Shown: in pieces, positions 1-64,000 of the stretch
Layout of the letters: each line of letters starts with the position of its first letter
Position numbering within the stretch: position 1 is the stretch's first letter
Source: Panopea generosa
Taxonomy: Eukaryota > Mollusca > Bivalvia > Adapedonta > Hiatellidae
Direction: 5' to 3'
Length of the DNA: 64,000 bases
Assembly (NCBI GenBank): GCA_029582155.1
Contig: CM055911.1
Coordinates: 20,585,514 to 20,649,513, forward strand
Position numbers and translations under genes: made by a program
Notes under the pieces: model-generated
Databases searched by the model: none
Told to the model about the DNA's origin: nothing
The model's input: the letters and a program-made list of their open reading frames with translations, nothing else

Positions 1-800
1 TCATCAAACTGTCATACTATCACACTATCACACCGTCACAATACCACACTATCACAATATCACAATAGTACAATATCATATGATTACACCATCATACTGT
101 CATACTATCATAATATAACACCGTCACAATATCACACTATCACAATATCATTTTATTACTCTATCATACTGTCATACTATCACAATATCACACCGTCACA
201 ATATCACACTGCCACACTGTCACACTTTCACACTATCGCAATATTACACCATCACACTATCACAATATCGTTATACATCACTATTATACTATCTCAATAT
301 CACACCAACAAACTTTCAGACTATCACAATATCACTATCACACTGTCACAATATCACACTGTCATAACATCACATCATCACACTATCACAATATTACAAT
401 ATCGTATGATCACACCATCATACTGTCATACTATCATGATATCACACCGTCACAATATCACACTATCACAATATCATTTTATAACATCATCATACTGTCA
501 TACTGTCACAATATCACACCGTCATAATATCACACTGCCACACTGTCACACTATCACACTATCGCAATATTACACCATCACAATATCACAATATCGTAAT
601 ATCACACTATTATACTATTTCAATATCACAATATCAAACTATCACAATATCACACTGTCACAATATCACACTATCACATTATAACACTATCACATTGTTA
701 CACTGTCACAATATCACACTATCACACTGTAATAACATCACATCATAACTCTATCACAATATCACAATATCACAATATCACACCATCACACTATAATCAA
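1..800. repeat. 8-bp satellite, variants of TATCACAA
   Basis: Nearly the whole stretch is made of the 8-mer TATCACAA and one-base variants (TATCACAC, TGTCACAA). A higher-order period of about 327 bp is visible: the run from about 71 recurs near 398 with the same order of variants. The array runs off the left edge of the window. Open frames here are rich in H, I, T and S and follow from the repeat; they are not genes. Confidence 0.92.
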
Positions 801-1383
801 TAGTAACAATAGCAATGAGCAGTTAGACGTTATTTTTTCGACTGTCGATATTTAAGGGTTTTATTTTTTAATAGTGAAGGCTAAATCAAACATTTTGTGT
901 CTGAGTTTAGTATATCAAATATTACACTTGACCGCCACAGATTATTGAAAAACGATGTCGTGAATCGTTAAACTATTTGAATAGTTCATAACAATATACA
1001 TGTTGACTTCTTTATAAAGGATTCCACAGAAGGGGACGGTAAGCTAGTGTGACAGTATGAGTTTTTACTAAAATTTATTATAATCATGGAAGATGGTATG
1101 TCCACGAGATGGCATTTAATTGGTAAACTTTTTTGTTTTGGTGGCTGTTGGTGGGGTGAAGGGTCAACAAACTGACATGTTCAATAGACAAAATTAACAA
1201 AAAATGTTTCCAATGAATACGTTGCTTTCAAAGAAACTATCAGTATTATCCCACAAATGCAATATTAATCAATTCACATTAAAATTATATGCCCAGAATG
1301 TTACATTAGTAATCAACTAGTCGCCATTCGGTGCGGCTAATTTTGCACCAACGGCTTTGATTTTGGATTATTTACACAGCAAC
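801..1383. other. AT-rich spacer
   Basis: Single-copy looking, AT-rich DNA between the satellite and a small inverted-repeat element. No coding exon, tRNA-like box or tandem repeat was recognised on either strand. Confidence 0.5.
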
Positions 1384-1541
1384 GCTGCGTTCAGCGCCGG
1401 TAAACATCAAACACGTGTAATGCCTGGCTCCCTAAACATATAGCGTACTGTATGCTAACTTGAGATAGAGCCAGTGTCCAGGAACATGTTAGCTAACGTT
1501 ACCAAACGTTTTTTTAACCGAACTGAACGCAGCCCGGCACA
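1384..1541. mobile_element. MITE-like element with imperfect terminal inverted repeats
   Basis: The left end carries GCTGCGTTCAGCGCCGGT and the right end, read on the other strand, GCTGCGTTCAGTTCGGTT. The element is about 158 bp and has no coding capacity. The size and inverted ends fit a non-autonomous DNA transposon. No target-site duplication was established. Confidence 0.5.
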
Positions 1542-2090
1542 ATCTGGACTGTGTTTATGTAATTTAATTCACAAGGCACGATTGTAAACGAAACGAACTC
1601 TAAATGGCCATCCGTCCTGCAGACGTCTCCCACATGGGTAATAACGCTTTGTTGAAGTTTATAAGTTTATATACAAGGACTCACTTGGTGTGCAAAAACC
1701 ACAATAGAGAGCACAATGTGACTGAGCCCACGCCCTATACACGTCCTGTGTGCACGCTTGACGTCCATAATGGCTGCACGTGTCGATAGTATCTGCACAC
1801 ACTACAGTGGATATAAATATTTGAATACAATAACAGTAATACACATTGTGATACTTTTTACTCTGCTGGATCATTCGTTTGAACATTATATACATTAACT
1901 AATTTTGTTAAAAATGGACAGACACAAGAAATTGAAACAAACCAAAATGCGAAAAAATTGGTCTTGTGCATAATTGACTCAACAACGTTCTTTGTATAAT
2001 AAGTAAATTTTATTCACATAATTATAAAGTTCGCATTAGTTCAAAGTCACACGCTAACATTTTTGAACTCGCTATTTCTCGTTTAAAATA
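1542..2090. other. Spacer without recognised gene
   Basis: It holds two short overlapping open frames on opposite strands near 1604-1895. Neither resembles a known protein, and splice-site context is absent. Nothing else was seen. Confidence 0.4.
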
Positions 2091-2340
2091 ACCATAGTCT
2101 ATCTGACATGTTACCGTGTTCGTGTCTACCTTCTGACTGACGGACTTATCTCTACTAAAACCAGTGCCTGAATGAATAAACAACTATTCTATCATTGGTC
2201 AATTCATTTCTACTTTTCTATTGGTCAGTATTCTAATTACGGACTATAAAATCCCGCCCATAAACTTTCTGTCAAATTATACATCAAGATAACCCTAGGC
2301 TATTATTTATCTCCAGTAAACTGGATTTGCAGATGCATGT
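2090..2340 (+). promoter_or_regulatory. TATA/CCAAT promoter-like block, possible solo LTR
   Basis: Two inverted CCAAT boxes (ATTGG at 2194-2198 and 2220-2224) are followed by TATAAAA at 2245-2251 and a short GC-rich stretch (TCCCGCCC). The spacing is that of a classical RNA polymerase II promoter on the plus strand. No coding exon follows within reach, so a solo LTR or a decayed retroelement promoter is as likely as a gene promoter. The edges are a guess. Confidence 0.35.
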
Positions 2341-3470
2341 ATCCGGAATATTGTAAAATTGTTCACGCCACTATTTAGGAAACGATTGAGATTTATTCAT
2401 ATAAATCATGGCAAGAACATATTTTAAATCACGCGTCGTTGATTGTGTACAGGCATATTAAACATACTACTAAATATCAGGGGTCCGTTTAACTAACCTT
2501 TGTAAAATGACGAAGTGTATACCTTGAAGTTACGCAAAAAAAGTGTCAGTGTTTATATTACACCAAATTCGAGGTTTTGCTAGCCTTGTAAATATTCTTT
2601 TTTTTAAAATTTGCATGTCACAATGTGTTAGTATGAACATGTTAAACTTACGAAGGTTAGTGAAACGTGACACGTGATCTAGTTGAATACTTGTTAAATT
2701 TAACAACAACAAAAAAAAAACACAACAGAAATATAATAGCTAAAATAAAGTTATCTCACAGTTTGTAGAATAAGACCTGAGATAACAGAGTTAAAGATAG
2801 AAATGAATGATAATGAGTACTTTGCAACAAAAACGACGAAGATAACGAAAACCATTATATTTTAACCTGTCCGTATCACAATGATCTGCGTAAGCAATTT
2901 ATTCCCAAATATTAAGCCAAGCATATTCAAATTCATTTATAATTTGCAGTCAAACAAAATGTCTTTTTTATTTTATGTATTTTTAGTCATCCATCAATGT
3001 TATTCCTTCCACTACCACTACCGCGTTGTTCAAAAGGTTTGTTTTTACTGTTAATATGAACTTTTGCATGTGGCTTATGTATTTTAATATGTTACTCATG
3101 ATGAAAACCTTTGTTATGTTTAAGCCAAAATAAAAAATTGTTCTGTTCGGTTAATTGGGCCGTGCTTTATATTTACTGCCCTTCGATAATCTATCTGCAT
3201 TCGGACAACCTCAACTTGGTCAATAGATCAAAAGCATGGCAGAATTCGTTATGGTTGGCTGCATCCAGTCCTTAGATTATGAAGGAAACATCTGGTCAAA
3301 ACTTCCCATATACGCGGTTGTTGGGACCGTGCTGATTTACATTAAAATACTTTTAATTTTCCTTTATAATAAACAAATTACTTTGTCATGAAAACCTCAC
3401 ACACACCACGAGCTACTTACAATTAAATAAGTAAACTTGTTTTTGATTTAAACTAATTTACTTTACATCG
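2341..3470. other. AT-rich intergenic DNA
   Basis: No supported gene, repeat array or tRNA-like element was seen. Open frames are short and have random composition. Confidence 0.45.
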
Positions 3471-3475
3471 ATTGT

Positions 3476-3660
3476 GAAACAAGTTCTTATAACTTAGACA
3501 AACCACTTTTGAAGTCTTCCTGGGTAGAACCAGTGCTTAACATATGCAGATAAATGTTTTTGACAAAAAGCCGTATCGGGGATCCAACCCAAGACCATTC
3601 ATTTGATCCTTGGTCCGATGCTCTACCGCTGGACAACACGCTCCACTACAACAAGCCACA
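3476..3660 (-). mobile_element. tRNA-derived SINE, TGTGAAACAAGTTC family, diverged
   Basis: It starts with TTGTGAAACAAGTTCTTATA and ends with a tRNA-like head that, on the minus strand, shows an A-box region (GTCCAGCGGTAGAGC) and a decayed B-box. It aligns along its length with copies at 8267-8458 and 59345-59512. The polymerase III boxes place the 5' end at the high coordinate. Confidence 0.7.
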
Positions 3661-4004
3661 GCCAACATGGTTTATCTTACCTTGGGAAACAATAGTTGTA
3701 GTATTCAAGCTTGTTACGGTGGATGGCTCTGCCGCTTGGGGAGTAGTCGACTCTGCAGGAAAAAAATAATTAATTAATGCACTACTAATCGTAATATCTT
3801 ATCATCAGCCATCAAATGTTGTTGATATTCAGCCATTTATAATATTTTTCAAAACGTTTTTAATTGAGATATGATTACATTTCTGATACAAACATATAGT
3901 CAACGAGAGTTCTATTTGAACATATAAACATGAACTCCAACGCTTTAGAAGTGTAAACAAAATATTTCATGACACCTACTTAGCTCACAGAAACGACCGA
4001 ACAT

Positions 4005-4760
4005 CTGGATTGGTTAGGGGAGTTTTTACTGCGACAAAAGAAGACCGTAATCTGATGCACAAACACAGCTGACTACAGATTGCGAGATAGTTTGGACAAA
4101 GGTGAAGACCAAGAAGTACAAAGACATCTATCTTTGTTCCTTCTACATGCACGACATTGACGAACTCAGCAAATCAATTTTGGCAGTTTACCAAGCCAAC
4201 AAAAGAAAAACACATAGCACTAGCTGGCAACTTCAACTGTCCAGACATTGACTGGGAGAATATGTTAGTAAAGAAGGGTGCTGCAGACAGAGTGACACAG
4301 CAAGCTCTGGTAGACTGTTCTATAGAACATGGGCTTACTCAAGTCCACAACCAACCAACGAGAGATTCCAACATGATAGATTTGGTATTCACCAACAACC
4401 CCTCGCTTGACAAGACCTCCTTATCTATGCCAAGTATAGGCGATCACGCCATGATTGTCACAGACAGCAAAATCATCACATACGCCAGAAGCCCAGAACT
4501 TTCTTTATTTTCTCGAAGGCTAGTTGGGATGACATCTTTGCTGACAAAAACTACTATTTGAATATATCACCAATATACTATATCCCTTTGGGAGATTTTT
4601 AAGTCAATAATCAATCAATCTTTGATTCGAATCATCCCCACTAAAACAGGAAATCAGTACCCTGGTTCAACAAAGACCTGATAAGGATATTGAGACGAAA
4701 ACCAAGGTTGTATAAACACGCCAATCAGTCCAACCAGTCCAGATCTAGAAGATATGGCAA
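4005..4760 (+). pseudogene. LINE relic: endonuclease and linker of a non-LTR retrotransposon
   Basis: The frame from 4157 reads an APE-type endonuclease segment: ALAGNFNCPDIDW, then VDCSIEHGLTQ, QPTRDSN, DLVFTNNPS and IGDHAMIV. These are characteristic blocks of CR1/RTE-like LINE open frames in invertebrates. Upstream, near 4080-4150, a second frame gives EIVWTKVKTKKYKDIYLCSF, the preceding part of the domain. Downstream, near 4664-4740, a third frame gives WFNKDLIRILRRKPRLYKH, the usual linker before reverse transcriptase. Frame changes and stops between the blocks show it is dead. The reverse transcriptase itself is absent. Confidence 0.85.
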
Positions 4761-4779
4761 AGCGAGATATGACTTTGCA

Positions 4780-5130
4780 ATTTTTAATCGCGCTTCGCCA
4801 GTATGGCTACGTGCTCTGTCGTCGAGTTTCTGTGCATTGCCTAGTGTGATCCGAGCGGTAGCTGAGATGAAGATGAGTGATGATACAATGATGATGCGCG
4901 GAGGTGCTATGGCGTTTTTGCGATTGTACAATGACGATGAGCAAAGATGCAGTAGTGGTGAATAGAGGTGCGATGGCGTTGCCAGAAGACGATGAAGTAA
5001 CGATGCATCATAACGGAATTGTGGTGCCGTAATGTGCTATAGCGATTCGCGAAGATTCAATGGTGATGTCTGAAGATGCAATAGCGATTGCGATGAGCGA
5101 ATGTGCGATTGCCTTGCGTGAATGTGCAAG
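4780..5130. repeat. Diverged GATG/GCGAT-rich tandem region
   Basis: GCGATNGC, GATGATG and AGATGCAATAGCG variants recur irregularly over about 350 bp with clearly higher GC and CpG than the flanks. It looks like an old degenerate minisatellite lying directly downstream of the LINE relic. Confidence 0.45.
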
Positions 5131-7721
5131 CAGACATGGCGTACCTAATGATATGTATTGACAAAAAATACTTTACACCATTTGGTCCGTGAAATGGAAA
5201 AGATTTAATTTAGCGTTGGATGCAAATTAAAATAAAACAGTCGTAAAGGTAAAACTGCGACGCGTTTACAATATTTAATAGTAATATGTTTATCCGTAAA
5301 CGAAACAAATGGAAATATCAATACAGTAAACTCCCTTTTATAAAAGTGCATGGCTACTTATGGGTACATAGAAATTGGATACCTTTATTTTAGTGTCTTA
5401 GTTTGTGATTTTGTAGCAGTTAAATAATCTTTGACTATAAGAAATTTTGATAAATTAAAGAAGAAATAACAATATAAAATGTCGTTAGTACGACCTTGAA
5501 AATGAAGGTAGCCAGTTGTCGATTGCACGTGAACAACCTTGTATTATGAAGAACAACCCTCATTGCATAGGGAAGTAAATCCGGACAGAAAAAATAACGC
5601 ACATACATTGAACCGCCATTTTACCGACTATGTCAGTCTGAACGCAAGTGATGGCAGAACAAAGCACTAACTACACTAACTGACAAAATTGCTGACAGAA
5701 AAATGCACTAACTAGCACTATTGGTGGCAGGAAGAGTTACTAACTGAAAAAATCGGTGGCAGGACAAGGCACATATTAACCCGACCACATACGTTCCTGT
5801 TATCGAGTTAATGAATTGAAATGTGAATTATTATTAAATTAAACGTTATTTGTGGAAAACAAGATGTATTATAAACAGGCGACAGTTTAAATACTATTAC
5901 ACATTTTGCACGGTAAATATATTTGTCAATCGTTATATCGCAAGGCATAGGGAAAATATGGCTTTCTTTTGATAAAGAAGCCTTTTTATTAATTCATGGT
6001 CATATCAGTGAAAAGAAACAAAACGATTAGTAATTCATTATTTAACTGTCATGTTTCATTGCACTGGTGAATTTCACCAAAAGATATGGACATTCCAAGA
6101 AGAACAAGAAAAAAAATACTTACGGGCATTTATAATCGATACACAGACCGCAACCACGCACACAACTCCTACAAATAAACGTAAGGATAACATTTATTAT
6201 TTATAGTCAAGCATGAATCATTAATGGTCATGAAAATACAAACAAACGCCACATGAAAAATAAGATGTTTTTGGCCGTAAGTTTTACCTGGCACTCATGA
6301 ATATTCCACGTACATCCGTAAATTGTCAACTAATTTACGGTGTCGTCTGAACGTAAATAGTGATATGACTGTTGATGAACCTATACCAAAACATTATTTA
6401 TTGCATTCACAAATAGCTGTAAGGAGAAAGCCCGAACATATTGGCAAAGATAAATGAGTGACAGGTAAAAACACAGCACACTACACAGTTAACGTGCCAA
6501 TTTGAAAGTTGATTAGTCTCTTTAAAATATAAATTTCACTGTTTATTCCGTAATAAAACATAAGCTGTCAGAGGACAGGGAGTTCTCCTTTTGAAAGCTT
6601 GTCTAAAATAATTATCTGAAGACAGTAAATGAGATGAACTTTCTAAAACACCTAAATCAAATATCTAACTATAGTAAGGGCAATGGTTGTGTGTAAACCA
6701 GAGTTATTGTACTTACTCCTAATGGTAGAGGAGACAGATTTGGCATTTTATTTAGGAATAGCGGTTACTAAGATATGAGCATGCCTAAACGTTTAACCAA
6801 ACTTTGCCATAACTCTGCCAAAAATCAAGAAGAAGTGCCCATGCTATGCAGTTTGGTATTTTTCAACCAAGTAGCCGCCATTACAGAGTCAAACACTCAC
6901 TTAGGGAGCATCCATCGGTTCCACCGATATATTCTTGTTTTCAAAATATATTGACGCTTATAAAGGGAAACAAAATTGTCTACGATTCAAACGCTATTTC
7001 CATCAATTGCGTGAGAATGAGCCCACAAGTTTCGTAATGATATACACTAAATTAAGTCTTTAAGAATAGCAATATGATAAGGGTTCATAAATAATGTTCA
7101 TTGATAAATTTAATATTCATATTTATTACATAAATTAAAATAATTTATGGAGTGAAGCCAAAATTTAACGTCAACGGCGGACGTACAAAAAGCAGAAGTC
7201 TATAAGCACATTAAAAAAACAACAGTTTTTTAAGAATTGATGCAAGTATCGGTTACATTTTATAGAAAATTGAAACATGTACACATTACATGTGCATTTT
7301 ATTAAAATAACTTCTAGCATTATGAAACAGTATTCTATAGCATATCAGCTAGTGTGTCTTTAAATATATAAAACAATTTGTTAAAACGTACTTGCTATTC
7401 CCATCGTCCTTCCAGGATGACGTTCAATGTTTGACAGCGCCTACACGATTACCGCCCCGTTTATACTCTAGCCAACATATATACACTAGCCAACCTTAGT
7501 GCGATAAGGATTGCTGACAAAGATGTGTGTCGGCTTACGTCATTACACTTGCTCGAGACTTGGTTCATTAATGTCAGCACGTACTGAAATAATGATAACG
7601 AGGGGATTTTAAAAAAATCTCCGAGCTCCGTTCTTCCGTACGACGCAAGGTCAATACTTATAAAGTATTTAGATTAGAAACAATCACGTAACTCAAAATT
7701 TGATCTCATATAAATAAAGCT
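5131..7721. other. AT-rich intergenic DNA
   Basis: No exon with homology was found. A small local duplication (TGGCAGGA / GCACTAACT motifs) is visible at 5640-5780. Short open frames such as 6846-7037 have no recognisable domain. Confidence 0.45.
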
Positions 7722-8012
7722 GGGCCCGATTACCTCAGTCGGTTACGCATCTGACTATCAATCCAGGGGTCGTGAATTCGAATCCCCGCCCGGCAACAGT
7801 CTCCGTGATGATTGATATACGACATTGTGTCTCATTATCATTCGTCTCTCACCGCTGATTCAAGTGGGAAAGTTATCAGTTTGTTGCGGAGACGGGGTGT
7901 GCTCGAGTACTGGTCAATCCCAGGAAACAGTGGTTAGGTTAACGGATCATCTGTTAGCCTTCGATGGCATAAAAATGACGCTAAATATTCAATCGACCAA
8001 TCAATCAAAAAC
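7722..8012 (+). mobile_element. tRNA-derived SINE, GGGCCCGATTA family, full length
   Basis: The 5' head reads GGGCCCGATTACCTCAGTCG and carries a B-box with GAATTCGAATCCC. It continues through a conserved body (CTCACCGCTGATTCAAGTGG) to a 3' tail with ATTCAATC/AATCAATC repeats. Further copies lie at 16142-16413 and 53257-53540 on the minus strand. The open frame at 7825-8031 belongs to this element. Confidence 0.85.
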
Positions 8013-8266
8013 CATTCTTATGGATTATTGAGCTTTTTCAAAATACGAAAAAAAAAAAAATAGTATTAACACATTTTACCGTATAACATACTCTTAAATA
8101 ATTTCAAACACATATTTTGAACAAATTTTAATGGAATATTCCATAATAAACAACCATAATAAATATTGTCGAAACATGGTACAGTTTAACTTAAGTAAGT
8201 AAGTATTTAAATGAGAAACTTTATAAATACTGGCTCTGATTTCTTATAGTTTAAACTTATTTATTT

Positions 8267-8458
8267 TACTTCGATTGTGAAACAAGTTCTTACAACTTAG
8301 ACAAATCACTCTCGAAGTCTTCCTGGTTAAAACCAGTACAAAGCATATGCGGAAAAGGTGTCTTGCTCAAGGACACCACACATAGCCGTGGCGGAGGATC
8401 GAACACACGACCCTCCGATCATGGGTTCGGTGCTCTACCACTAGACCACGCGCTCGAC
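8267..8458 (-). mobile_element. tRNA-derived SINE, TGTGAAACAAGTTC family
   Basis: On the minus strand it starts with a tRNA-like head (GTGGTCTAGTGGTAGAGC for box A, GGTCGTGTGTTCGATCC for box B). It ends at the low coordinate in the family tail GATTGTGAAACAAGTTC. It is the best-preserved copy of this family in the window. Confidence 0.82.
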
Positions 8459-8579
8459 GTGTTATGGATAGTTATATGTTTATCTATTGCATCAGATACT
8501 TCAGTTTCAAAAGAATTGTAGACATTCTTAATATTTTCAGATTCAGCACATAACTTTTATCCGCCGAAAATAGAATATT

Positions 8580-8775
8580 CTTTATTTCATATGCATTTTA
8601 ACTGGACTCTTTCAAACTCAAAAGCCACACATAGTCAATTTCCATGAATAGATACATTTTACTTATTTATTCTGATAGAGTATAAAACAGTGCATAACCT
8701 GTAACGAGCAATCAGAACTGGTTTTACACTGTTTTCAACACTTTTAATATTAGAGGTGTGCAAAGGTGTCCATCA
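8580..8775. mobile_element. MITE copy related to the TTAA element at 39264
   Basis: It shares the body of the elements at 39264-39497 and 40934-41123. This includes the CATATGCATTTTAACT left part, the hairpin arms around AAACAGTGCA / TACACTGTTTTC, and the right part AAAGGTGTCCAT. Its terminal inverted repeats are eroded. It is non-coding. Confidence 0.65.
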
Positions 8776-10638
8776 TTTTCTGTCATCCGCAATGTGGTGA
8801 TATTGTGTGTTTCAGGCCTGTGACGCAAGAGTAGTACATTAGCTTCTGTGGACGTCTGACTGCAGAGTGAAAGTGAAGAAATATACTGCCTTATCGACCT
8901 TTTAGCTGCCATACTGTTGCTGCCACTGCTTTCACTACTGTCGGATGATGATGCTGATGATAATCTGATTAATAGGCCCTTAATATAAGGTATGCAGTTT
9001 TTCTAAACCATAGCATGTTTTCTCTTTCTTTCACCTTTCATGATGGAATAATAACATCCCAGTTTCTACAGTGCCTTATATAGCAGACTATAAACATGGG
9101 AGGAGTGAACATGACCATCTAGTTTCCTATTTTGGCAATCTGGTTACTTGTTTTTGGCTTCTGTTTATAGACCTGTTATTTAGCACAGCAGAATGCCTTC
9201 TTTGATATTTAATGTGCAACTTGTCTGGAATGGAAGCCTGTTTCTTTTTGGTGAACTTATTTTATTCAAAATGATTTAAGAACATTAGAACAATAAATAA
9301 ATAGTAAAATATACATTTTATTTAAAGTAAAAATAATTATGTAAAATAAATTTAGAGATTTAGTCAGAATTTCAATGTTTTGGTCAGTAGCCGACTTCTA
9401 ATATTTTTTATAAATTTTCTCTCACTTGTATGACAGAAAAAACAAGTTTCATTTTCAGATTATAAATCCTATTGACTAAAGACCAGGCAAGTTTGATGAA
9501 ATTAGAATGATGAATAAAAAAGTTATTAAATTTTTAGAATTTCTGAATTGTTCCAGTATTCGGCCATTTTGGTCAATTTGTCAAAATACCAGCAAAAGTT
9601 GAAAGGCTGTAAAAATATCTTATTTTTCTTTCAAGATGTTTTGCCATTGTTACATTGGTAATATATGGGTTATTAATGTGCATTTTAATTTGACAATTTT
9701 TAAATCCAGATTTTCCTCTGGGAATTTGTTTTCTTTAGAATCTCGGAAAAATGGCGCTAATTTCTATACAGTTGACTAAAAAAATATGTTTTTTTTATAT
9801 CTCCATTTTGCATTGCTTAGTTTTATATAATTTTCAGACAGAGTAAATGTATACGAATAAATTTATACAGATAGTGGTATGTTATCTAGCCTAAAATAGT
9901 TGTATTACTGTTTTCAGTTTGTGCTTATTGCCAGATCTTTGGATTTTTCCCTGAATTTGACGCAATATCATAGGTTCAGCTGGCACATGAATGTGGACGA
10001 CAGTTTTTGAGATACAGCCATAGAATCTACTCTAACCACTAACCCTAAGGAAGGAGAGCACAGCCATGTGTTTTTAAAAGTCAGAATTAATGGAACAGTT
10101 TCATATAGGACTTAGACCAGGAACCAGGAGGTCAAAATGGTAGTTCCATAGAAAATTGACAGTGGTCGTTCAAGATGGTGTGAGTGTGAAAATGCACTTG
10201 ACAGGTACTATTGCAATAGGAACTTGTGAAGGGAATATATTTTCCCAGAGAATGGTGCAAAATTGAGTGGACTGGTAGTTATAACACACAGATGGGACTA
10301 TTTCTTAGACGGTAAGAAGTTTGCATTATTTGGCTGATTTGACCTCTGTATGTGAAATAAGGATACTTCGCTTTGAGCAACATGTAAAATTGGAAGCAGT
10401 TAATGCCCATGTTTTTAACTTTTTTTGTGTGTTCTGCTTGAATTGAATATGAATTCTGGACTTTCTCATGGAGTTTGGAGCACAACTATAAGTGTGACAG
10501 TCTACTGCGCTAATATTACGGTCTATGTGAAATTAATGGTGGCGCAGCTTCATATAGGAGAAATTCAATTGTATCGTTATAACTGTTTCATTATTAAGTT
10601 GCCAACCTATTTCAACGTCTAGGCATTTAGTTACTGGC
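8776..10638. other. AT-rich intergenic DNA
   Basis: No coding exon was recognised. The stretch is AT-rich with several T-runs. Nothing beyond short random open frames was seen. Confidence 0.45.
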
Positions 10639-13062
10639 GCTTCTATCAAGTTTGTACCCTGGCGCTCCTATCAAATTCGTATGATGGCGCTTCTATTAAG
10701 TTTGTACCCTGGCACTCCTATCAAGTTTGAATCACATGGCGCTTCTATCAAGTTTGTGCTCTGGCGCTCCTATCAAGTTTGTTTCATGGCGCTTCTATCA
10801 AGTTTATATGATGGCGCTTCTATCAAGTTTGTATCCTGGCACTCCTATCAAGTTTGAATCACATGGCGCTTCTATCAAGATTGTACCCTGGCACTCCTAT
10901 CAAGTTTGAATCACATGGTGCTTCTATCAAGTTTGTACCCTGGCACTTTTACCAATTTTGTATCACATGACGCTTCTATCAAGTTTGTACTCTGGCATTC
11001 CTATCAAGTTTGTTTCATGGCGCTTCTATCAAGTTTATATGATGGCGTTCCTATCAAGTTAGTATCACATGACGCTTCTATCAAGTTTGTACCCTGGCAC
11101 TCCTATCAAGTTTGTATCATGGCGCTTCTATCAAGTTTATATGATGGCGCTTCTATCAAGTTTGTACCCTGGCGCTCTTATCTAGCTTGTACCCTGGCGC
11201 CCCTATCAAGTTTATATCACATGACGCCTCTATCAAGTTTGTACCCTGGCACTTCTATCAAGTTTGAATCACATGGCGCTTCTATCAAGTTTGTATTCTG
11301 GCACTCCTATCAAGTTTGTTTCTTGGCGCTTCTATCAAGTTTATATGATGGCGCTTCTATCAAGTTTGTACCATGGCGCTCCTATCAAGTTTGTATCACA
11401 TAACGCTTCTATCAAGTTTGTTTCATGGCGCTTCTATCAAGTTTAAATCACATGGCGCTTCTATCAAGTTTTTACCCTGGCACTACAATCAAGTTTGAAT
11501 CATATTTGCGCTTCTATCAAGTCTGTACCCTGGCACTCCTATCAAGTTTGAATCACATGGCGCTTCTATCAAGTTTGTACTCTGGCACTCCTATCAAGTT
11601 TGTTTCATGGCGCTTCTATCAAGTTTATATGATGGCGGTTCTATCAAGTTTGTACCCTGGCGCTCCTATCTAGTTTGTATCACATGACGCTTCTATCAAG
11701 TTTGTACACTGGCGCTTCTATCAAGTTGTATGATGGCGCTTCTATCAAGTTTGTACCCTGGCACTCCTATTACGTTTGAATCACATGGCGCTTCTTTCAA
11801 ATTTGTACCCTGGCACTCCTATCAAGTTTTATGATGGCGCTTCTATCAAGTTTGTACCCTGGCACTCCTATTACGATTGAATCACATGACGCTCCTACCA
11901 AGTTTGTATCACATGACGCTTCTATCAAGTTTGTACTCTGGCACTTGTACTCTGGCACTTCTATCAAGTGTGTATGATGGCGCTTCTATCAAATTTGTAT
12001 GATGGTGCTTCTATCAAGTTTGTATGATGGCGCTTCTATCAAGTTTGTATGATGGCGCTTCTATCAAGTCTGTACCCTGGCACTCCTATCAAGTTTGTAT
12101 CACATAAAGCTTCTATCAAGTTTGTATGATGGCGCTTCTATGAAGTTTGTACCCTGGCGCTTCTATCAAGTTTGTATCACATGGCGCTTCTATCAAGTTC
12201 GTACTCTGGCGCGCCTATTAAGTTTGTACCCTTGCGCTCCTACCAAGTTTGTATCACATAACGCTTCTATCAAGTTTGTGTGATGGCGCTTCTACAAGTT
12301 TGTACCCTGGCGCTTCTATCAAGTTTGTATCACATGGCGCTTCTATCAAGTTCGTACTCTGGCGCTCCTATCAAGTTTGTACACTTGCGCTCCTACCAAG
12401 TTTGTATCACATAACGCTTCTATCAAGTTTGTATGATGGCGCTTCTATCAAGTTTGTACTCTGGCGCTCCTATCAAGTTTGTATGATGGCACTTCTATCA
12501 AGTTTGTATGATGGCGCTTCTATCAAGTTTGTACCCTGGCGCTCCTATCAAGTTTGTATCACATAACGCTTCTATCAAGTTTGTATGATGGCGCTTCTAT
12601 CAAGTTTGTACCCTGGCACTTCTATCAAGTTTGTACTCTGGCGCTCCTATCAAGTTTGTATGATGGCACTTCTATCAAGTTTGTACCCTGGCGCTCCTAT
12701 CAAGTTTGTATCACATAACGCTTCTATCAAGTTTGTATGATGGCGCTTCTATCAAGTTTGTACTCTGGCGCTCCTATCAAGTTTGTATGATGGCGCTTCT
12801 ATCATGTTTGTATGATGGCGCTTCTATCAAGTTTGTACCCTGGCGCTCCTATTAAGTTTGTATCACATAACGCTTCTATCAAGTTTGTATGATGGCGCTC
12901 CTATCAAGTTTGTATGATGGCGCTTCTATCAAATTTGTACCCTGGCGCTCCTATTAAGTTTGTAACACATAACACTTCTATCAAGTTTGTATGATGGCGC
13001 TCTATCAAGTTTGTATGATGGCGCTTCTATCAAGTTTGTATGATGGCGCTTCGAAAACACTG
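10639..13062. repeat. 25-bp minisatellite (about 95 units)
   Basis: The unit is TGGCGCTTCTATCAAGTTTG followed by TATGA, TACCC or ATCACA, giving 25 to 27 bp. Units differ mainly in that last segment and in CTTC versus CTCC. The array ends sharply at 13062 (…GCGCTTCG|AAAACACTG). Stop-free frames through it read MALLSSLYDGASIKF-type periodic peptides. These come from the repeat and have no start or splice context. Confidence 0.93.
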
Positions 13063-13490
13063 TTGAGATATATGGATCCTAGCATAGTTTTTGAAATAAA
13101 TAAAATATTAACAATTTTTTCTTGACTTCAATGACTTTTTGGTTTTAAGGTATTACTGTTTAGGTTAGCACTTATAAATTGATTAGGGTGCTTTTCCCTG
13201 ACGTCTGTGAACGCTGAACCATGAGAATCATCTTCACTATTGTTTAATATTGAGTTTTAAATATCATGTGAGCCCTCATTACTGAAAACTTAACGTTACA
13301 GCATGGTGTACTTATCCAAGCATCTTTGGCTCTTACTTAGTGCTTAGTACTCGGCTAGAGAGATATGTGCACACTTAATATGCAACCAGGCGTACCATAC
13401 CTCACGTAAAATTGCCTCAATGGTCTTAGGCTATTGGTTTGAAGCACTGCCTACGTCGGTTTCTCAATAGTCCAGGACTTACGGCTTATT
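13063..13490. other. Spacer right of the 25-bp array
   Basis: AT-rich sequence without recognised exons or repeats. Confidence 0.4.
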
Positions 13491-13495
13491 TACCA

Positions 13496-13726
13496 CTAAT
13501 GTGTAAATATTGAATAAAGGTGTCTTCGGAATAGATCCTTACAGATTGATGAAAACTTATTTCTGTTGTCTTTGATATGGTAAAACAGACCTATATTCAT
13601 TTTAAAATTCGGCTCATCCTGGAAATGTTGGTCGTAAAACATAAATAATATTCCATCGCTTGTTTCGAAGAAAACGCGAATATTGTATTCTTTATGAGAT
13701 GTTACCGTGTCACTGAAGTAGGACAT
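13496..13726 (-). CDS. Candidate small open frame or terminal exon, unrecognised
   Basis: A 76-residue frame (MSYFSDTV… to …LYSIFTH) has balanced, protein-like composition: many F, D, K and N residues and no low complexity. The frame stays open upstream of the methionine (…ERIYEI-M), so it could be a 3' exon rather than a whole gene. No family is recognised, and no convincing acceptor site or partner exon was found. It could also be a chance frame or a decayed element. Confidence 0.2.
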   Translation of the reverse strand: MSYFSDTVTSHKEYNIRVFFETSDGILFMFYDQHFQDEPNFKMNIGLFYHIKDNRNKFSSICKDLFRRHLYSIFTH

Positions 13727-13739
13727 GATTTCGTATATG

Positions 13740-15770
13740 CGTTCTTGTTGATTATAGCATATAAATAAACAATAAATAGCACCTTAGAGTTGATATGTTT
13801 ATGTTTCTTTCTTCTGGAAGAAAACATTTCAGTGTGATTTTTTTTCAAGTCGTTGAGGCACAGTTAGTTGATGTACGTGCGTCGGATGAAACAGATTGAA
13901 CGATTACGATATATCAAGACTCCAAATGTCGAAGTATGCGCGGCGCAGAACATAACATACTTCTCGTTTCATATCGTAACTGGGCATCTCGTAACTGAAT
14001 ATTGCGGAACATTACGATGACCGGTGAGCTCCATTATCAGCTATCCGAGAATATTCTGTTGGAACAACCGTGTGGCCGGTGTAGCTCGTAGTAAATAATT
14101 CATATGTTATATTTAAAATCCAGTGATTTACGCCACATTGTTAGGAAAATATCGCTATTGGTTAAATTGCTGCGCTTCCCAAAATATTTTAAGATAAAAA
14201 TTGGGGTCAATTTTAAAAATTTCTTCGTGGTTTAATCACATTTTGATCGACGTTAAATAGATCGAATTTCCAGAAAATATAACATCTTTTTGCATGATTT
14301 GAGTCATGTTTTTGTACATTCGGTTGAAATTTTGGTTTACTTTAACGACGATTTGCAGGTTTGTTTTAAACCAGATGTAGCTTTGAAATTATTTCTTAAA
14401 AAGGGTTCCGTACAACAGTGTGATTCAAGAATGACATGCGCTCTAGCCTTGTGCGGATCACCAATGCGGATCAATATTTCTATTTTTCAGCCACCCCCCC
14501 CCCCCACCCCGCCCCCCTTTGAAATGTTTTTGAAATAGTCTCGCAGTGCACTTAATACTGATGCTATCAAGGTCGGTCAACATTTTGAAATTACCCATGA
14601 AAGATGTCGGTGTTCCTTCACCACCGCGCAAGCCAAAACTTATACCGACAGTCCAGAAAACAGCCATTATAAGGGCATGTGTGTCATGTCACCTAGCGAG
14701 TCGCTTTCCCAGACGATAATCTCTAGCTCATTAGAGTATTTTTATACATTGCTTTGCTTTCATACGCTCGAACAGTTTGAAGAGATTTAAACTTTGCATC
14801 ATTTAAGAAAGACAAGTTTGTACCATTCAACTCTTAAGTAACTCTGCAGGGCAGTACTTACGGAAATTATGCGTCAACCGATGTGCTTAACCGTTGTTTC
14901 TTTTTTTTTTCAGTGACACGCCATTAAATAGTATGCATTACTTTTGTGCTAACAGCATCTCCATCTTCTTCTTTGGACTCGCCACTCAAGGAACAAATTA
15001 ATAGTCCAATTGTTCTTCCTTCTTTTGTTGCCAGGCACCGATGGTTTTGGGCATTGCCGACAGTGTTTCGTCTGACTTGCCCCCACTCCAACCCTGGCTC
15101 CACTGTCTATGTTTTAATTGCCTGACAATAAATATAACTTGGATAGATATGACTTTACATGCAAAAATAATCGTGTTTTGTCGTTGTGTAAGTCGTAGTT
15201 CGACCTTCCTGATTATGAAAAAAAACAACCTGCGCACGCGCTATACGATATCGGTTTTCATGTTTTTCAAGTGTACAAGCTATTCTTAGTCAGGGATACC
15301 TCCTCTTCGGTCAGTAGATATCAAACATACCCCTTTAGTATTAGACCTTTCTGGTGTACTTTGGGGCGAAACTGTATATTTAAAATGTTTTCTAATGAAA
15401 TTTGAGTGGTTTTCTAAAAACATTTACTTTAAAAGCCGTTATTTACAATAGACGTTATTCGTTCATTCAACAGTACTGCTACACTTGTTTGAACCTGTTT
15501 TAAATGTAACCACATGATTTGACACAACTTTGTAACATTGATCCACATGTTAACGTACAACTCCGTCCCGTTTTGGCTAGGACGACATTCCGATGACATA
15601 TACGTATTGCGAACATTTAGCTGTCGATTTTACGTTAATGGCCTTAATTAAATCTGAATTTCGGCCACTGGTGTTGATTTTGTCTTGAGCACAACCCTTT
15701 GGTTATAATGCCTTAATACTGTTACTGTCTATAAAAAAACTCGTCGTTTGTGTTCTTTTGCAGTGGCCAT
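13740..15770. other. Intergenic DNA
   Basis: The only distinct feature is a C-run at about 14491-14518. Overlapping frames on both strands near 14290-15289 have no recognisable domain. No supported gene. Confidence 0.45.
14491..14518 (-). other. G-quadruplex-capable tract on the minus strand
   Basis: The plus strand holds a near-continuous C-run interrupted only by single A and G bases. The minus strand therefore has several runs of at least four G separated by one base, enough for an intramolecular quadruplex. No gene context was identified. Confidence 0.5.
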
Positions 15771-15779
15771 ACATGGACG

Positions 15780-15880
15780 AGTGTTGTAGTAGAAGAGGGT
15801 AGTGATATCGTTATAAAAGAGTACTCGCTTACCTCTCTCCGCTAAGGTCGTAGGTTCGAGACCCGCTCGAGTTTAAATGC
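15780..15880 (+). mobile_element. tRNA-like SINE head fragment
   Basis: It contains a B-box-like core (GGTCGTAGGTTCGAGACC) about 35 bp after a weak A-box-like stretch (GTAGTGATATCGT). Only the head is recognisable. It is not a functional tRNA, because no acceptor-stem pairing was found. Confidence 0.4.
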
Positions 15881-16141
15881 ACTGAATGTGGTATTATTCT
15901 TGATAACATCTTTGAAGGGGATGCTAGTCAGTAAAATGTGTCATGTAAATGAATGCAACAGAGAGGTTTCTATTCTTACAGCTGTGATAATATTGATACC
16001 AACCCGGGTAGTCATAATGACTGAAACAGTTGTTTGGTATAGATATACAGAGCTAGTGTCGTTTGAGCATGCAGAACTGGATCAAGTCTCTATGATTTAA
16101 TGTTTCAATCTAGTTGTGTAGAACACGGTAAATACTGGTAA

Positions 16142-16413
16142 GATTGATTGATTGAGTGAATATTTAGCGTCGTTTTTATGTCATTGAGAGCTAAAAGACG
16201 ATCAGTTAACCTAACCACAGTTTCCTGGAATCCTGAAAGGTTAACCAATACTCTAGCACACTCTATTCACGAAAGAAACTAATAACTAACCTTCTTGAAT
16301 CAGCGATGAGAGACGAATGCTAATGAGACAAAATGTCGTCTATCAGTCATAACGGAGACTCTGGCCGGGCGGGGATTCGAACTCACGACCCCTGGACTGA
16401 TAGTTATACTGGT
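16142..16413 (-). mobile_element. tRNA-derived SINE, GGGCCC family, 5' truncated
   Basis: It shares its length with the copies at 7722 and 53257. The tail GATTGATTGATTGAGTG lies at the low coordinate. The body (CTTGAATCAGCGATGAGAGAC) and the B-box part (GGGATTCGAACTCACGACCC) follow. The extreme tRNA head is missing after the TGATAGTTA point. Confidence 0.8.
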
Positions 16414-17014
16414 TAGATTCATTTCATGTATTAGAATTAATGTGCGTGTTTCGTATGAAATCATTTTAAATTGATATGTATGTGTTCATAATCTATGCTT
16501 CTCGTCCGCCTCGGAGTCCCAAAGGACACACATGCTGTCAAAAGTACGTGGAAATTATACGTAAGTAAAGTTACACACTATAAAACAATAATAACCCCAT
16601 GGATGTAAATTCAAGTTTTGATAAAACGTTCATAAACGTTTAACTAAAAGTGGTAAGCGTATAGCCATATATTGTTTTCCTTTAAATTATTAACCAATAA
16701 CCCGTCACAGTTTTCAAGCATTTGATAGGAAGATTACGAGAGATATATCCCTTGGAATGTACCTGGCAGGGTTCTAGGGGAAACACTAATGCCCAATAAA
16801 CCAGGTTCCTATCCGAGTCTGATTCATAATCTTAAACGTACATGTAGGTATCAAATGGAAAGAAAAGTCGAAACAGATTTTCTAAGTTCATATGATTTAT
16901 TTAAAAAACTTAATTAATGAATAGTTGGTTAATAAATTATAATGTAAGCAAAATAAGTCTTACAGAAATCAACCCGTTTTATAATCAAATGTCAATCATG
17001 TACCAAACATACGT
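16414..17014. other. Spacer
   Basis: AT-rich, with no recognised feature on either strand. Confidence 0.4.
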
Positions 17015-17210
17015 TTAGTGTAACACTAAGGGTCGCAACCGTAACCGTTAGTGTAACAAAACCAATTTGTGTTACACTAAGAATTGCGGTAATGACTCTA
17101 GTGAAACAAAACATGTTTTTGTTACAGTAACGGTTGCAGTTTCAACCCTTAGTATAATATTTGTTACACAAATAATTTTTGTTACATTTACGGTTGCCAT
17201 AGTGCTTTAT
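17015..17210. mobile_element. Palindromic element with GTAACA / TGTTAC arms
   Basis: The block around 17018-17065 (CACTAAGGGTCGCAACCG, then TAGTGTAACAAA) is repeated in inverted orientation at about 17117-17160 (TTTGTTACAGTAACGGTTGC, then CAACCCTTAGTA). A third, partial GTTAC…ACGGTTGC block follows to about 17200. The fold-back design and lack of coding potential fit a MITE or foldback element. Confidence 0.55.
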
Positions 17211-17215
17211 TGACT

Positions 17216-17770
17216 TTTATTTGAAATTCTTGAATATGTTGAAGTAAATAACACACCTGCATTATTATTTTTTTACAGATTTCGAGAATTTTTTTGACAG
17301 CTTGAATCATGATTTTATTTTTAAATGCTTGAATCATTTCGAATTTAGTGACTCGTTAATTAATTGGGTAAAAATGTTTTACACATGATCAAAAATCTGA
17401 TTTATTAATAATGAATTCTAATTTGATTTTTTTTTCAAATAGAACGCAAAGTCCGTCATGGTTGTCCACTATCCCTCTTCGTATTCATATTATGAATTGA
17501 ACTCTTATCTTATGAAATAGTTAATAATAAAAAAAACATCAAAAGCATAGTTGTAAATGGGAGAGAAATAATAAGTACTTTGTTTGCAGATGGTGCAACC
17601 TTCGTTACAGATGGGTAAAATAAATTGTTTGAAACACTTATCGAGATCATGGATAATTTTAAAAATGTATCAGGAGTAAAGTTAAATACCTCAAAGTGTA
17701 CAGCATCAAAAGCTGGTTCTCTTAAATATACACATATTCAATTTTGTCATAACAAAAAAAGCATGGTGCT
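17216..17770 (+). pseudogene. LINE reverse-transcriptase relic (L1/Tx1-like)
   Basis: Broken frames give, in order, EILEYVEVNNTPALLFF, a stretch before RHGCPLSLFVFI (the RQGCPLSP motif), IELLSYEI, NIKSIVVNGREIISTLFADG (in place of the FADD catalytic box), and TLIEIMDNFKNVSG followed by KLNTSKC. This order is typical of an L1-type reverse transcriptase. The second catalytic aspartate is replaced by glycine, and there are several stops and at least one frameshift, so the copy is inactive. It lies just beyond the 3' end of the FUT8-like gene, in opposite orientation. Confidence 0.85.
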
Positions 17771-17854
17771 TTACTGTCTTTCTGTGTGTCTCTCTACATT
17801 CATTAAAATATGTACAGTATTTGTATGATAATACATAGTCTTGCTGTACAATAA

Positions 17855-17870
17855 TTTATTATAATTTATT
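17855..17870 (-). terminator. Candidate polyadenylation signals of the FUT8-like gene
   Basis: Two AATAAA hexamers read on the minus strand at 17870-17865 and 17860-17855, about 315 bp after the stop codon. They are the closest canonical signals, so the 3' UTR is inferred to be roughly 320-350 bp. An AACAATAAGC sequence nearer the stop is a weaker alternative. Confidence 0.45.
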
Positions 17871-18181
17871 GTATAAAAATTGAATAAAATCAATATTTAT
17901 CTTTTTAAATACACAATTCAATATTCAGTCAGTGGAACATACAACCGTTTTCATAGTTTGCTATCTAACAAACTGAATGCCGGTGACAAAATGAAATATG
18001 AACCTATAAACTCCATTCATTCTCTGGTTTTGCGTAGATGGACGTATCACAAAGACGCTGTCAAAACAATGTAACGTATTTCGACCAACTGCTTATTGTT
18101 TAGATCACATATCCAAAACCTCTTTGTTTATCAAACACACTAATAGTGGGATATTGTAATATTGTTGTTACAGTTCATCAT

Positions 18182-18647
18182 TTATTCATACGTTCGCATT
18201 TTTATCCTGACAAGTCTGTCTATTGTTTTAAACGTTGGAAACAATCCCGTTTTCCCAGTTCTTAGATTTCTTCCTTTTGAATATCCGTTCCAATGGTTAC
18301 CAAAGATAACTATAGCATCATCTTTCTTTATATCAATCTCAACACTGCCGACATTCAGCTGCGCAACGTGATCCTCGATGGCGTATACTAGATGATCCTT
18401 CTGTCCGTTAAAGTAAAATATGTCGTCTAAAGATTTGAACGACTTTGACGCATCTTCGTGTCTTGGCTGCATCAGCTCATACGCTGCTCTTCCAATGTTA
18501 GATGAAAATGTTACAACTATAAAATCACACAGAGAAAGAAAATGTACGTCTTGAAAAACACCAATCAAAGATGACTTTGTATATCGGCTCTTTACGCCAG
18601 CTTTCTTTGTCATATTGTTATCGTTGATGAAAATGTAGTTTGGATAC
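18182..18647 (-). CDS. FUT8-like: FUT8-like coding exon 8: C-terminal catalytic part and SH3-like domain
   Basis: Acceptor TTATTAG; 154 residues and stop. [39 protein letters not shown] and [13 protein letters not shown] complete the transferase domain. [17 protein letters not shown] and [10 protein letters not shown] form the SH3-like domain typical of FUT8. The protein ends KMRTYE, about ten residues shorter than the vertebrate tail. No ER-retention signal is visible. Confidence 0.95.
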
Positions 18648-21600
18648 CTAATAAAAGAGTGTCAGACAAAATTGATTTGTTTCGAAATCATTGTCTTCTA
18701 TTTGTAGAAATGATATTAATAATTGTTAAAACATAAGAACAGGAAACTTATTTACGAGACGAGTTTTTAATATTAATATCAATATATCAATCTGCTGTAC
18801 CTAATCAACAAAAGATTCACTTACATCTGTTGTGACTTAATCAACAGGTGATCCACTTACCTATGTTGTGCCTTGATCAACACGTGATCTACTTACAACT
18901 GATGTGCCTTAATCAACAGATGATCCACTTACATCTGTTGTGCCTTGATCAACACGTGATCTACTTACAACTGATGTGCCTTAATCAACAGGTGACCCAC
19001 TTACATCTGTTGTGCCATGATCAACACGTGATCCAATTACAACTGATGTGCCTTAATCAACAAGTGATCGACTTACATCTGATGTGCCTTAATCAACAAG
19101 TGATCGACTTACATCTGATAAGCCTTAATCAACAAGTGATCCACTTACATCTGCTGTGACTTAATCAACAATGATCCACTCACATCTGCTTTGCCTTAAT
19201 CAACATGTGATCCACTTACATCTTCTGTACCTTAATGAACAAGTCATCCACTTACATCTTCTGTACCTTAATTAACAAGTGATCCACTTACATCTTCTGT
19301 GCCTTAATCAACAAATGATCCACTTACATCTGCTGTGCCTTAATCAACAAGTGATCCACTTACATCTTCTGTACCTTAATGAACAAGTGATCCACTTACA
19401 TCTTCTGTACCTTAATCAACAAGTGATCCACTAACATGTTCTGTGCCTTAATCAACAAATGATCCACTTGCATCTGCTGTGCCTTAATCAACAAGTGATC
19501 CACTTACATCTTCTGTACCTTTATTAACAAGTGATCCACTTACATCTGCTGAACCTTAATTAATAAGTGATCCACTTACATCTTCTGTACCTTAATCAAC
19601 AAGTGATCCACTTACATCTCTGTACCTTAATCAACTAGTGATTCACTTACATCTGCTGCACCTTAATTAACAAGTGATCTACTTACATCTTCTGTACCTT
19701 AATTAACAAGTGATCCACTTACATCTGCTGTACCTTAATTAATAAGTGATCCACTTACATCTGCTGTACCTTAATAAATAATTGATCCACTTACATCTTC
19801 TGTACCTTAATCAACAAGTGATCCACTTACATCTGCTGTGCCGTAATCAACAAGTGATCCACTTACATCTTCTGTGCCTTAATCAACAAGTGATCCACTT
19901 ACATCTGCTGTGCTTTAATCAACAAGTGATCCACGTACATCTTCTGTACCTTAATGATCAAGTGATCCACTTACATCTTCTGTACCTTAATCAACAAGTG
20001 ATCCACTTACATCTTCTGTGCCTTAATCAACAAATGATCCACTTACATCTGCTGTGTCTTAATCAACAAGTGATCCACTTACATCTGCTGTACCTTTATT
20101 AACAAGTGATCCACTTACATCTGCTAAACCTTAATTAATATGTTATCCACTTACATCTGCTGTACCTTAATCACCAAGTGATCCACTTACATCTCTGTAC
20201 CTTAATCAACAAGTGATCCACTTACATCCGCTGTGCCTTAATTAACAAGTGATCCACTTACATCTACTGTGCCTTAATTAATAAGTGATCCACTTACATC
20301 TTTTGTACATTAATCAACAAGTGATCCACTTACATCTGATGTACCTTTATTAACAAGTGATCCACTTACATCTGCTGAACCTTAATTAATAAGTGATCCA
20401 CTTACATCTTCTGTACCTTAATCAACAAGTGATCCACTTACATCTCTGTACCTTAATCAACAAGTGATTCACTTACATCTGCTGTACCTTAATTAACAAG
20501 TGATCTACTTACATCTTCTGTACCTTAATGAACAAGTGATCCACTTACATCTGCTGTACCTTAATTAATAAGTGATCCACTTACATCTGCTGTACCTTAA
20601 TAAATAATTGATCCACTTACATCTTCTGTACCTTAATCAACAAGTGATCCACTCACATCTGCTGTGCCGTAATCAACAAGTGATCCACTTACATCTTCTG
20701 TGCCTTAATCAACAAGTGATCCACTTACATCTGCTGTGCCTTAATCAACAAGTGATCCACGTACATCTTCTGTACCTTAATGATCAAGTGATCCACTTAC
20801 ATCTTCTGTACCTTAATCAACAAGTGATCCACTTACATCTTCTGTGCCTTAATCAACAAGTGATCCACTTACATCTGCTGTACCTTTATTAACAAGTGAT
20901 CCACTTACATCTGCTGAACCTTAATTAATAAGTTATCCACTTACATCTGCTGTACCTTAATCACCAAGTGATCCACTTACATCTCTGTACCTTAATCAAC
21001 AAGTGATCCACTTACATCTGCTGTGCCTTAATTAACAAGTGATCCACTTACATCTTCTGTGCCTTAATCAACAAGTGATCCACTTACATCTTCTGTACCT
21101 TTATTAACAAGTGATCCACTTACATCTGCTGAACCTTAATTAATAAGTTATCCACTTACATCTGCTGTACCTTAGTCACCAAGTGATCCACTTACATCTC
21201 TGTACCTTAATCAACAAGTGATCCACTTACATCTGCTGTGCCTTAATTAACAAGTGATCCACTTACATCTTTTGTACATTAATCAATAAGTGATCCACTC
21301 ACATCTTCTGTATCTTTATCACCAAGTGATTCATTTACATCTTTTGTACCTTAATCAACAAGTGATCCACTTACATCTGATGTGCCTTAATTAACAAATG
21401 ATCCACTTACCTCTTCTGTACATTAATCAACAAGTGATTCACTTACATTTGCTGTACGTTAATCAACTAGTGATCCAATACAGTTGCTGTACCTTAATCA
21501 ACAAATGACCCACTTATTTCTAATGTGCCTTAATCAACAAGTTATCCACTTACATCTGCTGTACCTTAATAAACAAGTGATCCACTTAAATCTACTGTGC

Positions 21601-24600
21601 CTTAATTAATAAGTGATCCATTTACATCTGCTGTGCTTTAATTAACAAATGATCCACTTACATCTGCTGTACCTTAATTAACAAGTGATCCATTTACAAC
21701 TGCTGTTCATTAATTAATAAGCATTCCACTTACATCTTCTATGCATTAATCGACAAGTGATCCACTAACATCTGTTCTACCTTAATCAACAAATGATCCA
21801 CTTACATCTTCTGTACTTTAATTAATTAGTGATCCACTTACATCTGCTGTGCTTTTATTAATAAGTGATCCACTTACATCTGCTGTACCTTAATTAAAAG
21901 TGATCCACTTACATCTGCTGTGGCTTAATCAACTAGTGATCCAATAACATATTTTGTACCTTAATCAACAAGTGATCCACTTACATCTGCTGTACCTTAA
22001 TTAACAAGTGATGCACTTACATCTGATGTACATTAATCAACAAGTGATCCACTTACATCTGCTGTGCCTTATTTAACAAGTGATCCACTTACATCTGCTG
22101 TACCTTAATTAACAAGTGATATCCACTTACATCTTACATCTGATGTACATTAATCAACAAGTGATCCACTTACATCTGCTGTGCCTTAATTAACAAGTGA
22201 TCCACTTACATCTGCTGTACCTTAATTAACAAGTGATCCACTTACATCTGCTGTACATTAATTAATAAGTGATCCACTTACATCTTCTATGCATCAATCG
22301 ACAAGTGGTCCACTTACATCTGTTCTACCTTAATCAACACAACTTACATCTGCTGTTCCTTAATTAACAAGTGATCCACTTACATCTGCTGTGCCTTAAT
22401 TAACAAGTGATCCACTTACATCTGCTGTACCTTAATTAAGAAGTGATATCCACTGACATCTTACATCTGATGTACATGAATCAACAAGTGATCCACTTGC
22501 ATCTGCTGTGCCTTAATTAACAAGTGATCCACTTACATCTGCTGTACCTTAATTAACAAGTGATCCACTTACATCTGCTGTACCTTAATTAACAAGTGAT
22601 CGACTTACATCTGCTGTACCTTAATTAACAAGTGATCCACTTACATCTGCTGTACTTTAATTAACAAGTGATATCCACTTACATCTGCTGTGCCTGAATC
22701 AACAGCAATGCGTCGTCAGTAGCAAGGTACACTCGCCGTTTATCTACTGGTTGCCTCATTTCATACGCAGAAAACCATTCTTCAACGGATTGCATATATT
22801 CATCTATACCATGGAACACTGCTTCACGATCGACTTTATCTGTTCTTCTTATATGTATTCTAATAACAGATTGGGTTTAAATGAAAATACATAGCAATAG
22901 TATAAAGTTGATATTCGTGCACAGGATACCATTTACAAACGTCACAGACCCATGACATTTCTAGCTGCAATAAACTTTCAGACTGATTTCCTTCTATTCG
23001 AGGGTTTTACTAGACCTGATTCGGGAGATATCATGTTCTATATTTAGACTACTTAGAAATTAGTAAATACTCTGTCATCAATGAGTAAACATACAACTAC
23101 CACCATACAGGGCACACATGTGATACTCTGCAGAGTAAGCGGCCCTTATATGCTTGAAATATTTAAATTGTTTCAAAAAGGCTCGTTAGAAGGCTTACAT
23201 ATCAGCAACCAGTCTATATTTGTAAGTATAATTATTGAAACAATAGATTTGATCAGAATTAAAAAAAAACTCATAGGGACATGTACCATAACCATTTTGT
23301 TAGAATTATATAACGTTTTATACTTTGGAAATTGAGGTAGATATGTATAGAATGTTCTTATCTCTGAATCCACTAGTCATACTGTGTATTTAATGTATTG
23401 TGTATCTTGGTAAAGTCTGATCAACAATAAATTAACTAAATAATTACACTTAACACATATTAAGTTAGCATTTAAGTTAAATATGCGTTAACGGTGTGTG
23501 AATTAATTTACTAACTAAGCTTTTGTTACGTATAAATGTGCTCTAAATAGTAAAGACTAAGTTAGTGTTACGTACTTTACATAATAAAGACTAAGTTGTT
23601 GTTACGAACTCTAAATAACAAAGACTAAGTTATTGTTACGTACTCTAAATAATACGACTAAGTTATTGTTACGTACTCTACATAACAAAGACTAAGTTAT
23701 TGTTACGTACTCTAAATAATATGACTAAGTTATTGTTACGAACTCTAAATAATAAAGACTAAGTTATTGTTACGTACTCTACATGATAAAGACTAAGTTA
23801 TTGTTACGAACTCTACATTATAAAGACTAAGTTATTGTTACGAACTCTAAATAATACGACTAAGTTATTGTTACGTACTCTACATAACAAAGACTAAGTT
23901 ATTGTTACGAACTCTAAATAATAAAGACTTAGTTATTGTTACGGACTCTAAATAATGAAGACTAAGTTATTGTTACGTACTCTACATAATAAAGACTAAG
24001 TTATTATTACGAACTCTAAATAATAAAGACTAAGTTATTGTTACGTACTCTAAAAAATACGACTAAGTTATTGTTACGTACTCTACATCACAAAGACTAA
24101 GTTATTGTTACGTACTCTACATAACAAAGACTACGTTATTGTTATGAACTCTAAATAATAAAGACTAAGTTATTGTTACGTACTCTAAATAACAAAGACT
24201 AAGATATTGTTACGTACAAATGTACTCTAAATAATAAATACCAAGTTATTGTTACGTACTCTAAATAACAAAGACTAAGTTATTGTTACGTACTCTAAAT
24301 AATAAAGACTAAGTTATTGTTACGTACTCTAAATAATAAAGACCGAACGTACCCGACGATAGGATTTTGGAATTCAAGTTTGTCTTTCTCTGTCGATAAA
24401 TATTCTTCCAGTTTTTCATTGGGACGTGTCAGATATTTTACGAACTGTCCTATCCACCACGCTGGTGGATCACCATGGAAACGCAATATTCTGTCAGCCA
24501 AATCTTCTGGGATTGCAAGTGGCATATAATCCGGTGTGTGAATTGTGTACGGATAACGCGGTAAAACCATCACCTGTATGTGTTCGTTTGGTGTTACTGA

Positions 24601-27600
24601 AGTTAAGAACGTTTTAAAACTGTTGTCGTTGTAGCAAAAATTGATTGAAAGAAAGTTAAAATGAAATGAACAGTGAATATTATGTTTTATCCATTTGATA
24701 CCAACTTTTCACATTATTACCGTAATATTTGTTGCCGAAGCCCGTCTTGCTCATATACATACACAAACTATTAAATCAATAATTTTTACCGATGGATCAG
24801 CGGAAAACGACCGTCATTCAAAGGTCGACTTACTTTTCGAATTGCCTCTATTGTTATAAGTTTGGTTTTATTCCTAACCAATCGGTTGATATGTATAAAT
24901 TTGTAACGAAAATAATATGTATCTTCTAATGTGGTACGTATATGGACATTTTCTATTTCCATCTGGACCCAGTTGTTCAAAGTTCACTTCATTATTTTTT
25001 ATACTTATTGATGTTATGTCCATTTAAATGTATTTTCAGAAACAAAATGGCATTTTTCATAATTTTCAATAAAACGATAACCTAAAATGTTGGATATCTC
25101 CAAATATCATTATTTAAAATCCTCACTTAAACCAGGGTTAAGCTAGCCAAGTTTTGAAGAACTGGGCACTGGTGTTTATTAATGTTTGTGACAATCCTGA
25201 ATTCCAGTTGAAGTTTGTGTAATGACGATATTTATCTGGTGGATGTTTATCATTCTAAACTTTCATTTAACACAATAAGATTCGTGTAAATATTGAAATT
25301 AATAACTTGATATTAATTTGTTATAGTTCACTCTGCTATGGGTTTTAATGATTATCTCCAATTCTGCATAAATGTAGATGCCAGTCTTTGATTTAAAGCA
25401 TTAAGGATCATGCATCGACATTTTTATTTGGATACTCGTCTGGTTTTGCATGTTACCCGTCCGAATACCCCGTAAACGAAATCATTTTGAGTAGATTTCT
25501 TTACACATGACAGTTTTTTTTCTTCAAAATTGTGTATGAATACTTTCAATAGCGATAGCCTGTGCAAAGCCCCATACTTCTGCGCCATATGACAATATTG
25601 GCGATATTAACGTGTTAAACAAATCAACAATATGTTTCAAGGACACATTTACAATTTTGTATACATATTTGTTTAACATTTAAGAAGCCTTTAATGCTTT
25701 TCCAGCTTACATTTTAATTGTGTCAGCAAATGAACCACCTGTTGTAAACACTATTTCAAGGTTTGTGAATTTGTGAACTATCTCCAACTTGATTCCAGCA
25801 TATATAATTTCTGTATCCCTTGCCAAACGACCACCATTACGAAATACCATAACGTTTGTTTTTGAAGTGTTCATAAAAAGTTTCCACTTTTGACAGTATT
25901 CATATAACACATTTAAACCATTCTGTAAATTGGTTTGAGATTTAGAGAATATTACAATATTATCTGTGTATAATAATACAAAAAGATTCATACACAGTCC
26001 CTAGATATCATAAAAAAACCTAGACATCATACAACACACCTAGACATCATACAACACCCCTTTACATCATACAAAACCCCTAAACATGATGCAAAATCCC
26101 TAGACATCATACACATCCCCTATACATCATGCAACTCCTCTAGACATCATACAAACCCTATGCATCATACAAAACCCCTAGACATCATACAACACCCTTA
26201 GATATCACACGAAAACCCTAGATATCATAGAATATCCCTAGACATCATACAAAACACTTAGACATTATGCAACACCCCTAGACATTATACAAAACCCCTA
26301 GACATCATATAACACCTCTAGATATCATACAACACCCCTAGACATCATACAACAGCCCTAGATATCATACAACATCCCTAGACAGCATACAACACCCCCA
26401 GACATCATACAAAACACCTAGACATCATACAACACCCATTTACATCATACAAAACACCTAGACATCGTGCAAAACCCCTAGACATCCCCTATATATCATG
26501 CAACTCCTCTAGAAATCATACAACACCCCTAGACATCATACAAAATCCCTAGACATCATACAGAAAACCTAGACATAATACACATCCCCTGTTTATCATG
26601 CAACTCCTCTAGACATCATACAACACCCCTAGACATCATACAAAACCCCTAGACGTCATGCAAAACACCTAGACACCATACAAAATCCCTAGACATCATA
26701 CAGAAAATCTAGACATCATACAAAACCCAAGGCACCATACAAAACCCCTAGACATCATACACCACCCAAAGACATCATACAAAACCCCTAGACATCATAC
26801 AAAAACCTTTAGACATCATACAAAACCCCTAGACATCATACAGAAAACCTAGACATCATACACATCCCCTAAATATCATGAAAAACCATTAGCCATTATA
26901 CGAAACCCCTAGACATCATAAAAAAACCATAGACATCATACAACTCCCCTAGCCATCATAGAAAACCCCTAGACATCTTACTAAACCCCTAGACATAAAA
27001 CAAATCCCCTAGACATCATACAAAATCCATAGACATCATACAAAACCCCTAGACATCATACAACTTCTCTAGACATAATACAAAACCCCTAGACACTATA
27101 CACATCCCCTAATCATTATTTATACGATTGCAGTGTAAAATTTGTCGCTGACAAATATTTTTATTAACATAAATTAAGGTAAACTCAAGTAAATAAGTGT
27201 TTTCTACCGGAGGTTCGACGTTGATTTAGCGTTATACTTAGCATATGGCAAGGAATATACATACATTAGAAATAGTCTAGAATGAAAAATACATGTAAAA
27301 CGATGAATGGGGAAAACGTCAAGGGTACCTGGCTGGTCATGCTACTCACAAATAGCGTAATTTTATCCTGAATTTAAGTCGGTATATACACACAAATAAA
27401 TCAATAAAAAGGAGTTAAATTCTGATATTCAGCAATATAATTATATCTAGTGTATGAACTGTGATGAATGTTTAGAAACATTCTCTGCAGTCTTTCATTT
27501 CTTGGCAAAGGCTTGTTATTGTTTTGCATAAAGGGACAAAACGTGTTAGCCTCAGAAGGCAAAAAACATACATGTATTTTAAAATGGTTCCGTAAATATT

Positions 27601-29655
27601 GACAAATATTCAAATCAAATAGATAAGAATTGGTTCATTTATTTATATTTTAAAAATATTTATTTGGAAAGACTTGCTTAACTTATTTTTCTCAGTATTT
27701 ATACCATGCTTTGAAATTTCGGCAAGTATGTATACACGCTTTTAAAGGATATAACGGTGGTACCTGACCATTTTTCGACACTCTTCCCCTCTATATTTAC
27801 ACATGTTTTACTGAGGGGCTGAAATATGGCATCCCATCCCTCCTGGGAGGCGTACTCCCAACCCTTGGATTCTAGAATCAGTGTCCGGTTCGTCGCATAT
27901 GCTTGTATGAGGCAGTAGGTCACGTGATGAAGTTGACAACCAAACCCACATTCATTTTGTAGTGAACATATTAACTTCCTGGCATTGGAACAGTCTTTAG
28001 GATTCTAAAAAAACAAAAATGTTAAAATTCAACGTGCGTGTGTATCATGCTATTGAAAAGAGATATAGAGAATACCATGTAAGTGTCTGATATTATCAAC
28101 TTTATCAGGTGAGGCTTAGAAAAAAAACAGGACGAGGCTTTATGTTTTTGTGCCTAACCTGCTAAAGTTTATAATATTAGACACTTATATGGTATTCTAT
28201 TTATAATGTCAATATTTCTAATTCTTTTTTATTCATTTTAAGTACCTAGTGTTAAAAGTAGTTACGCCCATGTCAAAATATATAATTATACAAAATTACG
28301 TCATGTGCCTGATAAACTTGCATTGACGTGATGAACCTATGTTTATCTGGCAGGCAGTTTATCAACAGAAATGAATGCATTGACATGATAAAACGAATAA
28401 TGCGCACATCAGGTGTGTACGAGTAATACTTTATCATTTTACACGTACATATGAAAAGTTTGTTTTAGAACAAAACTATATTATTTTAACGTGTACTTTA
28501 AAAAATAATCATTGAAATTTAAAAAAAGGCCTAAGAACTAACATCGACCACGGCTGTGGCAGAATAGAGATATCGAGACGTTATTCTTGGGACTCAGCGC
28601 TACAGAGGACCATGGACGTGGATTATTGAACCAAGGTGGTTTCTCACAGTCATTACCTGCAGAATAGTCAACCTTCTCTGAACAATGTCTCCTACATATG
28701 TTGATTGGTAGTTGTGTAACTCATCTTGCTTGTTGGCAGCTGCTAATTTGTACATCAAGTGCTGAAGCATTCTGTAAAAGTCGTTGAGGCAAATGTGATG
28801 ATAGATGAATATAAATATTTTTGTCAGCTTTACAGAAGTGGTTCCTGTTTAAGAAATGTTTAACAAGAACTCGAGGGGGAGGCCACCAAGTTTGCGCAGT
28901 TAGCTTAATATTTTATGGATGTATTTGCTGAAGTCTAACAGTAGAATTTGTGAAATATATAAGACTTGATTAGCTGGACATTTGTAACATAATTCCTATG
29001 TGTGTTGATGAAAAACAAACTGAAAAGAAAGATGTGTTTATTTATTATGATCTGAAATTATTCTAGTGTTATTATTCCACTTATACGATGTTTCATTGTT
29101 TTATTTACTTTTAAGAAAGGTGATTTACTAATATATACTGAGCCAAATTTCTAATTGGTCACCAACATTTTGAAAGCATTTCTCTCAAACATGGAAATAG
29201 TCAACATAACAACTAGAAGTAGATTTGTTCACATATTAATTGCTATAACTGTATGGACAATAACATAATAAACGAAAAATGTTACACTGTAAAGAGCATC
29301 ACCCTCAGTTCAGAAAGTAATTTTTTATATTAACTTTAATATTTAATAGAATAAATATGAAATCATGCTATCACGCTATAATAACGAAAATTAGGAAAAC
29401 ACATCCAAAAATGAAAGGACGTGTCCCTGCGACCCATAACATTATTCTCTCATCCAATAATTAGATAGTTTTCGTCATAAATTTTCTAAAATTAATCTTT
29501 AAAATGAGGTTCCGTCCAAAAAATGCATTTTCTCTGGAATTCGAATAGCAATTTTATGTATGAATGATTTCATGAAGCCTTCCTCATAAAATGCAGTAGT
29601 CATAACAATAGCACTTATATATTTGTCACAATTTCAAGAATATATATATATATAT

Positions 29656-29704
<49 letters not shown>

Positions 29705-32700
29705 CAATAACCTTATAAAAAACGGAATGTTTGTGTCAATAATATACAATAAGGACGGAAAAACGGACGAAAGATGATTGGACAATCTCACCATGTGGTC
29801 CTACCCTAAGTTTCAACAAACATACCAACTTGAGATTTCCCTCAACTCATTTTTTCTTAGAATGCTATTATTTCATTAACATTTATCATTTTGCATCCTT
29901 TACCAATGAGTAAATATTTACATTAATTTATTTAGTTGTGTTATTCAATGTGTAATTAGTTTAGATAACCATTTCAAGAAATGGAGATTTTTTCGTTGAG
30001 GAAAATCTCGGATTGATATGTTTAGTGAAACCGGGCCCAGAACTTGTTTTGGGTAGTGAAACAGATACTAATAAAAGGCAAAATACAATTCCATTAAAGG
30101 TATGTAGCAGTTTAAGTTTAGATTTATTTTAAATAGCAAATAAATAAAATCGTTTTGTGTTCGCTTGGATGTGTTTTGTTTTGTCAACATTATTTTTATA
30201 CGGTAGACAGCGCACTTACTCACCGTTTCAGTGATACCCGCTTAGCGGTTAACCATGCTATATTAAATAATTGGTAACTTCATAACCGTATAACAAGGTC
30301 CATGGTCAGTCATCAAAATTACTGTAGAATGACGAGGATTCGGACCCACAACCCATTAATTGACAATCAGTCGTGTAACCGATTGAGCTAGCCGAGCCAG
30401 GTTATTAATTAGTAAATCACATATCTGTACCTACCTGTGATAGTTGGCGCCATTTTCTAACACTGAATTAATTCTCAGCTCGTTGTCTTTTTTCTGCTGA
30501 TATTTTTTCAGAATGTTTAATTCACTTCTAAAGTAAAACCAGTTCTCGTGTATAAGTCTGTCTAAGTCTCGTATTGCAGTTACGTGTTCGAGACTTGCAC
30601 CCTCTTTCGATAAAAATACATTAGTTTCAATTTTTCCGGCTGTCAAAGAAATATTGAAAGACATTAGAAACTTTCACATAATCGAACTTTTAGTTGAATA
30701 TCATATACGTTTGCAAACTAAATGTTTTGTTTTGTGTTTATAAAAAAAACCCATAGATTTATAAGCACGATTTGGGACATGGAATAAAGTAATAACAATA
30801 ATTAACAATTAAAGTACATTTGTAAGTTAGGAACTGGAATTGATTTTTTTAATTTAAATGGCAATTTGAATAAATTTGTTTATTTTGTCATTTAACATTT
30901 TGAAAATAAGCATTGTAATACAATTCAAGGAGTAAAATACTCATTTCAAGAAAAGGTTATTTCAAGAAAACTACATAATCTGTAACTTGCTGGCATGATG
31001 TAATATAATCTTTAAGAAAGTATAAGATAAGAAAAAAAATAAGATTAATCAGCAATTTTATTAAAGAGGGTGACACATTTAGTTTAACTCTCTATTGTTT
31101 ACAAGATATTCCAAATAAAATCAACATCTACATGAAATATTTAGTGCAGACAATGCTAAAATCATTTTTCTTTCCACAAGAGAATCGCACACACATACTG
31201 ATAAACATAGCATTGAACTATAAGAAATTATACTGATTTTAACTTTACGAATAACGAAGGATCTGCAATCATACATACAATAAATACAAAACAACAGGTA
31301 AATGAGATATGTGCCATTTTAAACACGTTAAAATAGTCATGAAGTCAAGCAGTGAAGACATACTTGTATATACAGAACATTAATTCCCATAAATAATTAA
31401 AAATCGACTCGAAATTAATGTTTTCAACGAATGTTTACTTTTAAAAGAAAAAAAATAAACAGAATATCTTTGATTACTGAAATACTTACAGAAGTCATTT
31501 TGGACTTTTGTCTTTTTTCGCAAAACATCATTATATAAATTACTTTCACTTTTGCTGTATGGATGGAACTGGATTTCGTCAATGTCCTGCTCCTGGAATA
31601 TGGAAGTTACATTAAATGTATTGTTCTTTACTTTGGCAGCTGACTGGCCGTTAATTGTACATGTATGTTCATATATAGGATAACAGCGTTGCTGCAAATA
31701 TTAGTACTGTTGCCGCTACTGCTATACCTCTACATATACTTCCATATAACTGATACTAATTTACGTCTCACTACACAGTTATGCCCCTTTTTTCCTACTG
31801 TAACATGCTTCTTACTCTTATAAAAAGGACCCATGTAATTTGGTTACAAAATATTTTCTAAATGGTTCATAGTGGTTGTGATTTCTTGCTGCAGATGAGC
31901 AGAGCAATGGTTGTCATAGTATATATTGCAATAAGACATAACTGGTGTTAAAAAGTGATATTATTGGATTTCAACATATGCATGTATATTTATGCGTATT
32001 TGAGGACTTTTTTTTTTAAAAAATCTCAGAGTGTTACTGCACCCTCTTTAAAAAAACAAGATGGCCAACCTATCGGTTATTGTGCAATTTTACGTGGGTA
32101 TAACTTCCTGTTATGAAAAAATACTTAAAAAGAAAATTCTATGTGGAATTTTTGTTTACTATGGAATCCTATACTTTATTTTATATAAAACAAAGAACAA
32201 AATTCAACAGTGAAGTGATACCTTATAGAAGTTTGCAATGCAAAACAACTCACTCGATTATACATGTAAAACCCCAGCAACTTCTATCTAATTTCATAAA
32301 ATGTCAACATCATGTATTGAAATTGATTGAAGTATAAATGGAATTCTGTGCTCTGATTTTCTATTAAAGATAGCCGATGTAGCTGCCAACACCAAATTGG
32401 AGAAAGGCAATAATCAACGCAAGTTTTGATGACACGCAGCAAGTGGCGATAACCGTCATTAATTACTAATAGATGTAATAAATTGGTTTAAACGCCGACC
32501 ATGGACAGTGTGTTATGCCTTAGTTTATACTTATATGTTTTAGCTTGATTATGAAAAAAGATTCGAGCTTTCGTGAACTACTCTCGAGTCCGCTTCATGG
32601 GTAGAATCAGTACTTAGCGCTGTGTTTTAGAGACACTGGGTAGAGTTGAGGATCAATCCAGCAACCTTTGCCGTTAACAGCCAACAGTCTATGCACTGGA

Positions 32701-33703
32701 CTACCGCACCGCTTAACATATATCTTATCCATTGCATCGCTGTCTCGCAGAAAATAATTTATGATAGACACCCGAACTCACAAAAAAACACACAAACAAA
32801 ATAACAAAAGTAAACAACAAGAGCTTCCGAAGGGATTATTTCGATGCTGTTCTAAAACAACAGCTTTTTTAGGAAATAAGTACAAAATGGAAGACAATTA
32901 AAACTCGGGGCTGGTAAAATTAAACTATAATATTGTTTGTTTGTTAAAAATAAATTAGCAAATAAATTCACCAACTTTATTCATTTTCATTATCAACTGT
33001 TATATTAAGGATTAAACTTTACAAATTAGAAAAAAAAGATTAAACTTTAGTTAAAAAAAGGGAACATTATTTACCTCTCAGGGTAGGCAAAAAAACAATA
33101 AACTTGAACCTCTAAAAATCTCTAACCAAATTTTTTTAGTTCGAAAGGGCCATAACCCTATAAAAAGCAACCCAGAGTTATGGTATTTATTTTTGTGCGT
33201 TCCATTGATGTAACTGAACACACATGTATCGTATGAGCGGTTGTATAGATATATAACCTGATAAAAACTCTAACCTGTAAAATTAAATTTAAAAAGGACC
33301 ATAACTCTGCCAAAATGCTATTCAGTGCTATTGTTCTTATGTCCATGAGTTCGAATGATGGCGCTAAACACACATGTGTAGTTACATTCATATCAAATAA
33401 GTGGCTGCATAGATATCTTACCTGGTAAAAAAAAAAATAACCTGAAAATCCAACACCGACGCCGACGAAAAGTCGACCTTAAAAACAACGACATAAACAC
33501 TCATTCATTTACAGGTTTGCATGTATATGACAATAAATTAAAAAATTTTTTTAACAAACTTAGGATAAAAAAATCAAATTTCAAACCTGCGCTGACAAAA
33601 CATCATGGTACAATCCTCGAAGTGCCAAGGTTGCCAAGATGAACCAGATCACAGTTAGAACCGAGCGTCTGCAAGCCCGTATTATCTTCCTACTGACTAG
33701 CAT
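18182..33703 (-). CDS. FUT8-like: Alpha-1,6-fucosyltransferase, FUT8-like; eight coding exons, complete
   Basis: The coding parts are 33703-33587, 31691-31490, 30639-30435, 28771-28657, 28004-27705, 24573-24353, 22859-22683 and 18647-18182. All introns are GT-AG with matching phases (0, 1, 2, 0, 0, 2, 2), giving about 600 residues against 575 in vertebrate FUT8. FUT8 enzymes move fucose from GDP-fucose to the innermost GlcNAc of N-glycans in the Golgi. Visible here are an N-terminal signal anchor, a stem, a Cys-rich block, the HIRRTDK donor-binding motif, YLATDD, DVHFLS, TFSS and an SH3-like C-terminal region. Residues known to be essential in human FUT8 (Arg-Arg of HVRRTDK, the Asp of DIHFLS, Ser of FSS) are kept, so activity is expected. 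Outside these blocks it is clearly divergent, so it may be a lineage-specific paralogue. The start at 33703 was chosen because the anchor follows at once and an acceptor-like TTGTAG stands just before it. Confidence 0.9.
18791..22682. repeat. 36-bp minisatellite in FUT8-like intron 7 carrying the 5' splice site
   Basis: Roughly 108 units of 36 bp. On the gene (minus) strand the unit contains TTGATTAAGGCACAGCAGAT immediately followed by GTAAGTGGATCACTTG. It fills almost the whole 4.0-kb intron and starts directly at the exon 7 donor. Unit variants (TTAATTAA versus TTGATTAA, GTGAGT in a few, a 2-bp deletion giving CATCTCTG on the plus strand) recur in blocks. Segments near 19560-20100 and 20390-20900 are near-copies, giving a higher-order period of about 830 bp. 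Periodic H/L-rich plus-strand frames here follow from the repeat. Confidence 0.97.
22683..22859 (-). CDS. FUT8-like: FUT8-like coding exon 7: GDP-fucose-binding motif
   Basis: 58 codons reading (G)[28 protein letters not shown] and [11 protein letters not shown], ending [16 protein letters not shown]. The RRTDK motif and the ATDD motif are intact. The exon has the same length up to the next block (YPNY) as human FUT8. The last ~22 bases are the seed of the 36-bp array in the next intron. Confidence 0.95.
22860..23520 (-). other. 3' part of FUT8-like intron 6
   Basis: AT-rich intron sequence between the 34-bp array and exon 7. It holds frames near 23081-23373 on both strands without recognisable domains. 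Confidence 0.5.
23523..24352. repeat. 34-bp minisatellite in FUT8-like intron 6, abutting the donor
   Basis: About 24 units. On the minus strand the unit reads AGAGTACGTAACAATAACTT then AGTCTTTATTATTT, with shorter variants lacking the TTTA part. The first (partial) unit contains the actual intron donor GTACGT at 24352-24347 and then GGTCTTTATTATTT. Each full unit therefore repeats the donor core. A subset of units carries GTTCGT instead. Confidence 0.95.
24353..24573 (-). CDS. FUT8-like: FUT8-like coding exon 6
   Basis: Acceptor ACATACAG; 73 codons plus GG, then donor [38 protein letters not shown] and FQNPIVG match PYLPLAVPEDLADRL, HGDPAVWWVSQFVKYL and FKHPVIG of FUT8. A 34-bp tandem array starts in the donor itself. 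Confidence 0.95.
25530..25991 (-). pseudogene. LINE reverse-transcriptase C-terminal relic in FUT8-like intron 5
   Basis: On the minus strand it reads [20 protein letters not shown] (the YADD box is changed to YTDN), then [49 protein letters not shown]. After a stop it reads [20 protein letters not shown]. These are the palm-to-thumb and post-RT blocks of a common invertebrate non-LTR element. The damaged catalytic box, stops and missing 5' part show it is dead. Its 5' end is cut by the 20-bp array. Confidence 0.85.
25996..27115. repeat. 20-bp minisatellite in FUT8-like intron 5
   Basis: About 55 units of AGACATCATACAAAACCCCT with frequent single-base changes (ACACC, AGCCC, TATAC). The array starts exactly where the LINE relic stops. 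The LINE flank, on the plus strand, contains AGATTCATACACAGTCCCT, which resembles the unit. Confidence 0.94.
27116..27704 (-). other. 5' part of FUT8-like intron 5
   Basis: AT-rich intron DNA between the exon 5 donor and the 20-bp array. Nothing further recognised. Confidence 0.5.
27705..28004 (-). CDS. FUT8-like: FUT8-like coding exon 5: Cys-rich N-terminal part of the catalytic domain
   Basis: Exactly 100 codons, phase 0 to 0. It reads [34 protein letters not shown] and TCVNIEG…WSG. All cysteines that form disulfides in human FUT8 in this region are present. It ends QSM|GTATAA. The stretch after WSG is diverged from vertebrates. Confidence 0.95.
28060..28400. mobile_element. Non-coding repeat with internal inverted arms, copy 1
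   Basis: AGAATACCATGTAAGTGTCT at the left and AGACACTTATATGGTATTCT about 130 bp later form inverted arms. A tail with TGTCAATATTTCTAATTC and GGCAGGCAGTTTATCAACAG follows. The same order of blocks is found at 50936-51270, so this is a dispersed family. It lies in FUT8-like intron 4. Confidence 0.7.
28657..28771 (-). CDS. FUT8-like: FUT8-like coding exon 4
   Basis: Acceptor TTTTACAG, donor CAG|GTAATG; 38 codons after one shared base. It ends in [13 protein letters not shown], matching the family segment ELVQRRITYLQ just before the Cys-rich catalytic start. The small size and both phases agree with the neighbours. Confidence 0.9.
29639..29698. repeat. (TA)n(GA)n microsatellite
   Basis: About ten TA repeats pass directly into about nineteen GA repeats within FUT8-like intron 3. 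Confidence 0.95.
30220..30402 (-). mobile_element. tRNA-derived SINE, diverged, in FUT8-like intron 3
   Basis: The minus-strand head reads GGCTAGCTCAATCGGTTACA (box A) and GGTTGTGGGTCCGAATCC (box B), close to the GGGCCC family. It ends about 30 bp from the exon 3 donor. Confidence 0.65.
30435..30639 (-). CDS. FUT8-like: FUT8-like coding exon 3: helical stem
   Basis: Acceptor TTTGACAG, donor CACAG|GTAGGT. The segment [18 protein letters not shown] corresponds to the FUT8 block that ends in ELWFFLQSELKKL, part of the dimerising helices of the stem. It starts in phase 1 and ends in phase 2, matching its neighbours. Confidence 0.85.
31490..31691 (-). CDS. FUT8-like: FUT8-like coding exon 2: lumenal stem
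   Basis: Acceptor TTTGCAG, donor T|GTAAGT; 67 codons plus one base. It has two N-glycosylation sequons (NNT, NVT) and two cysteines near its start. It has no clear counterpart in vertebrate FUT8, where the stem is a coiled coil. Membership rests on phase match, strand and position between exons 1 and 3. Confidence 0.65.
32545..32720 (-). mobile_element. Diverged tRNA-derived SINE in FUT8-like intron 1
   Basis: It shows a GCGGTAGTCCAGTGCATAG-like A-box region and a weak B-box region (GGTTGCTGGATTGATCC) on the minus strand. The body is related to the TGTGAAACAAGTTC family (CTTCATGGGTAGAATCAGTAC). Confidence 0.5.
33110..33480. mobile_element. Dispersed non-coding repeat (GGGCCATAAC… type)
   Basis: It has the AAAGGGCCATAACCCT / AAAGGACCATAACTCTGCC blocks spaced about 170 bp apart and the CCGACGCCGACG end seen in the element at 61948-62686. 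It is common in molluscan introns by general knowledge. It lies in FUT8-like intron 1. Confidence 0.5.
33587..33703 (-). CDS. FUT8-like: FUT8-like coding exon 1: cytoplasmic tail and signal anchor
   Basis: It reads [15 protein letters not shown], then a hydrophobic helix ([13 protein letters not shown]) and [11 protein letters not shown], with donor CAG|GTTTGA (phase 0). The short basic tail followed by one membrane helix is the type II Golgi topology of the family. An upstream in-frame stretch up to 33841 contains other methionines. However, TTCTGTTGTAG directly before the chosen ATG looks like a splice acceptor, which implies a non-coding upstream exon. Confidence 0.75.
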
Positions 33704-33709
33704 GCTACA

Positions 33710-36599
33710 ACAGAATAACCCATATCCGGTGAAATTTCTCATATATGTGGCTAGAAATCGGTGCATAGGGTACGGCGTGTTCATGTAGGGCATATTTAAC
33801 CTTTTGACTGAGTTACGAGGTCGTATAAGGTCGACGGTCATCAATAAGTAAAATATTTAACTGAACGAGATAATACCAATATATTCATATTTAAGATATC
33901 TGTTAATTGTTTTGACCATTAGTATTGGTTTATTTTATACAACCAATGACATGTGTATAAAATAATAATATGTATTATTCATTAAGGTAATTTGGACAAA
34001 GGTCAAAAACTGAAATATTAAATAATTTGCTCAAAATACGACATACTATTAAATTGTTTTAGAGTTATACAAGGCGATTCAGAAGGGTTTTGTGTAGCAT
34101 GTGGCTAATGTCATTATACAAACAAAAGCACATCATTTTCTATTGTAATGACGCAAATATCAGGTAAACACCTAGTTTGACGGACTTAAAAAGCCAAAGG
34201 TCACCAAATAGTACAATGCGCAAAATATTAAGAACTGATTCAATTTAAATACATGTATGTCTTTAAATATGCTTAAAATGATATATGTACTATTCATTTA
34301 AGTCATTAGGTCAAAGGTCAATTAGTAAAATATTGAGGAGAGAATATTTCAAAATATGTCATATTCTTTTACTGTTGTTTAGCCTTATTATAGGATATTA
34401 ATCAGAATAATGTGAAATGTTTGTTCAATATCATCATACACACAGTGATTTGCTGTATATTTTGTTATTTATGGGTATATTATTATATTCATAGTAGGAA
34501 TGAATTTGACCTTACATGTCTTTCTTCCGTATTTTGTACAAAATGCAGCTGCATGTAATTTACTAGATGTGCTGTTTAATGCAAATTATTAGAGGTAATA
34601 CTTCTACACATGTAGAGAATATTAAGACAATATTTTTTCCAATGGCATTACATCAGTGTATCACGATAACAGTTAAGCTTAACCACTAAATGCCTAGCAC
34701 ATTATATGTCCTGGTTCCCGAAATCGTTTTATGATCAAGTTGGTAGTAATACGATTTGTCGTATAAAACTAGTACCTGATGTTTGGCAAATCTAATGAAA
34801 CTCTCATATTTAACATTGGGTCTGATTTGTAAAATATTATACTTAATCATATACCATAAGAATAAATTATAATATAATATGGTCCATGTCAGTGTGACCT
34901 CTTTAGCTAACAAACCACTAAATTACTTGATACAAAATGCAATCATATGCAATATAGCATTTTTAGTATAGACAAATTATATTCGAAAGATAAACTTTCA
35001 GCACTGAACATCTTCAGCAACTTTAGATATATAGATATTTCGTAATCTAAACTAAAACCTACATTTAAAAAACAATTCTATTATTAGGCAGTTATGATTT
35101 TATTATCAATATATCTAGAGTATTTCCAGACAAATGTATATTAGACTTCCTGTCCTTCCTCAGCGCAGCACCACATATAAATCGAACTCTATGGATGGTA
35201 ATCTATAAATGTTTAAATATTTAAATATAATTTATTTTAGGTTGAAAACTGTAATAGTTATACTGCAAGGAAAAACAATGGTTAAACTCCTATGTATGTA
35301 AAAAAATAACTCTTGGAAAATCAGTGATGAGTTTGCCAAATCTGACAGTTAAAAATATTATCCAAAGTTCAGATAAAAGAGAAGTGCAGCTGATATGATC
35401 TGATACCGAAATCATATCAAATGTATATTAGGATAGCTAAACTTACTGTTGAAGTCCTATTTATATGTCAATAGGAATTGTTGGAATTCTTATAGCAGCT
35501 ACTAGTACATGTTTAAGAAGATCAGCTGTTATCATTTTAAAAAATAAATCGAATGCCCTCGTTTACTGCCTGGTGTCAATACATTGATATGTTTTGAGAG
35601 AGAATAGAACGGGTACCTATAGCCAATATTTGAAATCTATGCTGGCTATATAATACTGCACGTATATGGTGGTGAACATTGTATTTAGCAAATATGAGAA
35701 TTCCATTAGAAACACAACTTTTTGTTTATGTAGAGTTTGAAAGATAATTTTATAGTATACAAATCAAAATAGAACTCTTTCAAACAAGCAGTGTGTAATG
35801 TATGTAGTTGTTCAGGAAAAAAAACATGTACATTTAATATGAACTAAGGCTTCGGTCTTCCCAGCGCCGTTTATTTTTCTTTAACATATGTTAAAGGGTT
35901 ATGGAAAAAAGAAATTAACGTTTAGAAAATTATGTTCATTTTGAAAGCAAATTATGCTACAAAAATGATTACATAATTTGAGAAATTTAATTAACAATTG
36001 AAAAGTTCATGGCCCTGTGGCCATGTTCATAACAAACTAATGTCACATACTGCACTAAATGACTTCCATTTTGTGCAGTGTGTATGCTAAAACTATATTT
36101 TTGTACTTATTCTGATTGCATTTTGGTCAGTTATGACATACATGCCAAGAACGAATAAGCAGCAGAAAACATGCTAATTTTGTGTACTAATAAGTCAATA
36201 TAATTATGCCACAGTAAAATGTCTTGTTCCTATTTTTCTACAGCATTGGTATACCATTTATTTTTTAACATCTAAACTGTTATTGAACTATTCAGCAATG
36301 GTCTGTAAGAAATCCAAAGATTGAGCAGTAAAATGACTGATATAAGATAAAAGGCAAAATGGAAAGTTTGATGTCCATTTGAATAGCTAAACACAAAATA
36401 TCGTAGCAATTTAACAGGAGTTTTCAATTACCTCTGTTACGCAGCCTCTTGTGTTAAGCAGCCAAATATATTAGTTTTATATTTACAGCCAACTTGGTCT
36501 GTATTCAACAACCACATGCTCTAAGGGGCCATTATAGTACATTCCCATTGTATGCTGCAACTTAACACAGGTTTGGTTGTATATCATATGCACATTACT
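33710..36599. other. AT-rich DNA upstream of the FUT8-like coding start
   Basis: No coding exon was recognised on either strand. If the TTGTAG before the start codon at 33703 is a real acceptor, this is intron between a 5' UTR exon and coding exon 1. Confidence 0.4.
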
Positions 36600-39500
36600 C
36601 ATCACTATTCTGAAAAACTCTGTAAGCTAATGTATTGGGTTCACACATTTTACCACTGCTACATGTAAGTTAATGTACTGGGTTCACATACTTTACCCTT
36701 GCCACATGTAAGTTAATGTACTGGATTCACATACTTTACCACTGCTACATGTAAGTTAATGTACTGGGTCCACATAATTAACCCCTGCCACATGTAAGTT
36801 AATGTACTGGGTTCACATACTTTACCCTTGCCACATGTAAGTTAATGTACTGGATTCACATACTTTACCACTGCTACATGTAAGTTAATGTACTGGGTCC
36901 ACATAATTAACCCCTGCCACATGTAAGTTAATGTATTGGGTTCACATACTTTACCCCTGCCACATGTAAGTTAATATACTGGGTTCACATACTTTACCAC
37001 TGCTACATGTAAGTTTATGTACTGTGTTCACATACTTTACCCTGCCACATGCAAGTTAATGTATTGGGTTGACAAACTTTACCCCTGCAAAATATAAGTT
37101 AATGTATTGGTTTCACATATTTTACCTCCTGCCACATGTAAGTTAATGTACTTTGTTCACATATTTTAGCACTGCTACATGTTAGTTAATGTACTGGGTT
37201 CACATATTTTACCACTACTACATGAGAACTAATGTACTGGGTTCACATACTTTACCGCTGCCACAAGTAGGTTAATGTATTTGGTTCACATATTTTACCA
37301 CTGCTACAAGAAAGTTAATGTACTGGGTTGACATACTTTACCACTGCTACATGTAAGTTTATGTACTTGGTTGACATACTTTACCACTGTTACATGTAAA
37401 TTTATGTACTGGGTTGACATACTTTACCACTGCTACATGTATGTTTATGTACTGTGTTCACATACTTTACCACTGCTACATGTATGTTTATGTACTGTGT
37501 TCACATACTTTACCACTGCTGCATGTAAGTTTATGTACTGGGTTGACATACTTTACCCTGCCACATGCAAGTTAATGCATTTGGTTCACAAACATTTCCC
37601 ATGCAACATATACGTTAATGTATTGGTTTCACATATTTTAACCCTGGCACATGAAAGTTAATGTATTATGTTCACATATTTTACCACTGCTATATGTAAG
37701 TTAATGCACTGGGTTCTCATACTTTACCCTGCCACATGCAAGTTAATGTACTGAGTTTATATACTTTTTCCCGCTACATCCAAGTTAATTTACTGGGTTC
37801 ACATATTTAACCACTGCTACACGAAAGTTAAAGTATTAGGTTCACATAATTTACCACTGCAATATGTAGTTCAATGTATTGCGTTCATATACTTTACATC
37901 TGCGACATGTAAGTTAATGTATTGGGTTGGTTAATGTAATGGGTTCACATACTTTACCCGTACCGCATGTCAGCTAATGTAATGGGTTCACATACTTTAC
38001 CATTGGTACATGTAAGTTAATGTACTGGGTTCACATTCTTTACACCTCCGCATGTAAGTCAATGTACTTGCTTGACATATTTTACCTCTACTACATGAAA
38101 GTTAATGTATTGGGTTCACACATTTTACCACTGCTACATGTAAGTTAATGTACTGGGTTCACATACTTTACCCCTGCCACATATAAGTTAATATACTGGG
38201 TTCACATACTTTACCACTGCTACATGTAAGTTAATGTACTGGGTTCACATATTTTACCCCTGTCATATTAAAGTTAATGTACTGCATTCACACACTTTAC
38301 CCCTGCTACATGTAAGTTAATGTACTGGGTTCACATATTTTAACACTGCTGCATGTAAGTTAATGTAATGGGTTCACATGTCTTATCACTGCTACACGAA
38401 AGTTAATGTATAAGGTTCACATAATTTACCCCTTTCATATGTAATTCAATGTATTGCGTTCACATACTTTACCCCTGTCATATGTAATTCAATGTATTGC
38501 GTTCACATACTTTACCCCTGTCATATGTAATTCAATGTATTGCGTTTACATACTTTACCCCTGTCATATGTAATTCAATGTACTGCGTTCACATACTTTA
38601 CACCTGCCACATGTAAGTTATTGTATTAGGTTCACATACTTAACCACTGCTACATGTTTGTTAATGTATTGGGTTCACATACGTTGCTTCTGCTAGATGT
38701 AAGTTAATGTATTAGCTTCACATACGTTACCACTGCTAGATGTAAGTTAAAGTACTGGTTTCACATACTTTACCCCTATCACATGTAAGCTAATGTATTG
38801 GGTTCGAATACTTTACCACTGCTACATGTAAGTTAATGTACTGGGTTCACATATTTCCCCTTGCCACGTGTAAGTTAATGTACTGGGTTCACTGTTTTCC
38901 TCTGCCACATGTAAGTAAATGTACTGAATTCACATATATTACCACTGCTATATGAAAGTTAATGTACTCTGTTCACATATTTTACCACTACTACATGTAA
39001 TTTACTGTAATTGTTTCCCATACATTACAACTGCTACATGTAAGTTAATGTACTGGGTTCACATATTTTACCACTACTACATGTAATTTACTGTAATTGT
39101 TTCCCATACATTACAACTGCTATATGAAAGTTAATGTACTCTGTTCACATATTTTACCACTACTACATGTAATTTACTGTAATTGCTTCCCATACATTAC
39201 AACTGCTACATGTAAGTTAATGTACTGGGTTCACATATTTTACCACTGCTACATGTTTGTTAACCCTTTACTTCATATAGACACCTTTGGACACCTCTAA
39301 TATAGACGCTTTTGGAGACCTAATATAGAAGGCTTTTGAATTATTGGATGAATTATGTTTATATTAACTGACAGAGGTAAAAACAGTGCAGGAAGTGTTC
39401 AGTTTGCTCGTTACGAGCAATCTGAACTCTTCCTGCACTGTTTTCAAAGGCCTTCTTCTAATTGGTGCGGGAAATCGCGTATCTATGGAGTAAAGGGTTA

Positions 39501-40606
39501 ATGTAATTGGTTCACATATCTTATCACTGCTACACGAAAGTTAATGTATTAGGTTCACATAATTTACCCCTACCGTATGTAATTCAATGTTTTGCGTTCA
39601 CATACTTTACACCTGCCACATGTAAGTTATTGTATTAGGTTCACATACTTTACTACTTCTACATGAAAGGTAATGTACTGGGTTCACATACTTTACCCCT
39701 GTCACATGTAACATAATGTACTGGGTTCACATACTTTACCACTGCTATATATAAGGTAATGTACTGTGTTCACGTACTTTACCCCTGCCACATGTAAGTT
39801 AATGTATTGGGTTGATATACTTTACAACTGCCACATGTAGGTTAATGTATTGGGTTCACATAATTTACCACTTCTACATGAAAGGTAATGTACTGGGTTC
39901 ACATACTTTACCCCTGTCACATGTAACATAATGTACTGGGTTCACATACTTTACCACTGCTATATATAAGGTAATGTACTGTGTTCACGTACTTTACCCC
40001 TGCCACATGTAAGTTAATGTATTGGGTTGATATACTTTACAACTGCCACATGTAGGTTAATGTATTGGGTTCACATACTTTACCACTGCTATACATAAGT
40101 TAATGTACTGGGTTCACATTCTTTACCCCTGCCGCATGTAAGATAATGTACTGGGTTTACATATTTTACACCTGCTACATGTAAGCCAATGTACTGGGTT
40201 GACATAATTTACCACTGCTACATGAAAGTTAATGTATTGGGTCCCTATATTTTACCACTACTACATGTAAGTGACTGTAATTGGTTCCCATACTTTACAA
40301 CTGCTACATGTAAGTTAATGTACTGGGTTCACATATTTTAACTTTACCACATGTAAGCTAATGTACCGGTATTGGGTTCACATACTTTACCCCTGCCAGA
40401 TGTAAGTTAATGTAATGGGTTCTCATATTTTACCCCTGCCACATGTAAGTTAATGTAATGGGTTCTCATATTTTACCCCTGCCACATGTAAGTTAATGAA
40501 TTCGGTTCACATATTTTACCACTACTACATGTAAGTTAATGAATTTTTCACATACTTTACCCCTGCCACATGTAAGTTAATGTACTGGGTTAACATATTT
40601 TACCCC
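36600..40606. repeat. 43-bp minisatellite (about 86 units)
   Basis: The unit is CTGCTACATGTAAGTTAATG then TACTGGGTTCACATACTTTACCC, with CTGCCACATG variants. A segment of about 215 bp is duplicated almost perfectly (39657 and 39872 onward). The array is interrupted by the MITE at 39264-39497. On the plus strand each unit contains GTAAGT; on the minus strand it contains GGTAAAGTATG. Confidence 0.95.
39264..39497. mobile_element. piggyBac-like MITE with TTAA target duplication
   Basis: It is flanked on both sides by TTAA (39260-39263 and 39498-39501). The ends CCCTTTACTTCATA and, inverted, CCCTTTACTCCATA form terminal inverted repeats. Removing the element and one TTAA restores a normal 43-bp array unit, so the insertion site is proven inside the array. 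A long internal hairpin lies at 39379-39444 (arms AACAGTGCAGGAAG and CTTCCTGCACTGTT). There is no open frame. TTAA duplication and CCC termini are hallmarks of the piggyBac superfamily. Confidence 0.85.
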
Positions 40607-40802
40607 TGCGCCCCCACCCCAACCTTATCTGCAAAGATCTATAGTGATCATTTTATTTGGATCCACACGGATTAGTTTATACTGCACAAATATCATTAAA
40701 ATAAGATCATCTTAGTAGCTTCCACATCTACGCTAAGTATTACTATGTGTAGAGTATCGAAGCTTAAAGTTGATCTGATTGTAATCAGATTGATACTACA
40801 TG

Positions 40803-40930
40803 TTAGTTACTTGAGGTCATTTTCAAAGTAAGCTCAGAGCTCTGATATGATTCCGCTTCCTCTGTAGAACCAGTATTGAGTGTCGACGGATCGAGGTGAC
40901 GCCCTTTCGATCGCTCCACCGTTACGCTTT
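40803..40930 (-). mobile_element. SINE fragment
   Basis: It contains GCTTCCTCTGTAGAACCAGT and a GGATCGAGGTGACG region, similar to the body and head of the TGTGAAACAAGTTC SINEs, but is heavily decayed. Confidence 0.35.
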
Positions 40931-40933
40931 TAA

Positions 40934-41123
40934 CTCTTTAAGCATCATATGCATTTTAACTTGACTTTTCCAAACTCAATTGCCTCACTTAGTCAATTTC
41001 CATGAATTGATACATTTCACCTTTTTATTCTGATAGAGACAAACAGTGCAGAACGGGTTCTACACTGTTTTCAAAAGCTTTCTATATTAGAGGTGTTCAA
41101 AGGTGTCCATATTAAGTAAAGGG
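40934..41123. mobile_element. Second copy of the TTAA MITE family, degraded
   Basis: A TTAA precedes the left end (CTCTTTAAGCATCATATG) and GTAAAGGG marks the right end, followed by TAAA instead of TTAA. The shared internal blocks include ACAGTGCAGAACGGGTTC and TACACTGTTTTC. Confidence 0.7.
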
Positions 41124-41273
41124 TAAAACTAAATGGGTTTAAATGGTAAAATACATATTAAACGATACACATTCTGACAGATGCCCGTTCACACTTGGGA
41201 TATTACAGAAGAAAGTACAAAAAAAAGTAAAGCAACACACGTGCAACGGAAACAATATCAATGTTCAACTCAC

Positions 41274-41337
41274 GTTATTGTAATCAACTTGCGATGGTAT
41301 CCAGAGTACTTGTACGACTCGCTCCATTTGACGTTCA
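41274..41337 (-). CDS. Candidate exon, possibly 5' exon of the FUT8-like gene
   Basis: Flanked on the minus strand by an acceptor (TTTTTATGTGAG) and a strong donor (AAC|GTGAGT), 64 bp. CpG-containing and open in two frames. One reads ERQMERVVQVLWIPSQVDYN. The other reads NVKWSESYKYSGYHRKLITI and would join in frame to the coding exon beginning at 33704. No protein family was recognised. It may be an untranslated exon or belong to another gene. Confidence 0.3.
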
Positions 41338-41479
41338 CTCACATAAAAAGTGTAAAATAATATAATATTAAATGGCTAGCCGACGGGGTAAAAATTCTAT
41401 GGAACGCTAAACACGACTTTGATGGTTAATTTTCATTCTGCTACTTTATATTATGATTGGTTACATGTCTTTCGGCAGG

Positions 41480-43960
41480 TGTAACTTACCCTACTTACCA
41501 TGTATAAACATGTAGCCTATTCACCATATATAACGTGTACCATACTCACCATGTATAAACATGTACCATACTCACAATGTATAACGTGTACCATACTCAC
41601 CATGTATAAACATGTAGCCTACTTACCATGTATAACGTGTACCATACTTACCATGTATAAACATGTAGCCTACTCACCATACATAACGTGTACCATACTC
41701 ACCATGTATAAACATGTACCATACTCACCATATATAACATGTACCATACTCACCATGTATAAACATGTACCATACTCAACATGTATAACGTGTACCATAC
41801 TCACCATGTATAAACATGTAGCCTACATACCATGTATAACGTGTACCATACACACCATGTATAAACATGTAGCCTACTTACAATGTATAACGTGTACCAT
41901 ACTCACCATGTATAAACATGTACCATACTCACCATGTATATACATGTGTACCCTACTTACCATGTATAACGTGTACCATACTCACCATGTATAAACATGT
42001 ACAATACTCACCATGTAAAACGTGTATTATACTCACCATGTATAAACATGTAGCCTACTCACCATGTATAACGTGTACCATACTCACCATGTATAAACAT
42101 GTACCATACTCACCACGTATATACATGTACCTTTCTCAAAATATATAACGTGTACCCTACTCACCATGTATATACATGTACCATACTCACCATGTATATA
42201 CATGTAGCTTTCTCACAATGTATAACGTGTACCCTACTCACCATGTATATACATGTAGCCTACTCATAATGTATAACGTGTACCCTTTTCACTATGTATA
42301 TACATGTAGCCTACTCACCATGTATATACATGTAGCCTACTCACTAAGTATAACGTGTACCCTACTCACCATGTATATACATGTAGCCTACTAAACATGT
42401 ATATACGTATAGCTTACTCACTATGTATAACGTGTACCCTACACACCATGTGCATATGTGTACCGTACTCACCATGTATATACATGTAGCCTATTCATAA
42501 TGAATAACGTGTACAATACTCACAATGTATATACATGTAGCCTACTCACAATGTATAACGTGTAGCCTACTCACTATGTATATACATGTAGCCTACTCAC
42601 AATGTATAACGTGTAGCCTACTCACCAAGTATAACGTGTACACTACTCACCATGTATATACATGTACTCTCCTCACAATGTATAACGTGTAGCCTACTCA
42701 CTATGTATATACATGTAGCTTACTCACTATGTATATACATGTAGCCTACTCACAATGTATAACGTGTAGACTACTCACAATGTATAACGTGTAGCCTACT
42801 CACTAAGTATAACGTGTACAATACTCACCATGTATATACATGTAGCCTACTCACAATGTATAACGTGTAGCCTACTCATTATGTATATACATGTAGCCTA
42901 CTCACTATGTATATACATGTAGCTTACTCACAATGTATAACGTGTAGCCTACTCACTATGTATATACATGTAGCTTACTCACTATGTATATACATGTAGC
43001 CTATTCACTATGTATATACATGTAGCCTACTGACCATGTACAACATGTACCCTACTCACCATGTATATACGTGTACCCTATTCACCATGTATAACACGTA
43101 ACCTACTCACCATGTATAACATGTACATACTCATCATGTATAACCTGTACCCTACTCACCATGTATAACGTGTACCCTACTCACCATGTTTATACATGTA
43201 CCATACTCACCATGTATAACATGTACCCTACTCATCATGTATATACTTACCCTACTCACCATGTATATACGTGTATCCTACTCACCATGTATAACACGTT
43301 ACCTACTCACCATGTATAACATGTACATACTCACCATGTATAACCTGTACCCTACTCACCATGTATAACGTGTACCCTACTAATCATGTTTATACATGTA
43401 ACCTACTCACCATGTATAACATGTACCCTACTCACTATGTATATACATGTACCATACTCACCATGTATAACATGTACCCTACTCATCATGTTTATACATG
43501 TACCATACTCACCATGTATAACATGTACCCTATTCACTATGTATATACATGTACCATACTCACCATGTATAACATGTTCCCTACTCACAATGTATAACGT
43601 GTACCTTATTCACTATGTATATACATGTACCATACTCACCATGTATAACATGTACCCTATTCACTATGTATATACATGTACCATACTCACCATGTATAAC
43701 ATGTTCCCTACTCACCATGTATAACATTTTCCCTACTCACCATGTATATCATGTACCCTAATCATCATGTTTATACGTGTACCCTACTCAGCATGTTGAT
43801 ACATGTAACCTACTCACCATGTATATGCGTGTACCCTACTCATCATGTTTATACATATACCCTACTCACCATGTATAACGTGTACCCTACTCACCATGTT
43901 TATACATGTAACCTACTCACCATGTATATACATGTACCCTACTCATCATGTTATACATGT
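41480..43960. repeat. 25/26-bp minisatellite, lower block (about 97 units)
   Basis: Alternating units: CATGTATAACGTGTACCATA+CTCAC (25 bp) and CATGTATATACATGTAGCCT+ACTCAC (26 bp). On the minus strand every unit carries ACATG|GTGAGTA, a 5' splice-site-like core. Plus-strand open frames rich in MYKHVPYSPCITCTIL are by-products of the unit. Confidence 0.96.
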
Positions 43961-44102
43961 ATAATTCCAATCTCATTATCATATATGTATTTAAAGCATT
44001 TTCTTTGGACAACGTCAATTTTTGAAAGACTTTTATTTTTAGATAAAACCCTGGAGCCGGACTACGTTTACGTTTCTCGCGTAAACAAAGAAGCATCGAC
44101 AT
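43961..44102 (-). CDS. Candidate first coding exon, unrecognised
   Basis: A minus-strand frame begins with ATG in good context (AAAATGTCG) and reads MSMLLCLREKRKRSPAP, then GFYLKIKVFQKLTLSKENAL. It has CpG-rich codons absent from the surrounding DNA. It runs into the 25/26-bp array, whose units begin with a donor-like ATG|GTGAGT. The plus strand is also open here (KTLEPDYVYVSRVNKEAS), so orientation is not certain. Confidence 0.25.
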
Positions 44103-44888
44103 TTTGATGGTCGGTTTAACAATATACGAACTTAAATGACGTGCACAACGGATCCACGTTTATTTTAATAATAAAATACAACAAAAACAAATGTTAGCTC
44201 TAGTCCTAGCTGTTTTATTCGGTTTATAGTTTTCTTTGGTTCAGCGATTTAACCGGGCGCGACAATCATTCCAGAAACAATGAATTAGGTCACAAAATGT
44301 TCAGATTTGAGATGTATGTTGTACAATTGAACACAATGTTTACCGAATGTTTACGTGCAGACCAATTTATTCAACAGGAAAAATGAAATAAAAACATGTA
44401 CATGTAGTTGAAGTTCAGAAGCAAACAATCGTGAGACAATGTAAATACACATACCTTGCACGTTAAAGTCGTTTAAAACGTTCCAAATTCGGATTTTCCA
44501 TCAACCAACGTGGATTTATATGACCTTCGTAAATATTGACACATTTTAAAAAAACAATCGTGTAGATAAAAACGAAATTATGACGTCAGCGTCTACACTT
44601 GTGGGTATTTCCTCGAGTTATTGGTTGTTTATTTGAGATAAAAGGCGGGTGTTTAATTTGTTTACCTCAATATATTTCGCCATTTAACAATAAACCAACT
44701 AATGTTACAGAGTTCATCTGATAATGGAAATAGACGATATTATTGGATGTTAGATGTAGAGAATTTGATGTCAACCAGGACAGAGGTGATGTATTCTTAC
44801 GCGTTTACTTTGCAGCGTATAGTTATTTATTTTTTTTTTTCATTCACTTGAGGAGTCTCAAAATAAATATAATCATCAAGATTGGAAT
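44103..44888. promoter_or_regulatory. Unique island with promoter-like motifs between array blocks
   Basis: Contains a full CRE palindrome TGACGTCA at 44581-44588, an inverted CCAAT core (ATTGG) at 44620-44624, and GC-rich pieces (CCGGGCGCGAC near 44255). On the plus strand a short ATG frame near 44725 (MEIDDIIGC) ends at once. The motif set and loss of satellite suggest a promoter, perhaps of the candidate exon at 43961-44102, but no transcript start can be shown. Confidence 0.35.
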
Positions 44889-45043
44889 TATAAGGATTAA
44901 ATTCATTTGTTTCTGTTTTTTATGCATGTGTAAAGAATGTCGAATCACGCACAAATCTGACAAAAAGTCCTTCAGACTTTATTTGATTTGTGCGTGATTC
45001 GACATTCTTTACACATACATAAAAAACAAAAAGTTAATCCTAT
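44889..45043. repeat. Long inverted repeat at the array boundary
   Basis: The arms at about 44889-44957 and 44985-45043 pair through GTTTTTTATG, then CATGTGTAAAGAATG and TCGAATCACGCACAAATC. Twenty-seven bases are perfect and about 43 have one mismatch, with a 27-bp loop. The right arm passes directly into the 25/26-bp array. It could be a foldback element or a cruciform left by a rearrangement of the array. Confidence 0.8.
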
Positions 45044-47269
45044 AACCCTACTCACCATGTATAACATGTACCCTACTCACCATGTATAACATGTACCCTA
45101 CTCACCATGTAAAACATGTACCCTTCTCACTATGTATATACATGTAACCTACTCACCATGTATATACATGTAACTGACTCACCATGTATAACATGTACTC
45201 TACTCACCATGTATATACATGTAACCTACTCACCATGTATAACATGTACCCTACTCACCATGTATATACATGTAACCTACTCACCATGTATAACATGTAC
45301 CCTACTCACCATGTATATACATGCAACCTACTCACCATGTATAACATGTACCCTACTCACCATGTATTTACATGTAACCTACTCACCATTTATAAACATG
45401 TAACCTACCCACCATGTATATACATGTAACCTACCCACCATGTATATACATGTAACCTACTCACCATGTATAACATGTCATCTACTCACCATGTATATAC
45501 ATGTACACTACTCACCATGTATATACATGTACCCTACTAGCCATGTATATACATGTAACCTACTCACCATGTATAACATGTTACCTACTCACCATGTATA
45601 TACATGTAACCTACTCACCATGTTTATACATGTAACCTACTCACCATGTATAACATGTCATCTACTCACCATGTATATACATGTACCCTACTAGCCATGT
45701 ATATACATGTAACCTACTCACCATGTATAACATGTACCCTACTCACCATGTTTATACATGTACCATACATACAATGTATATACATGTACCTTATTAGCCA
45801 TGTATATACATGTAACCTACTCACCATGTATATACGTGTACCCTACTCAACATGTATAACGTGTACCCTACTCACCATGTATATACGTGTACCCTACTCG
45901 CCATGTATATACGTGTACCCTACTCAACATGTATAACTATTACCATACTCACCATGTATATACGTGTACCCTACTCACTATGTATAACGTGTACCCTACT
46001 CACCATGTATATATGTGTACCCTACTCACCATGTTTATACATGTACCATGATCACCATGTATATACATGTACGCTACCCACCATGTATAACGTATACCCT
46101 ACTCATCATGTATATACATGTAGCCTACCCACCATGTATAATGTGTACCCTACTCACCATGTATATTCGTGTACCCTTCTCACCATGTATAACGTGCACC
46201 CTACTCACCATGTTTATACATGTACCATGATCACCATGTATATACATGTACACTACTCACCATGTATAACGTGTACCCTACTCACCGTGTTTATACATGT
46301 ACCATGATCACCATGTATAAACATGTACCTTACTCATCATGTATATACGTGTACCCTACTCACTATGTATAACGTGTACCCTACTCACCATGTTTATACA
46401 TGTATTCTATTCACCATGTATAACGTGTATCCTACTCACCATGTATATACGTGTACCCTACTCACCATGTATAACGTGTACCCTACTCACCATGTTTATA
46501 CATGTACCATGATCACCATGTATATACATGTACCCTACTCACCATGTATATACGTGTGACCTTATCACTTTGTATAAGTGTACCGTACTTACCATGTTTA
46601 TACATGTATTTATATACATGTAGCGTACTCACCATGTATATACATGTAGCGTACTCACCATGTATATACATGTACCCTACTCACCATGTATATTCGTGTA
46701 CCATACTCACTATGTATAACGTGTACACTACTCACCATGTTTATACATGTACCATACTCACTATGTATATACATGTAGCATACTCACCATGTATATACAT
46801 GTAGCGTACTCCCAATGTATATACATGTAGCCTACTCACCATGTATACTCACCATGTATACACATGTAGCCTACTCACCATGTTTAACGTGTACCCTACT
46901 CACCATGTATATACATGTAGCGTACTCACCATGTATATACATGTAGCCTACTCCCCATGTGTATACATGTAGCGTACTCATCATGTATATACATGTAGCG
47001 TCTCACCATGTATGTACATGTAGCGTACTCACCATGTATGTACATGTAGCCTACTCACCATGTATACTCACCATGTATACACATGTAGCCTACTAACCAT
47101 GTATAACGTTTACCCTACTCACCATGTGTATACGTGTACCCTACTCACCATGTATACACATGAACCCTACTCACAATAAATATATATATATATATATGTG
47201 TGTGTACCATACTCACCTTGTATATACATGTACCCTACTTACAATGTATACACATGTACCCTACTCACC

Positions 47270-47323
<54 letters not shown>

Positions 47324-47762
47324 ACCATACTCACCTTGTATATACATGTACCCTACTTATCATGTATAACGTGTACCATACTCACCATGTGTATACGTGT
47401 ACCCTACTCACAATGTATATACGTGTACCCTACTCATCATGTGTATACGTGTACCCTACTCACCATGGATAACGTTTACTATACTCATCATGTGTATATG
47501 TGTACCATACTCACCATGTATACACATGTACCCTTCTCAACATTTATATATACATGTACCATACCCATCTTGTATAATTTTACATGTACCCTACTTACCA
47601 TGTATAACGTGTACCATACTCACCATGTGTATACGTGTACCCTACTCATCATGTATATACATGTACCCTAATCACCATGTATACACATGTACCCTACTCA
47701 CCATATATACACATGAACCGTACTCACCATGTATACACATGAACCGTACTCACCATAAATAT

Positions 47763-47832
<70 letters not shown>

Positions 47833-47963
47833 ACCATACTCACCTTGTATATACATGTACCCTAATCACCATGTTTACACATGTACCCTACTCACCATAT
47901 ATACACATGAACCGTACTCACCATGTATACACATGAACCGTACTCACCATAAATATATACATG

Positions 47964-48004
<41 letters not shown>

Positions 48005-48128
48005 ACCATACTCACCTTGTATATACATGTACCCTAATCACCATGTTTACACATGTACCCTACTCACCATATATACACATGAACCGTACTCACCATGTAT
48101 ACACATGAACCGTACTCACCATAAATAT

Positions 48129-48172
<44 letters not shown>

Positions 48173-48948
48173 ACCATACTCACCTTGTATATACATGTAC
48201 CCTAATCACCATGTTTACACATGTACCCTACTCACCATATATACACATGAACCGTACTCACCATGTATACACATGAACCGTACTCACCATAAATATATAC
48301 ATGTATATATATATATATGTGTGTGTGTGTACCATACTCACCTTGTATATACATGTACCCTACTTACAATGTATACACATGTACCCTACTCACCATATAT
48401 ATATATATGTACCATACTCTACTTGTATATACATGTACCCTACTCACCATATATCAGTGTTTTTTTTCGGCCATTTTTATAGCCGTTATTGGGTCATATT
48501 CCCAATGGCAAATAGTATCTTTTTTTCCCCAATCGAATGGTAAAAATTCCCAATTGAAAGCTTCAAAAATGTAAATTGAAACTTGCCATACTTCCTTGAT
48601 AAAATAAAGAAAGTTTTCCCCATTCTGAATTTAGTATGACATTGATTATTTAATTAAATGGCCTGATAAGCAAGTGTACACTTTTTATAAATATATGAAT
48701 ATATTCAATGCAAAAAAAATTTCTCAATGTTAATGAAAATGCCACTAAAATTCCCAATTCCAAGGGTATGGGTCATCTTCCCAAAATAGTGAAAAAAAAT
48801 ACTGTATATATAATATATATATATATATATGTACCATACTCACCTTGTATACATACATGTACCCAACTTACCATGTATAAAGTGCACCATACTCACCATG
48901 TGTATACATGTACCATACTCACCATGTATACACATGTACCCTACTCAC

Positions 48949-49021
<73 letters not shown>

Positions 49022-49470
49022 CATACTCACCTTGTATACATACATGTACCCTACTTACCATGTATAAAGTGTACCATACTCACCATGTGTATACATGTAC
49101 CCTACTCACCATGTATATACATGTAAGCTACTCACCATTTACATATGTGTACCCTACTCACCATGTATATACATGTAAGCTACTCACCATTTACATATGT
49201 GTACCCTACTCACCATGTATATACATGTAAGCTACTCACCATTTACATATGTGTACCCTACTCACCATGTATATACATGTAAGCTACTCACCATTTACAT
49301 ATGTGTACCCTACTCACCATGTATATACATGTAAGCTACTCACCATTTACATATGTGTACCCTACTCACCATGTATATACATGTAAGCTACTCACCATTT
49401 ACATATGTGTACCCTACTCACCATGTATATACATGTAAGCTACTCACCATTTACATGTGTACCCTACTCA
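45044..49470. repeat. 25/26-bp minisatellite, upper block, with TA/TG microsatellites
   Basis: Same unit family as the block at 41480-43960. It includes long (TA)n runs, some followed by (TG)n, at about 47279-47318, 47769-47832, 47966-48004, 48137-48170, 48308-48330, 48818-48830 and 48953-49017. A 170-bp higher-order unit that includes the TA run is tandemly repeated from about 47839 to 48340. A nearly uniform 52-bp dimer is repeated about seven times at 49102-49460. The minus strand carries ATG|GTGAGT in most units. Confidence 0.95.
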
Positions 49471-49750
49471 GGAAATTGACTTAGCAAGTTCTTTTGTTTT
49501 CCGTTTTTGTGTCTCCATGTTAGGATAAACGCCACTAACCGGAAAGCGGAAAAATATGTATAAGGGCATCCGGTCTAGCTCTAGCTGCACAAGCTAACTG
49601 CAATTTCGTACGTTTGTCCATTTCGTCATGACTTACATGCTGTGCATTAAGACTGTTCTGAAGTTGTAGCAGCCGTTTGCAGAGTAGTTTAACGCGAATG
49701 CGACCTCTTGGGTTTGGTTCATGATGTTTCGTGCATAAAAATTATTGTTC
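49468..49750 (-). other. CpG-containing island with candidate exon(s)
   Basis: Just outside the array, the minus strand has an open stretch of about 69 codons ending at 49536 (includes RIRVKLLCKRLLQLQNSL and KLQLACAARARPDAL). It then has a separate short frame from ATG at 49518 in strong context (AACATGG), reading METQKRKTKELAKSIS. This frame stops at the first array unit, where the donor-like GTGAGT is changed to CTGAGT. No family was recognised. It could be a 5' exon and promoter region of a minus-strand gene. Confidence 0.25.
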
Positions 49751-50935
49751 TTTAGACACATGAATGATCGCGATCTATTTTTTATAAACATCTAAAGCCC
49801 TAACCCCACTTAAGCATAAACTTTAATTGCTTATTTCAATATTTTCTTCTTTTTTTTTTTTAAAAAAAAATCTTTGTACAAAACTTTAATATGAATCATC
49901 AGATTTTACCAGAACTTGCCCCAGGTATTTTGGTTTTATTATAACTGTATGATTGGTGAAGATTTACTGAAAATTGTGGGAGCTAAAATGCGCACAACAT
50001 TCAATATTCATTAATACATTTTGATGATACAAGGGCTATAACTCCAACAAAAATTATCCAATTTGGACAGTTCAAGAACTAGTTGGAGAAAGTGTGGCAA
50101 GAATCCAATGAAAACTGCAGGTGCTAGAGTGTACACATCAAATAAACACATTTATTTTGACAAATCAAGGACCACAAACTACAAAATAATTATCAAATTT
50201 GGTCAGTCTGAGAACTTGTCTGAGATACTATGGTTATATAAATACTATACAAACTGGTGAAGACAGAATTAAAAATGCAAGTGCTAGAAGAAACAAAACA
50301 AAATTATCTGATGGATAGACGGAGACATGGAGATCTGAAGAGCTCAACTTGAAATTTGTGAGCTAAAAAGAAAACAAAGAATTCACTCATTTTAAGTTTT
50401 TTAACGATGTCCAATGACATCAGTTATTGTGAATTTTTCTTTTATATAAGAATATAATTTACATAAAATTTTATATCATGTGTATAATTTATGTTTGCAT
50501 TTATATATGTAAACTAAAAAATTTTAATATGAATATAGTTTTCAGTTTTAATCAAGTTTTGCATGTTGTCAGATTTTATTTCTCCAGCTAATCTAAAGTA
50601 AACACAGGATAATGTTATTCATCTTTAATCACACCATCGTGAGGATGCATCTGTTTTATCTAGTTATAATAATTCCAGACAGAAAATGCTGACCACAGCG
50701 TATCTCACCTACAGGACTGATGTCCTTGTTACCTTTGAGTAAAAATACAAGATAAGATATGTACTTGCTCTTTCAGATGGGAGTTCTTTATCTGAGACTG
50801 CCTCATATTTATGTAGACAACAACAAAACATGCCTCATATATATGTAGATAACAACAAACCCTGTCTCATATACAAATAGATAATGGAAACATCTCTCAT
50901 ACACATGCAGATAATGGAAAATACATGTTAGTATA
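49751..50935. other. AT-rich intergenic DNA
   Basis: A small tandem of AGACAAC/TCTCATATA motifs lies at about 50790-50930 (CCTCATATATATGTAGATAA variants, four units). No exon was recognised. Confidence 0.45.
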
Positions 50936-51270
50936 GAGAATACCATGTTAGTGTCTGGTATTATCAACTTTATCAGGTGAGACTTAGGAAACAACCAGGA
51001 CGAGGCACTGCCGAGTTCTTGTTTTTATTTCGTGCCAAACCTGGTGAAGTTGATGTAATTAGACACTAACATGATATTCTGTTTATCATGTCAATATTTC
51101 TAATTCGTCATTTTTATGATATTGAAAATCAGTTAAAAGTAGGGTTAAAAAGTTCCATCCAGGTCAAAATGTATAAAAATACATAATGACGTCAACTTGC
51201 ATTGACATGATAAACATGTGTTTATCAGGCAGGCAGTTATCAACGGAAATTAATGCAACAACATGATAAA
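50936..51270. mobile_element. Non-coding repeat with internal inverted arms, copy 2
   Basis: The same block order as at 28060-28400: AGAATACCATGTTAGTGTCT, the inverted arm AGACACTAACATGATATTCT, TGTCAATATTTCTAATTC and CAGGCAGGCAGTTATCAACG. The long arms without coding capacity fit a non-autonomous DNA element. Confidence 0.7.
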
Positions 51271-51609
51271 ATGGAAAACCTTTCTCATATATATCTTCAT
51301 TATGGAAAACATGTTTTCATTAAATAAATATGAGTGATACATGTCCTTTTATGATAAAGCATTATTTTAAGTTTTGTGTCTATTTAATAAATCATTTCTT
51401 CCATTCTGTTTTACTGATATTCTCTTATTTTATTTCTTGTAACATCATTGTTTGCTATTTCTTCTGAGCACTGTTTTACATTTACATATTGTCCAAATTC
51501 TTATATGGACGTCATAATTCCCACTTAACAAACTGGTTGCATGAAGCAAAAAGTATTTTTTGTATCAGAAATTATGAAGTGATTATGTCTGCGAGTTTGT
51601 ATTTGTAAT

Positions 51610-51845
51610 TTTACTTTTTTTAACAGTGCAACCAACGTATCTATTCCGATATCATCACTGCTAGGCAGTTAACCAGTACTAGACACACCTTATCTCTGCA
51701 TAAGAGATTCTGCAACAGAGATTCTAATATGGCCATGGAACAATGTTCCTGAGCAATCATCAGAGATTGTGGCTGTTCAGGGATTCAAACTCAAAATAAC
51801 TGGAATGACAGTCAGGGGTGTTACCAACTGAGCTAACTTCACCTG
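51610..51845 (-). mobile_element. Diverged tRNA-derived SINE
   Basis: The minus-strand head has GTTAGCTCAGTTGGTAACAC (box A) and a B-box-like TTTGAGTTTGAATCCC. The body has the CAGTACTAGACACACC and CTCTGCATAAGAG blocks of the GGGCCC-type SINE. Confidence 0.6.
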
Positions 51846-52493
51846 GCACAATGAGTTGTGGATAAGTAAATCTAGCCCTTGGACTAAGATAGGTGTGAAT
51901 ACCTTACAGTGTCTCGCTCCTTGTCCTCATCTTTGACCATCCAATGGGATTTCTTTATTCATTGTTATAGTTATTGTCTTTATAGATGGGTCACTTATTT
52001 ACAATTAACTTTAAATCACTGATGTATAGCTTTACATAGAAATAAATGTCGAATGTGATAATCACTATCTATGACACTCGCATCCATTAACATACTCACA
52101 TAATACAACAATAAATGCCGATCATGAGAACCACTGCTCATGAATTCTACACATCATTTACCATTTATCTTGCTCTGATAATGCATTTTCAATATTAGAT
52201 AATAGGTAGGTACTGCAACCCAACAATGCATATGGATACTTTTTTAGAACTTGTCGCTGATACAGTATTCAGTGCCATCTTCTTATCTTATATCTACCTT
52301 ACTGCAGTAGTTACAATAACTAGTTTTTTTTTTTTTTTACATTTCACAACCTTTTTTGTTGCGAGTTAAAAGTAAAACTTTACAACACATAACAGTAAAT
52401 TTAACGTTCGATGTCAGTCCACTGTACACATGCTCTGTCTGGTCTTGACACGTACAAGCTATATCAGTCTGCCAAATACACATGTATTTTAGT
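51846..52493 (-). other. Region 3' of MCRS1, including its inferred 3' UTR
   Basis: No gene was recognised. A TTTATT at about 51952 (AATAAA on the minus strand) is one candidate polyadenylation signal, roughly 540 bp past the MCRS1 stop codon. A T-run lies at 52325-52340. Confidence 0.35.
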
Positions 52494-52583
52494 TCAGGTT
52501 GTTGCAGGAATCTTCTGAGTGTCATTTCTGATTGTGTTAATTAAATCCTGGTTGATCAGAAATATAAAACGAAGACAGGACAT
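52494..52583 (-). CDS. MCRS1: MCRS1 last coding exon
   Basis: Acceptor TTTCTTTCAG, then MSCLRFIFLINQDLINTIRN and DTQKIPATT followed by TGA at 52496-52494. It corresponds to the vertebrate IASLRFVFLINQDLIALIR… C terminus. Confidence 0.95.
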   Translation of the reverse strand: MSCLRFIFLINQDLINTIRNDTQKIPATT

Positions 52584-55232
52584 CTGAAAGAAAACCAAAT
52601 CAAAATTAATCAGTGATATTAAATGAATGACCTATATTGCCTTTTCACATGTCATATTTGGGCTAATTAAACACGAGCCGACAAACATGATGACCCATGA
52701 CAGATAGCCACTAATTGGAGAAACTACATTTTTATAGAATCTTATCAAATATGAACACAACATGGGACATGCATAATCAACAAAATATTCAATTTGATTA
52801 AATCATTTTTTTTCCAATCTTCCAAGAATATTCAAAGCACCTGGTTACAAACATTATCCCATTGGGAAGACATAAGATCATGAATTCATTTGAAAGAGTT
52901 TAATGTCAAAACACATTAAAGGAATACAAATTTTCCTATTTTATTACAGTGTTGTTACGACAGTCCTCGACCCTATACCAAAAACCATATGAATTCACTC
53001 AGTTAATAACGTTATATTAAATGCAATCTTATTTTTTTTTTTGAATGGTAACCCCTTTTTCAACACATTTTATATTACTTGTATATATGGTATATCCAGT
53101 TATATAGGTGAAGAAAAACCTCAGAATGAATCCCAGTAGAACAACCATCCTTCCACAGGTAACTGGCAAACTTTCTCACAAAGTTTTTAGCGGTGAGAGG
53201 TAAGTGATCTTGAGACAGCACCTTAGACCACTCGACCACGGAGGACCCTCTTATAATGATTGATTGATTGAATATTTAGCGTCGTTTTTATGCCATCGAG
53301 GGCTAACAGACGATCAGTTAACCTTACCACTGTTTCCTGGGATTAACCAGTACTCGAGCACACCCCATCTCTGCAAGTAACTGATAACTTTCCCACTTGA
53401 ATCAGTGGTGAGAGACAAATGATAATGAGACAAATGTCGTATATCAAACATCACGGAGACTGTTGCCGGGTGGGGGATTCGAACTCACGCCCCTGGATTG
53501 ATAGTCAGACGTGTAACCGACTGAGCTAATTGGGCCCGGCTCCCTCTTATAAATAAAATTATTTTATAAACTTTCAGGTTTGAAATATATCTTTTACTTT
53601 TCTGCTTCTGTTATATGGAATTTATGATCAGAAAGAGAATATTGTTGTTGTATAGTTTATTGCGACTCATTATAAAGTCGAAAGTTGACAACAACAACCA
53701 TAAGAATAGATATACATGCAATCATTCTAGAATGCGCAGAGACATAATAGTCAATTGGAGCACCACATGTCCATTTCTGACCGAGTTTTAAATTTAGACA
53801 ATACTTGATGGCCAAGCGACGTTTAGATTGACATATCATTGTATTGCCCAGGTGACATCACTAGCTTTGATTGAGTCAGTGCATAAGCATTATCTAGAAG
53901 AAGCACTTGACAACTGATCAAAACTGATTTGTATTTCAAGGAATAAGTGAAGTGGTTTTTGAATGTTTTCCAGACTTAAGTTGACTAAAACAATCTCAAA
54001 TACATCTGTTTATAGACTACATATTGCGAAATAAACTTCTAAAAATACACATGCATGAACATGCAGAAATGTCAATAGTGTCTTTAAGTCATATGATTTC
54101 TCTTAAACTAGGTACAGTTAAATCATAATTATGATGGTCATGATTTTCAGGCAAGACCTCTTTAACATACTGCAATCCTAAACTAGTGGGGTGAAACCTG
54201 CAGTTTTAAATGCCACTTGAAAAAGATAAATTTATACCATATAAACATATGTGCCTCCAAAAGTTACAAGCGTACATTAATGTATCCTTCTTGATTTGCC
54301 TATTAATAAAATGTTACAAAAAAGATGTAATTATTACCTCAACTACAGAATTATTGTTCAGTCGCTGTTTGTTCCCCGTTAGTATTGGCTTTCCATCTAT
54401 ATAGATTGGTCTCTTCCCCTCATTTGCAATGTAGAAGTCTCCATTACCTCTAAGTTTGATAGCACCTTGTCGCCGAGATATCTTCCATGCTGGACCTTCC
54501 AACGATAGATCTACATCTATCTGGTTATCCTTTGTGGCTCTCCCCAATGTGATCTGACAGTAAAGTTGTTGTTGTCAATTATTTTGGTTTCTTTTAAAAA
54601 TTTTTAGATGGTCTTTTAATGTATGTCTATTATGCTTTCACAGACAATTCAGGATCAGATCAGCATGAGCGTTATATGTTCTAATAGATCCCAAATTTAA
54701 AATGTGTATGATTACATTAAGATGGCATTACAACACCTTGTTCTTTTTTAGTAAAAGACATTCTCAACACCAAGTTGAGTGTAGAAACAAACATGTATTT
54801 ATATGTCAGTTTTGTTGTTTTGTTACTTTTATCAATGGGGTTTAATGCAATTGTTCAACACATTTCAGGTTATATATGGCATTTCCAGTTTCAATGACGG
54901 AGGAAGACCTCAGTATGAATACGAGTAGAACCACTGTCTTTCCCAGAGTAACTGGCAAACTTTCTCATATGAAGATTTTGGATTGAGTGTGAGGAGCTCA
55001 GTGGTTAAGACACAAGTGAACTTGATATGGCCCCTTGTATCACTCAGCTGTGGAGGATGCTTGTGTAGGAGTTGAACCTAAGCTATGACTAAGAACGACA
55101 TAATTTTCAATTCATGTCATCAAATATGAATTCGGATACCCGAAAAGTCACATAAGCAGTCAAATAATTATATTTTTGTAATAAATTGTTAACTTTGCAT
55201 TTCAACCCTGATGACATAAAAATGACAATAAA

Positions 55233-55266
<34 letters not shown>

Positions 55267-58200
55267 GGATATTTCTACTTGTTTTGTGTTTGTGCTATTT
55301 ACACCCATTTTTTTTCCAACGTTTTTTTTAGCCGTTTAACGGTGGTAAAAACACCTAATACTCTTCCCTGAGATAGGATAAGCAGAAGAACTAGAACCAC
55401 ATTGTCTCTGCAAGTCACTGACTACTTCCCCAGATCTTCAGAGGTAGGAGATCCATAACAAATTTTATGACCGAATAATCACAAAGGCCTTCTAATAAGG
55501 CAAAGGACTACTCCGAGTGATTTTCTAAAAAATAAAGAATCACACACTGATCAAATGACAGTGTGTTAAAAATGATGTAACGATGTAAGCAAACTACAAA
55601 ATATTACTTGCAATGAAACGAGGTGTTTCCTCCAAATAATCACAGAATATGACAGAAAACTAATACATGTATTAACATAGATTTGTTAACCATACCTACA
55701 TGTTTGTAATACCGTCTGGTTATCAAGTACATTTTGTTTAGCTCAATTCCAATTGAAGATAAGTTTATTTGAATTGTTCTCGAGTCTATTTCCCGAGTAA
55801 ATTACCAGTTGTTGTTGTATGGTGTTAAGTGTTGCTTTCAACAATTTTTCAGCCATATCCCAATGGTGTCTACTTGAGACTGTATTCGGAGTGCTGCCAC
55901 ACTGGAGTATCATGCCACAGATATAATACCCAAGCCAGTCATATTAGACTGACACCAGGCCGACCAGACCTAGAATTATCTTCTAAATGTTGAGCACCAA
56001 GCAAGAAGCTTTTAATAACAGTTTTCAAGTCTTTGGTATGACCCTGCCGGGGATCAAACCTATGACTTTCTGCACGTGAGGCTGATGCTCTACCACTAGA
56101 CCTGGCATTTAGCCAGCGACCTTTGTCCTGAGCAGTGAACACACCATCCACTGCAATACGACCTCTGTCCTGAGCAGTAAACACACCATCCACTGCAATA
56201 CCGCACTACTTAATAAGAATTTAATGGTTTCTTGAATGCGTGCATGTAAAATTGTTTAAAAGTTCTATTAGATGATTAAGATAACAAATGAAGACAAACC
56301 TCTCTCGATCTCATAAGGTACCTGACCAAGCGACCTCGTAACACAGCCAACGTTTGATTGTCAAAGTCAGGTGGACTTATACCTGTAACAAAAATTACAG
56401 AGAAGTTGTAGAAGTACAATTGTACAACTTTGTATAAACACCATGAACAGTAGAGTCTTCAGACAAAAGAATATATTTTTTTTTTAAATGGTTTTTAATG
56501 CCAATTTCAACACATTTCATGTTATATAATGGCATATCCAGTTTTATTGGTGGCAGAAGACCTCAGAATGAATCTGAGCTGAACCATCGTCTTCAGTGCC
56601 TTGTCAATGATGTAAAGCTGAAACTGACATACACCATACCACTTCAGTGCCTTGTCAATGATATAACGCTGAAACTGTCATAAACCATACCACTTCAGTG
56701 CCTAGTCAATGATGTAACGCTGAAACTGGCATACACCATACCACAACAGTGCCTGGTCAATGATGTAACACTGAAACTGGCATACACCATACCACTTCAG
56801 TAGCTTGTCAATGATATAACACTGAAACTGACATACACCATACCACTTCAGTGCCTAGTCAATGATGTAACACTGAAACTGGCATGCATCATGCCACTTC
56901 AGAACCTTGTCAATGATGTAACACTAAGACTGGCATACACAATACCACTTCAGTGCCTTGGCAATGATGTAACACTGAAACTGACATAAACAATGCCACT
57001 TCAGTAGCTTGTCAATGATGTAATACTGAAACTGGCATACACCATGCCACTTCAGTAGCTTGTCAATGATGTAACAGTGAAACTGGCATACACCATGCAT
57101 CTTCAGTGCCTAGTCAATGATGTAACACTGAAACTGGCATAAACCATACCACTTCAGTGCCTAGTCAATGATGTAACACCGAAACTGACATACACCATAC
57201 CACTTCAGTGCCTAGTCAATGATATAACACTGAAACTGACATACACCATACCACTTCAGTGCCTTGGCAATGATGTAACACTGAAATTGACATAAACCAT
57301 GCCACTTCAGTGCCTAGGCAATGATGTAACACTGAAACTGGCATACACCATGCAACTTCAGTGCCTTGTCAATAATGTAACACTGACACCAACAATTTTG
57401 TTTTAATACAGTTAAATTATCATTTATAATTTCACTGACTGATACAAAAATCATAAAAAAACACCACAGTATTACACAGTAGTACCTAGAATCAGTTTGA
57501 TTAAACCTGCGATACATATTTTATTTGTATGTTGGATGTGGTCCTCAGTTTTTCACTTTCATTAATAAATTTATTATACATCGCTCAACTTATTTAATTT
57601 TATTTTCCCATAACCGTTTCATATAAAAAGTCCCATGAATCCTTAATTTTAAATTTCCCTGCTCATCATTTGCTGAATAAAATATTTTATCGAAATTCAC
57701 AATTTTATCCCTTTTTGGTCCCTGCTGGCTCCGTATGAACATCAAATCCCCTTTCTCAACAGTTATGACTAAACAACTCTCCAGATGATAAAATATAAAA
57801 GAATTTCCTGCTTTCCCATAATATTCCCATTTAGAAATCCTCTTACTGGACCCCAATACACCATAGCCTTTTTATTTGAACGAACTTGAAACGCCTATTC
57901 ATAGGGACGATTTAAATCAAACATGAACAACTTCGGGTCATCAGTTCTTGAGAAGAAAGTTTTTGAAATTTCACAATTTTTTCCCCAACTGGCCTCTATG
58001 GATCTTAAGCTTATTAAAATTGAGCTAATAAAAAATTATCCAGAAATTAAATTGGGTCACAATGCTTTTATTTTATAAACCCTTCACAAACTATAATTCT
58101 AAAATAATAGATTTATACCATTTTTGAAATTTTACTTTAAAGACTTGGTGTGGACTGGAAGAGTAGATGTTTTCATTTAATTTTATCAAAAAGCATATAT

Positions 58201-61200
58201 TTAATAACAAGAGGCCACCATTTGAACAAATCTTATAAAAATATAGTTAGTTATCATTACTATATAAATATTTTCATAATCTGTTGGGTGGTTCATGAGA
58301 AGAAGAAAAAGTTTTGGACTATTTTCAAAAATGGCGGCCATCTTGCATTTCAGATAAAACAAGAAATGTCACTGTTAAGTGTCACATGCTCCCAAAATGG
58401 TCTGTGAAAATAAAAATATATGATATGTTATGTTGATCATTTGTAGCAAGTATCAACAAAATCCATCAATGCATGACAAAGTTACAGGCCGGAAAAGAAA
58501 TCTCACACAAACTCAAAGTGTTGTCAAACAAACTCAAATTGTGATGTTGACCTTTGAGGTACGGGTGTGGGTCTTACTCGCGACACGTCGTTATACTATG
58601 TTGATCATTTGTAGCAAGTATCAACAAAATCCAACTATGCATGACAAAGTTACAGGCCGGAAACTAAATACCGGACAGAAGGATGGACGGACAGACGGAC
58701 GGACACTGCGATTACTATATGCCACCCAAAAATTTTTTTGGGAGGGCATAAAAAAATCTTTCTTTGCAATAGAAACATCCATGGTTTTAGAGAAAGTGCT
58801 ACTAACGGACTACAGATGACAGACGCCAGACAACAGATAACGCGCCATCGCTTTTGGCCAAGAGTGCTAAAATGATACTCGCAATTCACAATCAATTCAT
58901 TTTTTTTTTACTCTTGAAATTATCCAATATCAGAAATATTCAATTTCATATATCAAAATTCTGCAATAAATTATTCATAACAAACCAATTGATTTATTTG
59001 AGTACAAGCTATAGAAAGAATAATGTAAAGAGAAACAAAGAACTATTATCTACACCTGTGTCACCTGTCTCTCTGCAGAATAGTGATTCAGATTGACTGC
59101 CACCCTATATTTTAACAACTGTTGTGTGTATACAATGTTTTATATTCTAGTTTACTACCAACCTGTGACACTGTCAACTAGCACCTGCCACTTGGGAAGT
59201 TCCTGTTCTAGATGTCTAATCTCTCGTTTGTTTCTTCTATCTGCTATACTTAATTCTGAAAATTAGAGAAAAATGAATTAAACTGCATGAAATTGACAAA
59301 GACTTACATGTATTGGAGAAGATGTTTAAACTTAGATACTTTACTTTGCTTGTGAAACAAGTTCTTACAACAAGTCATACTCAAAGTCTTCCTTGGTAGA
59401 ACAAGTACAAAGTGTATACAGAATAAGTGTCTTGCTCACGGATACCGCACATGGAGGAGGATTGAACCAACCACCCTCCAATCATGGGTTCAATGCTCTA
59501 CCACTGGACCACAAACACCACAGATGTGAAACATGGAAGAAGTAACAGAAGAATATACAGAAAATGAAGTAGCACAGAACATACAAGCAGAGAGGAAAAA
59601 CAAAGTTGAAAAAGAAAACAATTGAGAAGAAACAAGAGGACCAATTTTGTATTTTGATGCAACTCAGGGTGTTCCATACCACTTACAGTAATGTTAAGGT
59701 AGTTTGCGGCATTCCTATCGATTTTTTTTACATCTGACGTAAATTATCAAATATCAAAAATGCAGACAAGAGGTAATCAGCAGTGACAGGCAAGTGGATG
59801 TCAGAACTGACAGGCAAGTGGTTGTAAGAGGACATGTGCTTTTAAATATTGACTAAGACCCTATTGATTTATAGGTAAACAAAATTATTGACTGCAGGCG
59901 ATCACACAGTGCAAAGAAGGAAATGTGAAAATGACGAAATTCATACTCTATAACAATCAATATACTTGCCATGTTCAACAATATCGTCTTTTGTATCTCT
60001 GAAAAATAAAACAGTGTTTTTACAGTTCATGTAATCACTATCACTAGGACATGAATAGTATATATATATAATTTTATGTTAAAAAGGGGCTTAACTGTAA
60101 ATTGATGAATTAAAAAGTGGAGTTAAAAGATTTACATTTATAATAATGAAACTGGTATAAATTTATCAGTAAAAGCAAATATTTGTTTGTATAGAAATAT
60201 AGGAAACTTGCATATCCTGACTAAATGTTGATAAAAAGCATATGAAGGATTCTTAATTTGCAAATCAATCATTTATTATTTACAGGCAATTTATTTCTTG
60301 TACATAAACTGTAAGTTGTATGTAATCTTAGATGTTTAAACGTTTTGATCACGCAAAATGATCTTGAATTAAACATATTGAGATTTTGAGGAAAATTTAT
60401 CGTAATTTGTCGTTATTTTAGCTGCAGTATACAAATTTTGTAATCGCAAGTACTACAACAATTTTAAACACAAATTTCTGGAAATGGTATTGTTTTGATG
60501 AGAATTTCATTTTGCAATGTAGGAATTTTGATTTGTGTTCCTGAGAGAATACACGAGCGTTCACAAAATCTCAATCAGTTGCCATTCCTTCTCTAAACAA
60601 TTCCTTGATAAAAGTTATTAAATTTAGTATGTTTCATTTTATGCATCAAAATAAGAAAAGATACATGTATGCTAAAGAAAAATGAAGATTTTAAGGAATA
60701 TAAGCTTTTGAAAGACATTGTTTAAGATTTCAAGCGCTGGGGGTCATATCATTTCTGTCATTCAAATGCTGGGGTGACCCTGTGATTTAATGGCCTGTGG
60801 AGAAGCCTGTCTCTCCTTACAAATATTTACTACCCTGGCTGTAAACATTGTGGCTTTAAAGGAAATTTAATTCATTGAATAGAAAATATTTTGATATTTT
60901 AGTCACTGTAACCTGATAAAATTTAGATCTAGCTGAGAAAGGTAGGTCTATGTTTTAGGTACAGGTAAGTGCCATGCAGTACGGATGTAACAAAATTTTA
61001 CCCACGACCATTTCCTAATTTCTTTGTCGAGGCGCCCCATGAAGTCAACTAGAAATTAGTCAGCCACGAAAATTAACGATTTCACAGTATCCCGTTTTTG
61101 TTAAATTTTAAATACTACGAAGACAGGGTTACCAATTTCAATGACAGACACATTAGATGTTAGATTTTTCCAGTATATTTTTTGTTATAACATCAAACAT

Positions 61201-63327
61201 TAAAATAAAAAAAACAATGAATTGTAACAAACTTTTCATGTTCTTTAAAATCTACTTTCATTGAAGAGAAATCTTACTTCAAGTCTTCATCTGTGAGTAG
61301 ATCTTCTGCATCAGAAAAATTGAGCACATGGTCTCCTCGGGGCATGGGCTGGACTGTAAAACAGTTAAGACAATATGTCTGTAAACCCTATATCAAACAT
61401 ATTTAGTACAATATGCAAATTGACAACGACAATTCTTTATCGCTGTCAATTGCTTAATATACATTAAGGTCTTGGTAAATATACATCTTAGACAAGTTTA
61501 AAAACTTTAAACTTGTCTCAGAGGAATATCTGTGATCATTTTAGGAACTGTGGTGCCTGTAACATGTTCAAAACATAAAATTTGATTGTAAATTTGATTT
61601 GAAAACTTAAAAATGTTTTTTAGAATTCTGTGTGAATAAGAGAAAATAGGGTCAAACCTGATTGGTCAGGAAGCAGATGGTACTGCTTCAGCAACAGCCA
61701 ATGGTTATGCAGAGCTCTGGCTGTCCTTGTTGGATAAAATACCTCTGCATTTTTCTCCAAAATATCTTGGAAATTTTCAAGTGATGGAGTACTTGTCTGT
61801 AAATAATAAAATAGTAAAATTTGTAAACAAAGGGGCAATAACTCCTGTAGTAAATCTGATTGATAGAGACATATTACACACTTGACCAGGACTATTACAA
61901 CTTAACAGCTGCTACACACAAAATATAAATAAAATCAGAGCTGTCGCGCTCGACTATTCGAATATTTGTCAAGAAAGTACATATTTGATTGAGACTGATG
62001 ACAAATCCAAGCAAATAAGGATTATATCAATTAACAAATCGAGTATGTTTCATAACTGCAATACATGTACCTTGTATGAAGTCTCAATCCAATATATACA
62101 GTGGCTGTTAAGTTATAGAACTTCTAAGTCAAACAAAGGCCATAATTTGCAACAGAATCTGGCAAGATATCTCACTTGATTAATTTAGTTGGTTTTCATG
62201 ACTACCATGCCATATGTAATGTTTCAATCAAATACACTTTGTCGTTGTTGTGAACTAGATGCTACTTGCATGCAAAACTTTAACCAAAATTTCGAAATTA
62301 AAGAAGGGCCATAATTCCATTAAAGTCATGCAAGAGTTACCTAACTTAGTCGTTTTAATAGGTTTGTTGACTGGGAAGTCTTGTGTGAAGTTTTAATCAA
62401 ATTCATATAGTGGTTGATGAGATATGGACTTGATGGTACTTGCATGCAAAACTTTAACCAGAATTTCTAAGTCAAACAAGGGCAATACTTTGCATTATAT
62501 TCATGCAAGAGCTATCTAACTTATTGTAGTAGGTTTGATGACTAGAAAGTCCTGTGTGAAGTTTCATTCCAATACATGCAATGGTTACTGAGATAGTCTT
62601 ATACGCAAAACTTTAACCAAGGTGTGACGCTGACGCAGACGCGCGGGTGAATAGAATAGCTCTCCTTATTCTTTGAATAGTCGAGCTAAAAGTTACTTCT
62701 TAAAGAAATAATTTATCCGAAACCAATATGATGGACTGGCAGGCAGTTGGACAAACAGACAGACTTGAGTAGCTCTAAAATTAATGCGCTTTCTTTATCA
62801 CTGAAGTCTTGGAATGGCAGTATTAAATTTGAACAGCATTAGATGTAAATATTTTTAGATGTTACTATGCAAGTGTGTGACAAAAGTACAATTGTATGGC
62901 AACTATCTTCAAACAAGTGGCAAACAAATTTTTTACTTTTCAATCTTTAATTTGTAATGAATACACTAGATACCTTGTTGCAAAAAGTACCTAATACACA
63001 AAATATAAGCATTTATATATTTTTTATTACTCAAAGGTATTGATACGACTTGCTCAATGTAAATACTAGCGGTGTGATTATTTGATATTTCAAATGATTA
63101 ATTATAAACACACACAGTAAGAGAAATATTCCCCAAAGATTGCTTCTTTATATACAAGTTCATATCTCATGAACATTAAAATACTTTACTAGTGATAAAT
63201 ATGATAAATTGTTCATACCGAGCGTATCTTGCCTAGCATGGCCTCCTCTGATTTACTGTAGACAGCCCTTGATTGTACGGAGGCCAGCACATCTGGATGA
63301 AACTGCTTCATGGCCTGCACAGACAAC
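52494..63327 (-). CDS. MCRS1: Microspherule protein 1 (MCRS1), 3' eight coding exons; 5' end outside the window
   Basis: The coding parts are 63327-63219, 61796-61658, 61353-61278, 59998-59970, 59255-59163, 56382-56300, 54553-54338 and 52583-52494. They give about 277 residues matching the C-terminal 60% of vertebrate MCRS1 (462 residues), with all phases consistent. MCRS1 is a nuclear FHA-domain protein found in the INO80 and NSL chromatin complexes and in ribosomal gene control and spindle assembly. Visible are the end of the conserved N-terminal (MCRS_N) region, a helical EHELSIADRR…LEQELPKWQVLVDS segment and a complete FHA domain in the single exon 54553-54338. The protein ends RNDTQKIPATT. 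The FHA part is almost identical to the vertebrate protein, so orthology is secure. The exon that would encode the preceding RWYALLYDP segment was not seen up to 64000. Confidence 0.95.
53042..53245 (-). mobile_element. SINE of the TTTCAACACATTT family, in MCRS1 intron
   Basis: It begins with TTTTTCAACACATTTTATAT, has the body AAACCTCAGAATGAATC and AACTGGCAAACTTTCTCACA, and a tRNA-like end (CGTGGTCGAGTGGTCTAAGG read on the minus strand). It shares blocks with 54833-55080 and 56490-56590. The GGGCCC-type SINE at 53257 is inserted at its head. Confidence 0.7.
53257..53540 (-). mobile_element. tRNA-derived SINE, GGGCCC family, with 11-bp target duplication
   Basis: Full length on the minus strand: the head GGGCCCAATTAGCTCAGTCG and the B-box part GAGTTCGAATCCCCC lie at the high coordinate, the GATTGATTGATTG tail at the low end. 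CCCTCTTATAA stands at both 53246-53256 and 53542-53552, a target-site duplication. This marks it as one of the youngest insertions in the window. Confidence 0.9.
54338..54553 (-). CDS. MCRS1: MCRS1 exon encoding the FHA domain
   Basis: Acceptor ACTGTCAG, donor GAG|GTAATA; exactly 72 codons in phase 0. ITLGRATKDNQIDVDLSLEG, PAWKISRRQGAIKLRGNGDF and YIANEGKRPIYIDGKPIL hold the FHA landmarks: Gly-Arg in the first loop, Ser-Arg in the second and Asn-Ser near the end (NNNSVVE). FHA domains bind phosphothreonine peptides. Confidence 0.97.
54833..55080 (-). mobile_element. SINE of the TTTCAACACATTT family, in MCRS1 intron
   Basis: It shares CAACACATTTCAGGTTATAT, GAAGACCTCAGTATGAAT and AACTGGCAAACTTTCTC with the copy at 53042. 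The tRNA-like head at the high coordinate has GAGCTCAGTGGTTAAGACAC on the plus strand and is decayed. Confidence 0.65.
55185..55264. mobile_element. GGGCCC-family SINE tail fragment
   Basis: GATGACATAAAAATGACAAT, then AAATATTC and five AATC repeats: the 3' tail of the SINE family at 7722, without the body. Confidence 0.6.
55815..56112 (-). mobile_element. tRNA-derived SINE, in MCRS1 intron
   Basis: The high-coordinate end reads, on the minus strand, AGGTCTAGTGGTAGAGC (box A) and GTCATAGGTTTGATCCCCGG (box B). The body with the CACTGGAGTATCATGCCAC block extends to about 55815. A 36-bp direct duplication (CTCTGTCCTGAGCAG…CACTGCAATAC) adjoins it at 56118-56200. Confidence 0.7.
56300..56382 (-). 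CDS. MCRS1: MCRS1 exon (SPPDFDNQTLAVLRGRLVRY…)
   Basis: Acceptor TTGTTACAG, donor GAG|GTTTGT; 27 codons: ISPPDFDNQTLAVLRGRLVR and YLMRSRE, directly before the FHA domain. Confidence 0.95.
56490..56590 (-). mobile_element. SINE fragment next to the 53-bp array
   Basis: It contains CAATTTCAACACATTTCATG and GACCTCAGAATGAATC, the tail half of the family at 53042. It runs straight into the tandem array. Confidence 0.65.
56591..57395. repeat. 53-bp minisatellite in MCRS1 intron (about 15 units)
   Basis: The unit is CTTCAGTGCCTTGTCAATGA then TGTAACACTGAAACTGGCAT and ACACCATACCA. Units differ by a few bases (GTAGCTTG, CCTAGT). The first unit follows GAACCATCG of the SINE fragment, which suggests the array grew at the broken SINE edge. 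Confidence 0.93.
57590..57856 (-). CDS. Open frame in MCRS1 intron, unrecognised
   Basis: An 88-codon stretch (GSSKRISKWEYYGKAGNSF… to …YMKRLWENKIK) of protein-like composition on the MCRS1 strand. It has no ATG at its start, only TTG. It may be a relic of a mobile element or a chance frame. No family was recognised and no splice sites join it to MCRS1, whose neighbouring exons already match in phase. Confidence 0.15.
   Translation of the reverse strand: MGSSKRISKWEYYGKAGNSFIFYHLESCLVITVEKGDLMFIRSQQGPKRDKIVNFDKIFYSANDEQGNLKLRIHGTFYMKRLWENKIK
57857..59162 (-). other. MCRS1 intron with a dispersed repeat
   Basis: A segment of about 65 bp (TATGTTGATCATTTGTAGCA … GTTACAGGCCGGAAA) occurs at 58430-58495 and again at 58598-58664. 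Both belong to a dispersed repeat that ends in GGACGGACAGACGGACGGAC and TATGCCACCC near 58685-58745. The rest is AT-rich. Confidence 0.6.
59163..59255 (-). CDS. MCRS1: MCRS1 exon (SIADRRNKREIRHLEQEL…)
   Basis: Acceptor TTTTCAG, donor ACAG|GTTGGT; 30 codons: LSIADRRNKREIRHLEQELP and KWQVLVDSVT. A charged helix likely to form a coiled coil, matching the vertebrate protein. Confidence 0.95.
59345..59512 (-). mobile_element. tRNA-derived SINE, TGTGAAACAAGTTC family, in MCRS1 intron
   Basis: Same structure as at 8267: the tail GCTTGTGAAACAAGTTCTTA at the low end. The minus-strand head has GTCCAGTGGTAGAGCATTG (box A) and GGTTGGTTCAATCC (box B). Confidence 0.8.
59970..59998 (-). CDS. MCRS1: MCRS1 29-bp micro-exon with GC donor
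   Basis: Acceptor TTTTTCAG, then nine codons (DTKDDIVEH) bounded by split codons K and E. The following intron starts with GCAAGT rather than GT: CATG|GCAAGT. The peptide bridges LK and ELSIADRR exactly as KDMRDEVLEHEL does in vertebrates, which fixes the boundary. GC-AG introns are a known minor class with otherwise strong donor consensus, as here. Confidence 0.9.
60000..61277 (-). other. MCRS1 intron between exons 61278 and 59998
   Basis: AT-rich intron DNA with no repeat family or exon recognised. Confidence 0.5.
61278..61353 (-). CDS. MCRS1: MCRS1 exon (VQPMPRGDHVLNFSDAEDL)
   Basis: Acceptor TTTTACAG, donor AA|GTAAGA. It encodes (V)QPMPRGDHVLNFSDAEDLL then TDEDL(K), almost identical to vertebrate MCRS1. 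The phases fit both neighbours. Confidence 0.95.
61658..61796 (-). CDS. MCRS1: MCRS1 exon (TSTPSLENFQDIL…)
   Basis: Acceptor TATTTACAG, donor TCAG|GTTTGA; 46 codons plus one base. ENFQDILEKNAEVFYPTRTA and LLLKQYHLLPDQS match the vertebrate ETFQDLLHRHPDAFYLARTA and KQYYLLEDQT segments. Confidence 0.95.
61948..62686. mobile_element. Non-autonomous element with GCTCGACTATTC ends, in MCRS1 intron
   Basis: The left end GCTCGACTATTCGAATA is inverted at the right end (GCTCGACTATTCAAAGAATA on the minus strand). Inside, a module beginning GCAAAACTTTAACCA with AAGTTTCAATCCAA and GAGATA blocks is repeated three to four times with a spacing of about 170-200 bp. It ends in GACGCTGACGCAGACGCGCG. The modular build without coding frame is typical of dispersed molluscan non-autonomous repeats. 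Confidence 0.65.
63219..63327 (-). CDS. MCRS1: MCRS1 exon (QAMKQFHPDVL…)
   Basis: Acceptor TTATTTCAG, donor TCG|GTATGA. 36 codons after one shared base: LSVQAMKQFHPDVLASVQSR and SKSEEAMLGKIRS. It corresponds to the vertebrate QAMRQLHPEAIAAIQSK…SKVGS segment, the end of the MCRS_N domain. Confidence 0.93.
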
Positions 63328-64000
63328 CTGAAATAATGAAATAAAGATTTTTGTTTTGGAGTAAAATATATATACTTCTAGGTCTTGATAAGATGCCCAG
63401 GGGCTACATTATGAAACAGGCACAAAATGTTCAGACATTAAACTCGAATTGTGAGCTGGACGTTTGAGATATTGCATCCGACATGTCATCTGAATATGGT
63501 GAATATTTGTGCCATGTTATATCAAAATCTATAAAGTGGTTTACAAGATATGGAGCAAACATGAAATTATATACTTATTTTAGACCTTGAACCTCTAAAT
63601 ATGACCATCACCACTGAACTATGGACCTGTCAAATGGTTTATAAAATACTGACAGGACACAAAATTATGTACATATTTGTGACATCAAGTCTCGAAGTGT
63701 GACATACAACAAACCGCCATAGTGTCAACAACGTCAAGCTCACTGCAAGCAGGCTTGACAAAAATAAAGTCAAAAACATGATCACAGAAACTATTTTATT
63801 GCAAAATATCTAAACATTAGCATGATCCTGGTATTTTTTTTCTCTGTTTCCCTATAATCACATGATGTAATTGTTTTTTTAGAGATGCTGTCATTATTTT
63901 GAGTTTCTTTTAAGGGCTCCCAGACTCCCCTTCTACTTTTTCCTTTCACTTTCCTATTTCAAAACTAAACGAAGCCCTGTGCTATAAATAACATATATGC
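63328..64000 (-). other. MCRS1 intron running off the window
   Basis: No exon was recognised. The next upstream coding exon should encode the family segment ending in YDP(V/I)IS, and it is not present here. Confidence 0.55.

Follow-up and report, generated by a model that had tools for sequence, protein, structure and literature searches.

A minisatellite at the exon 7 donor of a FUT8-like gene

The reverse strand of the 64,000-nucleotide stretch of Panopea generosa contig CM055911.1 analysed here (the window) carries a FUT8 (alpha-1,6-fucosyltransferase)-like gene, as judged by catalytic-domain homology, an SH3-like end and a reading frame that is intact at the join of exons 7 and 8, the two exons covered by the frame check (Table 1). 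Its exons match PF19745, it matches PDB FUT8 with an E value of 7.5e-65, and its product is 57% identical to a Mercenaria protein. Intron 7 is 4035 bp long (GT..AG), with the exon 7 donor G at 22682 and the start of exon 8 at 18647, and the spliced exon 7-8 protein (...LIQAQQ-M-YPNY) aligns with PDB FUT8 chains without a gap across the junction.

Table 1. Parts of the FUT8-like gene and its arrays, in window coordinates.
Feature	Position	Strand	Basis
Exon 8, last exon, up to stop codon	18182..18647	-	splice join; alignment to PDB FUT8
Intron 7, 3' non-repeated part, final bases ATTAG	18648..18789	-	sequence
Intron 7, intronic portion of 36-bp array, 108 full units	18790..22682	-	TRF and unit parse
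Exon 7 true 5' splice site GTAAGT, phase 2	22677..22682	-	splice join
Exon 7 tail, unit-homologous, 22 nt	22683..22704	-	unit vs exon comparison
Exon 7, 177 nt	22683..22859	-	splice join
Intron 6, 34-bp array, 23.5 copies	23541..24343	-	TRF
Exon 6 true donor GTACGT	24347..24352	-	splice join, paralogues
Exon 6 coding part, family-matched	24353..24582	-	family match
Exon 5 matched part, FUT8_N_cat, E 2.1e-39	27762..28004	-	Pfam

TRF places the array of this gene (copy A) at 18790-22704, with a period of 36, 108.6 copies and 86% matches. Each unit consists of ~27 nt of the end of exon 7 followed by 8-9 nt of the start of intron 7, and parsing downstream of the exon gave 108 full units, with GT at the donor in 104 and GTAAGT in 91. 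The array therefore spans the exon-intron boundary and holds exon sequence inside its unit, which is the hallmark of the arrays known as mirages. The unit consensus is identical to the last 22 bases of exon 7 at 20 positions (binomial 1.2e-10 at 1/4 per base, 4.4e-9 allowing for 36 phases), and the best local score between exon end and unit is 20 in copy A and 24 in copy B (below), as compared to a maximum of 18 in 20,000 random 58-mers from the region outside arrays. The original prediction, of a roughly 108-copy amplification of the end of exon 7 and its 5' splice site, is thus borne out; its description of this boundary as repeated almost exactly needs correction, as exact TTGATTAAGGCACAGCAGAT occurs in just 3 of the 108 and the CAG variant of exon A itself in none. 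Taken by tenths of the array in copy A, units agree with the exon at 17.6-19.4 of 22 positions, no more than a weak trend with position.

A partial segmental duplicate ~66 kb away (copy B) carries the same array in 48 full units, 60 fewer than copy A, and retains GTAAGT in 37 of them. Its exon 7 tail matches the unit over 26 nt with one gap and is the repeat-like TTGATTAAGGCACAGCAGAT, an exact 20-mer found in 0 of the 48 units of B. Within the edge windows, which were the parts compared, units A6 and B4 correspond proximally, and B41-A97, B42-A98 and B46-A102 or A104 distally; variants that are rarer in the interior are shared by the final 11-12 units of A and the final 8 of B. A search for the boundary repeat, with its two best candidates scored, returned at least 88 matches, all within copies A and B. 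A mobile intron of the Introner type was considered and rejected, as these matches, a lower bound, all lie in two paralogous FUT8 introns whose position is shared with other paralogues.

Direction of the duplication

Several observations indicate that the array arose from the end of exon 7 and its donor, and not the reverse. The spacing to YPNY is 10 residues in all 70 family proteins that could be parsed (50 of 120 were left unparsed), so exon 7 keeps the family length, as had been claimed in support of growth from the exon. The end peptide of exon B has the S, L, L and A of the family pattern PSLLxEAK, residues present in 39, 49, 66 and 69 of the 70 parsed proteins, respectively, and these codons therefore do not derive from the repeat. 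Six FUT8-like paralogues have introns at the same positions as this gene, with no minisatellite after their donors in the stretches examined, and three of the six close exon 7 with GCA CAG, in frame and at the same place. The same array lacking likeness to the exon end, or an exon lacking this coding end, would have spoken against seeding by the exon; the paralogues, from which and not from related species the pre-array state is inferred, agree with such seeding.

Consequences of using a distal donor

The repeated donors appear as good as the true one, as predicted: computed U1 pairing is equal in 75 of the 92 distal GTRAGT donors, stronger in 9 and weaker in 8. All 92 would produce the same truncation at ...LIQAQQM because each donor supplies an in-frame stop with its own TAA (AT/G TAA, the slash marking the junction); the in-frame stops that had been anticipated are thus present, but in the donor and not in TTAA units. 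With 91 of the 92, the stop would precede the junction by 50 nt or more. The expectation that distal use adds multiples of 36 bp did not hold, as donor spacing is uneven, the first step being 38 and not 36, and the 93 GTRAGT positions in copy A are distributed 24, 31 and 38 at 0, 1 and 2 mod 3.

Conservation is slightly higher in donor columns than in the rest of the unit in both copy A (0.971 vs 0.906 elsewhere, rank 2 of 36 windows) and copy B (0.962 vs 0.902, rank 5 of 36), an excess that is small and stems in part from a handful of variable columns outside the donor, and that leaves weak room for selection on donors. Private variants fall in donor columns in 3 of 31 cases in A and 1 of 22 in B, against an expected 1/6, and are not decisive. 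RNA structure was rejected as an explanation for donor choice, the 441-nt fold around the junction being unremarkable (z 0.55).

Other arrays in the region

The unit of the 34-bp array in intron 6 contains GA/GTACGT, as in the exon 6 donor, and a shortened first unit begins at that donor, with the TRF edge at 24343, 9 bases further in. The exon 6 tail is absent from the unit (best match 6 nt), which sets this array apart from mirages, so within this gene boundary seeding is evident for exon 7 only. Some 650 bp separate the 20-bp array of intron 5 from the matched end of exon 5. Visual inspection of one or both edges of the arrays at 10635-13052, 36621-40609, 41487-49470 and 56591-57386 revealed no coding exon, and the link between arrays and exons is therefore not universal. 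Across a 264-kb region, 24 arrays make up 21% of the sequence, and donor-like motifs are found in 4 of 14 hand-listed array units where shuffling predicts 0.57 (P 0.002), a set that includes the unit initially noticed and was scored with a donor matrix.

Boundary arrays elsewhere in the genome

Genome-wide, three CAGGTAAGT spaced 8-38 bases gave 408 matches, overlapping and not independent, vs 163 for the reversed pattern. Loci counted by eye among the matches listed, from C1 to C6:71.05 Mb, numbered at least 23 vs at least 12 for the reversed pattern (binomial 0.045). CAGGTGAGT gave 420 matches vs 197 reversed, a count inflated by a dispersed repeat. Of 23 donor-motif arrays inspected, two (L041 and L053) run off the sequence examined even with 1 kb added, leaving 21. 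Four of these have a homology-supported exon flush with the array and an exon tail of 10-43 nt carried by the unit, namely in genes for eIF4A3, TTC7, an SPB4-like helicase and a Sushi protein. The eIF4A3 unit holds the 24 bases that end the exon and encode NRELYIH, a peptide identical in the PDB eIF4A-III chain; evidence that sequence passed from exon to array is clearest at this gene. Three other loci (L042, L044 and L046) offer an open frame and a plausible acceptor only, and the remaining 14 show nothing clear at the edge; at L048, L049 and L058, the array edge is itself preceded by further repeats. Sub-threshold Pfam matches (L043 VWA, 0.0037; L054, 0.031; the second frame of L042, 0.11; the L056/L051 pair, 0.23) were excluded from the count, the scan having covered neither L049 nor the additional frames of L044, L050 and L058, and a PDB search found no match for the SPB4-like peptide or for L044.

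Among control loci, 13 of 20 show an open frame 18 codons long or longer where the array ends, and the peptides of 12 of these, L076 being nearly a repeat of L075, gave no Pfam match at E up to 1. Homology-supported exons thus occur at 4 of 21 donor loci vs 0 of 20 controls (Fisher 0.059), an uneven comparison in that donor-locus peptides of one scan were hand-trimmed at exon edges and TTC7 was found by PDB alone, whereas controls were scanned in Pfam alone. The claim of recurrence rests on the single cases and not on these statistics; judged by those cases, boundary arrays recur in this mollusc genome, in at least four further genes.

Discussion

The 36-bp array is very probably a mirage, a type of minisatellite that starts when an exon-intron boundary is duplicated in tandem. 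The ~36 bp first duplicated in place would have comprised ~27 nt from the end of exon 7 together with the 8-9 nt that open intron 7, and unequal exchange or slippage would then have raised the number of units to ~108 in copy A and 48 in copy B. Such a duplication could be tolerated because the original first donor still yields normal mRNA, and use of a later donor would keep G-TAA in frame and truncate the enzyme. Splicing presumably takes the first donor, which preserves the frame, is the first to be transcribed and is favored by exon definition from the acceptor 177 nt upstream. Transcripts from distal donors would be degraded by NMD, and the array would otherwise be near neutral.

Invasion of intron 7 by a pre-existing satellite or mobile element that overwrote the exon end could also yield the repeat-like tail of exon B, as could conversion. 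That tail is nevertheless rare as an exact 20-mer in the units of A and absent from those of B, exon 7 follows the family in length and residues, the intron position is common to paralogues without the array, the unit matches returned, at least 88, all lie in two paralogous introns, and the stretch common to exon and unit at eIF4A3 encodes residues identical to those of the PDB chain, all of which makes invasion extremely improbable. It is somewhat easier to imagine, but still unlikely, that selection keeps the array, its ~90 U1 sites titrating U1, blocking premature intronic polyadenylation or tuning enzyme level via stop-containing distal-donor transcripts. GTAAGT is retained in most units of both copies and donor columns rank high in conservation, as selection would have it, but the small excess owes something to a handful of variable columns elsewhere, the private variants do not decide the matter, and the RNA fold around the junction does not stand out. 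Finally, the arrays of introns 6 and 7 might be independent, lying at 5' ends because their spread was stopped by the exon, with an incidental link to splice sites. The exon 6 array without exon tail, the distance of the intron 5 array from its exon and the other long arrays of the window with no coding exon seen at their edges would fit, but the 22-27 nt of exon in the exon 7 unit and the four further exons with tails in their units argue otherwise, and we consider this very unlikely.

Beyond the mirage at exon 7 itself, it is conceivable, though we hold this only tentatively, that 5' splice sites are recurrent birthplaces of minisatellites in this genome, such that many genes, including that of the exon-junction factor eIF4A3, have seeded their own arrays, splicing regularly passes over tens of equivalent donors, and a donor-tied process (e.g., transcription-linked DNA structure or stalled junction repair) seeds the duplications.

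Rules for choice among identical 5' splice sites come mostly from constructs in which two or a few such sites compete. The present intron offers ~90 natural donors, the majority alike in local sequence and accompanied by copies of the exon end. Because donor strength and exon-end sequence are both repeated in the array, neither can readily account for the choice, which leaves transcription order and exon definition; each recurring array at an exon end would thus be a natural test of splice-site choice among copies. These arrays also point to a clear route from coding sequence to non-coding satellite DNA. If common in molluscs, they would help explain the heavy minisatellite load in and around genes, and would extend mirages beyond amphioxus.

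Several known systems bear comparison, as described in the portions of the literature available to us. Intronic minisatellites are reported from earthworm metallothionein, with boundary seeding not mentioned in the accessible text (PMC12783039). Internal tandem repeats remodel human paralogues (De Grassi and Ciccarelli 2009; PMC2812944), a case that resembles ours in minisatellite expansion within genes of segmental duplications and differs in that seeding by a splice-site boundary does not feature in the available parts of that account. The Rogers model of intron gain via tandem duplication of an AGGT segment (named in PMC3087553) likewise involves a duplicated segment bearing splice signals, but here an intron at a paralogue-shared position was lengthened and none was gained. 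Closest are the amphioxus mirages of Adh3, the globins BflGb6 and BflGb9, PGBD5 and troponin C, described as minisatellite-like tandem duplications across an exon-intron boundary, with repeated splice signals, length instability and edges that escape homogenization (PMC3087553; PMC3902484). Boundary-spanning duplication with repeated splice signals is common to amphioxus and the present array; the host there is a cephalochordate and here a mollusc, BflGb6 has 3 or 6 units of 150-160 bp as compared to 108 of 36 bp, and regular splicing is reported for Adh3 and the globins (PMC3087553; PMC3902484), whereas the FUT8-like case is known from DNA sequence. Arrays of this kind are therefore already known as mirages, and what is new is their recurrence in a mollusc genome.

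Repetition of the exon 7 end in intron 7

The assembly containing the window comprises 39 contigs (1.47 Gb). The best-scoring named relatives of its FUT8-like protein are bivalves (Mercenaria at 57% identity), pointing to a mollusc and probably a bivalve, and PDB FUT8 chains align without gaps over the junction of the joined exon 7-8 protein; a weak match below cut-off near 30.5 kb suggests a further exon. Intron 7 consists of the 36-bp array, which runs from the donor onward, then ~140 bp of non-repeated sequence, then the acceptor. The unit, GTAAGTGGATCACTTGTTGATTAAGG(T/C)ACAGCAGAT, combines a donor with a copy of the exon 7 end: its consensus equals the last 22 bases of the exon at 20 positions. 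In copy B, a partial segmental copy ~66 kb away (the window's array being A), exon 7 matches the unit over 26 bases with one gap and retains the family serine codon TCA. Each "intronic" unit is thus exon-like over almost three quarters of its length. GTAAGT is intact in 91 of the 108 full units of A (GT in 104) and in 37 of 48 in B (GT in 46). The ~108-fold repetition claimed in the original prediction was recovered both by TRF and by the count of full units, while its statement that the unit repeats the exon end almost exactly is fair but loose, because exact exon-like 20-mers occur in only 3 of 108 units in A and 0 of 48 in B.

Features of the window and related loci
Feature	Location	Strand	Basis or description
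FUT8-like gene (alpha-1,6-fucosyltransferase), exons 5 to 8	window 18.2-28.0 kb	minus	family matches
Exon 7	window 22683-22859	minus	splice join
Intron 7	window 18648-22682 (4035 bp)	minus	splice join
Exon 8	window, begins at 18647	minus	splice join
36-bp array	window 18790-22704	minus	TRF, 108.6 copies, 86%
34-bp array at exon 6 donor, intron 6	window 23541-24343	minus	unit repeats GA|GTACGTAAC
ShK domain	window 1662-1898		domain match
Endonuclease-reverse transcriptase fragment	window 4106-4558		domain match
Reverse transcriptase fragment	window 25710-26000		domain match
FHA domain, presumably MCRS1-like	window 54317-54574		domain match
Copy B of array region	C18:20539773-20542288		exons 7 and 8 matched
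eIF4A3 (L052/L063)	C4:69466300-69468758		PDB eIF4A-III, E 1.3e-17 across all 36 residues
Sushi exon at array (L055)			Pfam 1.3e-9
SPB4-type helicase C-terminal extension (L057)			14 copies of 45 bp; Pfam 4.9e-9
TTC7 (L050)			3 copies of 28 bp; PDB 3.2e-6, residues 2-25 of 28

Within the matched parts, protein identity is 95% for exon 7 and 97% for exon 8 of copy B. The segmental duplication holding it pairs window -2019 to 23773, as a minimum extent, with C18:20517323-20543192 (stretches L012-L014) in pieces 89-95% identical, with additional duplicated pieces beyond. Its end falls within the 34-bp array of intron 6, and no counterpart of exons 5 and 6 was found within the 264 kb searched; an extra 39-bp array adjoins the break. 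The two arrays differ by 60 units in copy number, some of their edge units correspond (A6-B4, B41-A97 and B42-A98), and their distal units have variants in common that are rarer in the array interior.

Intron 6 (1493 bp) begins GG|GTACGTTCGGTC; the 34-bp unit copies the donor and lacks the exon tail, its best match to the exon end being 6 nt. In intron 5, a 20-bp array is separated from the matched end of exon 5 by ~650 bp. The 264 kb surrounding the window contain 24 long tandem arrays, which together occupy 56,519 of 264,000 bases (21%). At C18:20665363-20678823 (window +79850 to +93310), a degenerate 14-bp donor-like unit (GTAGGTAAGGTAAG) is repeated over 13.5 kb, and an opposite-orientation array of TACCTTACTTACT adjoins it.

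Origin of the array

A FUT8 family search of the genome returned 34 exon matches. Six other FUT8-like genes have intron positions in common with the window's gene, and no minisatellite follows their donors in the stretches examined (the full intron 7 for four genes and its initial several hundred bases for the other two), which hold only short simple repeats. Three of these six end exon 7 with GCA CAG, in frame and at the same place. LATDD-YPNY spacing is 10 residues in all 70 proteins that could be parsed by pattern among 120 relatives, and the 10-residue exon B peptide has S, L, L and A in common with the family. A boundary-repeat query gave at least 88 matches among the best candidates scored, all in two FUT8 introns. 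Together, the array-free paralogues, the family spacing and residues, and the confinement of the scored query matches to two FUT8 introns argue that the exon 7 end most likely seeded the array. The original prediction that the repeat grew from the exon accords with the common intron positions and with an exon length as in 70/70 parsed relatives.

Predicted consequences for splicing

Exon 7 has a phase-2 end (AT|G), and any retained intron sequence gives ATG TAA. All 92 GTRAGT distal donors yield ...LIQAQQM*, and for 91 of them the stop precedes the new junction by 50 nt or more, the usual NMD distance. The expectation that distal donor use would truncate the enzyme at an in-frame stop therefore stands for truncation, computed at 92/92, but the TTAA named is not the first stop of the frame. 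That each unit's donor is as good as the true one was borne out at most sites by computed U1 pairing: of the 92 distal donors, 75 pair equally well, 9 better and 8 less well, and strength therefore does not set the true donor apart. Equal duplicated donors in vitro tend to favour the downstream site, a preference that, judging from the intact reading frame, does not seem to hold here.

Boundary arrays elsewhere in the genome

A pattern of three CAGGTAAGT spaced by 8-38 bases gave 408 matches, as compared to 163 for the backwards pattern, the matches being overlapping and not independent. The 5' side was taken for 23 distinguishable loci among the matches listed; two run off the stretch, leaving 21 assessed. 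In four, 0-3 residues separate the end of the exon homology from the first donor, and the exon tail lies within the unit, as a match of 10-43 nt, at L052, L055, L057 and L050. At L052, the 108-nt exon of eIF4A3, the core of the exon junction complex, has 12.2 copies of a 42-bp unit at its donor, and the unit includes the last 24 exon bases. At L042, L044 and L046 array and exon fit by reading frame and acceptor only, the L046 peptide being weakly C-type-lectin-like (E 0.08). The 34-bp unit of L046 (C3:39989640-39990723) is almost wholly exon-end-like (32 nt with 1 mismatch) and has an acceptor-like CTTTTTCTCCTACTGCAG as well as a donor. No clear exon was found at the array edge in 14 of the 21. 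Among 20 backwards-motif control loci, 13 with an open frame, peptides from the 12 scanned gave no Pfam matches. The group test of donor loci against controls was borderline (0.059) and uneven, as some donor peptides were trimmed at exon edges, TTC7 was found by PDB only and controls were searched with Pfam only; the single cases carry the weight. The donor's TAA directly follows the junction codon in three of the eight cases whose junctions were tabulated (FUT8, eIF4A3 and SPB4), and a stop lies 2 to 26 residues past it in the other five.

Three further observations were made. At L060 (C6:71050880-71051985), a strong polypyrimidine-AG precedes a donor array by only 18 nt; the 18-nt stretch is possibly a microexon flush with the array. 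L086 (C16:55082978-55085554), a control-motif array, carries TGAG|GTAAGTG in many units, and an exon looked for at its edge was not confirmed. A dispersed repeat has CAGGTGAGT about every 40 bases at C1:47251479, C1:58794087, C2:4011611 and other sites.

Relation to amphioxus mirages

Minisatellites made by tandem duplication across an exon-intron boundary are known from amphioxus as mirages, reportedly first described by Canestro et al. 2002, as cited in later papers. A literature search found no mollusc or bivalve counterpart, which does not prove absence from print. The amphioxus repeats cross the exon-intron boundaries of genes that include Adh3 and globins, with splicing reported undisturbed, length unstable and edges outside homogenization (PMC3087553, PMC3902484). 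There is evidence that the kind recurs within the Panopea genome. The FUT8-like array, with its tandem repeats over an exon-intron boundary, is a real and strong case of the same kind in a new lineage.
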